DNA of 64,000 bases from the NCBI GenBank assembly GCA_030248295.1, contig JASANH010001287.1:31935-95934 (forward strand). Reading direction: 5' to 3'. Below are positions 1-64,000 of this stretch, piece by piece; within the stretch, counting starts at the first letter, position 1; the number at the start of each line of letters is the position of its first letter. The position numbers and the translations under genes are program-made. This DNA comes from Mesodorylaimus sp. YZB2_4. Lineage: Eukaryota > Nematoda > Enoplea > Dorylaimida > Dorylaimidae. Below the pieces are notes generated by a model. It worked only from the letters and a program-made list of their open reading frames with translations, ran no database searches and was not told the DNA's origin.

Positions 1-104
1 GTAAGTTATCTAGTTCTTTTTTACTAATTATTAACATATTCTGGCAGCTACAATCTATATTGCATCCCTGAACCTGTGTCTTGCTTACAACTTTCTTTTT
101 GTAG

Positions 105-706
105 GCGGTAAATGCATTCGCAAAATTGCTAGCAGCAACTGGAAGAAATCTAGTAGTCAGAGATCAGTACTCCAACAAGTACGTGCAAAAAATTCCTCTG
201 CTGAGACTGAATTAATAGCATGATGGTGCTATATTTTTTTCAGGGAGCTCAGGTATGCGGCGTATCGAAATGTTGCTTTATGGATATTCGGACGTTTAGG
301 CCGCTCAGTGCGCTGCATGTTGCCATCTTGCGTAATTAAAGCCATCCGTAAGGTATGTCAGGCGGCCTTTTTTGTTGCTGAATTGGATAATTTTAAAATA
401 GACCAGAAAAACTTTTTATGCTGCATGTTAGACAATTCGTGGGAAGTTATCTGTTTCAGTTCTTGCATTTTATACTTCTGGTATGGCTTAGTTTCGTTTG
501 GTTTACCTCTGCAATTCCCTTTCTGACTGAAGTGCGACATGTTTTTATAGTGATTTCTCATTTCTTGTTGCAGACCTTTCCCAAGCCTGGCGGCGAAGCG
601 CATACTGGTTTCCGCATCAGTAGCGCCGAGAATCTCAGTTCGAGTGATTTTGGAAGCGATCCTGAAGACACTTGATTTTGGGCGATGTCTTATGGAGCAC
701 AATAAA
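105..706 (+). CDS. C-terminal exons of a P2X7-C-terminus-like protein (5' end off window)
   Basis: Three exons can be joined in one frame: 105-178, 244-352 and 574-675, each bounded by AG and GT (acceptors at 103-104, 242-243 and 572-573; donors GTACGT and GTATGT). The joined tail contains AYRNVALWIFGRLG, then a Cys-containing stretch MLPSCVIKAIRKTFP, then a Ser/Asp-rich end and TGA at 673-675. AATAAA follows at 701-706. The pattern AYR..V.W..GRLG...R...PSC....IR..FP is what I know from the zinc-binding cytosolic tail of P2X7 receptors and from free-standing P2X7-tail-like proteins common in aquatic invertebrates and fish. Upstream exons lie outside the window, so channel segments cannot be assessed. 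The gene converges on the transposase at 761-3474 with about 55 bp between them, so it could be cargo or a second gene of that transposon. Domain call fairly sure; full gene identity unknown. Confidence 0.7.
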
Positions 707-760
707 ACAGATCTAGAAATACATTTCACCCCACGTTCACTTAAAAAAAGAGAAACCACA

Positions 761-3474
761 TCATGCCATCCGATACAATTGAGCCGCTGTCAAAGTTCTG
801 TCCAATTCGCCATACATTGCAGTCAAAGGCAGATACGCATCAACTGATCTTGTGCGTCGAGTTACTTCTCCACTTCTCCATCTCGAAATGGCAAAATCGG
901 CCAAATTTTCCAGTATTTCTGATCGCCAACGATATGTTCTTTCTTCCCGCATTTTTCTCGCTCGCCAATCACCAGCCGCCGCCGGATGTTCAAATCGGAG
1001 CCTCTCGCCCCCATATTCATCAAGTTGTACTGGTCTTCCTACGTTCTCATTCAAATCAAGAACAGCCATCCGAGTTCTTCAGACGAAGCTCGTCCCAGTA
1101 AAGCGAAGGTGCTTTGGCACATAGCTGCACAACAGCGAAAAGAAGCTTTCCAAAAGACTTGTCTTTAGAAAACTGGTGCATCGGCGCAACCAGGCGTGGA
1201 TCTTCGGGTCTTCAGTTATTTTCCACAACGCGACAAAGGCATCCGAAGCTTCTGGCAAGTACGCAATTTCAACGTGGCGGAGATCCTTGTGGCAACATTT
1301 CTTGAATTTCGAATAGCTGTCATCGTCAGCCCACAAATGTACTCCACGGATATGGTAAGAAATGGACCGCCACAGTTCCACTAGATAGTCACCGTCGCCG
1401 CCACATTCCTTCATGGCCGTCCAGAGCCAGTTGCAAATCGACTGTAACCAGAACGACAATGGCTCGTTCCGCTTTTTCTTTGCTGCTTTCGACAGCTTTT
1501 TTATGACTTGCGCAAATGCCACGGGTCTGCCTCGTGTTTGAGATCTGGGAAGTCTTTTTTCACCATCGCCGCTACTGACTGGTTTTCATCCGTGATCAAA
1601 ATTTTGACACGAAGCGGAACTGGTGGCGTTGCCGAGGCAGGCGCGTTTAAAAGAAAGTCTGGGCTCTCGTTGCTGCTTGATCCCACGGCTGCTGCATTCT
1701 GCTTCGCTAGAAGGGCAAGCGGCTCATCTTCCTCTTCATCGTATGGCTCCATAATCGATTTTAGGACCAGCCGCGTGCCAATAGTCTCCATTGCTGAACT
1801 TGACTTCGTATCAGCGTCTGATTTGGATTTTACAACCGCTGCAAGAATCCGGCCACTTTCTAGGCACATTCCAGCAGTCATGCCAAACGTGGCCGTATAG
1901 CCTGGACGCGAAAAACGACAATCGATTCCAATCGACAGGCTAGCTTCCAAATTCGCATCTTGCTCGCCTTTGACTTCTTCCAGAATTGCCTGCTGCTTTC
2001 GCACGAACTGCTCGTCCACCGCTGAATAAATATATTAGTTGGGATATCTAAAACACAACACGGAAAAAACATCATCTTACGCAATTATGCATTGTAGATT
2101 AAATTATCCTACAGTGATTCTGCTGTATGGCTGTCTACAGATATATATGTGAAATATTTGTCATTTATTTCCATGCACATCAGTATAACAGCATCGATCT
2201 TTTCTTAAAAAAGCTGTTAGAATTATGGCACAAACTCTAACCCCCTTTAACCTTGCTTGCTGTCGAACCCGGCAATAAAATCGTATTTGATGATAGACTG
2301 CTCATCGATAAAACGTCGATTCGTCCATGATTTCCAAATTTAGATTGGTTGCGATCGATTCCAGATCTTTGAATGAGTTGCCGCCAAGAAGAACAGCAGC
2401 CGTCGTATTGAGGTTTCCTTTTTTCAAATCGCACGATGGTAACTGAGGCTGCGTTGACCAATTGACCAGCTGGCCGCATGGTCCGCAGTCGACATGCCAT
2501 GATGCGTCGACGCCCTCGGCTGTGACGAAACACTCACCACAATATGCCCCGCAGTCTTGGCAGTGTCGTAATGATTGCCGCAACTGCGCTTCGTTGACGA
2601 TAAAATTTCGGGTGTTGTCTTTCCGCAGGACATTCTTCTTTGGGTGTCTCGGATCTCCATCGCGAAAGAGCTTGCTCAAAACCCTTTCGCTTGGCGAGTC
2701 GGTTGAGGAAAACGTCGTGTCGGCGCCGCTACGTAGTGACTTCGTGGACGCCTAAAAATATAGGACATCAAACAACAATATTCCATAACTTTTCATTCAT
2801 GATACTGAACCATATCAGAAGGTTCGAAGGGCCCATTGCCAATAAGGAGCATGCACAGAAGAGCGAATGGGATGTATTTTTACCTGCGATAGCATTTCAC
2901 CAGACGAAGCCAGTTGGGCAGATTTCGTTTTGAGATAATTATCGTTGTGATCTGAAACTACCGCGCTCGCAGACGCCGTTGCCTTGTCCGTCTCCTCGTG
3001 AGTCTAAAAAAATAACAAAAACCTGGTTCAAGTCGAACCCAATCCACTCAAATAAAGATTATGCTCGTTAGATTTTTTTGGATATGGTACAGTAGGGTAC
3101 ATCTTCAAATTTGTATCTACTCTACCTACCTATTAGCTGTTATTGTTACTTGTCTTCTGGCAACAACAGAATTTTTAAAAAAAATTTATAATGCGTTGCA
3201 TTTCTAAAGACATTGTTTACCCTAAGATTACTTTTTCAATAATAGGCTTTACCTTTCGAACCGGGAGAGCGTGTTTTGGGAGTCTATAGCATTTCGAATA
3301 TTCCGGCGAAAAATGGCGGCCGCAAACCCGCAAGGGCGTCTTCGAAGGACGGTCCTCAATTTCCAAAATTTCGCACCACGCTTTGCGCCTGTCGGGCTCT
3401 GTTGGAAGCGAATAAAATGAAAAGGCGCCCTGGACGGTTTGATAATGGCCGCAAACGACGCACTTCATAACCAT
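761..3474 (-). pseudogene. THAP-domain Kolobok-like DDE transposase, multi-exon, broken
   Basis: Reading from 3474 leftward, the first exon encodes a THAP zinc finger (C-x2-C near residues 5-8, later C-x2-H in VCGRHFSPEY). Probable further exons are 3003-2886, 2754 to about 2253, and about 2024-761, each flanked by GT/AG on the minus strand. The third holds a cysteine-rich segment (CQDCGAYCGEC) and a GNLNTTAAVLLGG block. The last holds the nuclease core: DCRFSRPGY (first Asp region), ITDENQSVAAMVKKDFP, then DPWH, LLESFF and AVLDLNENVGRP. These blocks occur in this order in THAP-bearing Kolobok-type transposases as I know them; the superfamily name is tentative. The gene is dead in this copy: one frame change just after DPWH (about 1515-1525) and an in-frame TGA at 1079-1081, beyond which the same frame continues to 761. 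A further frame break follows TFYR near 2302. No TIR or TTAA duplication was located. Confidence 0.75.
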
Positions 3475-3870
3475 GATGAAATTAAATGCACCGAAAATAC
3501 TTCTTAGTCAAACAAAAACTGCCGCAAAATGAAACAGTTACATGTATTTCATTCCAATTAGAATTACGTATTTATTCGCATCAGGTTTTAGACTCCGAAT
3601 TTGAAAAATGGAGAGTGCAAACTTTTGTTTCTTCTTGAAAGTTTGTCGCACTGTATGCGCACATCAGCCGTTGATGCTCAGGTTTTTACTGCTTACATCA
3701 AAAACGGCGCTTGTTCGGCGTTCCTTAGAAAATATTTCTCGAGCGCGTAGTATGAGAACGGGAGGGATCTAAAAAGTTTTGCCGCGCTAAAAGATTTTCC
3801 CAGCTCTGCTGATTCGGTGAGTATTGATACTTTGTCAGCGGTTACCCCCCGTGCCAGTTCATCTTTAAGC
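3475..3870. other. Gap between THAP transposase and Gypsy gag
   Basis: This stretch has no convincing gene. It may contain the promoter of the THAP transposase and the left boundary of the inserted Gypsy sequence. Homology to the leader of the opposite gag copy fades within a few tens of bases upstream of the ATG at 3871, so a left LTR cannot be defined. Confidence 0.4.
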
Positions 3871-5508
3871 ATGGCGCAAGCAGCAATGGAAGTAATGATA
3901 GCTGCAATGGCTACCATGCACCAGCCGTTCTATCGTATTTAGGAGAACAGTCCATTGACTGGTGAACTCACGCAGGACATCACGAAATGGTTTGATCAGT
4001 TTGAGTACCATGCCAGTTTGGTAGCTGGTATCACTGATGCCATTCGTCTAAATTAGCTCAAAAAGTCATTGAAAGACAGGGCATTGGATGTGTTCAGAAA
4101 CGCAGCCGCAGAGCGCGTGGTCACGTATGCACAAGCCAAGGAATTCTTGCAAACTAACTTGGTTTTTCCGCACCAAATTGCAATATGGCGTCAGAAATTG
4201 CAAAGCAGGAGAAAGCAGGAAAGTGAAACAGTAGCAGACTACGTGCGAGACTTAAGATCACTCGTACAGCAGGCATACGGAAATGAGCAAGAGGCAGCTA
4301 GAACACTAGTGCTAAAAGAACGATTTGTTAGCGGTCTGGAAGTATCAGACAAGGGCCATTCAAACTATAAACTTTGGAAAGCAGCATACCTAAACATGGC
4401 AAGGAGTTTAGATGAAGTAGTAGCGGCAGCAAACACTGCTGAGATGAATCAACGCATGTTTTCTTTAACCACTTCAGAAATTCAACGTTCCGTTGTCACG
4501 AACCCGACAAGCAATGAAATTGCGAACAGTTTGAACCTCGCCTACGGGAGCCGAGGAGGCTTCAGCCGTGGCAGTCGAGGTGGCAGTGGTGGTCGCGGCC
4601 ACTCCAGCGCTCAACAAGCTGGAAGCACGTCTTCGCCCCAACAACAACAACCGCAGTCGGTTTTGATTTGCACTTACGATAGATGTCGTGGCCACACGGT
4701 CGAATCCTGCAGAGCGTTGGTCACTGCGGAACAGACGTTCGAGAGAGATAACAACACGGCCTGTCATCACTGTGGTCGGTTGAATCACATCAGAGCCGAC
4801 TGCCGATTGTACGCTGGTGCAAAAGCTCGTTTGAACGGACAGGAACCTGTCACGGTTTCGTATCAGGTCAGTAATCACAGAGGTCACAGGCCAGGTCAGC
4901 ACTCACAGCGGACCACTCCAGTACCCCGATCGTCAGGTAACAGAAGTAATGGGAACCGAGAACGTAGTAATCATATGAAAGAGAATAATCAGCCATCAGC
5001 CACTACCTCGGGGGGACAGCATGCCGCCCTAGAAGAGGAGGGAGAGTATTTTCCCGCAGAGGATTTCTACTCAGCGGGTTTTTGCCTCTTTGAGTCATAT
5101 CAGGAACACACATTCGCATCGGAAGAGGACAGCTGTGTTGAACCAAACGATAAACACGGCTCTTTCCAGACTGTCATTAGCCCGGCTGGTGATACGTTGA
5201 ATGCACCAATCAACAATAATTCGCGTGGAAGCAATAGCCTTCCAATCAACGTCGGCGTCAACGCCACCTCAGTGATCGGTGGATCTCTCAACAACGTACC
5301 GATCATCAGTGGCGTCGCGGGTGGCAACAACACTCCACCCACTGACACTGCACCACCTGGTGGTAACGGCAGCGGAACCAGCAAAGATTATGAGGTAAAA
5401 TCAGTCTTAGTTATTTTCATCAGCTTATACACGAGACTGATCGCATTGCTTTCTATCATAGCCACCACCACGTGGATCGTTAGACGAACGAATCCGAGAA
5501 ATGATTAA
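3871..5508 (+). pseudogene. gag: Gypsy-type gag, forward copy, with in-frame stops
   Basis: The frame opens at ATG 3871 and is interrupted by TAG at 3940-3942 and TAG at 4054-4056, then stays open to 5508. The body reads like a retrotransposon capsid (IWRQKLQSRRKQESETVADY, a typical gag stretch), then an Arg/Gly/Ser-rich linker, a CTYDRCRGHTVESC segment and a canonical CCHC knuckle CHHCGRLNHIRADC (CX2CX4HX4C). The last about 35 residues form a hydrophobic segment followed by RR. That is odd for gag, and a donor-like GAG/GTAAAA at 5395-5396 suggests this tail may be intron read-through. Where the opposite copy has TGG (Trp), this copy has the first TAG. The second TAG is present in both copies. 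Confidence 0.85.
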
Positions 5509-5768
5509 CAGCAGTTAGTAAATGGCGAAAGGTCGGCTGGGTTCCTGTGGGGGAAGGAAGAGCCAATGATAAAACGACCATTGTTTGTAAAGGGAATATA
5601 TGTCCTCTTGTACCCCACGAGAGCCATGTATCTCTGGTTGATGAATTATAATGAATTCTATGGACAAAATAAACGCAAAAGAAAGGGCAGACGGCAACAT
5701 AGGGGACAATTTGGGACAGCAGCACCAGAACTTGGGCACTCGTTCGTCCCAGCAGCAGTCCCTACAGT
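5509..5768 (+). other. Gag-pol linker of the Gypsy element, frame unclear
   Basis: Three overlapping frames are partly open here and none is convincing. A Gln-rich run (SSQQQSLQ) directly precedes the protease frame. The segment may hold an intron if the donor-like site at 5396 is used, or a frameshift between gag and pol. Confidence 0.35.
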
Positions 5769-6903
5769 ATGGTAAAATTCGTAGATACAAACTTACAGTC
5801 AAGAGCATTAATGGACACTGGTGCCGGCAAGAGTTTCACCAACGAGACATTGCTTCAAACATTGCTTCATAACCAGCCTGCTCTCGAAGTGAGGCCATGC
5901 AAGTCAGCGCCCATGAAATCCATCAATGGTACAGCCGCGATTGCACGTAGCATCATCGTCACTGATGTGCAACTTCTGGACCGCATTATCAAACACCCGC
6001 TTTATGTCATGGACGGATTACCTGTGCCTATGATCATCGGAAGGGACATGATGGCGAAAATGGGTAAACTACAATTCGATTTTTCACAGAAAATGCCTTT
6101 GATTGCAGCCGTGATCGACATGTGCAAGGAGATCAAGGTCGAAAGGCACCCCACTATGAAAAACATCATCACAGTAATAGAGCCGACCACCGTGCCGCCT
6201 CGCACAGAAAAATTCATTTGGGGGCACTGCACCAATGACGAGTTCACTGATCAGGTAGCTTGTTCCATAGCGAATTATGAGCCTCTGTCTAGCGATATGT
6301 CACTCCTGATCGCCCACTCCGTAGTTAACATGAAAAAAGAGAGAAGTCCCCGTGCAGGCAAAAAACAACTCGCAAAATCCTATCACCTTACCACCCGGCA
6401 CAGCTGTAGGACACGAAGAAGAAGTAGCCGAAATCGTTCCATTTGATCTGCACACATTGACCAACCGCAGTCAGAAGAAAGATGACCCAGTGCAGCAAAT
6501 CCAACACATGACTTTTGACAATCCCCATTTGATGGAAAGTCAGAAACGCAGCATGAAGACATTCCTACTACAATGGGCTAAAAAGGGCATATTTGCTACT
6601 AGCAAACTGGACTTGAAACCAGCAAACGTCGAAATCGAACACGCAATCAACACAGGAGACCATCCACCAGTGCATGTACCGCCTCGCCGGTTCCCCTTTC
6701 GTCAGAGAGAGGTTGTGGAAAAAATGATAAAAGAAATAAAGGAAGGAGGCCAAATCGATGATGCATGTACATCATGGGCAAGCCCGATATGCTTGGTACG
6801 TAAAAAGACAGGCGAATATCGATTCTGCGTGGACTATCGCGCACTCAACGCCATAACAGTGCGAGATGAGCTCCCATTACCACGCATATCGGCTATTGCT
6901 TCA
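5769..6903 (+). pseudogene. pol: Gypsy pol: protease and N-terminal reverse transcriptase, truncated
   Basis: The frame from 5769 carries an aspartic protease active-site motif ALMDTGAGKSF and the second-half signature VPMIIGRDMM, as in retropepsins. A frame change near 6340-6352 moves reading to the next frame (open 6352-7035). That frame has the pre-RT linker NSQNPITLPPGTAVG and then RT motifs: HPPVHVPPRRFPFRQ, WASPICLVRKKTGEYRFCVDYRALN and PLPRI. This is the fingers region of a Gypsy RT. Just after PLPRISAIA the element homology stops, at the breakpoint near 6900-6904, where the sequence becomes the inverted gag copy. The palm catalytic YVDD, RNase H and integrase are therefore absent from this piece. 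Related RNase H/integrase sequence occurs at 38.6-39.6 kb, but whether it is the same family is not shown. Confidence 0.8.
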
Positions 6904-8259
6904 CCGCGAATTATTGTTGATTCGTGCATTCAACGTATCACCAGCCGGGCTAATGACAGTCTGGAAAGAGCCGTGTTTATCGTTTGGTTCAACACAGCTG
7001 TCCTCTTCCGATGCGAATGTGTGTTCCTGATATGACTCAAAGAGGCAAAAACCCGCTGAGTAGAAATCCTCTGCGGGAAAATACTCTCCCTCCTCTTCTA
7101 GGGCGGCATGCTGTCCCCCCGAGGTAGTGGCTGATGGCTGATTATTCTCTTTCATATGATTACTACGTTCTCGGTTCCCATTACTTCTGTTACCTGACGA
7201 TCGGGGTACTGGAGTGGTCCGCTGTGAGTGCTGACCTGGCCTGTGACCTCTGTGATTACTGACCTGATACGAAACCGTGACAGGTTCCTGTCCGTTCAAA
7301 CGAGCTTTTGCACCAGCGTACAATCGGCAGTCGGCTCTGATGTGATTCAACCGACCACAGTGATGACAGGCCGTGTTGTTATCTCTCTCGAACGTCTGTT
7401 CCGCAGTGACCAACGCTCTGCAGGATTCGACCGTGTGGCCACGACATCTATCGTAAGTGCAAATCAAAACCGACTGCGGTTGTTGTTGTTGGGGCGAAGA
7501 CGTGCTTCCAGCTTGTTGAGCGCTGGAGTGGCCGCGACCACCACTGCCACCTCGACTGCCACGGCTGAAGCCTCCTCGGCTCCCGTAGGCGAGGTTCAAA
7601 CTGTTCGCAATTTCATTGCTTGTCGGGTTCGTGACAACGGAACGTTGAATTTCTGAAGTGGTTAAAGAAAACATGCGTTGATTCATCTCAGCAGTGTTTG
7701 CTGCCGCTACTACTTCATCTAAACTCCTTGCCATGTTTAGGTATGCTGCTTTCCAAAGTTTATAGTTTGAATGGCCCTTGTCTGATACTTCCAGACCGCT
7801 AACAACTCGTTCTTTTAGCACTAGTGTCCTAGCTGCCTCTTGCTCATTTCCGTATGCTTGCTGTACGAGTGATCTTAAGTCTCGCACGTAGTCTGCTACT
7901 GTTTCACTTTCCTGCTTTCTCCTGCTTTGCAATTTCTGACGCCATATTGCAATTTGGTGCGAAAAAACCAAGTTAGTTTGCAAGAATTCCTTGGCTTGTG
8001 CATACGTGACCACGCGCTCTGCGGCTGCGTTTCTGAACACGTCCAATACCCTGTCTTTCAATGACTTTTTGAGCTAATTTAGACGAATGGCATCAGTGAT
8101 ACCAGCTACCAAACTGGCATGGTACTCAAACTGATCAAACCATTTCGTGATGTCCTGCGTGAGTTCACCAGTCAATGGACTGTTCTCCCAAATACGATAG
8201 AACGGCTGGTGCATGGTAGCCATTGCAGCTATCATTACTTCCATTGCTGCTTGCGCCAT
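6904..8259 (-). pseudogene. gag: Gypsy-type gag, inverted copy
   Basis: Read leftward from ATG 8259, this is nearly identical to the forward gag: the 386-residue open stretch 8061-6901 differs from it at only three residues that I could find. It has the same CCHC knuckle and RG-rich linker. It keeps Trp (TGG) where the forward copy has its first TAG, but shares the TAG at 8074-8076. It ends at the breakpoint near 6904, equivalent to about 5226 in the forward copy. With an LTR-like promoter region upstream (8.6-9.1 kb), this copy looks like the original 5' end and the forward one its inverted duplicate. Confidence 0.85.
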
Positions 8260-8269
8260 GGTTAAGGAT

Positions 8270-8560
8270 TGGATAATAGTAACACCTCAATTTATTCATG
8301 ACTTGCAATCTCCTGCGATTGCAACCGACTAAGCGCGAGAGAAAAAAAATGAAGGGTACGCTTAGCTATGATTTACACTGAGCAGCAACCTCTTGCGATT
8401 GCGATATTGATCATCTACGATCAAGAGATAACCTCCTGCGATTATCGGCAACCACCTGCGATTGCAATAGTCGATAACCTCCTGCGATTATCGGCAACCA
8501 CCTGCGATTGCAATAATCGATTACCTGCGATCGTGACTGAGTGGTCTCCTGGGACTGGCA
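8270..8560 (-). repeat. Tandem CTGCGATTGC/CTGCGATTAT leader repeats
   Basis: The 5' leader of the inverted gag holds six or more units built on ACCTCCTGCGATT[GA], spaced about 35-40 bp, for example near 8310, 8390, 8430, 8450, 8478 and 8502. Such internal tandem arrays are common between LTR and gag. No ORF is supported here. Confidence 0.6.
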
Positions 8561-8576
8561 CTCAATGGTCAGAAGC

Positions 8577-9150
8577 TGAGTACCATCCTCCCCTGGGTAA
8601 GACCTGAGCGGCCCCCAAAGATGTGATGAAGTTGGCTGGGTTGTACCCTACAGACCTAACCACACCACACTCAATGATGCTTACTCAAAGTCCGTGGGCG
8701 ATGGGGCGAGAATCGATTGTTGCGCCGAGCGCCAGGAAGACGGACCATTGACCGAACGATTAATTATGAATAACGAAACTACGAGGCGTCTTTACTCGAT
8801 GACGAGGCGTGAAATAAACACTCTCACACACTGACTGATACATGAACAGGCGCCCCTATTTATACCTTTCCTAATACACGTGCCTGGTAAGAACTGGTCT
8901 ATCAGAACAAATATGCACACCAGGAACAGGTCTGGCTCAATGATATGAGATAAAATGACACAATGTAAAACAGGCTACAACACAGGGCCTGGCTCGCGAT
9001 CCAGAACATATTACCTGTGCACACCTAATCATACACGACAAACTGGGTCCATTCTTATGTGCGATGATCCATTCGTGATTATGGCCTGTTACCATGCTTG
9101 TCATAAGAAGTGATTGTCAATGGAAAATTGCGCGGCAAAGTTTGACTTCG
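8577..9150 (-). promoter_or_regulatory. Probable LTR with minus-strand TATA box
   Basis: On the minus strand the sequence GGTATAAATAGG lies at about 8855-8868, correctly placed and oriented to drive the inverted gag. A TGG that could begin a primer-binding site lies near 8577-8583. The other LTR copy was not found, so the ends are estimated. Confidence 0.4.
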
Positions 9151-9164
9151 AATAGCCTTATCAC

Positions 9165-9260
9165 ACTAGCCTAAGCCAAGGCTAAGACTAAGCCTAAATC
9201 CAGTCCATCCTAGCCTAAGCCTAAGGCTTAGACTAAGCCTAAATCCAGCCTATCCTGCTT
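9165..9260. repeat. Degenerate telomere-like GCCTAA repeat
   Basis: The motif GCCTAAG recurs in the arrangement TAGCCTAAGCC..AAGGCTAAGACTAAGCCTAAATCC, repeated once more after about 45 bp. GCCTAA is the complement of TTAGGC, the nematode telomere unit. The copies are imperfect and partly inverted, so this is interstitial and not a telomere end. A similar array lies at 53410-53505. Confidence 0.5.
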
Positions 9261-9522
9261 CAGCGTGAGGCTATTGGGGGGACAAAAAGCAAAAAAGCCA
9301 ACAACGTTCCCGCTATTCTCGCAATTTTTCACGTAAATCAAGGCGTTATGACAAGTTTTCGATTTTCTTTCTGGCTTTAAAAAACTTCGCTGCAACTGCA
9401 ACTAGCCATCAAATAAGAATGATGTCGTACTAGGTGTGTATTGTAGTAAATTATATATACATGCTTCTCGCGGCTAGCAGACATCGCCAAACCTGCGAAT
9501 CAAGTGTGCGTGGGGCCAATTT

Positions 9523-10250
9523 CATGGCTATACTATATGTGATAAATCACTGGCTCGCACTGCCGCTCGCGCCCCCTAGCGGTATGAATCAGTCACCGTG
9601 GGCACGAAACGGCGTGAAGGCTCGGAAAGGAATGATAACAAATGAACAGTGCCAAGAGGCATGAAATCAGCCATATATGGTTAACTGCCAAGGAAATTGG
9701 AATATGGTAATTTAGCGAATATTTTGAATTTGCCGCCGATCAGGTTTGGTGTCTTGGTGGCTGCTAGAAGCGCCAAAAAGTAACCATCAGCCATACTATG
9801 GTCGGATCCTCGTTCTTTCGTTGCTTCGTAATTAAGTCTAGTGAATCGCGACAGCAAATGTAAAAATAAAAACACTACAAGTAATAAGATGTTCATAAAA
9901 CACCAGCTGCAATGAGAGAGTGGATTAGCGATGCAGAAGATTCAGCCATGATCGATAGAACGAGGATCCGACCATAGTCTGGCTGATGGTCACTTTTTGG
10001 CGCTTCTAGCAGACACCAAGACACCAAACCTGATCGGCGGCAAATTCAAAATATTCGCTAAAATTTCATATTCCAATTTCCTTGGCAGTTAACCATATAT
10101 GGCTGATTTCATGCCTCTTGGCACTGTTCATTTGTTATCATTCCTTTCCGAGCCTTCACGCCGTTTCGTGCCCACGGTGACTGATTCATACCGCTAGAGG
10201 GCGCGAGCGGCAGTGCGAGCCAGTGATTTATCACATATAGTATAGCCATG
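9523..10250. mobile_element. Foldback (MITE-like) element 1
   Basis: Two nearly perfect inverted arms of about 298 bp (9523-9820 and 9953-10250) flank a 132-bp spacer. Both ends read CATGGCTATACTATATGTGA. Nothing in it codes convincingly; the ORFs across it are arm translations. GGGGCCAATTT occurs just outside both ends (with a 13-bp offset on the right), which may be a remnant of target duplication. Confidence 0.85.
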
Positions 10251-10301
10251 GGTAATTTTCTGTTGGGGCCAATTTGCCGCCACCCATTTTTTAGGTGGAC
10301 A

Positions 10302-11331
10302 CATGGCTATATACTTATGTATTCTAAGGCTCCTTGAACGCCTATAAAACCAGTTCAGCATGCACAAATCGGTCGAGCATCAAGCTGAAATTCAAAAAAA
10401 TGGGCTTCCAAGGCCTCTTCTTGAAATGATATCGCAAAAATAGTGAGTGCTAAAGGTTTTTAAGCACAAATGAGGAAGTGACGTCGACATTTCGCTTCAT
10501 TCCCTAACATGGGCAAATAAGTTTGAATTTAGCGCCTCACAGGTATTCTTCCGCTAGCATTGCAATAAGGTGCGCGCTGGCGCGGGCATGGCTATACCAT
10601 ATGTGATTTATCACATAGTATAGCCATGGGCGCAGGGGAGAAAAAGCGTGGAACAAGAAAGATTGAGGAGGGGGAAGCGGGAATGGTTGAGTAGCTGCCC
10701 TGCTGGGTCACGAAGTTTCTTAAGCTAAGTTGTGAATGCCAAAGGCAGGCAGTAAGAGCAAAACACGAACACGAACGTACTGTGTGCGCGAATGTTTTCG
10801 TGCCGATCAAAAAGTGCCTTTTATAAAGAAACCTATTAAATTTCTTGTTGCATGTTGAATAGCTAAGGGTCTAACCTCAACCGCTGTTTTGCTTCCTTCG
10901 AACATTGCCTTTCTCAGTGTGCCTCAGTGTGATTATGGATGCGACATCACACTGACGAAACCGACCTCACCGACTCCTCTCCGAATTGTTTGTGGGTCTA
11001 CCGTTGCTCATGCTGTGGGCGACAATAACCGCCTGTTGTTACTTTAAATCCATTTCGCAAGTCGAACAACCCTGTGTACCTGAGCATCACAACAAAGGCG
11101 CCAAATTCAAACTTATTTGCCCATTTTAGGGAATGAAGCGAAATGTCGACGTCACTTCCTCATTTGTGCTTAAAAACCTTTCGCACTCACTATTTTTGCG
11201 ATATCATTTTAAGAAGAGGCCTTGGAAGCCCATTTTTTTGAATTTCAGCGTAATGCTCGACCGATTTGTGCATGCTGAACTGGTTTTATAGGCGTTCAAG
11301 GAGCCTTAGAATACATAAGTATATAGCCATG
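10302..11331. mobile_element. Foldback element 2, same terminal family
   Basis: Inverted arms 10302-10537 and 11098-11331, ending in CATGGCTATATACTTATG, enclose about 560 bp. The interior carries a further copy of the family (10587-10628). The terminus CATGGCTAT is shared with element 1, so they belong to one foldback family; the arm interiors differ. Confidence 0.8.
10587..10628. repeat. 42-bp palindrome made of fused foldback ends
   Basis: CATGGCTATACCATATGTGA and its inverted partner meet with almost no spacer. Both halves match the termini of foldback element 1, so this looks like a copy that has lost nearly all of its arms and spacer. Confidence 0.75.
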
Positions 11332-11812
11332 GGTGGACATAGGCACACCAGCGCAGGCATAACTAAATCTGGGCGGGTTGCGCGACGATGTAAAATCCGG
11401 AATGGTCGTCCGCGCACGGGTGGGAAACGTTTTTTGCGACGTAGTATGTTTTTCCTTTTACAAGTATAAGCCTAAGTTTTTTGCGGAGAAATCTAAGTTT
11501 TGACTTCTGGCGGGATCTCACGAATGATGGGACCTAGGAGAACTTTAAGAAGAAAATTCGATAGCTCATCATCTCAGGATCATTGTGATATTTCTTGAAT
11601 CATTACAGGACCAAGGGTCGGGGGGATATGTGCCATATCGCCGAAGCAGCAAGTTTTTATGTGTATTTCCATGTAGTTAGATGGGGGTTGAAAATATATT
11701 CTTGACTTTTGTTTCACCATATACTTGGGGGTACTCCTGTCGGCCATACACTTAGGGGTTATTCTTACTTCTGTTGGTCTCAATTTAAAAATGCGTCATG
11801 GACTCATGTGTG
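11332..11812. other. No gene seen
   Basis: Only short open frames without recognisable motifs occur here. This is unassigned spacer between two inverted-repeat elements. Confidence 0.4.
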
Positions 11813-13032
11813 AAGGCTCATTTATACAGGCCACCGAGTTCTCTGTGACAGAGCGGCGCACTGCTTGGAATGGTCCCACATTTTCATGTTCAAGGATTAC
11901 TATACTCTGTCCCAGACTTCACTGGACCCTGAAAACTCGGGGACCAGTATAAATGCACCAAAGTCGGGGAAATGAGTATAAACGCGACCAGGTCTAGGCG
12001 CCCGTACTAAGTCCCCGATCGGTGTACCTGCGCGCTCTGTCCCTGCGTTTTTGCACAAAAGGTCAAAGTTTGTGCGAAACGCAGGGACCCATTTCTATCG
12101 ATTCTAAAAATCGACGATCGTCTCTAAAATTTTGAACAGGGTGTTAGCCGATGCAGTTTTTATAGCTGAATCCGATAATGAAGTCAAAATTTAGGATTAA
12201 GGGCGATTTTTACCTGTATTTCCTTATTTTCTGAGCCTAGTTTTTCGCTTTCAAAGAGCTCACTCCATGATCCTCATATCATTGGCTATGTGTGATTTAT
12301 TGATCGTGTTGTTGAATTCGAGTATTCGATTGATCATTGTGACCATTTGATCAGTCAATATGATCGATCTGATCATTTATATCAATCGATTGATTGATTG
12401 ATCAGGTGAACGGTCATTCAATCTGTTGTTTGATTAACATAATAGTATGATTCATCGATCGTTCATCAGTCTATTATATAGATCAGATCAGCTCATCGTA
12501 TCGATCAGACTAGCTGATCATATCGATCACCCGATCATATCAAACATCGAATTGATCAGTCAGTCATCCGCCGAGTGATCGGGCATCAATCAATCAGTCA
12601 TTCTTATACGATTCTTTCATGATTTTTATTCTTATAGGCCGTATCAATATTTTCCAACTACCCCACTCTAATCGATCAAAAGCACTACAGAAAAGCAACT
12701 GTGCATATGGTTATCACATCGTTCAGTTTTCTCGTATTCTAATCGTATGGGATCACTATCCGGCATAAAGCCCCCGTTTCCAACTGGTTTCCGCCGCGCC
12801 TCGCCTCTTTGTGCAAAAAGCAGGAAATGTTTTCGTCTCTCTAGCGCCTCTCTGGGACAGCGCCTCTCTTAACGCAGGGACAGAGTTCCAGTTTCTGAAA
12901 ACGCAGGACAGTGCGCTCTTGATCAGGGACTCTGGAGGCAGTATAAACGCCCTCGCGGTGACAGAATGGCAGAGAACTCTGTCCTGAGCGCGCAGTCACA
13001 GAGAACTCCGTGGCCAGTATAAATGAGCCTTG
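11813..13032. mobile_element. TIR element with AGGCTCATTTATAC ends
   Basis: The left end AGGCTCATTTATACAGGCCA and the inverted right end (TGGCCAGTATAAATGAGCCT on the top strand) match over about 35 bp, with a TGA repeated outside both ends as a candidate 3-bp target duplication. The interior has several AGTATAAA[TC]G subterminal motifs and no transposase. It is therefore non-autonomous. Its first bases AGGCTC match the ends of the foldback element at 56468. Confidence 0.75.
12285..12600. repeat. GATC/TGATCA-rich low-complexity tract
   Basis: Dozens of GATC, TGATCA and ATCGAT words in irregular order fill this stretch inside the TIR element. There is no fixed period, so it is cryptically simple DNA and not a clean satellite. 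No coding signal. Confidence 0.7.
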
Positions 13033-13111
13033 ACGCAGTATGTAGATTCTGTGTTGTTCTCAAGGTTCGGGTTAAAAGTTCCTGGTGCTCAGCCCCCTTA
13101 TTGCGCCAAAG

Positions 13112-13440
13112 GGGGAAAATGTTTAATTCTAAGATGGGCTCTACTGATGATGAGGTAGAAGAAGCTGGAGGTACTAATCTTGTTTTTGAAGATGCTTGTG
13201 ATCCATTAGATTTTATCGAAGAAATGTTGCAGCTAGCAAGGCGCCGTTCAGTGAAAGCTTGGTGCTCCCTTTGTCTGGCCTCGTTGTGATTCTAGCTTGT
13301 TGATACCGCAAGCGTTTTTTGTGAGGGAATTATTGACGGCTTTTGGATAAGTGATGAAGGTTTTGTGAAGGTTTTTATAGTCACGTGCGACGGGATTCAC
13401 TTTGAGCGTCTGGCAACCCTGGGTCTGGGAGGACACTGCC
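13112..13440 (+). repeat. Dispersed repeat, copy 1, with short Glu-rich ORF
   Basis: This stretch matches 52714-53015 at high identity, including the words GCAAGGCGCCGTTCAGTGAA and GACGGGATTCAC and the end GCGTCTGGCAACCCTG. A short ORF at its start (13113 onward) reads MFNSKMGSTDDEVEEA and ends after SVKAWCSLCLASL. The same start is present in the other copy. It could be the front of an unknown transposase or only a repeat. Confidence 0.7.
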
Positions 13441-14639
13441 AAAAGGATTGGTTTTGAGAACAACTAGGATTCCTGGATCCCTTATAATGCAAAACGGAGT
13501 GATACATGACACCTTTAACAATAGCTCTGCGAGCAAAAACAACGCTGCTGATTCTGCTCCGAAGTTTTTTTTTAAAATCACTGTATAAATCTGGACTGAT
13601 GTTACATAGTTAGAATCAGAGTACATTTCCATTTTCTGTGGAAACGATGAAAAGTGAGTTGTCGTATTACTTGCTATTCCTACATACACAAAGTTTGTTT
13701 TCAAGCAGTTATTGATCAATACTTTTTGCGAGTCATGTGGCATTTAACCCAAATTAAAGAGAACGTTTTTCGGTCACCATCTTATGACGATCGAGCAATT
13801 CCAGAAGAACTTCCGAATGGATCGGGACTACTAGAAAAGATTCGAAAAGTGAAGGCTGTGGCAGTGAGGTTCGTAGCAAGTATGGGGAAGGTCGGCTGTG
13901 TTAGAGGCAGGGAGGGGTCGAGATCAGATCAGATCGCCTAAGCCCGATCTTATTGCGTGTAAGACGGGTCAGGTTTCGGTCGAGTCAGGTGATTAAGTTG
14001 TAGGACTGTTCATGTACATGCAGAACTGCAGGCTGGCTGGACAACTGGCCTGTGCTTCGATACCAGGGCTTGGTCAGTCAGGTCGAGTTAGGTCTTGGTC
14101 CAACCCACAAACAATTTGATAGCTTTTGCTTGCTTCCTTTTCTTTCTTACTGCCGGACCTGAGGTGGGGGGGGGGGGGTTCGAGAGAAAGGGGGGGGTTC
14201 GAGAGAAGAACTGCGTTTTAGAGATCTTTGGAAAGCTCCAGGACATCTTTGAAGAACTTTAGAAAAATTTAACTTCGAAGTAACGCCGCTTCAAACTGCA
14301 AAAATGTCCTTGCAGTATTCTAGAAAACAGTAAATTGGGTATGGCCTCCCAGGACTCATTCCTGAGGGCTCATAGCAATTGCGGCAGTTTTGGTCTGTGC
14401 AGCGTAGAATCATGCGTAATAGGCAGCGAGAGTGGCAGGAGCGCGCATTCCACATGGCTATCTCATAAACAGTAGAGACAGGTTCTGTAGTCCCAATATC
14501 ATCTAGTTCTAAAATTTTCCAAGTTTTTCCTCCCGATGAATTATGAGAATTATCGCGGGGATTGCGCTTTAAGTACGACAAGAACATTATCCAAAAGTCC
14601 TTTGACAGAAAGTTCGCCTACCGTTACGTCTGCGACATA
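13441..14639. other. No gene seen; G-rich microsatellite
   Basis: No supported gene. Near 14164-14210 two long G runs are followed by TTCGAGAGAA in tandem. The remaining open frames lack motifs. Confidence 0.4.
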
Positions 14640-15208
14640 GGTGCTGTAATCGGCAAGTCGTTCAAGCAAGTGCATGTCGAAATGGGGATCGCACTAGACG
14701 AGCGTGACTGTGATGGGAGAAATGCGGACTAAGTAGCGCTCTCTGGACTCCAGCCAGCGAACTTATCATCTTCGTCAGTGCCTTGATCTGTGCACTAGCA
14801 CAGCCTTGCAAAGTTTGAATTAATCTGCGTTTTTTCTCAGGCTTTGCTGTAATTTTACGTCTGTCATGACTAATTCGTTAGATCTGTTCGCGTTTTCACA
14901 GTGGATTTTTTAAGAGCAGTAAAGTCTAGAGTGAAGCGATGTTTCCAAAGTGCATCCTAGCCCCTCTTTTCGGCCGACTTGAAGTGAATTGGGTGGGTCA
15001 TGCCACATGGTGTTTTGAGTGCACATGCCCAGGGAAATATTCGAGGGGCCAACAAAATAAGTGTTCACAGAGGTGAAGATGATAAGTTCGCTGGCTGGAG
15101 TCCAGAGAGCGCTACTTAGTCCGCATTTCTCCCATCACAGTCACGCTCGTCTAGTGCGATCCCCATTTCGACATGCACTTGCTTGAACGACTTGCCGATT
15201 ACAGCACC
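14640..15208. repeat. Inverted repeat, 134-bp arms
   Basis: Arms 14640-14773 and 15075-15208 are almost perfect reverse complements around a 301-bp spacer. One end reads GTGCTGTAATCGGCAAGTCG. It is likely another foldback element, unrelated in sequence to the CATGGCTATA family. No target duplication was recognised. Confidence 0.75.
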
Positions 15209-15770
15209 TCTGCACACCCGCACATTGAAGTCTATCTGCAACTTCGCAGCTCAGGCTACACCACATCAGATCAATCGCAAGCTTTTGCCTCCCACTATGT
15301 GGTTGCTTTATAGTAATGTCATATGTATTCTTTTTCGATATTCTGGTACCGACTCTAGAGTGCCCAGCGTCTTTTTAAGTCGGATAAAGATGATGAGATT
15401 AATCTCGTATGTAATCATGAGTTACCTTGGTCGCCTAGTCGATGCGAGTAGCAGATTATTTGAAGCTCTTTTTCTATTAACCATTCTAGCTTACGGAGAA
15501 CTTTTGCAGATATGCTCTTCAATATCCGGGCAAAGCAAAACTTTGATTGGTGGAAAAAAAGTAATCGCTAGTAAACTTGGCCAGCTATCGTCAAGCTTCT
15601 TGATATCCTGTAGCTTTCTTTGACGTCATCTTATTAAAATACCTGCGATCAACTGGCCTTGCAAGCCTTCCAATCTTGCAATTTGATTTCCGTGATCCTT
15701 CTTTGCCTATGATAACCGTATTATGTAGAGGATTGAGGATCAGCGGGGAATTACCTTCGCCATAAGGCTA
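15209..15770. other. Spacer with one unassigned ORF
   Basis: An open frame at 15183-15623 (+) would encode a hydrophobic 146-residue product that starts inside the inverted-repeat arm. Codon use and composition give no clear support and no family is recognised. Confidence 0.3.
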
Positions 15771-15909
15771 AAATGTACGTGCACATGCTGCACAGGTCAT
15801 CGTCGTGATTTGTGTTGTGTGCGGCGGGCCTAAAAAGAAGTGATGATGTAATTGTCGCTGTCAACCACATGCGAAAATTACATCGCTAACTGTTGACAGC
15901 CAGACTTAC

Positions 15910-16619
15910 TTGGGTGAGGGCGTGGTGTTGGTCGTCGGGGTGCTGGCGGTGGTCGGAGCGGTGGTCGTCGGGGCGGTGGTCGGGGCGAGGCGGTGGTCGG
16001 GGCGAGGCGGCCGCGGCCGATGGTCTGGCCGGGCCTAGAAAGAAGATTTGGGTGAGTGAGGGCGAGCCTGGGAGGCTCCAAGTAGCCAGACTTACCGTTT
16101 GGGCAGGGCGGTGGTCGTCGGGGCGGTGGTTGGGGCGAGGCGGCCGCGGCCGATGGTCTGGCCGGGCCTAGAAAGAAGATTTGGGTGAGTGAGGGCGAGC
16201 CTGGGAGGCTCCAAGTAGCCAGACTTACCGTTTGGGCAGGGCGGTGGTCGTCGGGGCGGGCCTACAAAGCAGAATGGGGTGAGTGAGGGTGACAGGGTAC
16301 ACACAGGATAACAAAGTCTTACTTACTCGAAATGGCACTCCGGGAGGACATATTCGACGCAAGCACAAATGGCTGGTGTTACGCCGAGTGCGTGCGCCAA
16401 CTCGGGAAACAACGATCCGAGTTTGACAGGGCAGCACCTGATGGTCGTGACTGCCCTGAAGTCCATTGTGGCCACCGTCGAGTGACAATGGATGGCCAAT
16501 AATTCGGAGAGCCCCAGACGGCCCTCGCACACTGCGAGTGTATCATCGGAACACTCGCAGTCGCCGCGGATGTTAGCGGCGCCGACCAAAAGAAAAAAGA
16601 AAATAATTTCAGCGACCAT
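15910..16619 (-). CDS. Small secreted/membrane Cys-rich protein with Thr/Pro stalk exons (paralog A)
   Basis: Translation from ATG 16619 gives a signal peptide (hydrophobic IIFFFLLVGAA), then a Cys-rich domain with CECSDDTLAVCEG, a central CH, CCPVKLGSLFPEL and ICACVEYVLPEC. Exon 1 ends at 16327 in phase 2 with donor GTAAGT. Further exons bounded by TAG and GTAAGT are 16261-16229 (33 nt), 16167-16096 (72 nt) and 16034-15910 (125 nt); they encode Pro/Thr-rich stalk sequence such as APTTTALPK. Exons and introns are tandem duplicates of one another. The domain is clearly paralogous to the gene at 17411-17952, with the same intron position and phase. No membrane anchor was found downstream, although a possible extra exon begins near 15830. 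The last exon contains a 17-bp duplication that changes its frame. Function unknown; it resembles a mucin-stalked surface protein. Confidence 0.7.
15974..16260. repeat. 133-bp tandem duplication of exon-intron units
   Basis: A unit of 133 bp containing half an exon, a 61-bp intron and half the next exon is repeated: AGCCAGACTTACCG occurs at 16084 and 16217, and the rest aligns at the same offset. Within the left part, a 17-bp word (CGGTGGTCGGGGCGAGG) occurs twice in tandem at 15974-16007. Confidence 0.85.
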
Positions 16620-16659
16620 TTTCGTATTCAACCGTTCTTGCTGAGAATCAAAGCGCAAA

Positions 16660-17410
16660 TGATGAGCTTGGCCGGCTTTGCCTGCATTGCTATCACGGCC
16701 GAGGCGGGCGATGCGACCCGTGGTCGCCAGACAGGTGCCATCTAATGGCCTAAGCTAGTGCAAAAACTGCAAGGGACTTACAGTTTTTGGAATTTCGGGC
16801 TGATCTAATCGTAGCTCGCCTTCGTTTTGAGGGCGTCGCTCCAGCTATAGCGACGTGGCTCGCTCGCTGTTTGCAGACCATTGCTTAGGCCAGTTCTTAA
16901 AAAGAGGCTGATGTTGTATCTCTTATTTCGTGTTTTGGCGAGAAGGATGTGAAGCCCATGTTTTGGCTTTTGGCCATCCGTCGGTGAGCTGGCTAGCATA
17001 AAGTGCGGCGAGTGCTGTCACTGTTAATCGCTCGCGCAAAAAACGAGAAAACTTTGCTATGAAACCCGCCAAGGACAAGGTCCACATTTTCCGTGCCCGC
17101 ACCCCCCTCTCCGCTCTGAAGCATCGCCGCTACAGCCTTCCCGCAATAAGTCGCTAGTCAAACTCGAACGCCTGTCTTCTATGGCGGAATTTGCATATCA
17201 CATGTATCCAGCACGGACTGTGCGCCGCTCATATTAGAGGTGTCGGCGGGGGGGGGGGGCCCGCAAGCTAGGTCGACTAGGTGCGAGACAAAGAAACTGG
17301 ATTGCCAAAAAAACACAACTGCTGAAGCAGGCAGTGTGTCGCATAAAGACAATCGTGGAAGGTTGCGTCCAGTTGTGTTCGTATTTTCGTGCAGCAAGTG
17401 GAGTGAAAAA
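16660..17410. promoter_or_regulatory. Shared spacer between two divergent paralogs
   Basis: The two membrane-protein genes point away from each other across about 790 bp, so both promoters should lie here. I see no clear TATA box that I would stand behind. A run of 11 G at 17250-17260 lies near the start of the right-hand gene. Confidence 0.35.
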
Positions 17411-17952
17411 ATGATTCGTATTTTCGTGCTCATTTCCTTGATTTTGCAATCGGGGCAATCGTTCAATGGCTGCAAATGCGGCACTAACACTATTTTTTGC
17501 GCCGGCAACATTAGGCTCGGTGATATCATATTGGCCGAGTGTCACAACGACGCCGTGGAACTTCAATTCGCGTTCGGTTCTCAGCTCGAATTCTGTCCGA
17601 TCGATTTGACGCACCTGTTCCCTTCGCTCAAATCATTGGTCGGTGTCAATAACGAGATCTGTCGTTGTATTTTGGGCAATTTTGACGATTGCGCCCCGAG
17701 GTAAGGAAAAAGTCAGTCCAGTCCCTGTTGTGCGTTGGACACTGGGCACGGATGGGGGAGGGGGGGTGGGCCGGCCAAGAAACTGCATCGTTGTAACATT
17801 TTCAGTTCTGCCTCTCGCTTGACTAGTGCTAACTTTTCAGTCGATTCACCTCGACGTTTCCGACGCGAACCAGTGGCGCCGCATCGGGCGCGAAAGAAAT
17901 CGTCGCGTTGCTCGCAACGGTGGTTGTGATCGTTTTGGTGAGACGAAATTGA
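17411..17952 (+). CDS. Small type I membrane Cys-rich protein (paralog B)
   Basis: Exon 1 (17411-17700) starts MIRIFVLISLILQSGQS, a signal peptide, followed by a domain with CKCGTNTIFCAG, ECH, FCPIDLTHLFPSL and ICRCILGNFDDC. It ends in phase 2 at CCCCGAG/GTAAGG. Joining to the acceptor CTTTTCAG at 17840 gives exon 2 (17841-17952), which encodes a short Ser/Thr linker and one membrane span, IVALLATVVVIVLV, ending RRN and TGA. Together they give a complete protein of about 133 residues with signal peptide, ectodomain, anchor and basic tail. Eight or more cysteines align with paralog A, whose exon 1 also ends in phase 2. I do not recognise the family. The topology suggests a surface receptor, ligand or viral accessory glycoprotein. 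The splice join is inferred from sequence. Confidence 0.75.
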
Positions 17953-18098
17953 GAAATTTGTGGACGAAGCATGGCTGTCGCTGCGGTTGTTGCTCCGTTG
18001 TGAAGATATTACTTTCGTGCGGTTGTGTTTTGTGTGGAGTTTGAATGTGTTTTCTGGGATGTGTGGAAATGATCAAATAGAACTGTAGAAACATTCAG

Positions 18099-18294
18099 AG
18101 CAGAATTGGATGCAGTATTGGGTGAATTGGAGCGAGTCACGAAGTACTACAAAAGGCTCCAACAACAAACACATGTGTTAGAGAGCATGTGCGTGCGGGC
18201 CTTTTGCACCCTCCTACTGCTACTTGCTGTAGCTATCATTGTTTCGTTCATCTACTGCCCATTCGTTCGCAGGCTCCTATGCAGGCGGAGTTGA
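18099..18294 (+). CDS. Terminal exon: coiled coil plus membrane anchor
   Basis: After an acceptor-like CATTCAG at 18092-18098 the frame reads AELDAVLGELERVTKYYKRL (heptad-like Leu/Val spacing), then a hydrophobic span LLLLLAVAIIVSFIYC and a basic tail FVRRLLCRRS ending at TGA 18292-18294. No ATG lies upstream in frame, so it is best read as the last exon of a spliced gene; its partner exon is not identified. A membrane-proximal helix followed by an anchor and a short basic tail is the typical end of a fusion glycoprotein or single-pass receptor. It ends only 14 bp before the envelope-like start at 18309. Confidence 0.5.
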
Positions 18295-18308
18295 CTGATT
18301 GCTCGACA

Positions 18309-19815
18309 ATGTCTATGTCACTGATCGTTTGGTTCACGATCGCAAGGGCCGGTGCCTACGCCTTCGACCAGTCGAGATACATTTCTTGTGGCAAAGCTCA
18401 GAGTGGGCACTATGTCCGCATACCTGAACGAGTGAACTGCACGGTGCCAAAGAAACAACAAGTTGAGTTCACCGATGTCAAAGTTTGGATTCCGACACAC
18501 AAAATGGCTACTGTCGAGGCCTGGAAATGTTTGGTGAAGAAGAGGAAAGTGTGCACCTGGACAGGGGTCTTCGGGTCGTATGGTGTCCTCAGTGACCACT
18601 CGTGGACCGAAGCTGTGTCTCGGCAAGACTGTCGCACTGCTGTTGAACGAAAGACTGCCTTTAGCTCGCCATTGCTGGAGCAGCATCCCCGCCTGTGGAC
18701 GACCAACAGGACCATGACTGTTGCGTACACGTGGTGCTGCAAAGAAGTCTGCAGCGAGGTCAGCAATTTCATAGTCCAAGTCGGAACAATCGGCTCAGTT
18801 GACGGGGTGAAGCTTCTCTCTGATTTGGACGATGCGTCACGATGCCACGTCTCCACGGGATCGTGCACCACTGTCGATGGCATAGTCATCTGGAATCAGA
18901 CACTTACGCCCCCTTGTGACTTCGAGGAAAAAGGGAAATACGCGGCTATGATGACAGACAAACACGTCATTATTGAAGGGCTGACAGGGGCATTTACGAT
19001 AGCACGCGGGACACCACACCATTTTCCCAATACCACGTGTTTGCCACGGGGCACACGTTTCACTGAGCAGGGACCTGCGATACTATTCCTGGCCAGGCCG
19101 CAGCAGAAATCTTCTGCCAGCAACGTGGGATTGATTGTCTCACGCAATCTAACAGACGACCTGTCAGCTGGCGTGTGCTCGACGACAGCAGAACGGGACT
19201 GTTGCTGAGAGCCTCGTTGAGGAAGCCTCTGCTGGCCCCCTGGGTGAGGCAGGACAGGCCGCACACTGTTTGCCGAAATGAGCCCATCAATCGCCACTTG
19301 GGAACGATCTGTTTCTGGCCTCGCTGCCTGAAACAGGTATAGACTGATTGGGCGGAGATTCGTCCAGGTCGCGCAACTCACTTACATAGAACTGCAGCAG
19401 TCCGCAAGCTCGCTTGCAGCAACACCTTGCCAGAACACACTCCTTTGCAGAAGTCAAACAGGTGCAGAACCGCACGAAACAGCGCTCAACGCATCCACAC
19501 CCGCCGCGGGCGTTTACTGGACGAGGTGGCTCAGGATCGACTGCAATTGGGATTTCGAAAACGGTGGGGGGCAGCCTCCGGGCCATTCTTCGAATAGGAC
19601 TTCTCATAACCAAACATGTGCGCAACGCGGTTAAATATTCGAATTTGACGCCTCAGGCATCATCAGCCGTGCAAGGTTCACGTCACTTGGAGCGCAACCG
19701 TCCCAGTCTAATGAGCTCGTACAATTCTGCCAATCAGACCCAACGACAGTCGAAGTCGTTGGGTCTGACGCGTGCGCACCAGAGCACTACGGAGACGGTG
19801 TCAGACAGTAACTAG
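18309..19815 (+). pseudogene. Virus-envelope-like glycoprotein, broken
   Basis: From ATG 18309 the frame is open to TGA 19206-19208 (about 299 residues). It has a signal peptide (SLIVWFTIARAGA), many cysteines, including a WCC, and five N-glycosylation sequons (NCT, NRT, NQT, NTT, NLT). Glycoprotein-like coding continues beyond the stop in other frames: a short Cys-containing stretch to about 19345 ending at a donor-like CAG/GTATAG, then a frame covering about 19355-19630 and another to about 19815 with Cys and Asn-x-Ser/Thr sites. At least two frame breaks are present. Cys spacing and length recall ectodomains of negative-strand RNA virus or retroelement envelope proteins, but I cannot name the family. 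No fusion peptide or anchor was placed with confidence. It sits between membrane-protein genes and a transposase, all on the plus strand. It is an old genomic copy, not an intact virus gene. Confidence 0.6.
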
Positions 19816-19909
19816 ATCGTGACTGATTGCTGGAACCCCTTGCGTGAAACCTTTCGCAGACACAAGGTATGAATAAGCTCGCCTAAAGACGGGTCATGGC
19901 GATACGGAG

Positions 19910-20977
19910 ATGGCGTCCGCTGGAAAGTTAGTGCAATTAAACGTACGACTTCTATCAGAAGACTTGGAACGAATCAAAGCTCTATGTGAGACCAGGAAAT
20001 CTTTCCGTTATAACGAATCCTTGGGTGATACCGTAGCTTTCCTGCTTCGTTTTTATGAAGAACACGAGTCCTCATTTCGAACGCCTCGGCAACAATCAGT
20101 AACGGCGTCTACGCCTAGACGCCAACCCGGAAGCATGTTCGCCGAAGAAACATTTCGAGAAGAGCAACCTTCTTGGCCAGCAAGCTCGCGCAGCAGCCGA
20201 GATCAAAAGCGTCACGCCGAGGAAACTCCGTTCAAGCAACCAGTCTCACTCCGCGGTGCTCCCCCAGCAGCTTCTCGAAGATTGGATTTTGAGGAGCGAG
20301 ACGAGTCGGACGAAGAAGATGTGCTGAACCTAACATTCAACAAGGCCGACCAAGACGTGCATGAGTTTTTGGATGAGGAGGAGGCGGAAGAGTATGATGC
20401 CGACGAGTACGTTGCGGCTCAAATGCAAGCGCCGCCACTCGACACTACGACGACCAGTCTCGACGTCGTCAAAGACCTGCCTCCATTCTCAAAGATGGCA
20501 ACAGCGGCCAAATCAGCCAAAAAACCTACCCCCGCAACCAAGCTGCCGTGGAGAATGCGTCAAGACACAGACGTCATGTCAACGGAAGCCTCGTCCGCGA
20601 GGCGTACGCAGAACGTTCGTTTCGACTACAGTAAGTCCACGAAATTATTGCCTAAAGGATATTACGAAGAGTTCAGTCGCGACACTAAGTGTCGACTACA
20701 CAGGCCCAGGCAACCTGACAACAACTACAACGGCTATGTTCCACCACGGTTATCAAAGAACAAAAGAGCGCAGCCTCGCCATATAAGTCCAGCGCTAGTT
20801 GTAGAAGCACAACGCTTGATAGCCGAATTGAATCAAATAGCCAAATTGATTTCTCCGAAGTGCTACGACGCACACTGTCCCAACATGAACGATTTCTCCA
20901 CAATCAAGAAGGATACAATAGTAAGCTCTTGGGCAGCAGACATCATTCCAAAACATTATCCAAATATCTTATCTTAG
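19910..20977 (+). CDS. N-terminal part of a second Kolobok-like element protein (RHH-like domain)
   Basis: The 355-residue frame from ATG 19910 begins with LVQLNVRLLSEDLERIKALC and continues with a second helix ending FLLRFYEEHESS; strand-helix-helix is what a ribbon-helix-helix-like DNA-binding domain looks like. An acidic, low-complexity middle follows (DEEEAEEYDADEY) and then a basic Pro/Lys-rich part. The frame overlaps the transposase C-terminal frame at 20860-20977, so the two are either joined by splicing (donor-like GTAAGC at 20921) or split by a frameshift. Some transposases of this type carry a similar N-terminal domain before the Cys block. The central catalytic region that should follow is missing. 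Confidence 0.5.
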   Translation: MASAGKLVQLNVRLLSEDLERIKALCETRKSFRYNESLGDTVAFLLRFYEEHESSFRTPRQQSVTASTPRRQPGSMFAEETFREEQPSWPASSRSSRDQKRHAEETPFKQPVSLRGAPPAASRRLDFEERDESDEEDVLNLTFNKADQDVHEFLDEEEAEEYDADEYVAAQMQAPPLDTTTTSLDVVKDLPPFSKMATAAKSAKKPTPATKLPWRMRQDTDVMSTEASSARRTQNVRFDYSKSTKLLPKGYYEEFSRDTKCRLHRPRQPDNNYNGYVPPRLSKNKRAQPRHISPALVVEAQRLIAELNQIAKLISPKCYDAHCPNMNDFSTIKKDTIVSSWAADIIPKHYPNILS

Positions 20978-20979
20978 AG

Positions 20980-21753
20980 AGACGGAGCCGCAGTTATTAT
21001 AACAATCTGGTGCAAGGATGGACAAACCGGAGAACGAGTCCACAAAAAGTATATAAGAAAGTACAAGACGTGGTCACAAATCAACGGACTGTTGTCGGGT
21101 TGATCCACTATTTCACACATTTCAGGCAAGCTGCTATGTTGGATACTCAGCTTCCCTACAAGTGGTTAAACGGCGCTGCATTTTTTAGGCAAACAGGCGA
21201 CCTAGAGGCATTTCACTCACTAACTTTGCGATACTGTTCCAAACGCATCTATTATGGATTCATAGGGATGACCTGCCGGAAGCTGCTAGCAGCTTTGGAT
21301 CACAATCATCATGAAGCTTTGCCACAGCTGACATACGCAGATGGGACACCAGTGCTCCGCATAAGGCACACAAAGAGATCAAACAACTGGGTTGAAGTTG
21401 TCCAGAAAGTGGCCAAAGATTACGTCTACTTGAGCCACATTCTGCAGCTCATTCTACATCTTCGCACGACAGACGTGTCACTGTTCCTACAACGACTAAA
21501 ACCCGCCACCTCTCTCATACCAAACCACCCTAAACTTATTGCCCCTAATATCGCCAAAACTCAAAGAACCAGACAAGAGGTTCTCCAGGATCCCCGATCA
21601 CGGTTTGCTTCGATACTCACAGTCGTCGAAAGTGATAGGGCCGACCACGACGAAATGGATCCCCAGCTCGATCAAGAAGAGCTTGAAGGAATACTTGGCA
21701 GCGAAGTCGACGAATCAGACAAATACGAGAGCGACGAAGATTCAGACTCTTGA
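20980..21753 (+). pseudogene. C-terminal part of Kolobok-like transposase (second locus)
   Basis: This frame (open from 20860) contains LIHYFTHF, GDLEAFHSLTLRYCSKRIYY, GFIGMTCRKLLAALDHNHHE and, further on, GTPVLRIRHTKRSNNWV, then an acidic tail ending EDSDS. The blocks LE.FHS....Y..KR and ALD.N are also present in the transposase at 761-1522 (LLESFF, AVLDLNENVGRP), so the two loci encode the same domain. Here it is better preserved at this end. The upstream D-containing core (the DCRFSRPGY and ITDE region of the other copy) is not present between 19910 and 21000, so the protein as read cannot be catalytic. It could be a deleted transposon or a co-opted gene. Confidence 0.65.
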
Positions 21754-21759
21754 GCGATG

Positions 21760-22129
21760 TATGAGCGTTACGATCGATGTAAGAGAACGGCTAACACAAG
21801 CCCCCTCCTGTATGATAGGTTCATCATCCTACCCTCACACTAACCTGATGTAGAAAGCTTGACGCCATTGGTGCGCAGTAAAGAGCAAGGGTCGATCTGA
21901 GGGAGTTAAAAAACTTGCAATTTCAGACAAGGCTTCACCAATTACACTCCTTCCTAAATTTACTTATGCTCACGTAGGCGGAAATCAACCCCCCCCCCCC
22001 AACCAGTCTGCAGCCACCTCGCACATTCTTCAAACCGCAACACTGTCACGAGAAGTCACAACCAATCACCGACTGCAGTTCGTCAATACGCCCATAGATC
22101 ACGCGGGACGATTTCTCCACCCTTCGCCA
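21760..22129. other. Spacer with C-run
   Basis: No gene seen. A run of about 11 C occurs at 21988-21999. The next coding sequence is on the opposite strand. Confidence 0.4.
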
Positions 22130-22563
22130 TCATGACTTCACGTAACGCCTAAAGACAGTGCTTTTTTCATAGTGTTCGAGGACTTCTTCTACGTACTTTT
22201 CGCCAATTTCAACGAATTGGCCCACCCATTTGTCCCAGCACCCTGGCTCAATATCCGACCCTTATAAGTATCCCCTTACCGAATAGTCACTTCGTGACAG
22301 CGCCCCCATGAGCGCCTCCAGCGAGAACGTCTGTAGTCTTCTTATTAGCCCGTCAAAGGCCAATTTTTTGCTGCCTTCTTCTTCGAGGCTGCAGCTGACC
22401 ATGAGTACGGGCCGATGGTAACCCGCACTACCCAACCGTTGGCCACTTGGCCAACCACCTCCGACGTCGGCGCCTCGACCCCAACAAAGGCTGCCCACTC
22501 GAACAAGAAACTAATCGGATCTTTATCCATCCGTCCTATTTTGACTAGTTGCAAAGCGGACAA
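22130..22563 (-). pseudogene. dsRNA-binding-domain protein fragment, broken
   Basis: Read leftward from 22563: DPISFLFEWAAFVGVEAPTS, a hydrophobic strand VVRVTIGPYSW, then AAASKKKAAKN and, in the next frame, LAFDGLIRRL. The order helix, three strands and SKK..AKN..A...L is the double-stranded-RNA-binding domain. The frame changes in a run of six A at about 22365. The second frame ends in TAA at 22262-22264, but the same frame continues past it for another 43 codons (GCWDKWVGQFVEIGEKYVEE and onward) to TGA 22130-22132, so the TAA also looks like a mutation. The protein family (ILF3-, DHX9- or Staufen-like) cannot be decided. Confidence 0.6.
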
Positions 22564-23704
22564 GTCTCCTTTTTATAGTCAACGAAGAATTAGGAAACTC
22601 ATCTTTCACCAATAGTTTTCGCCTAAATCTGTCTTCCGTCCATTCGTGCGAAAGGCTGATGAGTAGTTTGACACAATTGTTGACACACCATGTCCGTCGC
22701 ATTCTTAGTTTGCCTGAAATTGCCTATCTTCCTAGCTCCACTAGTTGGCAGAACAGTCAATTTACAGGTAATGACTTCTAACATAGACATCACGAAAGTG
22801 GCGCCAATGATCACCTATTTCCCTACTTTAGTCCTCCTATAAAGACAAAACTAATTCCCTACTTACCTCATTCCCTTCTTCTTCGATGACCTTCATCTCC
22901 TAACGTGGTTTGCCTTTCATGGCCCGTCTCTTGGTCCGTTATGGTGATTGTCCTAAAAATAAATACTTGTGCTCATTCAAAGGAACGCTCGAAATATGAA
23001 AATTTCTCTGACTCATTCACATCCGCGCCACCCGCACGTCTATTCATTCCAACTGCGCCGTGAATAAATGAGCACGCGTCGGCCAACCCCCCCCCCCCCT
23101 CCTCCGACCGGCCGGCCAGGCACGACTGCTTGGCGCTGGCAGTCGAGCCTAACATCCATCAACATGTCGCCGAACGATCCTCCTGACCAGATAAGAAGGA
23201 AACAATACTTTTTGTCAGACTGATAAGCCCAGAAGCAGATGAAACTATACATACTCCAGTTTCTTTGATTCTCAACCGATTTCTTCCAGGAAAAAACTTT
23301 TCCCATCAAATAAAGCATGCGGAACACGATAAAACCATTTATTTTCCTCCATGTTGGCTCTGAAGTAATTTTTACCAAAAAAAAACCCTACGAATTGTTT
23401 CAAAAAATTTGCATTTAGCGCTTTTTTGGCCTACGCAGTTTGCCTGAAGTCCAAGTGATAGCGGATTGTCTGCAAATTAGCGAAAACGCTCAAATTTTAG
23501 AATCCTGTCTGAGCTGGTTAGCGTGCCTTTAAATTTACCGCTCACTTGTGTAATATGAATTTAGTATGTGAGTTGATCAAGTGGGCGCACATTGATACAT
23601 AGCTTTACACTTTTCTCTGTGAAGTCATCACGCGTTATTGGACGGCGCGTGGTGTACCCCAGCAGAGCGTCTGGGTGAAAGCATGGTACACATGCAAGTA
23701 TACT
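22564..23704. other. No gene seen
   Basis: Possible introns or upstream exons of the dsRBD gene lie here, but nothing can be recognised. A run of C at 23087-23100 is followed by a GGCCGGCC-rich patch. Confidence 0.35.
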
Positions 23705-23911
23705 TTAGTATTTATTTAACCAACTCGATTCACAAGTGGTACAAAGATGCTTCCGATGGCGGCAGCACCATTGTCTACAGACACTGCACTTTCTGATTAC
23801 ACGATTGACCTCTGCTCGCCCTGTTGGAGCCGAAAATCGCATTCGAAGTTCAGCCAATGTGTGCGATATGCCGCTGAGCATCGTCTGTTCATGAGCTTCT
23901 TTGATCACCAT
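23705..23911 (-). pseudogene. BEL/Pao integrase zinc-binding fragment
   Basis: The peptide reads KEAHEQTMLSGISHTLAELR, then GRAEVNRVIRKCSVCRQW. This is the H-x-H...C-x2-C integrase head of BEL/Pao elements. The position where the second zinc His normally stands is Leu (MLSG), and the usual FWIP is FSAP, so this copy is decayed. The upstream RNase H-side fragment of the same orientation is at 24390-24545. Confidence 0.65.
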
Positions 23912-24369
23912 GTGCGAGCCTTGACTTCTCCGGAAGGAGGATAGGATTCATCGCTTCAATTGAGATTTTTGCTTGCCTGATTCTCCTAGCGCATCGAATG
24001 GCGCCATTTTCATTAAACTAAAGAGGTATTGCATTGTTGAGGGGAACTGCCTTCTGATCGCCCCGCGTTTTCTTCAGGTGCACCAGCTCATCTGTGAAAT
24101 ACTTCGCTTACATCGCTTTGAGCCATAGCTTCTCTGCCATATCGATCTCTTCTGGCGTCGATGGCTCCAATTCGCTCTCCATGTCGTAGGACTGCCCCTT
24201 CTTCTTCCTTTTCACCTTGACCACAAATTGCATTCACAGCATGGTGGTTCGTATCAGTTCCCTCCAACTTGAGTATCGGTTTTCGTCGAAGATTCGGTCG
24301 ACTTCGTCTGAAGCTCTGCAGCGAAATTAGTCGTTCCTGTAGAAGCTGTCTGCTTAATGTTACTCTAGT

Positions 24370-24545
24370 TGATACCCGCCTGGTCATATTCGAATTCGTC
24401 CAGTATGGGCCACGTTTCCTCGGCTCGGCGCAGCCACTGTGGTCCATGCCACCATATCGATTTGTCTTTGAGGATCATAGCCGCAGCTCCTCTGGACAGA
24501 AGATCGGCTGGATTTTCCTTTGTGGTAACAGCGAAACTTCATTGA
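24370..24545 (-). pseudogene. BEL/Pao pol linker (RNase H to integrase)
   Basis: Read from about 24536 leftward, the frame gives TTKENPADLLSRGA, then SIWWHGPQWLRRAEETWP, the hallmark NPADL.SRG...WW.GP.WL...WP of BEL/Pao polyproteins. TAG interrupts after DQAGIN. The longer overlapping frame 24088-24447 is a shadow. The DNA between this piece and the integrase zinc finger has no clear frame. Confidence 0.75.
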
Positions 24546-24619
24546 CTTGATGCTTGTCATGTACCTACCTGACTCGGTTTGCCTCTAATGTCTCCTGACT
24601 CGAATCAGAGCCCATCCTC

Positions 24620-25051
24620 CCTGAATCAATTGAGGCAATGGGAACACGAAAGGCGCTGATAGAACGGTAGAAGAAGCGAGCTCAACATCTAAACCAATTC
24701 TGGACGATTTAGTCTAAGCAATACCTCCTGGCCTTACGAGAGCGGCACCAATCAACCATCAAGCATCAGCGCTCAAGCCTTTATGCGACGCCAAAGGTTA
24801 GCGATGTGGTCCACGTGCGAGAGAAGAAACGACTACGAGGTAAGTGGCAAGTGGGACGAATAGAAGCAATGAAGAGCAACCCTGATCACCCAGCCCGAAC
24901 TGCAACCGTGCGTCTCCTAAGCGGGCAATCGGTCAATCGATCAATCATCCACCTGTATCCGATTGAGATCCCCGAAGATCGTTCGATAAGCGGCGGAGTG
25001 TCGCGAACGCGAGCAAAGATCGAGGCTGTTATAGCACAGGAATGCCAGTGA
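24620..25051 (+). pseudogene. BEL/Pao C-terminal integrase domain (DUF5641-like), opposite strand
   Basis: One frame from 24620 contains two in-frame TAGs (after ALIER and after NQFWTI), then YLLALRERHQST, DVVHVREKKRLRGKWQVGRI and an ending IIHLYPIEIPED. FW..W..EYL..LR and RG.W..GRI...G..R...V...G....R....LYP.E are the signature of the last domain of BEL/Pao integrases. It lies about 75 bp from the minus-strand pol fragment but faces the other way, so the element has been rearranged. Confidence 0.75.
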
Positions 25052-25329
25052 TGCAAAGTGAGAATGTAAAGGTGGTGATAGAGGATTCTCGTGATGATAA
25101 GAGTGTCGTTTTGGGGTGAATCGAGTGTGCAGTTCGTTATCGAAAGTGTCTCAAAAATATACTATATTTATATCAAATCAACATGTGATTCCGTCGTCGC
25201 AACATCAATTTCCACAGCGCGATTAATCGACGACAGAATTATTTGGTAGCAAAACGTAGTCAATCGACGACAAGCGCTATTATTGTAGCTTGTCGAGCGA
25301 TCGATCAACCGAACACTGGAGATTGAATT
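25052..25329. other. Spacer, no gene seen
   Basis: AT-rich sequence with CGACGA words. It may include the end of the BEL fragment and the start of the hAT fragment. Confidence 0.3.
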
Positions 25330-25693
25330 TACGAGCTTTTTATCAAGATCCGCGATGAACGGAATTTCGAAGACAGTCGATTATTACGAATCGTTACTGA
25401 TAATGGATCGAACGTCATGAAAGCATTTAGGTCTGGGGTGAATTATTTCTCAATCCCATCTTTAATTTATAAATGACAATTCCTTTCAGGAATTATTTGG
25501 TCGTCCTGATAGAGCAACAAGGGCACGAATGGAACCACAACGGGCAGATCCGAGTTTGGAGGAGGAGGACGATGATGACGACGCGATCGATGAGGCTGAA
25601 TTCGATGCAGCAGAAGGCGATGTCGATAGGCAGTTTTCGAGAAAACGTCGAATCAGTTGTGTTAGTCATATCTTGATGTTGGCTGTCAGGAAG
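25330..25693 (+). pseudogene. hAT transposase, central fragment (two exons)
   Basis: Exon-like 25330-25430 gives LLRIVTDNGSNVMKAF, the hAT motif around the second catalytic Asp. After a 59-bp intron-like gap with acceptor TTTCAG, 25490-25693 gives an acidic loop (LEEEDDDDDAIDEAEF) and RISCVSHILMLAVRK, the C..H.L.L motif of hAT transposases, ending at donor GTAAGT. The phases of the two pieces do not join perfectly, so either the splice is elsewhere or there is an indel. The rest of the transposase is displaced at 27.2-28.0 kb. Confidence 0.65.
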
Positions 25694-26480
25694 GTAAGTG
25701 ACCGAGGAAAACATGAAATAAGGTTTTAGTTATTCTCCAGTAGGGGTGTGTTCCAGTATAGATTTTTAATTTCGACAAAGACATGATATATTGGAATCGT
25801 CTTATGTTTGCAGTATGGTATATTGCAATTTAAGTAATTACAAGGCGCTGAAACTCTTGTCTTGTCAAGGCATGAACAGCGATGTGGAAACCAAAGGTGC
25901 CACTTAAAAAACAAAAGACCTTATAAATCGAATCTTAAACGCTTGATGTGCCAAGTCAAAATTTTAATTCGATCCACGTTGTGGCCTCACTTCTGCATCC
26001 AGAGCACAGCCTTTTGTTAAAGAACGAGTTACTGGAAGTGGCAAAACACGAATTGAAACTAATGTAGTTTTTGTTTTCGTGCCATTAGAAATAAAAGATT
26101 ATTTATCAACTGCTTTGTTTTTGGTGAACAGGCCGGTACGGCCGTACCTCCAGGGTTATGTCATTTTTAAATTTTCCGCGCTTCAGTGATTCGCAGGTGC
26201 ATTCAGCTTACTTCAAAGCAGCTGCTTTTTAAGTAGGTTTTTGGTGGCTAAGAATGTATGCGGGGGTAACCATGAAAGTCTTATGCCAGAAAATACCCGA
26301 ATGCTTCCTTTTGTGAAATGTAGTCTGCCAGCAGTTGGATTCAATACGTTCGAAGTAGTCTAATACGGATGTGTGACGCCAGATTCAAACAAGCGAATAA
26401 AGTACTTGTGCTGAACTGTCCGCTTTTAAAATCAAAGCATAACCAGCTAAGAAAGTTTCTTATTCATATGCAGTTGAAGT
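25694..26480. other. No gene seen
   Basis: This could be intron sequence of the hAT gene. One GGTACGGCCGTACC patch at about 26133-26147 foreshadows the TACGG satellite downstream. Confidence 0.3.
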
Positions 26481-26489
26481 AAAATTTTG

Positions 26490-26660
26490 AGTACGGTACG
26501 GTACGGCACGTCTGGTACGGTACGGTACGGTACGGTACGGTACGGTACGGTACGGTACGGTACGGTACGGTACGGTACGGTACGGTACGGTACGGTACGG
26601 TACGGCCGTACCAGGCCCTCGGTACGGGTACGGTCAAAAAAGCCGGTACGGTCGACCCTG
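26490..26660. repeat. TACGG pentanucleotide satellite
   Basis: More than 20 nearly perfect TACGG units run from 26493 to about 26606, followed by looser GGTACGGGTACGG and a boundary AAAAAAGCCGGTACGGTCGA then CCCTGG. The two long open frames across it (VRYGTVRYGT on either strand) are translations of the satellite. Confidence 0.9.
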
Positions 26661-27060
26661 GACCTCACCCGACATGACCAGCGGTGTAACTAAATTTCTA
26701 AGGTCTTGACTTTTCATTTGTTGTACAGGCAACTGTTCAGTATTATGGACAATGATTTGGTGAGTACACTGCCCGATGAAGCAAATGCTCTTTCTTCCTG
26801 TGTTAGTGTTCACTACAACGCGACTACTTCCATAGAAAACTAGCCATTTATGTTAGAGTCATTCTTTATGGCACCCGATATTTTCAAAATATTCAAAAGT
26901 CACTTCTTTTCAACCATTTTTTAAATTGAAGTTTTGAAGATAATAAAGGAAGGACCAGATAATCAAGAAAAAGGGACAGAGAAATTTATAGCAGAAACGA
27001 AACCTCAAACAAAATGACCGCGTTTTTGTCCAATAAAAGAGGAAATCCGAAATTGTTTGT

Positions 27061-27170
27061 TCGGTCCAGTGGTTTGGTCCAAAAAAGCCGGTTTGGTTCG
27101 GTTCGGTAAAAATAGGCAATCTGGTGCTTCGGCTCGGCCGGTTCGGTGGTTCGGTCGATGCTGGGGCAAA
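27061..27170. repeat. TTCGG-type degenerate satellite, left piece
   Basis: GGTTCGGTTCGGT and related words precede the boundary GGTTCGGTCGATGCTGG. The left part AAAAAAGCCGGT is identical to that in the TACGG satellite, so both belong to one repeat family with a diverged core pentamer. Confidence 0.65.
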
Positions 27171-27356
27171 AGTGGCTGGGATCGCCAAAAAATCCACTGC
27201 AACGTTGTATGTTAAAGGTAATAATTTTGATCGTTTGGACCAGAATTTGAATGGATCGCAGTCTTCGCCCTCGAGCTCTTCGAAGATAATGGCAGCGTAA
27301 GTTTCGATTCCTCGATCGATCTCGTTTTGAGGGTCCCCAGAATATTTTGTGGCCAT
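27171..27356 (-). pseudogene. hAT transposase C-terminal fragment (upstream half)
   Basis: Read leftward: EIDRGIETYAAIIFEELEGE, DPFKFWSKRSKLLPLTYNVA and VDFLAIPAT. W.......P.L...A...L.IPAT is the start of the hAT dimerisation region. The protein stops making sense after IPAT, exactly where the TTCGG satellite begins. Confidence 0.7.
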
Positions 27357-27714
27357 CTCTCCTCAATTTTTTCTCGGGCCCCAGCGAATTAGGAAGACGC
27401 ATACGGTTCAGTGTGAACTTGCGGAGGAGGGGCGGAATCGGCTTGGTTGTTTTCATGTTGTACTTTCCGAGTACCAAAAAACTTGTGAAAAAACTTGTGA
27501 CAGTTGGTACTTCGGCTATATCGCGTTTTAAAAACGAATGGTGAATATAATGGCTAGCAAAATAGGTCGCACTGACTCAGAATCGAATGCTGAACACAAT
27601 GGTATCGAATTTACCGCGATTAAGGCTGGTAGAAGACGAAACATTAGCGGGCCATTATTTATGGCACTCGATACAGATGATGATACTTTATGTAGGATGT
27701 GTTAAGGGTGAACA

Positions 27715-27830
27715 TAGAAAATTTGGTTCGGTTCGGTCGGCTCGGTCCGGTTCAATTCGGGTTCAGTGAGATTTGAGAAAAAGTTTGGTAAGGTTCAGTC
27801 CGGTGCAAAAACCGTGTTCGGTCGATCCTG
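27715..27830. repeat. TTCGG-type degenerate satellite, right piece
   Basis: GGTTCGGTTCGGTCGGCTCGG and related words end at GTTCGGTCGATCCTGG, the same boundary word as in the other two pieces. Confidence 0.65.
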
Positions 27831-27962
27831 GCTTCTGCCCTATCGGAACGGGTCTCTAGTAGGGCGAGTTATATTTTGGATCGGAAACGGCACAATTTGG
27901 ATGATTCGAAAGTTGAATTGGAGCTGATGTGCAAAATAAATGGAGAATATCTGACCCAGTAG
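27831..27962 (+). pseudogene. hAT transposase C-terminus (downstream half)
   Basis: The frame reads ASALSERVSSRASYILDRKR, then NLDDSKVELELM and a TAG stop at 27960-27962. SA.SER.FS.A..I...KR..L is the usual hAT end that follows IPAT. It begins directly after the TTCGG satellite boundary and lies on the opposite strand from the upstream half, so the satellite-like element split the gene and one half was then inverted. Confidence 0.7.
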
Positions 27963-28099
27963 CCACCTACTGTAGCATGATCGTCAGGTTTTTCAAGTAG
28001 CATTTGTTGATCGTTGCAGAGTGAAAGACAGCCAATTCGTGGCAAATTTTTTTTTTTAATTTTGTGCTATATTCTTATTTTTATCAATTATTATTGATA

Positions 28100-28660
28100 T
28101 CTTTCTCGAAATGCAGATAAAGATATTTATATCTGTCCCACGTCGATACACATCAGCAAGGGTCGAACCACTCACACGCACAGAGCCGCTAAAATCCAAA
28201 GAGTATTCCGCAAACTCGATAAAACGAAGTTCAGTTTCCTTCCTAAAATTTTAGGGTCAACGCTAATTTTTAACAATTGGTTTTCAGGGAGTGAATCTTT
28301 TTGGAAGGGAAAGCAAGAGTTCAGCGATAATAAAATGCAAAGAATCAAAGAGAAGATTACGACTGAAATCCCCCACGGTTTTTTATTGCTCAGCTTATAT
28401 TTTGCTGAATGAGCGATTGCACAAACTCGATCCAATGATGTGGCGAATGAAAAAAATAAAGATGCGGTTATAGCCTTGTTTTTGAATGGAATGACCAAGT
28501 AGGATGCCACTCACATTAGGTGATTATTTTTTCCACGCACAGAGCCCCCTACCACGCCACTTGTTTTATTTATTCCAGACATCCAATTTAAGAAAATTAG
28601 TTTGAAGACCAATGACGCGCAGTTTATCGAAACTTACAAATCGTAAACCAAGTAATAGTA
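28100..28660 (-). pseudogene. Serpentine receptor pseudogene 1 (TM3 to TM5 region)
   Basis: Fragments in two frames match the receptors at 32.7 and 36.5 kb: FKLIFLNWMSGINKTSG (about 28600), then YLVIPFKNKAITASLFFSFA, TSLDRVCAIA (the intracellular D-R-V after TM3) and LRNTLWILAALCV. After ALCV a 2-bp loss relative to copy 2 in a GTGTGT tract shifts the frame, and homology continues as VSGSTLADVYRR before ending near 28140. It is clearly dead. Confidence 0.7.
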
Positions 28661-28672
28661 ATATACTGTACG

Positions 28673-28800
28673 TTCATGGTATTCTTGCATTGATGCCAGG
28701 ATTTTTTCCTGTTAGAATTTTAATTTTTTTATAAGTCAGAAATATTTAGTTATCTGTTGTTAATGCCTCAAATTTTTATGTGTTGATTTTGGCAAGTAAG
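28673..28800 (+). pseudogene. Serpentine receptor pseudogene 1, TM6-TM7 piece in inverted orientation
   Basis: The DNA matches 33530-33655 of receptor copy 2 (GGTATTCTTGC, then CCAGGATTTTT, then GAAATATTT..GTTATCTGTTGT, then TTTTTATGT), but on the opposite strand from the adjoining TM3-TM5 fragment. The reading frame is destroyed. Confidence 0.6.
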
Positions 28801-30380
28801 AATTTTAGAGAAAAATTTGCTGCAACAATTTTGAAAAAGAGTCGGCCGGTTTCACTTGACATTGAACTGCGAAAAAATTTTTTGTTTGATTTTATTGTAT
28901 CGAAACGTAAGTAACATGAAAACTAAGATATTGTGACAAGTGATTTTTCCGTTTAGGAATAAAGTAAAAAGCGTGCGAGGAAAATAAGAGCTTCATGTTT
29001 TTAATTTAATTTCTGTTGTAGTATAGTCAGCGTTGTCTTCTATCCCGTCACTTGGCGTATCAGCACACAATAAGTTTTGATTGCATCGACTGTAACTTTC
29101 CCCATCGCCCTGCGACTGGACAATGAACGCAAAATATTTTCTGTAGAAGCAAAGTCCTTCGCCCCGATAGGTGGGTGCGTCGAAGCAACAATGTACTGTA
29201 CTAGAAAAACGACATCTTTTTAAACGACATTTTTTTTAAAAAGGAACAAGAAGACCAATAAATTACTAAAATTAGACATCACTCATTTTTTTGACATTTG
29301 TCTTATCTTAAAGGCATCGGAACGCAGTCTTTTTCACCCCAAGGCGGAATAAATCCTTTAACACACAAAGTATATCTTTTCCACCTTGGTCTGACCCCCC
29401 CCTCTGGACAAGCCAAAAATTAGTGACCTCTCCTATGGGAAAGCCAAGGAAATATCAGGACCACGTGTACAAGCATACGTACAGGATCAAACTATAAATT
29501 ACCAGTCACATTCACGAATTGAAGAAGAATCAGCGAACAGAGGCTGCTCTGTAACTCAGGGAGTCAGCTCCCTGTCAGTAAAATATTTTTCTAATTTGCC
29601 ACGCTTACTGATGCTCAGGTGCAATCGCCTTATGACAGTCGGGAGGTGAACTTAGCTAGCGCAGTGAAAGGTTTGCGCGAAACGCCTCTCATTGAGTTTT
29701 GCTCGCGCATAATAGCCGATACTAAAGGAGCTGTAACAACAATATCACGGAGGACTGAACTCCAGTGCCAGCCAGACTGCCAGACTTAAACCGTGTGCTC
29801 CTGCTAGAAAACGGGAACGCTGCAACCAAGGGGCACCTTCCCTGTCGAATGAATATTGCTGCCTGCAAACTGTGTGTAACCTGTTTTCTTTGAGAATATT
29901 CACGCCCTCCACTTTACCGCATAGGCCGCGTGTACATTCCCAAAGAAATAGATAGTACGCAAGCAATGGAATGCAGTACGATCACAGGGCTCAGGCTGAG
30001 CAGGGTTGGTTCCGGTTTAAAAACCTGAAAAACAGTGTGAAAACTGTGCGAAAACCCTGCGAATATCAGGGAAAATGAGAATCTTTAAGCCAAAATCAGC
30101 AAAAACTAAAAAAATGCATTCCAGGTTTCAAGTCGTAAAAATTCAGAGAATAATTTTGATTTTCGTTTAAAAAACACGAAAACATCAGGGAAAATAAGAA
30201 TCTTCCAGCCGAAATCAGGGAAAACAATTTCGAGGTTTCAAACTACAGAAATAAAAAAAATTAAATTTTTGCTTGGGGTTCGGAAGAATCATTTTACGCG
30301 CCACGTGTGAACTTTGTTAATGTAACATGTTTATAACGCATTGGTAAAAAATTTGTGTTTTGCTTCCTGGAACCACGGTT
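28801..30380. other. No gene seen; short duplicated A-rich motif
   Basis: Only motif-free frames occur. At 30050-30235 the phrase ATCAGGGAAAAT.AGAATCTT occurs twice about 130 bp apart, and a related version lies at 41585-41680, indicating a dispersed A-rich repeat. Confidence 0.4.
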
Positions 30381-30571
30381 TTGAGGCCCCAAAAAAATTT
30401 AGGCACCTCCTCTGGCCAAGGGCTAGGTTTCGGATGCTGTCTGCGATAGACCACTAAGGCGTAGCCCTTTGGGCAGTTTTGAAGCCTTGAGGTTTCATGA
30501 TGAGCTAGAAAGATATTGGCGAAAACGGGACCGAAAGAATTGCCCATGGGCACCCTCCACCTGCAAAACAA
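30381..30571 (-). pseudogene. Penelope-like reverse-transcriptase fragment
   Basis: The peptide has VPMGNSFGPVFANIFLAHHE, NCPKGYALVVYRR. G.PMGS..GP..ANIF..H.E ... CP ... YRRYVDD is the palm region of Penelope-like RTs. Here the sequence loses frame right after YRR, so the catalytic Asp pair is not readable. Only this scrap of the element was found. Confidence 0.6.
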
Positions 30572-32692
30572 GGTTTCCCATCACATAAGAAAAAGCAGTG
30601 TTTCACTGCAAACTCCACTGTGATTTGAAGTGCGCCTGACTGACACCTTGTACTTGCTCTTGCCCAGTTGGAAACAGCTCGTCGAGTATGATATGGATCG
30701 TTTTATCCGATGGGATATTTGTGAGAGGCTTTACTCATCGACACTGGCCATCATTGTGCTCTTTGCGACATCAGAAGAGCAGATCTCCTGCACAAAAGAA
30801 AAAACTATCCTTCACAGTAAATTCATTTATTTCCAGAGATGAGAGGATAGGGGCTAAAAGCAATGACTGCACTGTAATCAGGATGACGCAATTCAATCTT
30901 CCCCGAGAACCACTGTACAGTACATCCGACGAGTTCCGCAGGGGACATGCGCCCAGGAAACAATATTCTCAACAAAGTACATTCCTAGTCTCTTTAACGT
31001 AAGAATCATTTACACGATAAAAAAAACGCTGATATATATGTTTTACAATCAAACTTTTAAAAAATTGAATCGAATAAGCAAAAGATTTCAGCACATTTCC
31101 ACCACAAGCCTAAAAATGGCTTACTAAAAAAAGAACGTCGCCAACCCTTAAATCGAACCTCACAAAACTGAAAATTGTAATTTGTTCCTTGGCGCAAAAT
31201 AAGGCTCTGCGCAAAATATAAGAGGCGTCTGGCCAACTGGTTAGCAGTGGTCAGCGCTTAAAGCCTTAAGAATTTTTGAAGTTTTTGGGGTAAGGAATCC
31301 GTCCGTTGAGACAAAAGGGCAGACGGGGTGGCTTCCAACCCTCGCGGATAAGGCACCACTAGGACAGCCATTGTGACACGTCCTGAATTGAAGTCTTGGC
31401 GCAATCTCAAGTTGCTGTCCTAAATAGTGCCCTGATTACGTACCCGTCCTGAAATTAGGATTGCGTCATGAGCCCCTTGCTGATTGCGAGTCGTGTGCTA
31501 TTGCAGTTATCTTACTCGTACATTAAATTAAATGTGCGAACTTTTTAGCAAAAAAAACAAGCTTTTTAACTCATTAAATTTAGCAAACAACACAGCGGCT
31601 CTCATCTCTTCTGACGTTGCATATTCGACGCTTTCCTCCCGAATAGAAATTCTAGCTTTCGCACAAATACTGTGCGCGCTCGGGGGAGGGGGGGGGCGAG
31701 GGGCACCAACCCGAAGGGGAAGGAGTTGAAGGACAAAAAGGGTGGTCGGGCCCTGACGCCACCGACCACCCTACTCTGTCTAAATCTTGTAATTAGAGCA
31801 CGCAATACTGAAGAATGAGGAGCAAAGGACGAGCGGATCAAGACCTCTGACTTTACTTAGTACCGATTGATCGAGAGCTGAGCTGAATTTGTTGCCAAAT
31901 ACAGTAGACAGGGCTGGGAATGGTCGAAAAATTATTTGCGTTTCCTATTTCTGGCCCATACTCGTATAATCGACCCTTCAGATCAAAACACGCGGACAAA
32001 ACTGCCTCAACCAGTCTTAGAAAAAGGGCACGCTGCTTTAACAATCAGGTAACGTAGGCTGCTAGTTATATTCAGATTTACACCAATCCGCCAGAATCCG
32101 CCAAAAAACCCAAAATCCACTGCAAATTCCGCTAAAACAGTCGATCCGTTGTTTATCCCGCAAAAAATCCGCCAGATTCTGCGAATTCTAGCTGCATCTG
32201 GCGACGCTGCTCGAGCCCGCTCTAGCAAATCACCATTGAAAAGACTTTATTGTGCCATTGAGCGTTCTTATCTGACTTTTTGCTTTCTTTCGACTGGAGT
32301 TGGGTGAAGTACAGTAACTTGTTATGTTTTTGAGCTTGAGGACAGGCTACGAATAGTTTTTGCTTCATAACTGAGTCTGCTTTCCTCATTAGGCTTATTT
32401 AACCGCCAATAGAGCCCTGAATAAACTTTCAATTACCCCTTAGCTCGCCATTTCTAATGGAGACGTATCATTCAGACCCACACTTTTTGCTGCCGAATGG
32501 AGGTCATTATATTTCTCGGCTTATAACTACCGCCCAGTTCCTTTTTCCCACTCTCCTTGAACACCAAAACAGAAGGCGACACGTTCGAATGATCGAGTCG
32601 GAAAGCCACGAAAGTTTCTACTTACCGAGTAGAAGATCCTGTTAAAGCTTGGAATAAATGACATAAAAGAAAGATCATTTCACGTTGGAACA
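30572..32692. other. No gene seen
   Basis: Motif-free frames only. At 31232-31265 the words TCTGGCCAACTGGTTAGC resemble a Pol III A box, but no good B box follows. At 31680-31705 there is a G-rich run. At 32080-32190 ATCCGCCA-like words recur. Confidence 0.4.
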
Positions 32693-33712
32693 ATGTCGAA
32701 TTCTAGCTGTTTGCTTTTTAAATTAAAGTCCATAATTCAATTTATTGATGGCCTATCGTTCATCTCTTTTTACTTGGTGCGACCCACATGCCTAATATTT
32801 GACTTTGTTGGCCATGTCCTCTTATTTAAAACATTATTTTGGCGATGGAGCTCGAATGAAGTCTCGAAATTTCAACTATACGAAGGCGCCTCCGGAAGTG
32901 TCCTCTGTCTATCATCAGCTTTCAAACTAATTATGTTGGATTGGATGTCGGGAATAAATAGAACAAGTGGCGTAGAAGGATTCAGAAAAAATTATTACCT
33001 GCTGTGGGTGACATCCCACTTGGTCATTCCATTCAAAGATGTGGCTATAACAGCTACTTTATTTTTCTCATTTGCCACATCCTTGGATCGAGTTTGTGCG
33101 ATCGCTTTCTCAACAAAATACAAGCAGAGGAGTGAAAAATTCTAGGAAATATCAGTTGTAAGCTTGTCGTTAGGTATAAGTATTTTATTGTCATTGTACG
33201 TTTCTTTTCTGTTCAGGATAGTTTTACTCCCTGAGAGCCAATTGTATGAAAGCAGCGCAAACCCCAATCTTTAAGGAAGTAAAATTAGCCTGTTTTTATC
33301 AAATTTAAGAAATAGTATGCGGATTTTGGGGGCTGTGTGCGTGTGTGTGAGTGGATCGAACCTCGTTTATGTGTATCGACAAAGGAATAGGCGAGTTTTT
33401 ACAATGACTAGATTATCATCTGATCGCGATACAAGTATGGACAACCGAGAGAAAGAGGCCGAAAAATCATTGTTCATTCTGACTGTTTATCAAAACTGTC
33501 AAATCGTCAATCAAATAACACTTATCTCCACTCATGGTATTCTTGCTTTGAAACCAGGATTTTTATCCTGTGGGGGTTCAATTTTTTCATCGTTAAGAAA
33601 TATTTGGCTATCTGTTGTAAGCGCCTCAGATTTTTATGTCATGATGCTGGTAAGCAAGCATTTCAGACAAAAACGCAAAGCTGGAATTTTTAGAAAGCTG
33701 CTTTACCAGTAG
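32693..33712 (+). pseudogene. Serpentine receptor pseudogene 2 (full length, two in-frame stops)
   Basis: A single frame of 340 codons runs from ATG 32693 to TAG 33710-33712 with no indel, broken by TAG at 33143-33145 and TAA at about 33272-33274. Seven hydrophobic segments can be followed. TM3 ends in SLDRVCAIAFSTKYK (DRV in the DRY position) and TM7 reads VVSASDFYVMMLVSKHFRQ. Compared with the other copies, the first stop stands where copy 1 has Trp and the second where copy 3 has Gln, both single-base changes. The gene resembles invertebrate chemosensory or peptide class-A receptors; the subfamily is not decided. It appears single-exon. Recent pseudogenisation is likely because only nonsense changes are seen. 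Confidence 0.75.
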
Positions 33713-36465
33713 TGAGTTTTAGACGGTCATTGAAAAAACGAAAAACAGAAAAAACTTGCGAGAGTTTTCCATGTCTTTCTGAATATCACTGTGTCACAAT
33801 GCTGCAACGTGGAAACTAATCTAGTAACTAATCATAAGATGTGATGACAAGTGAAATTAATTCACATGTTACAAGATTGAAAGGGTAAGGAAATAGAAAG
33901 AAGACTGGTGCATACAGTAGCATTGGACTGAATTCTTACTTGCATTGCTTTTTTGTTTGTGCTTTATCGTCGTGTTACACCCAACGTGTTCTTATCAAAA
34001 AAATTCTGTGAAAGCTGCATGCGCTGGAGGTTTTTTTGCTGTGCTCGTATCTATAACTCTTGGTTCAGAGACTGGAAATGTACTTTTCACAAATATTGTG
34101 GCTTTCTAGGCACATGTTCCCGCGCTGAGCTCAATTAAATGTAATTGTTATGGGAGACTTTAAAGAAAAACATTCATCCTGATCACAGCTTCTTGTCATC
34201 CCTAGCGATTCCGCCTACTCGGGCAGATGATTTCGCGTCCATAGAAAAGACAGAGTTGGTCGTAAATATCCAGACGCAGCCTGGCGAGTAAGGGTTCAGT
34301 CAAGCCATCAAATCATATTGTTCGTCAATTTGTTTTAAACTTCATCGCATCGCACTTAAAATACGCGAAAGAAGTACAGGCAGCTACTGAAACACAACAA
34401 AACACAAGGTATCATACAATATGCATAGCCCCATTCTTGGCCTTGTCGCGCTATACGCTTGAAATCAAAAGCTAGAGCAACGAGCTGGTTTCACTGTGTC
34501 AACTCAACAAAAACCACACTAAAATAGGGTATGGCTCTTGCATTTTCTGAAGCGCATTCTACTCTTATCATGTATAAGTAGGATGCGCTACAGCGGAATT
34601 ATCAGTTTTAAACTCTCTCGCTCCTCCCATCAAACCTTCACGCCTGCCTACCTGAGCCATCCAGGCTTAACTGCTTCCTTCAGGTTTTGATTTCAAAACA
34701 TTTTTTTTTTGTTAATAGGTCAAAATCAGACTCATTATCATATCTCCCATTCATGGGCTCTACCATGCATTTTTACCCCGTCTGATCAGGCATTTGCTCG
34801 CACTCTCGAATTTAGGCTAGACCCGGTGTATCACGCATTGGAATGAATCCACGCAAAAAGGGCGCAGCAAAAAGGGCGCATACAAAAAGGGCGCAGCGAA
34901 AAAGGGCGCATCCAAAAAGGGCGCATCAGTAATTAGGGCGCATAGACAAAAGGGGACAAAAGGGGACAAATCAAGTATGCCTGCTCCCCTGCCTGGCCCC
35001 AATAAGGGGGCATGCCTGACTGTCGTCAGACAACCAGATTGTCGAATATCTGCTTCTGCCACTTTCAGAGAGAATGATTTCACTAAGGGATGAAGACTCA
35101 TTCATACTAGTAACCGATTTCTCCACGACAGAGGGTTTTTTTCAATTCTTCGTGGTCAGTCGAATTTTTGCACTTTTACCCGCTGGCTAAAAACAGCCAC
35201 AAGCAAAGAGAATTCTTAAAAAAACATGCCAATAAATCGAAGACACGTCGTGATTCGGCGACGTTGTGGTGGTAGAAAAACAATTTGATGGTATTTTATC
35301 GCTATGAAAATTGCAAGGCGAACCCAGATGATGCTGGAAATGAAGTATCAGCTTTTGAAATTTAACGAAGTCGCTATCATGAATACAGGAGTTTTCTTCG
35401 CGGTACATATGTTTTTCAAGTAAAATATTAGCTGAGACATAAATTTGACCGTCAAGCGGATAAAACTCATGCCCTTTTTTCCCTCCGTCTCTGAAGCTTT
35501 ATATACAGTACTGAACATAAATCTTCATCTGGCATCACCTCATGCGGGGCAAGTGGAGGTAAGCTAGGGACAACAGGTAACTTCCGACACATTAAGTCCC
35601 GACTGGTGGATGTGTTTCAGGTCGAAGTGGTAAGTACGACATTCTAGTGGCATGCACAGGCTTAGAGAACTCCGATTTCTTGCTGTTTCATAGTTTCGAC
35701 CATGTTTCCAAATGTATTAGTTTTCTCAAATCTGAATCCGTTTTCCAGCAATTGTGTTTCTTGCTCGGTGAGCATTCGTTCTGAAAAGCGTGGCTGGCAT
35801 GAATCCGCACACAGTTGGGAGCATGAGCCGAATATACAATACTGTATTTCAAATCTACGACAACTAGTGAAAGCTCCTAGACATCAGAGCATCCATTGCG
35901 CCGCTTAATATGTGAGTACTAGTTCGTTAAAGTCAAATGTACAGGCATATAAAATGTAAGCTCACCTGCCAATTCTACATTCTAAAACGTCAGGATGATA
36001 AGGGCACTAAGGAAACTGATCATAAAACTAAAAGCTCTGGAACTGTTAACTGAGGATTTGAATGGCAATGTGCATTTCAATGCTTTCCTAGCTGACACTT
36101 TCCGTTCATGAAGTAGCTGCACTGGCGAATGAATAAAAGCCGACCCTTCAAGTCAGGGTCGTCGGCATCAGCCGCCTTATCGATATTGTCTTTCCTCGAC
36201 ATACTGCGAAAAAGATACTCAGATGATTGGCAACTGGCTGACCATGCTGTGCGATTATTCGATAGCCGATTGGTTGTTGTGACCAGTCGATCAGACAGTT
36301 TGGGTTGCGATAACTTCGTCCATTTTTATTTTTTTGATACCCATTTTTACAATTCTGCCGCAGAACTGAATTCGCAAATAATCAGTAGCCCACGTTTTCA
36401 CTTAAACCACAGAATTAACGTAGAGCGATTGGACAGTTATTCAATCAATTTAAAACTCGGACGCT
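33713..36465. other. Intergenic, with one minisatellite
   Basis: No gene recognised. A few short exons with GT/AG borders could exist near 35.5-35.9 kb, but none carries a motif. The frame at 36129-36488 overlaps the end of receptor 3 and is probably its shadow. Confidence 0.4.
34853..34970. repeat. AAAAAGGGCGCA minisatellite
   Basis: About seven units of a 14-17-bp repeat with core AAAAAGGGCGCA[TG]C, ending in two AAAAGGGGAC units. Confidence 0.85.
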
Positions 36466-37500
36466 TCAGCTTTGAGCAGAATTACTAGAAGGTGCGGGCT
36501 TCCGCATAGCAGCCAACACCGATTGCCTGAAATGTTTGTTGACCAAAACCATGACATAGAAATCTGAAGCATTGACGATTGATAACTAAAAATTTCTTGC
36601 TGACGAGAAAATTAATCCTCCGCACGGAATATATCCTGGTATAAGAGCGAATAGACTATGGGCAACTATAAAAGTCGTTTGATTTATGATTTGGGATGTT
36701 TGATAAACAGTCAAAATGAAGAGTGATTTTTCAGCCTCTTTTCTTTTCCTGCCACTCTTTATTTCGCGTTCACTGAGAGATTTTGTCAAGGTGATAACTT
36801 GATTATTCCTTCCTCTGTACAGATGTACAAGAATCGAGCCTGCGACGCACACGCACAGGGCACCAAGGATCCAAACAGCGTTGCGCAAATTTGACAAGGC
36901 AGAGCTGAGTGGCCTGCCTTGAAACGAAGGCTCAGCACTGATTTTATACAGCTCGCCACTGGGATTCATTGATAACTTGAACAAAAAGCACACATAAAGT
37001 GACAGTGAAATACTAAGAGAGGATCGCAGGCTCAAAACTAGAATTTCACAGAATCTCTTACTCCTTTGCTTATACTTTGTTGGGAAAGCAATGGCGCAAA
37101 CTCGATCCAACGATGTGGCGAGTGGGAAGAATAATATGACAGTGATGGCCGTGTCTTCGAATGGTATGACTAAGTGGCAGGAAACCAACATCAGAATGTA
37201 AATTTTTCGGAATTCTGTCACGCCGCTAGCGCTGTTTGCTCCGGACATCCAATTCAAGAAAATTAGTTTAATAGCTGATGAGACGGAAAGTACACCCTTG
37301 GCTATGAATTCGTACAATTGAAATTTCGAGTATTTCTCCGAGCGTGATTGCCGATATAATGTTTGAATCAAGAAAAGGTGACCAACAATATCGAATATTG
37401 AACAGACAGGCTTGATCAATTAAATAGAAGCGAATGATAGATCATTGATAAAGCCAGTTATTGAGTCGGAGGCCAGAAGCGCACAAGTAAAATTCGACAT
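36466..37500 (-). pseudogene. Serpentine receptor pseudogene 3 (full length, two in-frame stops)
   Basis: One frame of 345 codons runs from ATG 37500 (MSNFTCALLASDS) to TGA 36466-36468 without indels. It is broken by TAA at 37420-37422 in TM1, where copy 2 has Tyr, and by TAG at 36586-36588 in TM7, where copy 2 has Trp. TM3 ends TSLDRVCAIAFPTKYK, the intracellular loop carries KRKEAEKSLFILTVYQ, and TM7 continues after the stop as VNASDFYVMVLVNKHFRQ. It is a paralog of copy 2, in opposite orientation about 3 kb away. Confidence 0.75.
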
Positions 37501-38600
37501 TTTAGCAAATTATCTGGACGTCCTGTCGCGTTCACCTCGCTAGAATGTTTTAATCTTCACGCTCATCACTTTTTCTTGGAACTTTTTGTACTTACACACC
37601 TTTGTAACAATGTTCTGCCCATCGATATCGCTTTTCTTATTAAAAGTAAAACTAGAGGTTCTCTGGCTAAAGATAACAAAAAAACTGTCGTCAGCACGAT
37701 ACCTTATCAACCTAATACGAGCCGACCTAATCAGACCCCATCTGACGTACATTTTGTTATTGAATTTTTGATCCGTGTTTTTTTGTGCGGGAGAGCCATT
37801 TTTCATCTTTATTCGGCCCTTGAAACCCTGATCCTCTTACGCGTTAGCTATACGTACATAGGCTTGACAAGATTCGGGGGGGGGGGGGGGGGGGGGGGAC
37901 AAGAAAATCTGAAACCTACATACTATGTGTGGGGCCGAGATAAGAACGTTCCGGATTTTTATGTCATGCGCGTGATATTACACTCACAAATTACATTTTC
38001 GACGACAAAAAGCTTCTCACAAGCCAGCTGATGGAGACATCGAATTGCCAGCTTTGAAGTACATATTTTTAAAAATTTATTTTAATAGGTGCATAATATG
38101 TTTTAATTAACGTTCGATTTCTCGGACTGTAGCGGTAATTTCTATATTTAAAAAGTTGTTTCTTACCTGAAACAGCAAGTTATAATTTGTTTGACTAAAA
38201 TTGACCCTTTTTGACCTTCAACATGCTTTATTTCCAGGTATTTTTAAACAATTTCACTCTCGCCGAAACAATCAGTTTTGTAAGTACTTTCGACAGAGCA
38301 CTTAAAAAAGGGTCGAAAAATTCGACTGTGCAGCCTGGTCGGGTCTCGCTGAAATTCTCGCTTAAACAATGTCAATATCGATTTGATATATTGTAAGTGT
38401 AGATACGGATATTCAATATCAGCTGTACAGTAAGCTGCAATAACGTTAGGGTGTACACTCAGTACACTTATAGAAAACGCTTTGTCCTGGTCACTGATCA
38501 CAAACCTATACAGCACATTTTTGGGCCAAACAAGAAATTGCCAAAGACTGCGGCTAATCCGTTAGCACGCTAAATTATCCTGCTTAGTTTTTATTCTTGT
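37501..38600. other. Intergenic with long G run
   Basis: No gene recognised. A run of about 23 G at 37877-37899 is the longest homopolymer of that kind in the window. Confidence 0.4.
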
Positions 38601-38603
38601 GAC

Positions 38604-38825
38604 ACTGAGTACAGATCTGCCAAGGACAATGCGACAGCAGATGCTGCGAGTAGATTACCGTCACCTGATACTAAAAGATCATTGGAAGGAAAAGAGATTG
38701 CCAGCGCGATTCGTCATATCAGAGGACAGAAACTTGAGGACTTGCCAGTGGATAACAAGGAGTTGTAACAAAGAACTGGCACAGATCCGATTCTGGCGGA
38801 AGTGATGAATTATATGTCAGCTAGG
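38604..38825 (+). pseudogene. Gypsy RNase H end and connection domain
   Basis: The frame TEYRSAKDNATADAASRLP is the end of a Gypsy RNase H (the N..ADA.SR motif with its Asp). After a linker, LEDLPVDNKEL is interrupted by TAA (38766-38768), then TDPILAEVMNYMSARW follows in the same frame. It lies about 120 bp upstream of the integrase fragment in the same orientation. Confidence 0.7.
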
Positions 38826-38946
38826 TGGCTTAAAAAATACGAGTACCTCTTGAACTGATATCGTGAATCAATGAAAAATGAAATGAACTATCTGTGAGTC
38901 ATGGACGAGTCGTCGTTTTTAAAGTACTGTATGTCAACTGAGGATT

Positions 38947-39642
38947 TTGAGAATGCTACATTCAGGACATTTGGGAACAATGGCTACGCGTGCGTTAGCG
39001 CAACACTATGTGTGGTGGCCTAAACTCGATATGGAAATCAAGAGATTTGTGAAATTGTGCGAATCCTGTCAGCAGACTAGGAATTGGCCTGCTGAAGTGC
39101 CATGGCATTCATGGAACGTGCCCGATGGACCATGGGAGAGGGTACATGTGGATTTTGCGGGACCAATCGATAAGAAAATGCTGTTTATTCTAATTGATGA
39201 ATTTTCGAGATGGACAGAAGTCAAAGTTATGAGAAAAGCAACGTCAGCCAAGGTTACTAACATTTCGAATGAATGGTTTTCTAGATTTGGGTCTCCATCA
39301 CACCTAGAGAGCGGCAATGGTCCGCAGTTTATAATAACGGAGTTCGCCCTATTCTGTAAGCAGTTGGGTATCACTCATATTCAAACCACTGCCTATCACC
39401 CGAAAACAAATGGATTTACAGAGCGATTTGTGCAGACTTTGAAGCATCATCTATCCGCTTATGACAAAGGACCTTTAGACCAGCGAGTACATTCCGTCGT
39501 GATGGCTTACCGTATGACACCACAAAAGACAACTGGTCAAACTCCAGCGGAAATGTTTTTGACACGAAAATCCCCTCACCGATGCCGCTCGACAGCGCGT
39601 GGCAGGAAAAGGCTACAAGGCGCCAGCAGTGAACCTGTTTGA
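38947..39642 (+). pseudogene. Gypsy integrase with damaged catalytic triad
   Basis: The 231-residue frame has the zinc-binding head (LHSGHLGTM...YVWWPK... LCESCQQTRN) and then the catalytic core. The first Asp is in VHVDFAGP and the Glu in HPKTNGFTERF, but the second Asp, normally in SDNG, is Gly: LESGNGPQF. The protein should be inactive. It ends early at TGA 39640-39642 just after AEMFLTRK, with a frame-shifted tail. Upstream sequence needs a frameshift to join the RNase H piece. Confidence 0.8.
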
Positions 39643-40386
39643 CGTTGGTATACCCGCTTGGTAGAAACAGCCTTACATATCTTTTTGAGCTTGATAAAAT
39701 TCACTTACTTGGGTTGCACGTGAAAATTCATGTAATGCCAGGGACTTCTCAGCTGTAGTAAAATTTCTTGGTAAAATTGCTAACACAGAAAAGCTTTGTT
39801 TCTGGTGCCGATTATGGGCAAAATTTTTTCGTCGGATCAATGTCAAAGTCAGGGGGAGTAAATTTACAACTCCTCGTTGGTCAATGGTCAGATCATAAAG
39901 GTTTTTTAAGGCCCTGTCAGGGTCAGGGTCAGGGTCAGGGGCCGTATCCACAATGGTCCCTTTCCGACGAAAGTGCTTTTTCGTCTCCGGGCGGTATCCA
40001 CAATTCTTTCGTTAGCCGACAGGGCACTGTGGGTCGCCGTTACGCGAAAGGGTGGTGCGCACCGCCCTTTCGCGCGCACTTTGGATACTACGAATATTTC
40101 AGTAGTTGTCTTTTGGCTTTTCCGTTGGTTGTTTTTATCCCGAATCATTCAGATAGAAAGAATCAAAACAAAGCCTTAATGAAGTAAGAAAATATTTTTG
40201 CAAACATATGATAATAATTGCTTTGATTTCTTGTGTGAAGATATTTCGTTAAAATTTCAATTTTATTAGCAGTAGCTGGCTCACGTTAGTTTTTGCTTTT
40301 ATTTTATGGTCTGATTCTTCTCTTTACTCAGTTTAGTTTTTATTTTGTTCGTTTTCCATCTGACCTCATGTTCCAGATATGTCTCG

Positions 40387-42613
40387 ATGCGTGAACTAAT
40401 GGAGGACGAAAATACCGTCGACAAAGATCATCCGCCGAAAATTCGAATATTTAAAGATCTACTCGACCCATTTTATAGATTATCGGAAAACGAGATTTAC
40501 AGGCGATTCCTTTTCGGAAAAACCATCATTCTTGAACTGACGGAGTTGTTAAAAGGTAGCTGGCGCTGCAGTTTATTTTACAGCGCTTTGTTCGTCATAC
40601 TGTACTGTTGGTAATACCAAGAAAGCTGCTGGCTTATGAACAAGTAAATTAAATAGCGTGAATAGACTTGGATTTCAAGTTATACAGTAGCTTGATCTTG
40701 CCAAAAATTATTGCTCATATTTTGTTTTTGCGATTAGATTCCCCTTTAGGCCAGACATCCTCCTTGCCAGGCCTGGCCATCTTACCATTTTCTGGGTGTG
40801 TCTAAGCACCAACAGACTGGCACTCTTGTACTCTGCAAGATCTATCAAACCGTAAATCCTGCATGAATTCATTCATGGCATTATCAGTCCGATCGATCAT
40901 CAATCAATATTGAAGTTTAATTTCTATTCGCACTTTTTTCAGAACAACTAGAGCATGGAACAAGTCGTAGCCGTGCCCTCCCAGCGCTCTATCAAGTTAT
41001 CATTGGTCTGCGCTACTTGGCAACAAACTCTTTTCAAGTGGTTATCGGTGACACGGTTGGAATTAGTCAGTCATCGGCATGCAGAGCCGTTCATCGCTGT
41101 CTGAAAACATTGATCGTCCATGTGAACCAGTTTTCAAAGTTTCTAACAGCAGCTACCGTCGACAGGATTGAGCGCGGACTTTATGATGTGGCGGAATTCC
41201 CAAATGTGGTTGGCTTAGTCGACGGAACACACGTCAGAATTTCGTCGCCAGCGGAGATTAAAGAAGCCTTTATTAATCGAAAAGGATTTTCGAGCATAAA
41301 CGTGCAAGGAATTTGTGACAGGGAAGGTGCTTTCATCCATATTTACGCTAACTGGCCAGGAAGCACCCACGACTCACGCGTTTTCAAAGAATCGAATGTG
41401 GTAAGAAAATTTCTCCGATCTGTTGAGTGCGATGAGAAGGGAGAGCTAAAAGTTTTGATCAGACCTGGGTAGCTTGTAGGAATGATCACTGTATCAAGGT
41501 GCACTCGTAGGCTTGTACGAGTTGAAGGGGGTTAAGCGATAGGCGTATTTTTGGGATCTTAGAAGGCTGGAAAATTTTAAAAAAGCCTTGGAAAATCAGG
41601 GAAAATGCGAACTTTGGAGCTATAAACAAGGAAAGCTCAGTTTGCATTTTGAGGTTTCAAATTCCGAATCACCTCACTTTTCTGCGTGTCTGTTAATCAT
41701 GCTGTATATCAGTAATCACTTAAACTTGATTCAGTGAGACAGTGTGAAAAATTAAGGAAAAATTCTTGTTTGATAAATCTTGAAAAATGATTTCCAGTCC
41801 TTGTATGAACCCTGTTTTGAGAGGCTGTCAGATTTCTATGCCCATCAAAAAATAGCATTGGTCAATAAGAAATACTTCTCTCAATATCCAACCTATGTTC
41901 AAGACATTCTTTAAAGTCTTCTATCGTCCCAAGGGAACACTTTATTTGTATCTATCTGTATGCAAATGACTAAGCCGACTGTGGAATGTTCACGAAAAAT
42001 ATGCTCGTTTATTAGAGTGCTGCATATTGCAATCAGTTTTTCGTACGAGAGTCCTCTGATATGAAACAGCAGTGATTTAAATTGACTGCACACGTAGCCT
42101 CAGTCTTACTGCCCTAATCAAGAAATGCTGCCCCGATTCCTGCATGCATGCCCTGCATGCAAGGATTTGTTAATGCTGTAATGCTATTTTTCTTTGCAGC
42201 GGCTTCTAATAGAGTCACTGCCGGATAAGAGTTAGCTTTTGGGCGACTCCGGTAACGCCTGCAACCCGTATTTGTTGACGCCATTCCTAAACGCCGATGG
42301 TCGTTATAAGCGACATTCCAACAAAGCTCATCGGAAGACGAGGGTTCTGATCGAACAAGTTTTTGGTCGGTGAAAAAGGAGGTTCGCCATTTTGCGCAGC
42401 GGAATGCGATTTCAGCAACTTACTGTTACCTCGATGGCCATTATTTGTTGTGCGATGTTACACAATCTTTCCGTCTCGAAGAATCTGCCTGATTTTGAAG
42501 ACGAAGGCGATGTTATCGATGGTGACATGATGGAAGCCTTAGTTCCAGATCAGCTAAACGGCGAAGGGTCTCGATTTCGTGAATTAATTGCCGTTCGTTT
42601 TTTCGATGATTGA
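40387..42613 (+). pseudogene. PIF/Harbinger DDE transposase, three exons, two nonsense codons
   Basis: Exons 40387-40555, 40943-41400 and 42200-42613 join in frame (borders AAAG/GTAGCT, TTTTTTCAG, AATGTG/GTAAGA, TCTTTGCAG). Exon 1 reads IRIFKDLLDPFYRLSENEIY. Exon 2 holds an HTH-like region (VGISQSSACRAVHRC) and the first catalytic Asp in VVGLVDGTHVRI, then NRKGFSSINVQGICD and STHDSRVF. Exon 3 holds LLGDSGNACNPYLLTPFLN (second Asp) and EQVFGR (Glu), then ILRSGMRF and MLHNL. It is broken by TAG just before LLGDSG and by TGA directly after VFGR, where Trp is expected. All catalytic residues are still visible, so inactivation is probably recent. Confidence 0.85.
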
Positions 42614-42717
42614 AACACATTTTATTTATTTGCGAGCATACAGTAAACATCAGGAATAACATAAAAATGAAGAAAAACTCTTAAACGAGAACACATGAAA
42701 AGGGTAAATGAATTATT

Positions 42718-42924
42718 CTAGAAAGCATCGTCATCGTCATCGATACGGCCATTGGCGCGTGACAAAGCCTGTATCTCAAATCGTAGCTTCTTGGCTGCAA
42801 GATTATAATATTCCGTTTTTGCAGCCAAATTAGCTTTTTCACTTTCCAACTTCTCAGCCTCTAATTCCAAGACTTTGCACATCAGGCTGTTTTTTTTTTC
42901 ACGAGCTGTGCCAAAAGGGACCAT
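42718..42924 (-). pseudogene. C-terminal remnant of Harbinger accessory (Myb-type) protein
   Basis: The ORF begins inside the right TIR and encodes a coiled coil (LELEAEKLESEKANLAAKTE ... KLRFEIQAL) ending in DDDDDAF. Harbinger elements normally encode a second, convergent protein with an N-terminal Myb/SANT domain and a C-terminal helix like this one. The Myb domain is missing, so the 5' part was deleted up to the TIR. Confidence 0.6.
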
Positions 42925-42936
42925 TGTGGATATGGC

Positions 42937-44441
42937 CCCAGGTCAGACAGTGTAAAAAGTCAGGGCCAGGTAAGACAGTGACAGTGAGAAGTGATTGGCT
43001 CAAACACAAAATTCTTTTTCCCTGTCTTGTGGCTTTTTGCAATACGAACGTGTTTAAATGACCGCAGAGAACATTGAAAGATTGACTCGCCTCCTTCTGT
43101 GCGGTCAGCGGTCGGAATTCAATCTGCGAGTGTTGCTGGTTCAAATTCTTTCTCCGTTTTCGTCACTTTCCGGTTTCGTACCCGTAAACCACAGTTTACA
43201 TAATATACCAATTTTTATTTTTATCTTTACCAATCAAAGTTGAAGAAGGGTATATAATTTTTAGCAGACTTGTTTGCTTTCTGGGTCATGTCGTGCAATG
43301 TGATCCTTTATCCGAGCACTATGAAGCGCACTCGAGGGCAGAGGAACACATATTTGACAATCATTTTTGTACCGAGGCGGGAATCGAACCCTTCCTGTAA
43401 ATGCGCTGTGTGTTCTACTTGTGTCTATCGAAGCAAGTTGCCCTCTAAAATTCGAGCTCATGCACCCGTATCATCACGAATTATGTATTTTCATATGGTT
43501 CAGTCCGACCATTGGGCAGGGTCCATGCTTCTCCGTTCTTTTCCCTTTTTTTGAGGTTGCTGCTTTTCGTAGATTCGCATTAACTTCGCCCACGTCTTTT
43601 CTGAGAGTGTCCATGCACGATTCTTCGGTCGACCAAGCGGTCGTTTTCTTGTGCGACCGACTTCCATCGCTGTACTGTACGCGATACTAAATCCTGGTAT
43701 CCGCAAATCACATGTCCATACAGTACGCATTTTTGCGAGCCCCATTACTTCCCACGATTAGCAGACAACGATTCCGTCGTAAGTGTGCTTGCCAGCCTTC
43801 ACTGGCGCTAGCCTGTCAAGAAAATCTTTCGATGAAACGTATGATAGAGAAAGATTTAGTATTATTAAGCGTTGTGTGATCACCAAGTCCACTGACATGG
43901 GGTCTTTGTCTGTCGTATTGCTAGGCTGTATCATGAGATAGAACAACTGAAAATTTTAAAACAACTGGCTAACCAACATTCATTTTCGTCAATGTCAACG
44001 TCAGTGGCAAATTGAAGCTTTTTAGACCTCCTTCTGGGAACTTATCAAAAATTTACTAATCCAAGTCAGTCGCAACTCACGACCGGATAGGATGGGGGTT
44101 TGACGGATCGGATCGGATCGGATGCTTCAGATCGGATTGGATCATGTGAAATACTTGTAAAATTTCAAAAAATTAGTAACGCATCAACTTTTTTTCGAAA
44201 GGCCTCTCCATAACAAGCAAAAGCACTTATTATCATGATGCCATGGCGCAAGCAACGCCTTCGGAAAGCTTTGCCACACAGCTCATCATGGACCACTGAA
44301 TACTTTACAACAAAATGAAGTAAAATAAGAAGACAAATGCTGCTTATGAATGACTGCTACACAGTCACAAAATTTTTCGTACGTTGGGCAAAGATGTTAG
44401 GGGCGTGGACACTTTAACTAGGACGCGAAAAAAAACTTGGC
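42937..44441. other. No protein gene seen; GGATC repeats
   Basis: Apart from the tRNA-like element below, only motif-free frames occur. Near 44108-44128 there is a short GGATC run (CGGATCGGATCGGATCGGAT). Confidence 0.35.
43372..43450 (-). ncRNA. tRNA-like (tRNA-derived SINE or decayed tRNA)
   Basis: On the minus strand the sequence contains GGGTTCGATTCCCGCCTCGG, a perfect Pol III B box with flanking T-stem complementarity. About 45 bp upstream is a loose A-box-like region. The acceptor stem does not pair well, so an intact tRNA is unlikely. Confidence 0.4.
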
Positions 44442-44732
44442 AATCACGCAGATGACACTAACTTGCTGACTGGATGTTCGAAAGCGATCGAACGAATTTC
44501 CCCTGCCTGCGATATGGATAAACGAGCGTCAGGTGCAACACTTAAACGAGCGAAGACCAAAATCCTGCTGATTGGGATCATCAACAGGCGTGGATTAGGA
44601 AAGGAGCTAATGCATTTTGTAGTTGATAAACTGAAAATATGTGGATTTTGCATTAGCAGGGATGTCATGGAAAAGCAGAAAACTGGGCATGTGTCAGGAA
44701 TCACGTTGGTGGACTTGAGGGAAAAATCCTGA
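44442..44732 (+). pseudogene. LINE reverse-transcriptase fragment
   Basis: The frame reads NHADDTNLLTGCSKAIERIS, with HADD in place of the F/YADD catalytic box, then ASGATLKRAKTKILLIG, which matches the SG...N..KT....G motif of LINE RTs of the L1/Tx1 kind, then LKICGFCISRD. The copy is truncated on both sides. It is a different piece from the LINE fragment at 50.6-51.4 kb. Confidence 0.6.
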
Positions 44733-44889
44733 CCTCAGAAATTTCATTTTTCGGTAGGATATTTGCGGCTAACACTTACTATTCATTAAAGCTGTGGTAC
44801 TTGGCTTAATGACCAGAAGTTAACTTGCAAAGGTTCATCAGAAGGGAAATTTACATATACCTCTGGCACCCAGCAAACGTCAATCATCT

Positions 44890-45267
44890 GTGCCCTTGTC
44901 CAGCCAAATTTTATCCGTGTCCGAAGTCGTTGATCTACACTCTAAAATATTGCGAAGTCCCTGTAATGGAGGAGTATTCACAGATCCAATCTTATGTCGA
45001 AAATGTCAGCAAATTGGATGCAAATATGTTAAAGTAAGAGATAGCCAAAGAGCAAGGCTCAGCTTGAATGCGCAATATCAAATTTATCCTGGTGAAATAT
45101 GTACTGTACATGTTCAACCGAGTATAAGTGCTATCATTGATCAAAGACTAGAACATTTTCAAGTTTGTAACAAACTTGATAATCCTTCAGTGACTAACTT
45201 GATAAGTAATTTTTACAGTTTTTTAGCTCGTCAATGTCCATTTAGGTCATTTTATATTTATCTATAG
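44890..45267 (+). CDS. Unknown Cys-containing ORF
   Basis: A 125-codon frame with CNGGVFTDPILCRKCQQIGC and CTVHVQPSISAIID. The composition looks more protein-like than its neighbours, and C-x2-C pairs could bind metal. It has no recognisable family and no clear start; it may be one exon or noise. Confidence 0.3.
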   Translation: MPLSSQILSVSEVVDLHSKILRSPCNGGVFTDPILCRKCQQIGCKYVKVRDSQRARLSLNAQYQIYPGEICTVHVQPSISAIIDQRLEHFQVCNKLDNPSVTNLISNFYSFLARQCPFRSFYIYL

Positions 45268-45699
45268 TACTCAAAGCCTTTTTTGCACCGATTGCCATGG
45301 AAAGTTTACAGCTATGATATACCCAAATCAGCTTGTAATGGTACAATGTGAAATTATCGAGATCGCTTGCTGATGCTCAATGGGTTTAGACCAATGTGAA
45401 CAGAACGAACAAAATCGTCAACGTTTTTGCCTGGCTAAACGAACTGCATGGTGGTATTGGCCCCTGCTATGAATTGTGATAATCTGAACTGTCACAATTT
45501 CCAATTATTTGGTCCCGATGGAAGTTGGTACCCGATAGTGCAACGGTATTATTTATCGAGGTTCAGCTAAAAATAGCAGCAGCAAATCAAGCAGTTGGAG
45601 AATCGAAGATACAAGAACGCCGGAAAATATTTGCAAAATCTTTAAAGGATTTGAGCTCGACAGAGGTACGTTTTTTATAGGGCATGGGCTTGAGTTCTT

Positions 45700-48130
45700 T
45701 AGGTGGCAATTGAGCTTCGTTGCGTTTCACCAAAAGTTACAGTTAGACAGTCCATGGTGTGCGGGCTCCAGAAAATGGCTCCGATTCGGAGCAAAAACCT
45801 TGGAGTCTCGGCGACTCTAAAACACATTTTATACCCCTTTCTGCATAAGCCTAAGCGATGGAAATAAGTTCATTGATTATTAATTCATTTTCTGACGATT
45901 GGGCGAACTATGAGCTTTGGATTTCACGATAAGTTGAATTTAGAAGAGAATGAAAAGGAGCCTGATAGAATGCTGCAACTACGACCAGTGTCTCCACCAG
46001 ATTTGAAGGAAATAGCAGTAATTTAGCAATGCACACATAATATAATTATTATAAATTTTTTTAATTTTTTAAAATGATTTTAAAATAGTGTGATAACATT
46101 ACAATACTCTAGCATGACCCTGCTGAATGTGGACGTAGGCCACGACAGCACTTGCAGCTATATATAAGTTGATGACAAGGAAGACATAAGAAAACGACTA
46201 TGATTCCTATTTCATGGTTGAACAAGCTGTACATAGTTTTATGAAAGTGCGTACTTGCTTCTCAGAAACTTACAATAAGACTAGCAGAACAAAGGCGAGG
46301 GTGCCCCAAACAAAATATGAATGAGCACATGAGAAACGTACTCAAGCAATGTCTACATTGATTGTGGCATTGGCAGTTTTATCTATAAAGCGGCGTCCAC
46401 ATTGCACCTCGGCTGATCAGCTGCCGAGCTGTCAGCTGAGCTAACGTGCGTTCACATTGCATGCCTCGCTTGGCCTAGCTTGCGGCTGGCTCAGTTCGCG
46501 GCTTGCGGTCATCTCAGCTCGGCTGGGTCGTTCACATTTGATGCCGCGACGCCGATTGAAACATTCTGTCTGCTTTTCGGCGGGCTCGGCTTAGGAGCTC
46601 GGTTTGCTCGGCTCGCGGAAAGTTTCCCCAGGAGCACGACTATTGCAGAGAATAATCATCGTCAAAATCAAAAGAATGAAACTAAAATATGGCTGCTATT
46701 GGTCTGCTGAACGAAAGAGCAGTATATGACCTATGCACAACGTGTTGCATCAACTTACCTTTAGCATCTCATACATACCAACCACGCATACGTGCACTGA
46801 CGAACGAGCATATTTTTTAAATCAGTAGACACATGGGGTATCAGTTTAACAGTTCTATCTATAATGATCAGAATGAGGAGGAACAGTAATTGAACTACCT
46901 ACAGTAGTTAACAGGTTTGCTAGAATCGGTTCACCTACTGCCATTTTTAGTAATACCCTCATCGATGCATATGCTGGGCAACTCCTGGCTGGACTAGGCT
47001 ATAGGGCTGGGTTGGGCAGCTCTACTGTAGTTGCTCGTTTCTAAATTCAATTAGCGTGCCTTCTGGAAATCTTTAATCGCACTATTTAGCGGACTTCCTC
47101 AGGACCATTTCTGCAATCCCGTTTTGGATTACAATGCCAAATTTGACACCTCAGTCCCACACGTTCCCTTAGCACACAAATGATGCCGACTCGCATCAGA
47201 CTATCCGCTTTTTTTTACCAAGTTCCCTGGTTTAAACCTTGAAGTTCTCGAGATTTCTAGCAGCTAGTACCGATAAACCGTTTCATAAGTTCACAATAAT
47301 TGAATAATTTAATCATAATCCATATTTTTATCGAGACTGGCTACTTTCCTGTTGATAACTCCAGAACGATTGTTCCAAGCTCGGCTGGTAAAGTTGAAAA
47401 TTTTCAACTTTTCTAGCCGAGCTGGCCGAGCGCCTGAGCCGCAGACCGAGCTGAATGTGAACAGTCCAGCCGAGCCAGCCAAGCCGAGCCAACCGCAAGC
47501 CACAAACCGAGCCAGCCGCAAGCCGAGCCGACCGCGGGCTGAGCTGGCTCAGCTGATAGTCGCAATGTGAACGACACCTCAGCTGACAAGCTCGGCTGGC
47601 TCGGCTCGCGGCTGGCTCAGCTCGGCGGGCTCGGCAGCCGAGGTGCAATGTGGACGGCCCTTAAGTCAGTAGGGTCAAACTGATTACCATCACTATATCA
47701 CCTCCACAATCAAAAAACTATAATCTGGTTCTTCCTCTTAAAACCTCATCCCGTTTCTCAAAATTCTTTTCAATATCGCCCTCAGTTCACGTGGAAACCG
47801 ATCCTTGACGCACACTGTAGGTAGATACGTGGACACTGGTCGTAGTCGCAGCATTCTATCAGGCTCATTGTCATTCTCTTCTAAATTCAAGTTATCGCAA
47901 AATCCAAAGCTCATAGTTCGCCCAATCGTCAGATAAGACATTAATTATCAATGAATCGTTCCACCGCTTAGGCTTATGCAGAAAAGAGGTTTAAATATGT
48001 TCTAGAGTCACGCGAGACTTCAAGGTTTTTGCTTCGAATTAAAGCCATTTTCTGGAGCCCGCACACCATAGAGTGTTTTACTTTAACTTTTGGTGAAACG
48101 CAACGAAGCCCCATTGCCACCTAAACGACT
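45700..48130. repeat. Outer imperfect inverted repeat around a foldback element
   Basis: Arms of about 300 bp (45700-46010 and 47800-48130) are diverged reverse complements: on each side the inward-reading strand contains GAGCTTTGGATTTT/CACG and GAGCCTGATAGAATGCTGC. Each arm has a short ORF beginning MSFGF, LNLEEN and EPDRML.LRPVS, so the arms derive from a coding sequence of unknown family. Confidence 0.65.
46388..47663. mobile_element. Foldback element with CGGCTCGGCTGG arms and TAA target duplication
   Basis: The left end AGCGGCGTCCACATTGCACC and the inverted right end (GGTGCAATGTGGACGGCCCT on the top strand) are flanked by TAA on both sides. Behind each TIR lie 200-250 bp of CGGCT-rich repeats with interspersed TTCACATT words, in inverted orientation. 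The interior (46740-47330) has no gene. A 3-bp TAA duplication fits mobilisation by PIF/Harbinger-type enzymes. Confidence 0.8.
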
Positions 48131-48892
48131 CCGGACGCCGTAGTCCAAAATTCTGTCTGACTCCAGAATGGTGAAACACTTTTAGCACTCCAGTCTGGAG
48201 TTGGAGTCTCCGGATCGGAACCTGGAGTCGTGGTGAAACAGGCCCCAGGTCAATCGTCATCCATTTTGCACTGCCAAATGTCTGCTAGAGCCCGCGAAGC
48301 AGAAATTCGAGAAAAGCCCATGCCCTTTACCAGATTCAAGGGACCCGTGATGTTGTCAAAGACGGCCTGGAATGGCGCGAAAATTCGAAATGCAGATTGG
48401 GCTCAGGCAAAAAACATTTGAGCTTCGACTCGAGTACATACTCGTATCTGAATTCCTTCCCCCAACTATATGCATAAGCACTGCTCTAGTTTGTGAGCTG
48501 AACTTGGAAAATTCACCACATGGCTGGCCTGGCCCCTGACAAATAGTTCCAGGTTCGATCCTCGCTAGATAACCTATTAAATCTCGGGTTGACTTGACTC
48601 TCTGCAACGTTGCTACGAGAAGCACAGCAGCTTGTTATTTAGGGGCGTCGAGGGGAGAAAAACAGACTTTCGACATGCAGTCCCTCTTTTGAATCTGTTA
48701 TATGTAAGTGATCTGTTTTTCACTTGTTGCCCCCTCTGAAAAGACCAATGCTGACTGGCGAAAGCTTGGTAAGCTCTTATGCGGTTAGAGAGGATTTGAG
48801 TTCTGATGTGAGAAATGCAGATTCTGGTTATATTTGCAGATTAATATTTCGCGACTATCTCCTGTTCAATGTGTGCCGGCGGCAGATGACTC
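48131..48892. other. No gene seen
   Basis: Motif-free. A B-box-like GGTTCGATCC lies at 48552-48561 without a partner A box. Confidence 0.35.
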
Positions 48893-49261
48893 ATGAAACG
48901 TTTAGGAAGCAAGCAACGTAATGTCACATGTGACATGACAGAAATTATGAGCGGCTGTCAAAAAATGTCATGCTTGAGCCATCGTTACTTCGCAGCTCCT
49001 TTTTGTGACCCTAGCGGCATCCCAGGGGATACCTTGTCCCAGTGGAAGAACAGCCTTTTCGCAAGGCATGGCTGCAACAATATGCAAGTTACTGGATTCA
49101 ACCAGAATATCAACGATACATACTTCATTTTACACAATGGGCATTCACGGGCTGGTTTTTCAAACTCCCGTATGCATGAGCATTTGAGTAGCAGAGATAT
49201 GACCCTGGAAGAATATTGCACTTTTAGAAATGGATATCAAAAAATAAAAAGTATCCTGTAA
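48893..49261 (+). CDS. Unknown small Cys-containing ORF
   Basis: 122 codons with CQKMSCLSHRYFAAPFCD and the ending LEEYCTFRNGYQKIKSIL. Its end resembles the end of the ORF at 50067-50369 (DYCRFIPEYHYKIM), so the two may be weak paralogs. Expression and start codon are unsupported. Confidence 0.3.
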   Translation: MKRLGSKQRNVTCDMTEIMSGCQKMSCLSHRYFAAPFCDPSGIPGDTLSQWKNSLFARHGCNNMQVTGFNQNINDTYFILHNGHSRAGFSNSRMHEHLSSRDMTLEEYCTFRNGYQKIKSIL

Positions 49262-50066
49262 AAAAAGTATAAATCAATTTACGATAAAAGCTTCCTTTTT
49301 CTGTAGATCCTAATATTTGCATTGATGAAAACCCGGCAAGCTAAGTTCATGGTTGCGCTGATCAACCTTGTGAGTTAGTTTTCAGGCTTGCCCAATTCTG
49401 CGCAAATGGAAAAGCGTTATCCTTTTTTTGTATACATACAACATCTGGAAAGCTCAGAAAGCTTATTTTTATGTCTTATGACCAAACCCTAAATAAAGGC
49501 GGTGTGTGCGTCGTTTCATACTAAGCAGCCGAACAGCGGACAGTGAAATGGGCTGAGCGACCATGCGTCCTCTGTGACTGCTTTGACACCGCAACGAACG
49601 AGGTGCGCAGACGCACACCACTAGCAGCAAAAAAATATATACGCGCATTAGATATAGGGGGCTCTCTGATGAAGAAAAGTACTCGTAAACTACAAAGCGC
49701 CACCCGACGTAGACGCAAGCGGCTGCGAACCTCGTTCCGCTGCAGTCTTAAGCTGTGGGCGCGTGGTTGCTAGGCCCGTGCAGTGTGTTAGGTAAAAGTG
49801 CAATCGAGCAGGGCTCACAGCCCACTGGCCAGGGTGACCAGGCTAGATGGGGCAACCCAATTAGAATGGCCCGTGGGGTTAAACGTAGTATTGGTACCTG
49901 CTCATCACATGACATTACAAATCAGCGGCTACAGCTCGCCAGCCAATGACACCGTTGCGCCATCCTACTTTTAGACGCGACAACCGCAACGGTATCTTGC
50001 TCCAGATGCCTGACATCATGTCACTGAAAACCATTACAGTCCGAGAGTGCAACAGCTTCTTGCCGC
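49262..50066. other. No gene seen
   Basis: No motif in any frame that I could recognise. Confidence 0.35.
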
Positions 50067-50369
50067 ATGGAACAAATTATATGTCGCTGCATTTCGCCAG
50101 CTTGCAAACACAAACCGTTTAAACATTTGACATACTGTCGGTATTCTAGAGGCGCAGTACAAGCCAGCTTGAGTCGAATCTGCGAACTAAAATCTAGTAG
50201 TTTCAATCAAGCAACTACGAGTGATGAGAAAGTCTACTTATTTTTCGATGGCACACATCTCTATCCATGCTACACAAGATATCCTGGGCAAGAAGCCAAG
50301 TTTGACAGAAAAATTGTCAAGTCAGATTATTGCAGGTTTATTCCAGAATATCATTACAAAATAATGTAA
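50067..50369 (+). CDS. Unknown small Cys-containing ORF
   Basis: 100 codons beginning with ATG: MEQIICRCISPACKH and the ending VKSDYCRFIPEYHYKIM. Six cysteines cluster in the first 40 residues. No family is recognised; possibly related to 48893-49261. Confidence 0.3.
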   Translation: MEQIICRCISPACKHKPFKHLTYCRYSRGAVQASLSRICELKSSSFNQATTSDEKVYLFFDGTHLYPCYTRYPGQEAKFDRKIVKSDYCRFIPEYHYKIM

Positions 50370-50554
50370 AAGTATCGTTTTTTCATTGACACCCTTGTCA
50401 ATGACGGACAGCGCGTAAATATTGCTTTAGGGCCCAATGAATGTCCGCCATTTTCGGCGTATCAATTCACTGCGACAAATCCAATGCATCAACAACGAGT
50501 AACAGTTGGTAAGTACTGATTATCTTACCACAGGCAAGTGGTCTGGATACGCAG

Positions 50555-51397
50555 TTACCAGGGGGTGTTCGACTCGCAGCCTGGTAAGCCATTTTGTGTA
50601 ATGTGTCTCTCCATCCCCGAGTGCGCATAGTCCTGTTCAGGCAGCACGAATTTCCCGAAATTCCCGAAATTAAAATTCGCCGCAAATTTTTTATTCAAGG
50701 CAGTCGCCATTTCCGCTGACCCAATTAGTGGACGGCCGAACTCGTCAACAAGCGATGGTATCGAGCGGTCTTCTGGTGCTAAGCGATGAAAAGCGGACCA
50801 GAATTTAACTGGCGAAGTCGCATCAGAAAACGTAGACGAAATAAAATCAGATTTGGCTTTCAGAATAGATTTTCGGCATTTCCTTTGAAGCGAGTGAAAA
50901 ATGTTCTCAAACTCGGCGATACCTGTTCTTTTCCAACTTAGGTAAGCTTCGTTCTCACGATTAATTTGAGCTAATAGTTCGCTGGTCATCCAATTGTCAC
51001 GCTTGTCAGTTCGAACTGTTTTGCGCGAAATGAATTCTGGCAAAATATCTGAAATTGATTGCGTAAGACATTCACAAACCACATTGACATCGGCTGCAGG
51101 GATCACTTTTTGTAGTAAATTTGCATTAATCAATCGCCGATTTATTTCGTTCCAATTCGCTCTTTTAATTAACCAGATCGTCTGCGTATCTTTCTTTCTT
51201 TTTGAAGCAAGTCCCGACAATTTCACGCAAATCGACGTGTGATCCGAAGTATGAATTTCTGGCAAAACTTGAGTTGATACGTGTCGTAAAGGATCACCAA
51301 TTATCGCCAAATTGAGAATTGCACGATCTTTTTTTCTGTGCAACAGAGAACCCACGCTAAGCTGATGTGCGTGGGATACTCTGTCGATGAGCGGCAC
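50555..51397 (-). pseudogene. LINE ORF2 fragment: endonuclease end to RT start
   Basis: The open frame includes HTSDHTSICVKL, the SDH motif at the end of an APE-type endonuclease, then the helical linker (KRDNWMTSELLAQINREN, YLSWKR, FHSLQRKCRKSILKAKSDF), FWSAFHRL and IPSLVDEFGRPLIGSAEMA, LNKKFAANF, the usual lead-in to the RT domain of CR1/Jockey-like LINEs. The frame stops before the RT palm. It is a truncated copy. Confidence 0.75.
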
Positions 51398-52713
51398 TCT
51401 GGCGCAACGAGTTTTGAGTATTAGTGCTCTCGGATAGGCGCGAGGGTGCGGCTCCCAGGGTTATGCTCTATACACGGAGCAGACCCTCGCTAAGGTCTAT
51501 GCTCTCTACATAGGAGCAGACCCTTGGAGCCGATCTCGGCAGAAGCGAAATATTGACTAAGAAATTTCCAAACTTATTGAAATTTCTGTTATTTTTCAGG
51601 AAAAATTACAATTGCGTTAAAATGGCAAAAAAATCTCAAAAAGTTTTGAAGATTGTTTTTTCGCATTCCGCTGGATCCGCAAGTGAGTCGCATTTGTTAC
51701 GAATGCTTGGAACAGGCATAGGTGGCTAAAAATTTTTAATTTTCTTCTGGGCTTTGGTCCATTTCATGTGCCTGGGAAGCTACTGTGAGGCATTTTTGTC
51801 AAATAAATAAAACCTAATTTCTGTTAAACCTCAAATAAAACCTAATCCAATGAAAAGACCTTCGTGCCTAAATATGGTTCTCTTTTATGAAGGCTCCTGA
51901 GAATTATATATTTGTCATGTTCGCATTTTAGGGTTGGCGCTATGGACGCTCAAATTATTCACAATCTCGCAACTTGGTAAGCAATCAAATGATCGCAACA
52001 TTAATAGAAGAGCCGTCTATTTTGAAGTCATCCCGAGTGAGTTGGGAGCTGGACTCTTATTCTTCTGCGAAATCCCAAAAAATTCTCGCTTGTATTGCCA
52101 AAGACTACTTCAACGTTCCTCTTTTAGGTCTGATCAGCGACAGTCTGTAGGCGCAGGTTCGACTGTTTCGCAGTCATGTAAAAGATGGTTGTCTGAGCCT
52201 CGCTTTGGAAAAAATGGAAAGGCTGCATGACATGGGCAGTTTTGATGCTCCTTGATCTATAAATTTCGGTGCATACTTAAACTAAAATTTTTTATTAAAT
52301 GTGTTTTTTATTAAAGATATACCTGACGTGCCGTCTAAAAATTATGCATGACAAGCACCAAATGTTCGCCCAGCGAAGCACATACAAAATGAAAACCAAA
52401 GCCTGTTATGTGATTTATTTAAAAAATGTACCTGCAATGGTTTTTCCAAAGAACATTTCACGATTGTATGATCGCTTCTTTTCATGGCCATTGTTCACTT
52501 GAGTGGATTTGATACTCTTGTGGGCAATGTAAGCTTGCCGTCCTGTGTAACTTCGGCTGGCAGATCAATATTATCCATCAATCTCAACCAAAGTTAAAAA
52601 AGAAATAAAAGAATAATTTATGAGGTCTTCAACATAGAAATCAATGCAGTAGTACAAAATTATGAAACACTAGCTATTAAGCAAAAAACAAATTTTTCTC
52701 ATTTTTTTATTAA
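51398..52713. other. Possible upstream LINE remnant; otherwise no gene seen
   Basis: At 51450-51530 the phrase TATGCTCT...GAGCAGACCC is repeated twice. Motif-free frames otherwise. Confidence 0.35.
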
Positions 52714-53015
52714 GGGAAAATGTTTCATTCTGAGATAGACACCACTGATGTTGAGGTTGAAGAAGCTCGAGGTACTACTAATCTTGCTAATGAGCCATTA
52801 GATTTTATCGTAGAAATGTTGCAGCTAGCAAGGCGCCGTTCAGTGAAAGCTTGATGCTCCCTTTGTTTGGCCTCGTTGTGATTCCAGCTCGTTGATACCG
52901 CAAGCGTTTTTTTCGTGAGGGAATTATTCACGGCTTTTGGATGAGTGATAAAGGTTTTGTGAAGGTTTTTAGGGTCACCTGCGACGGGATTCACTCTTAG
53001 CGTCTGGCAACCCTG
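52714..53015 (+). repeat. Dispersed repeat, copy 2
   Basis: This is the partner of 13112-13440 in the same orientation. It starts with MFHSEIDTTDVEVEEA, has a short internal deletion relative to copy 1, and its ORF stops at TGA directly after SVKA. Its end GCGTCTGGCAACCCTG matches exactly. Confidence 0.75.
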
Positions 53016-54631
53016 CCCACGCCACTTCCAATGTACGCGTGGGTTCTCTGTTGCCCAGAGAACTTTGGCGTGGCTTTATTTTTTCTTCGTTTCGAATTAT
53101 CGCTGACATGTTTCTGTAATCCTTTAAAGAAAGAAGCTAGTGAAGGAACGAACTATGTACTGTATGTCAAAAGATGAGAAGAGAAGTCTGTAGCCGAAAT
53201 GAGAATTCCCTCGGTAAGTTTTATCAATGACCGTTCTTAGTCGAGCAGAGCTAACGATGAGCCCTAAGATAGGAATTTTTTCTACGTACCTATGTACTCT
53301 ATATTGGCGCTTAGCTCTTGGCCTTGTGTTTTTTGGCGCTCTTGCTGTTTGGTCCCCAGGCGAAGGCTGGTATAAGGCTGGCAGGAGGCTCATATCCTAA
53401 GCTTAATTTTCATGTATGCCAGAGTAAGCCTAGTATCAGTCTAAGCCCAAGTCATATGCCAGCCTAAGCCCAAGCGTAAGTCTAATACCAGCCTAAGATA
53501 ACCTATCTTAGGGACCAAACGCCAAAAGTGCCTCTTTTTTTAGATCTCCGACTTCAACACAAGTTAGGTTGTCCGAGAGCATCAAACAGACTGGTACATC
53601 GTGAAAAATCTCATGAGCGATAGTGTAAGTTGGTTGCTACACTTGCTCCTGCTCAATGGCACGTATACAGTGGGGTCAAGTTGTCTGCAATTCAGATACA
53701 TACTACAGTATCTTATAATTTCAGATGGGCAGCCCGGTAGGCTTGATAAAATTGATATCTGGAAGGATTTACGATGGCAAATTGCGATCGGAGCCCCGTG
53801 AGTGCGACCGAAATTCGGTGGCAACATTTCTGGGTAATTGAACGCTTGGCCACTTGGACTTTCCACTGTAAAACTGTAAGTCGTAAAATGATCGTCTTGC
53901 TCGAATTCTCTTTGACTTTATCGGCGATGGCGAGTTTCGGTTAGTCCAAATTAAAAAAAAGGAAGTGGCAAACTTTTTCAAAAGCTGTCACCATCACTAA
54001 ATTTTGTTTGGCCTTTTTTGAAAGAAGTCGAGGTCAAAGAGGGTGGGGAAATAGTATATTAACGCCATGCTCTTAAATCTACAAATACCGTCTACACATT
54101 CTAAAAAGTATGTACATACGTACGTACATATTTGGATTTTTCGCTTTTTTCTGATATCGTACTGTACATACTTTAGGACTTTCGCTCACTTAGATTTTTA
54201 TTTTCCACCCTCCATGACCTCGACCCCTTGCGAAAGAGGATCGACAAAATTCAGTGGTAGTAACAGTTTTTGAGAAAAGCGGCCGCATATTTGCAATAAC
54301 CTAAACTCGCCAATTCGCCGATTTAGTCAAAAGGAATATAAAGCTAATCGTAAGTCTGAAAGGTGGGTGAAAAAGAATGAGAATCCCCATAGGAGAAAGA
54401 GAGGCCACCGCATCAGTTTTAGATATCGCCAAAGAGTTTCATGCAATACTGTAATTACTTTTCAGTTTTGGAAATTCTTTAGGAGCGTAGTGGTATGCAG
54501 GGCTTAATGTACCCAATCCGTCAATGTTTCTTGTGAGGAAGTGAACAGTGCACGTAGATTTCTCCACTAACTAAACACACTACCTATCAAATTTTCCACA
54601 ACATCCCCCCCTCACCTTCATTCCCCCAAAA

Positions 54632-54671
<40 letters not shown>

Positions 54672-56467
54672 AATTTTAAATTAAAACAAAAATTATTTAT
54701 TTTTTTTTTTTTTTCCCTTTCCTTTTTTTTTAGTGAAGGCGGCCAACGCTTTGTAGCTTTGTAGGGTTGCTATTGTAGTTTTCAAACATAATTCTCAGGT
54801 CTTTGTCTTCTTCAGTGATGGATAAGAAACCGCGCTGTGGTATAAATCGAAGACAGCGAGGTCCATGATCCGAATTTGACAGTTTGAAACAGAACCATTA
54901 CACGAAGGGCTAAACATTCGGAAGCGGCCAGAGCACGAGTTCGTGAAAAAGGCGGTTAAACGATCGCTGATCTCAAACAAACTGATGATAAGTACGATGA
55001 ATTCCTGATTGGATTGGACAGCAGGTTTAGAATATGTCTATTTCATGCTATTAGAGTTCGTCCCTTGGTGGCCAGTATTGATCTGCAATTGGGAATATTG
55101 GCATACTGTGAATTGGCTTTTTGGAGCTAGCAACAGAAAATATCTGAAGGATCAAGATAATGCAACTGAAGAAAGTTAGAAACAGTAAGAAATTAATAAG
55201 ACTTTCTAAGTAGTTGCTTTCCAGGTTATGGCAAATAACCTGGAAAAAAGGTTTTGAAGAGCTTTTGGAAGCTTCCACATATCTTTGCTGCCAATAAAAA
55301 TTCCAAGGCCTTAAAAACATCAGAATTATTAAAAGCTTTATATCTTTCAGGATTTCCCATTTTTCATTTTTGGCAAGTCAGTTTATCGGCTTTTGGTTTT
55401 TTCGAATTTCAAAAACCATTTATGAAGTATAAATTTACCAACCTAATTTGATCTAACAAAAAATTAAGGTCATGAACCGCTGGTGCAATTAAATAAACTC
55501 GGAAAATACTGAAAGTTTATTCGTTTGTTCATCAATGGGATTATGGAAAATTTAAATTTTTTTTTCTCCTCGACATCGCGTATCGCCGCACCCACACGCT
55601 CCTGTCCGCTTTTTACCACAAGACGACCTCTTGGCGGGAAAGTCAAATATTTTTAAAGTATTGCTTTTTCTGAAATTTTCTTGTGCTCATGCGCCCCTTC
55701 GCCACCCGAGCATGCAGAAAACCCAATTTTTTCTTCTTATCTCTCATCGTTATTGCTTCAGCCCGATCTATTCTTCTTCTTTTTCTTCCTTTTTCTTTCT
55801 TCATCTCCGCATAATGTGGTTCCTGGATCTCCATAATGGCTTGACCGACTCAAATAAGATTTGGACTGAATATTGGGCTCAACAGAACATTTGTGCCTGG
55901 AAAGTTTGAGACCAAGCGGTGAAGCGGTTCTTGAATTATTACGGTGCAAAGTCAGGGGTTTAACACGTGGCATCTGTGTCGGCTTTACTGGGGGAGTGCT
56001 TCCCGATAAAAAAGAAAGAGTGGCAGTTTTTTTATTGCGGCGGAGGAAGTGGGTGGCGGTGTTATTGGTGTAGCGTTGTGATTTTTGCCGGAGAATACTA
56101 AAAACATAGATTGATTTGATCAAGTGGATGGAGGATCATCGTGAGCTTACCTCCCCCTAGGTTCCCTATCTCAACAAATCTCTAGCATAGACTTAAAAAA
56201 AATTCGGATACATTCAAAACAGACAACAAATCTGCCCTGTGAAGCTTAAAGTTTTCAAATTTGCATAAAGTTGTATTTTCTTTGTGGGAGGTATTCGAGC
56301 TCTTCAACTTTTATGCAAGAGAGCCACGGAAATCTTATTGATTATTAGATCCATCGATCAAAACCGAAATTAAGATTTCAAACAACGCGCAGTTGCTGCT
56401 TCACAGGTTGCGATAAGTCTGCGACTGCTTATGACAAAACACCTATCGCGAAGATGTACACGCGATT
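53016..56467. other. Long stretch without recognised genes
   Basis: It contains the telomere-like array at 53410-53505, an ACGTACGTACAT patch near 54110-54130 and a 70-bp T-rich block at 54640-54715. The frame at 55758-56123 (-) has basic low-complexity sequence and no motif. Confidence 0.4.
53410..53505. repeat. Second degenerate telomere-like GCCTAAG array
   Basis: GTAAGCCTAG, CAGCCTAAGCCC, GCGTAAGTC and CAGCCTAAG recur every 20-30 bp. Related to 9165-9260. Confidence 0.45.
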
Positions 56468-57660
56468 AAGGCTCCTGCATACTAGGCGCGTGGACGCGTG
56501 CGGGCGTGCGTGCGTGGCGTGAGCGCGTGGCGGTCAGTCACGTGATCACGCGGCCACGCCACGCGCCGCGTCGAAGTATGCCGGTTGAAAAAGTTGGGCT
56601 CGCGTGATGGTCGCGTGAACGCTAAGCGTGCACGCGGCGCGTGGCGTGCGGACCAAAATTGACTTTTCCCGGATCAATCACGCACGCGCGTGGAGCCTTG
56701 AATCTCACTTGTTTTTTCAGTAGTAAAAAGGAAAAAGTTCAGAAACAGGTTGACTTTATTAAACAATACGACAGTTTTGTCAAATTTGTTGAATCTACGT
56801 CATGGATTACTGTTAAATGATTTTTATAAGACATGGTTTCTGCAAGGGTCGACTGAGACTTTTTCAAGTGAAAAATTTGACCCCGTTATTTTTCGTGCTC
56901 AGTAGTAAGTACCCCATGAGTGCATGGTGATGCAAAAGTCAAACATACTTTTCACCTCCGCCTTATGAAAATACACATAAAAATAGGTACTTGGGCGATC
57001 TAGCCCACATGTCCCTAACACGTGATCTTAGAAAAATTTTAAATATATTGAACCGCAAGATGATGAGCTTTCGAACGCCTTTTTCGTTTATTCCAGGTCT
57101 GACATTTGTGAGATGTTCCCGCATAAATTCAGACTTCAAATGTCCCCTACTACTCAAATGAGATGCTTGGTGGATTGACCACGCTGCGGGGCTAAGCGAT
57201 TGAGATTAGATACTATAGAAGACTGCAGATGTTACGTCATTTTTCGAAATCATGACAGCTCAAAAAGATAAAATCGAAAGCTGCCTTTTTTACTTGTTAC
57301 ATATTTTTTTCATTAGACCGTCAATGCGGTTATTGCTAGATGTTTTTTGGACAAATTAGAAAGCATTCTCAACAAGGATTTTCAAAATATCGATCTGCTG
57401 TAAACACAGAATATGGCATTTCGATTTCACGACTGAGACTGCAAAACCATCCCCGTAGCAGACAGATCAGCTACGAGGCTCACGCAAGGCGGCGTCACGT
57501 GTTCACGCGACCCCCTCCCCCCCATTCTCTCACGCACGCGCCATCTTCACGCACGCGCCCACGCTAGCTTTCACGCGTGAAGTATAACCTGAATTTTCGT
57601 TCACGCACGCGCGCTCGCACGCCCGCACGCGTCCACGCGCCTAGTATGCAGGAGCCTTTA
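56468..57660. mobile_element. Foldback element with CACGCG-rich arms and TTA target duplication
   Basis: The left end AGGCTCCTGCATACTAGGCG and the inverted right end (CGCCTAGTATGCAGGAGCCT on the top strand) are flanked by TTA on both sides. Arms of about 200 bp are built of GCGTGCGTG/CACGCACGC words. The interior 56705-57450 has no gene. The design (TIR, GC-rich satellite arms, AT-rich centre, 3-bp TNA duplication) is the same as at 46388, and the AGGCTC terminus is shared with 11813. Confidence 0.8.
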
Positions 57661-57663
57661 TAC

Positions 57664-58041
57664 TGGCGTGCATTTCCAGTTATTCCAGTGCTCATCTGCA
57701 TGGTTGCGCCTATTTTGGACCCAACACCACATCGACGACTTGTCCATATTCACGGCTACAATTCTGCACATGTCGTGAAACTATTCCACTGCGTCCACGA
57801 CAACACCATCCAAAGAGTTATATTTGATTTGAATTTTGGCTTCACTTGTCGTGCGTCTGCTCTGAATTGAAATTTCGATTTGCCTTTTTTGAGTGCTTTT
57901 TTCAGTGATTGTCGTGGAAATTGTAACGTTGAATTGTGCCTTCTCACTTCGGAAGATCCGGCTGTACTTCTTGGAAGATCCACTTTTGGAAGGCCTAAGT
58001 ATCTCCCGAACATCCTCTAAGCCGCCCTCTTTGCCCTCCAA
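57664..58041 (-). pseudogene. Unknown coding sequence interrupted by the foldback insertion
   Basis: The minus frame 58041-57781 reads KSGSSKKYSRIFRSEKAQFN, ITEKSTQKRQIEISIQSRR and YNSLDGVVVDAVE. It meets TAG at 57781-57783 but stays open in the same frame afterwards (FHDMCRIVAVNMDKSS, WCWVQNRRNHADEHWNNW) up to the foldback end at 57660. On the far side of the foldback (below 56467) a frame with RDRCFVISSRRLIATCEAA continues on the same strand, so the element probably inserted into an exon. Family unknown. Confidence 0.45.
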
Positions 58042-60549
58042 GTCGCAAGGATACTGCTAAGTTCATCATGATATATTAGAACATTATTCGAGCATCTTTG
58101 CACCACCATAGAGGCACCCCAGACGGTTTTATAGCCACGTTATGTATGCATCCAAATATGGAAAACGTCAATTTTGTAGCTTTTGCGAATTGGTCACGCG
58201 TCACAGAATTTTTTACTTCTTCCATTTTCACCCAGGGTAAAACGCCCTAATTCGGAACGTTTCCTTAACCGGAACCAAATACGGATGGCTGGTCCTGGCA
58301 ATGAGATTCTTTGCACAGAAAAAGTGAAGGCGTAGAAGCGGGTTTCACTTTTTTTAAAAAAGCGATGTTCTTTCAGTCTTGGTTTTTAAAAAAAGCTAGG
58401 CCTACGCTAGCATCTTTTCTTTGATCGACCGAAAGCCCAAAACCGTCGGGTGTTCTGAATTACGACCAAAGGGAGCCTAACGATAAAGCGTAGTTTTTAA
58501 AGATTTTGCCAAGCGTGGAGCTTCGCTCCAACCAAAATGTAGAGCTGTTTCCGCCGCGAGGGATTCTGTTGAGTCAGAAAAAAATTAGAAATACATCGCT
58601 ATCGTGTTAATTTTCAGGCAATAAGAGGACTTAGGTTTTGGGTGTTCAAAATTTGGGCACTAATTAGGCCCTTTGCATTTTAAGCACCTGGCAAATCTTG
58701 ATGATTTCATAACTGGGTACGTGCGTTGATTTAGATCTGTTTTCTGTGTTCCGAGTCCCCAGAGGAGATTAAAAAATTTAAGATGGTTGACCAAGGATTT
58801 AGAAACAAATTACTCCCTAAAAAAATTCAGAAAACCTGGAAAAACCTATGAAACATGTAGCATTCATGATTTTCTTTTTATTTTTCTATCAAACCATCCC
58901 TTCCATAAACTAACGATTTCTGGACGAAAAGCTTATTGATTTAAAAAAAGGCGTTTTGAATTTTTGAGGAACAAATTCATTCAACACTTTTATTACCAAG
59001 CGTCCCGTCCACTACATCAAGCACCGTTCGAACATCACTAGAGAAGTTAATGATATACTAGAAGCGAAGGTAACCAGGTTTGTAGGTTGAAATCTTATCC
59101 TTTCAGTCGCTGTGGAGTAATAAGTTCCTCTTTTAGGCCTTAATCTTGCCCTTAATGTCCCTGCCAATTTTTAAAATTTGGTCAGATGGCTTTGCAAGGG
59201 CGCCTGCCGCCACGCTGAAGAAGAACCGCAGGAGGCTACTGATTCGTGAGTGATTTCGTGAAGAAGTTGTAATGAAATCTTCATTCTGTTTTTTGCATGT
59301 GTTTTTAGTGTACTTGAGAACACATAAGCTTGTTGGGTTTCCGCTTTTGCTATATGAATAGTATTTTTCTGTGATCTCCTAATGAATAGATCCGATCTAT
59401 TGTACTGTGCAGTCATGGCGTTCTGCGTTCGATCCTAATAAGGGTGACTGGCCTCTGTCTAGATACTGCCTCTTTGTGTTTCCGCTGCACTCTGCGTCTA
59501 TGACTGTGATGCGCCTAATCCCATTCCCTGTGTTAAATCCCCCTTAAATCAGGGATCGGGGGATCAGGAATCACAATCGAGATGGCTAGCTTGAGAAAGG
59601 ATGTCGCAATGATTTCAAATTTAAACATTTCCCCTAAGCTCAAGAAAGTGAAAGAGGATGAAAGAAGTTTCGGTTCAACCGAACTGAAAGAGGTTGAACC
59701 GAAACTTCGGTTCAGTTCACCGAATCAAAATTGTTGCGGCTCCATGTGGAACCCTTTAGCTGGTGTCGTGCAACCCTTTAGCAATGATTACACGAGGCTT
59801 TCCCACGCGCCAGCAGCACACAGACAGCGGAACACTGGCCGCAGTGTTGCCAGGTGCAAGGCGGGCAATTGCCCTAAATCTGTGGCAATCGTAAGCTATA
59901 AGGGCAGGTTTTAGGGCAGTGACATTTTTGGGGCAATCTGAGATTTTTAATGCATTTCAGGACATCCTTAGATATTGGCACTTTGTCTTCTTGCTAGCTC
60001 TCTTGACAATGCGGTTGCTCCAAAGGGTGTTTTCCATGATTAAAAACTGGGTGAAGATATCGTTAAAGCCATGCCTTGACTGTGTATATATCTGCCTTGG
60101 AAAACGTGTGGTGCGAAGTTCAGTTGTGTACCCTCCGGTCTTGCCCTGTGCGCACTCTTGCGACTAGTCGCAGGCAAATTTTCGTCGATATTCGATTTCT
60201 GGACGAAATGATCGAACAATGAGGACTGTAATCGTTAAAAAGTGGCTTAGTTCGATACAGAAAATTTTTCTCCATCGAATAAGGTAAGTTTAATTTGATA
60301 TGGTTAGGAACTCGAATTTTCGCAAGGTTTTGAATTTTGGAAATCGAGGAGGCAAAATTTTCAAAAAAATCTTCAGTGCCCTAGAACATTTTTTTATCGG
60401 TCGGAGGTGCTTTTAATCGAATTCTTCGGTGTCAATTTACCAGAAAACCGCGAAATATATATTTGCCCGTCTCTCAATATTTTTTAATCGTCATTTTTAG
60501 AGAAAATGTGAATATTCTCTGATTTTTTAGTATAATTTCTCGCCCCCAA
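58042..60549. other. No gene recognised
   Basis: Motif-free frames. At 59668-59722 AAGTTTCGGTTCAACCGAAC recurs in direct and inverted form, giving a short palindromic cluster (TTCGGTT/AACCGAA) related in composition to the TTCGG satellites at 27 kb. Confidence 0.4.
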
Positions 60550-62255
60550 ATGTCTCAGTTTTGGAAACGCGTCGTAAAAACAAAACCTGAATCAATGGAC
60601 GGGCGGTCCATTTTTCGCCGACAAATAAAGCCGATCTACCATGCATTATTCGTGATGATGGAACGATCTCTCCAGTTTGCCTGCCGTCATTGCGGCTCGA
60701 TTCTATCATCAATTTGGCAAGCGCATGGAAAAATGGCGAAATTTCGACCGTTGATTGCAAGAAACTGCCAGTTCGGGCAAAGATACCCAATCTATCATTT
60801 TCGAACGATTTCTTCTTTAGTACGGGGCGGCACGGTCTCGTAAAAAAAATTTTTCGCGAATCGCGAACATCGATTTCAGTACCATCGAGCGAACCAAAGG
60901 AAGCGGCGGCAGGCGCCAGTGGTGATTTGATTGTCGACAGAGAAACTGAATCCGTCGTCGATGTTGTTGGTTTCGCAGAATCGGAGGCAAGCTCTGTTGT
61001 GCTTACGGGTGGAATCGATATCGTACAAATGGACGTTTTCTCCAAGGCCGTCACTCCAACAGCAAAGAAAAAGCCATGCCATGGTTTTGATCGCCATAAA
61101 CACCAGCAAGCGATCGCGAAGCGACAATGGAATGGTTCGCGGATAGAGTTCTCGCCTGTGGTAATGGATGCCGATCGGTGCTGGTCCAAACTATGTCACG
61201 GAGAAATCACTGAAAATCGATCGCTTTGTTTTTTCTGTATTCTCGCTCAAAGACGCCTCTGGAAGTCAAGAAGAATAAAGTGCATAACGGAGGAGAGTCG
61301 AATTCGAAGCACTCCTAATGGGTGGTTAACAAACGAGGAAAAGCTCAAAAAGAAAGATTATTTGTTGAAGGATTCTCTACTATTTTTGCGGCAAAAGAAG
61401 AAAGGAAACAGAAAACTGAAAAGAGAACTCAGAAAGTATCGACCAAATGAAATAGAAAATCAGCTTGCGTTACAAAGCGTGGTCAAGAAGTTGGATGATG
61501 AGCAGCGAAAAGTGCGAGTTCCAGTCTGCCAATGGGTTCCTGACCACAATGGGCAAGTTTGTGGCCATCAAGCCGCCTCGATTATCTTGTTGATCGGACA
61601 TGTCCGAGAAGAGCATTTTGGTCCACAACTGGAATTTAACAGTGGCTTGTCGGTGTTGGAACGATGGGAGTACGTGCGTAGGTGGAAACGATGTCGACGT
61701 CAGAAGCCGTTCGTTAATTTCCAACGTTTGCGTCGTCACGTAGCCACTCACACTGGCACTGCGAAGACGGAACGTGGTTTGGTCATAGTTCGCGAACAGA
61801 TGGTAAATGCGACCAGGGTACCGACGGGTCGAAGATATGGATATAAAGCCGAACAAGCCATTCTTCGAAGCTACAAGAGCCGATCAAGTCATGAACGCTT
61901 GCGAAACATGTCATTTTTGCCTGTACCGACCGTTTGCACCGTTTTATCATGGAAAAACAATGGTGGCATCGAAAGCGGAGTCGATTGGATGGTTCTGGAA
62001 ATAATGGCAAAAATTGGAAAGGTAGCACCAAACTTACGACATGGAATGTTGACTTTCGATGAGGTAAACGCTCATTTCGTTTCTTATAATGCTTTGTAAA
62101 TGCCATCGATTTTCTGGCTTTTCAGGTCTATGTGAATCCAAAAAGGCAACTAGCACCAAATGGCCACAAGGAGTTAGGTTTGTCTGATAATTTCAAAAAA
62201 GAGCTTGCAAAGACGGTTTTGGTATTTCAATATAAGTCGCTGTTCAGCCAGAAAA
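60550..62255 (+). CDS. P-element/THAP9-like transposase, N-terminal and first catalytic exons
   Basis: One frame is open through 62099; its main exon ends at GATGAG/GTAAAC (62062-62064) and joins a second exon after CTTTTCAG (about 62127), giving MLTFDE joined to VYVNPKRQLAPNG, the GL.FDE motif with the first catalytic Asp of P-type transposases. The second exon ends near CAGAAAAA/GTAAGC at 62258. Upstream are a Lys/Arg-rich coiled coil (KKKDYLLKDSLLFLRQKKKG), a C2H2-like finger (CQWVPDHNGQVC ... HVREEH) and a second Arg/His-rich finger-like stretch. The very N-terminus is uncertain: ATG 60550 lies in another frame, so an extra intron or indel must lie at about 60.7-60.85 kb. No THAP finger was seen. 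Confidence 0.65.
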
Positions 62256-62259
62256 AGTA

Positions 62260-62879
62260 AGCAATATCTTTCTTTTTCGCTAAAGGCATGGATGGATGTT
62301 AGGGGACCCCTGCAGAGCTTGCGATTAGTCCCCTACAAAATGTAAGGACCTGCGCATGTTTTACTATGTTCCCTACCCGCCGGAAGTAGCTTTCAACTCA
62401 GGCCCCGACCCCACCTAAAAAAATGCGCTCTTGTTAGTCTTGACATTTCTCAGGAAATAGCGTCGATTTTAGACTCAAATTGGCACTTGTCTATACGTCC
62501 GTGCATGAGGTGATGACATCTTAGCTTCGACAGTATCCAGGTTTACTAATTTCGTTACCCTGTTTAACTGTAACAGTCATGGGCAGACTACCGAAGCAAC
62601 TTTGCATCTTAGCTTTTATGCATTAGCAGTGAGTGGAAATTTTGTTGGCTTGTTGCCCCGAGAAATACAGGACCTCGAAAATTGCCAAATCTCGTGATGG
62701 AAGCAAAGTAGCAGACATGAGGGGTTCCAGGATTTTGAGCATATCTTGCTCACAGTTTTGATTCTGCACCATCTGTGACATAATTTTGGTTTTTAACTTC
62801 GACGTTGATCAGAGCTCAATTCTAGGGCATTTTGATTTTTGGTATTTGGTAAAGTTTCAGCACTTCAGCCATTGATCGT
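62260..62879. other. Probable intron of the P-like transposase
   Basis: Between the exon ending near 62258 and coding sequence resuming after 62880 there is no recognisable protein. Confidence 0.5.
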
Positions 62880-63745
62880 ACATGGTCCCTGCTGTTTATC
62901 TAACAACGGCAAGTAAGAAAATGCCTGGGCTTGTTTTCCTAGGGGTCATTCAAGCCACCCGCACAAGCTCCAATTCTGCCCTAATTCCAGACACTGTTTC
63001 AATTGTTCTTCTCAGATTCGCTGTGAACGTCGCCTGGTATGGATGTGGTGTTAAAATCGAATCGAATGGTGGCAAAGTCGGACTGAATACCAGCCAACTT
63101 GAGGGCTGGTTGTGGGACGTATTACTCGCACTGCAACGTTTCGGATTTGGAGTACATGCATTGGTGTGTGATGGTCATGCCGTCAATCGAGCGCTGCAAA
63201 AAAAACTGGTTCATGATTTTCCAAGTATTGGTTTCTGTTGGTAACTGAACTGGCCATTTTCACATGGACTGCAAACATATCCCACTTTTTCAGTAAGGCT
63301 TTCATGATCAAGCATCCTCTGACGACCAAACCCGAACTGCGGCTGTTTTTGTTCTCTGATCCGTCCCACGTTGTCAAGAGGCTCAGAAATTGCTGGTTTA
63401 ACAAGCAAATGGCATTCAGTGCAACTGCTCCAGATCCGATATTTTTCGATCAGCCACTGTCTCCTGATGTCATCAGGTTAGTACTTTCCGTTTTCTTATG
63501 CAGCAAGAATGTTTGGTTTTTACTTCTGCTCGTGCCTTTTTGTGCAGGTGGAGCGATATCGTCGACGTGTACGAGTGGCAACGAAATTATCCTCGTGTGG
63601 ATCGTAGAATAACGAAGAAACACTTGGATATGAATAACTACCGAAAGATGAATGTGCAAACGGCAGTAGATATCATTAGCGAACCGATTGAAGAAATCAT
63701 GATTGAAGAGGACGCGTTTGGCACTTCTAGTAAGTCTACCAATAA
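62880..63745 (+). CDS. P-element/THAP9-like transposase, C-terminal catalytic exons (runs toward right edge)
   Basis: Coding blocks: GWLWDVLLALQRFGFGVHAL followed by VCDGHAVNRALQKKL (the second Asp, CD...N), then after a short intron-like break with acceptor TTTTTCAG at about 63292, RLFLFSDPSHVVKRLRNCW, the D..H..K..RN motif of P elements, ending at ATCAG/GTTAGT (63478). The next exon begins after TTTGTGCAG (63547): WSDIVDVYEWQRN, ITKKHLDMNNYRKMNVQTAV, which is the L...H......KM.V..A motif, ending near TCTA/GTAAGT at 63732. P-type transposases keep the last Glu further downstream, beyond the window. No stop codon interrupts these exons, so this may be the least damaged transposase in the window. 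Confidence 0.75.
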
Positions 63746-64000
63746 GATGATATGCGTATGTGGAAATATCCGCATACAACATGTATTCACTTGTAGGCCG
63801 CAGGCCTTATGGGGTTGGCCAATGGGGTTGAACATGGGGTTTATTTATTAGTATGGGGCCACACACACAGTCCATACGCCATTCGACTACTGGATTGACC
63901 AGATCGACCGTTGGTGCGCCTTAGTTTTTGGGAAATTATTACATATCCAGGTCGTGCGTGTTTACCTCAAATCAATCTGAAATCCTATGTAGGCCCTGAT
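63746..64000 (+). other. Probable intron and window edge
   Basis: A possible further exon after TTGTAG at about 63797 cannot be confirmed; the element continues outside. Confidence 0.3.

What the first reader, a model, noticed from the sequence alone, without database searches (positions are those of the whole stretch)
15910..21753. Cluster of surface-protein genes, an envelope-like glycoprotein and transposase pieces: candidate virus-like DNA transposon
Seen in sequence: within 6 kb there are two paralogous signal-peptide proteins (one with a clear membrane anchor), a coiled-coil plus anchor exon, a Cys-rich glycoprotein with five sequons, and N- and C-terminal parts of a Kolobok-like transposase. 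Known: DNA elements that gained envelope-like genes exist (for example Mavericks in nematodes). Inference: these genes may travel together as one element that makes surface proteins, which would be an unusual combination for this transposase class. The alternative is nesting of unrelated decayed elements.
Basis: partly seen in the sequence, partly recalled or inferred. Interest (0 to 1): 0.88.

Follow-up and report, generated by a model that had tools for sequence, protein, structure and literature searches.

The report
Transposons carrying a virus-like fusion gene
The window holds a broken copy of an unusual jumping gene that pairs a cut-and-paste transposase with a virus-type membrane-fusion protein, and related copies elsewhere in the same genome show the two genes lying together between the jumping gene's own ends.

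Summary
The cluster is real. The "glycoprotein" is the front half of a class III fusogen: a full-length relative (C392) hits Pfam PF24664 Monjiviricetes_fusion above cutoff, and the family profile hits herpesvirus gB. The transposase halves belong to a TTAA-type, Kolobok-like family. In the window both genes have deletions relative to a second copy on C450, and no TIRs were found, so the case rests on relatives in the same genome. On C70 an 11.6-kb element with TTAA and matching ends on both sides holds transposase and fusogen; C2 and C105 carry both between the same, partly degraded ends. The eight transposase-linked fusogens put in a tree group apart from four LTR-element ones. Older pairs show purifying selection (omega 0.09, 0.29); recent pairs do not. 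A CXC protein recurs at 7 of 10 loci, weakly at three. The window's small surface proteins have relatives in Mavericks. No Maverick-type capsid or polymerase gene was matched, so how, or whether, the fusogen spreads the element is inference. Six paper searches showed no such element.

The parts
15910..16260 (-). Thr/Pro-rich stalk exons of surface protein B, in tandem units of 133 bp
   Evidence: Two direct-repeat copies of 133 bp, 98%; minus frame 2 reads APTTAPTTTA...; C450 has a longer array. Splice sites inferred by eye.
16326..16619 (-). surface protein B, signal peptide plus Cys-rich domain
   Evidence: ORF; paralogue of protein A and relative of Maverick and C392 proteins
17411..17700 (+). 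surface protein A exon 1, signal peptide plus Cys-rich domain
17841..17952 (+). surface protein A exon 2, transmembrane anchor
   Evidence: GT/AG junction read by eye, in-frame translation
18094..18294 (+). coiled coil plus transmembrane anchor reading frame; which gene it belongs to is unknown
18315..19117 (+). N-terminal half of a class III (Monjiviricetes/gB-type) fusion glycoprotein, truncated
   Evidence: 48% identity to the C392 fusogen over its residues 22-271; that relative hits PF24664 and the family profile hits gB; 1.75 kb missing relative to C450 at 19117
19287..19652 (-). CXC (Tesmin/TSO1-like) protein reading frame
   Evidence: BLASTP 9e-08 in a single comparison with the C768 CXC protein; tblastn matches in C450, C392, C768 and, not significant, C551 (0.064)
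19910..20974 (+). N-terminal part of the Kolobok-like transposase
   Evidence: 28 genomic matches
21046..21753 (+). C-terminal part of the Kolobok-like transposase; core missing at 21046
   Evidence: 66 genomic matches; C450 has 1.29 kb more at this point

Best explanation
The window carries a dead copy of a lineage of TTAA-target, Kolobok-like cut-and-paste DNA transposons whose gene set includes a transposase and a class III membrane-fusion glycoprotein of the Monjiviricetes/gB type, usually with a CXC-domain protein, and with lineage-specific small surface proteins in some members. Shown: in a related lineage, fusogen and transposase lie together inside shared terminal sequences at three insertions with different flanks; the fusogens of such loci group together; and older fusogen pairs show purifying selection. 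Inferred: that the window's copy, whose ends were not found, is the same kind of element; that the transposase moves the element by cut and paste at TTAA; and that the fusogen, expressed on cell or vesicle membranes, helps element DNA reach other cells (for example soma to germline) or other hosts, as env does for LTR elements. As no capsid gene was matched, vesicle carriage or use of Maverick particles would be needed.
For:: C392 fusogen hits PF24664 at 3.3e-12 (45.6 bits, cutoff 27), 5 of 6 rows match at E up to 1; the profile of six rows hits gB at 1.2e-07 (best stretch alone 1.8e-05); 10 of 66 transposase loci lie within 5 kb of a fusogen match, against 0 of 91 Harbinger-like control loci (Fisher 1e-4; 9 of 66 without Gypsy-type C377, 3e-4); transposase then fusogen colinear at C70, C105 and C141 (71-91% DNA identity by segment); 12 of 15 other matches end at or within a few bases of one point; 9 other loci start within 6 bp of one point; 43 matches to the TTAA-plus-end pattern, against 1 for the reversed control. 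TTAA and a 15-of-16 match at the two ends of C70; 8 transposase-linked fusogens, C55 and C525 on one side of a 97/97 branch; omega 0.09 (C392-C525) and 0.29 (C70-C105). CXC protein at 7 of 10 loci.
Against: No terminal repeats found in the window (best TTAA-anchored pair 10 of 14, controls 8-12). Gene order and strand differ between lineages (window: fusogen then transposase, same strand; C392 and C768: divergent; C551: convergent; C70, C105, C141: transposase then fusogen; C514: reversed order). 56 of 66 transposase loci lack a fusogen match within 5 kb. Transposase loci also lie within 5 kb of Harbinger loci at 4 of 66 and of Maverick ATPases at 2 of 66, so part of the proximity could be shared TE-rich ground (10 vs 4, p 0.16; 10 vs 2, p 0.03). 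No uninterrupted full-length transposase frame was seen in the fusogen-linked copies read (introns not excluded). C2 has a changed right TTAA and C105 changed TTAA at both ends. Recent fusogen pairs show no constraint. No expression or transfer data.
Confidence: 0.8

Rival explanations
1. Nested unrelated decayed elements: a solo viral or LTR-derived glycoprotein, Maverick remnants (small surface proteins) and a Kolobok-like transposon landed side by side in TE-rich DNA.
For: Each gene occurs independently: fusogens in BEL/Pao and Gypsy-like elements, surface proteins in Mavericks, transposases without fusogen. The fusogen beside the C377 transposase is a Gypsy-type one flanked by Gypsy genes. 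No TIR found in the window.
Against: Both genes inside the same ends at C70, C2 and C105; fusogens grouping together; a third shared gene at several loci; 0 of 91 control loci near a fusogen. The TIR-bounded copies belong to a relative, so for the window itself this rival is weakened, not excluded.
Confidence: 0.12
2. The cluster is a segmental duplication or a remnant of a larger integrated virus (for example a Maverick or a large DNA virus) of which only these genes survive.
For: Window and C450 share the region at 92-99%; the surface protein family is shared with Mavericks.
Against: No tblastn match of the C418 Maverick ATPase, capsid-region, integrase-like or polymerase-region frames in the window or in seven other stretches (C450, C392, C70, C525, C768, C141, C514) or in C105, C377 and C551; diverged Maverick genes could be missed. 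The C70 element is 11.6 kb from end to end.
Confidence: 0.05
3. The fusogen is kept as protection: it occupies receptors and blocks viruses or LTR elements with related fusogens, so that the transposon is tolerated.
For: Related fusogens occur in LTR elements of the same genome; receptor blocking by solo glycoproteins is discussed for mosquitoes (PMC7642597, passages seen).
Against: No expression data; a blocking protein need not stay inside the transposon or keep its own grouping.
Confidence: 0.15
4. Passive cargo: the fusogen was captured once and hitchhikes without a role.
For: Recent copies show no constraint (window-C450 omega 1.8, C70-C514 2.2, C105-C55 1.0; few changes).
Against: Omega 0.09 at dS 1.85 and 0.29 at dS 0.16; presence in several diverged lineages.
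Confidence: 0.15

Closest known systems
Teratorn (piggyBac-herpesvirus fusion, medaka; PMC6431247, passage seen)
   Same: Cut-and-paste element joined to virus genes, including an envelope glycoprotein (TTAA target of piggyBac is recalled)
   Different: 41-182 kb with about 90 predicted genes besides a piggyBac-like transposase; here 6-12 kb, Mutator/Kolobok-type transposase, no Maverick-type capsid or polymerase matched
Nematode Mavericks with a fusogen (Widen et al. 2023, not read; seen only through PMC10680173, passage)
   Same: DNA element with a virus-type fusogen; the window's small surface proteins are homologous to a Maverick gene pair of this genome
   Different: Mavericks carry integrase, polymerase and capsid genes; no match to such genes here
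Anakin: BEL/Pao retrotransposons with chuvirus glycoprotein (PMC7642597, abstract and passages seen)
   Same: Captured glycoprotein of the same broad viral type
   Different: LTR retrotransposon; a similar element exists in this genome (L016) but its fusogen lies outside the transposase-linked group
Burro Gypsy-like elements of planarians (PMC6431247, passage seen)
   Same: Env region with hits to mononegavirus fusion glycoproteins
   Different: Env lies in frame between gag and pol; this resembles the C10 element of this genome, not the window
Kolobok DNA transposons (recalled)
   Same: TTAA target, terminal repeats, transposase relatives that include THAP-bearing proteins
   Different: I recall no Kolobok element with a fusogen; no reference library was compared

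Membership tests
Kolobok-type DNA transposon | TTAA target duplication | tested here: met
   In relatives: C70 and the C24 MITE have TTAA on both sides; C2 changed at the right, C105 at both ends. Not found in the window.
Kolobok-type DNA transposon | Terminal inverted repeats | tested here: met
   In relatives: 15 of 16 bases match at the two ends of C70, TTAA included; the C2 left end is identical to the C70 left end over these bases and its right end has two changes. Window: none found.
Kolobok-type DNA transposon | Kolobok transposase | tested here: inconclusive
   Window parts have no Pfam hit at E up to 1. Distant relatives in the genome hit PF20700 Mutator, and one of them finds two PF20700 and two THAP-bearing proteins. 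No Kolobok reference on hand.
Class III fusion glycoprotein (PF24664) | Profile match above cutoff | tested here: met
   C392 relative 45.6 bits, cutoff 27; 5 of 6 rows match at E up to 1. C70 and C514 copies lie below the cutoff (22.1 and 22.9 bits). The window fragment lacks the matching region and has no hit.
Class III fusion glycoprotein (PF24664) | Class III fold and fusion loops | not tested
   By its stated rule the fold tool does not take loci of this kind; no model was made.
Maverick/Polinton | Integrase, PolB, capsid, ATPase | tested here: not met
   No tblastn match of the C418 Maverick frames in the window or in the other loci searched; only the surface protein family matches.
Env-bearing LTR retrotransposon | Reverse transcriptase and integrase next to the fusogen | tested here: not met
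   Gypsy pol matches in the window only at 6346-6903 and 38944-39330; no Pao match.
Teratorn | piggyBac transposase plus herpesvirus genome | tested here: not met
   No piggyBac hit in the ORFs scanned, which are a part of all ORFs; herpesvirus hits only the gB similarity of the fusogen and one sub-threshold hit (window 1082-1585).

The most novel reading that the evidence does not exclude
A lineage of capsid-less cut-and-paste transposons has permanently adopted a class III viral fusogen (with a CXC protein and, in some members, Maverick-type surface proteins) and uses membrane fusion, through vesicles or borrowed particles, to spread between cells and hosts: a DNA-transposon counterpart of an enveloped retrovirus without a virion of its own.
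Probability: 0.35. Interest if true: 0.95.

Novelty: new variant of a known kind. Interest (0 to 1): 0.82.

Why it matters
How naked DNA transposons jump between species is an open question. A small cut-and-paste element that has kept its own fusogen under selection would give a direct, testable route, and would show that envelope capture is not limited to retroelements and virus-sized DNA elements. It also points to exchange of surface genes between Mavericks and cut-and-paste transposons in one genome.

Tried and rejected
Searching the C392 fusogen in the protein set of 5.8 billion gave no hit among the 7998 candidates scored; a scan of IMG/VR gave none confirmed. Pfam on the window ORFs gave only one sub-threshold hit. 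TIRs in the window: none of the three inverted-repeat pairs of 20 bases or more brackets the cluster convincingly (one is a G/C run, one a 20-base 85% match inside it), the C70-type end was not found at up to 3 mismatches, and TTAA-anchored pairs are no better than controls. The apparent right end at window 23528-23533 is where another repeat begins; most of the tail of C940 is another abundant repeat. C55 looked like a full element with two ends but is an inverted duplication that includes the flanks. The type II membrane glycoprotein next to the C55 fusogen was considered as an attachment partner and rejected: 18 of its 25 matches lie on C55, the rest on C160, C205, C563 and C3; outside the C55 locus the only one on a contig with a fusogen match is on C563, 35 kb away. 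C377 was dropped from the linked set in one count because its fusogen is Gypsy-type. The profile of the small surface proteins found no solved structure (best E 0.69). Papers: Widen et al. 2023 was not read (recalled, and seen through a meeting report); PMC7642597, PMC6431247, PMC11071296 and PMC10680173 were seen as passages only; PMC6881383 only in a search listing. Searches meant to find a published DNA transposon with envelope or fusogen; nothing in the listings described one, but one search listed 12 of 65 papers, and the listed papers were not read beyond those named.
Full report
What is in the window. The window is G000:C320:31935-95934 of a 145-Mb genome in 1067 contigs; the organism was not identified. 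Between 15.9 and 21.8 kb lie, in order: a minus-strand small secreted protein with a Thr/Pro-rich stalk of tandem exons, a plus-strand paralogue with a membrane anchor, a coiled-coil plus anchor frame, a truncated glycoprotein, a minus-strand CXC-type frame and two halves of a transposase.

The glycoprotein. Its 297-aa frame has 120 scored matches in the genome, a lower bound. The C450 copy and the relatives on C392 (662-aa frame) and C70 (612-aa frame) show a protein of about 600-660 aa with signal peptide and C-terminal anchor (both features read by eye). The C392 protein hits PF24664 Monjiviricetes_fusion at 3.3e-12, above the curated cutoff. Of six rows, at E up to 1, five hit PF24664, four herpesvirus Glycoprotein_B and three BDV_G; for C392 the latter two lie below their cutoffs. 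C70 and C514 copies score below the PF24664 cutoff. A profile of six rows finds gB structures at 1.2e-07, best stretch alone 1.8e-05. The region that matches is one the window copy has lost: relative to C450 it lacks 1.75 kb at 19117.

The transposase. N and C parts have 28 and 66 matches. In relatives the two parts are separated by 1.6-1.9 kb (C211, C392, C768, C1057; computed from the rows); the window lacks this core, with a breakpoint at 21046 where C450 has 1.29 kb more. More distant genomic relatives hit PF20700 Mutator, and a search with one of them found two PF20700 proteins and two THAP-bearing proteins of a fish and a tick. With TTAA target sites (below) Kolobok is the best name, but the name is recalled and no Kolobok reference was compared.

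Do they travel together? Within 5 kb of a fusogen match lie 10 of 66 transposase loci, against 0 of 91 Harbinger-like control loci (p 1e-4). Dropping C377, whose fusogen is Gypsy-type and flanked by Gypsy genes, leaves 9 of 66 (p 3e-4). The weaker comparisons: transposase loci lie near Harbinger loci at 4 of 66 and near Maverick ATPases at 2 of 66, so against these the excess is p 0.16 and 0.03. Of the nine, C70, C105, C141 and C514 are copies of one element and the window and C450 are one duplication, so proximity alone is only moderate evidence.

The ends. C70, C105 and C141 share transposase and fusogen in the same order and strand at 71-91% DNA identity by segment; C514 is 98-99% identical to C70 in both but rearranged. 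A search with the fusogen's downstream DNA gave 15 other matches, of which 12 end at or within a few bases of one point. There TTAA follows at C70, C514, C878 and both C55 sites, and a form with one or two changes at C105, C231 and C2. The pattern TTAA plus 18 bases has 43 matches with up to 3 mismatches, against 1 for the reversed control; many belong to a short MITE-like repeat, as at C24. A matching left end lies at C70:230439, where 9 of 30 other matches also start within 6 bp; 300 Markov simulations gave no such site at one mismatch. So C70:230439-242054 is bounded by TTAA and inverted ends. C2 has a left end like that of C70 and a changed right end 6 kb apart, with 4 kb at 88.6% to the C70 transposase region and a fusogen match inside. 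C105 has both ends, 7.3 kb apart, with changed TTAA. Flanking DNA differs at the three sites. A 224-bp MITE on C24 bears the same two unequal ends and TTAA on both sides.

One group, long kept. In a tree of 14 rows, 8 fusogens from transposase loci (window, C450, C392, C768, C551, C70, C514, C105), C55 and C525 lie on one side of a 97/97 branch; the other side holds three Gypsy-type and one Pao-type fusogen. C55 shares the C70 end but no transposase of this family was found in it; C525, labelled solo, has only a weak transposase match 9.5 kb away and nests inside, so the label as I set it needs two changes. C141, C2 and C377 were not in the tree. Three rows are under half filled, five are flagged as long, and the root is a midpoint. 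Constraint: omega 0.09 between C392 and C525 (251 codons, dS 1.85), 0.29 between C70 and C105, 0.45 between C70 and C55; recent pairs show none (window-C450 1.8, C70-C514 2.2, C105-C55 1.0), as expected of decaying copies; C392-C450 and C392-C768 were saturated.

Other genes. A CXC-type protein is found at the window, C450, C392 and C768, weakly at C551 (0.003), and at C70 and C141 only through a C-terminal stretch (C768-C70 2e-06 in a single comparison). That is 7 of the 10 loci with a fusogen of this group that were scanned, not C105, C514 or C525; nor was it found at C377, C302, C940, C10, C12 or the C418 stretches, at E up to 0.5. The small surface proteins form a divergent pair at the window and C450, and one with a Thr-rich stalk lies beside the C392 fusogen. 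Relatives form a divergent pair, one anchored and one with a collagen-like stalk, in Mavericks whose shared parts are about 99-100% identical over the stretches compared; 6 of 13 surface-protein loci lie within 5 kb of a Maverick ATPase. I call C418 a Maverick from its integrase-like, capsid-region and packaging-ATPase-like frames; Pfam support is weak, so that name is partly by eye and recall.

How it may work. Shown: bounded elements with transposase and fusogen at several sites, and constraint on older fusogen pairs. Inferred: cut-and-paste movement at TTAA, expression of the fusogen from integrated copies, and a benefit to the element through fusion of cells, vesicles or borrowed particles. 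A listing abstract reports gene transfer by vesicles that carry the fusogen syncytin (PMC6881383), which makes a capsid-free route conceivable. Nothing here tests transfer.

Standing. DNA elements with envelope genes are known in virus-sized form (Teratorn, Mavericks), and LTR elements with this type of fusogen are known (Anakin; Burro). A small cut-and-paste transposon with a fusogen and no virion genes was not seen in the listings of six searches, which cover open-licence papers only. I file it as a new variant of a known kind. The window's own copy is a fragment whose ends are unknown.

Noticed in passing
L019 (C10:96001-106000); L012-L013 (C12:74001-94000): Gypsy-like elements with the fusogen in a long frame before protease/RT; in L019 a gag-like hit (just below cutoff) and a CCHC knuckle precede it in the same frame, as reported for planarian Burro elements.
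   Followed up: partly
L016 (C781:1-8000): BEL/Pao element with a 2452-aa frame that holds a PF24664 fusogen in its C-terminal part, Anakin-like.
   Followed up: partly
L026, L040, L041 (C418); C724, C678, C789: Near-identical Mavericks that carry Cys-rich surface proteins, in C418 and C724 as a divergent pair, one with collagen-like stalk and coiled coil.
   Followed up: partly
window 14636-14773 and 15075-15212: 138-bp inverted repeat, 99% complementary, 301 bp apart, just left of the cluster.
   Followed up: no
window 881-2643 (-): A second, decayed transposase of the same broad (PF20700) family.
   Followed up: no
window 4057-8073: Two near-identical gag-like frames in inverted orientation with retroelement pol fragments between them.
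   Followed up: no
window 23528 onward: Sharp start of another repeat, with copies of 91-98% identity at C350, C67, C365, C852 and C464, at a TTTAAA.
   Followed up: no
C24:229834-230057 (L053): 224-bp MITE with the same unequal ends, and TTAA on both sides, as the fusogen-bearing element.
   Followed up: yes
L048-L049 (C55:549401-562500): 5.9-kb inverted duplication; holds a member of a family of type II Cys-rich membrane proteins with 18 of 25 matches on C55.
   Followed up: partly
window 32633-33145 (+), 36586-37419 (-): Two related multi-spanning receptor-like frames in opposite orientation, perhaps host genes (by eye).
   Followed up: no
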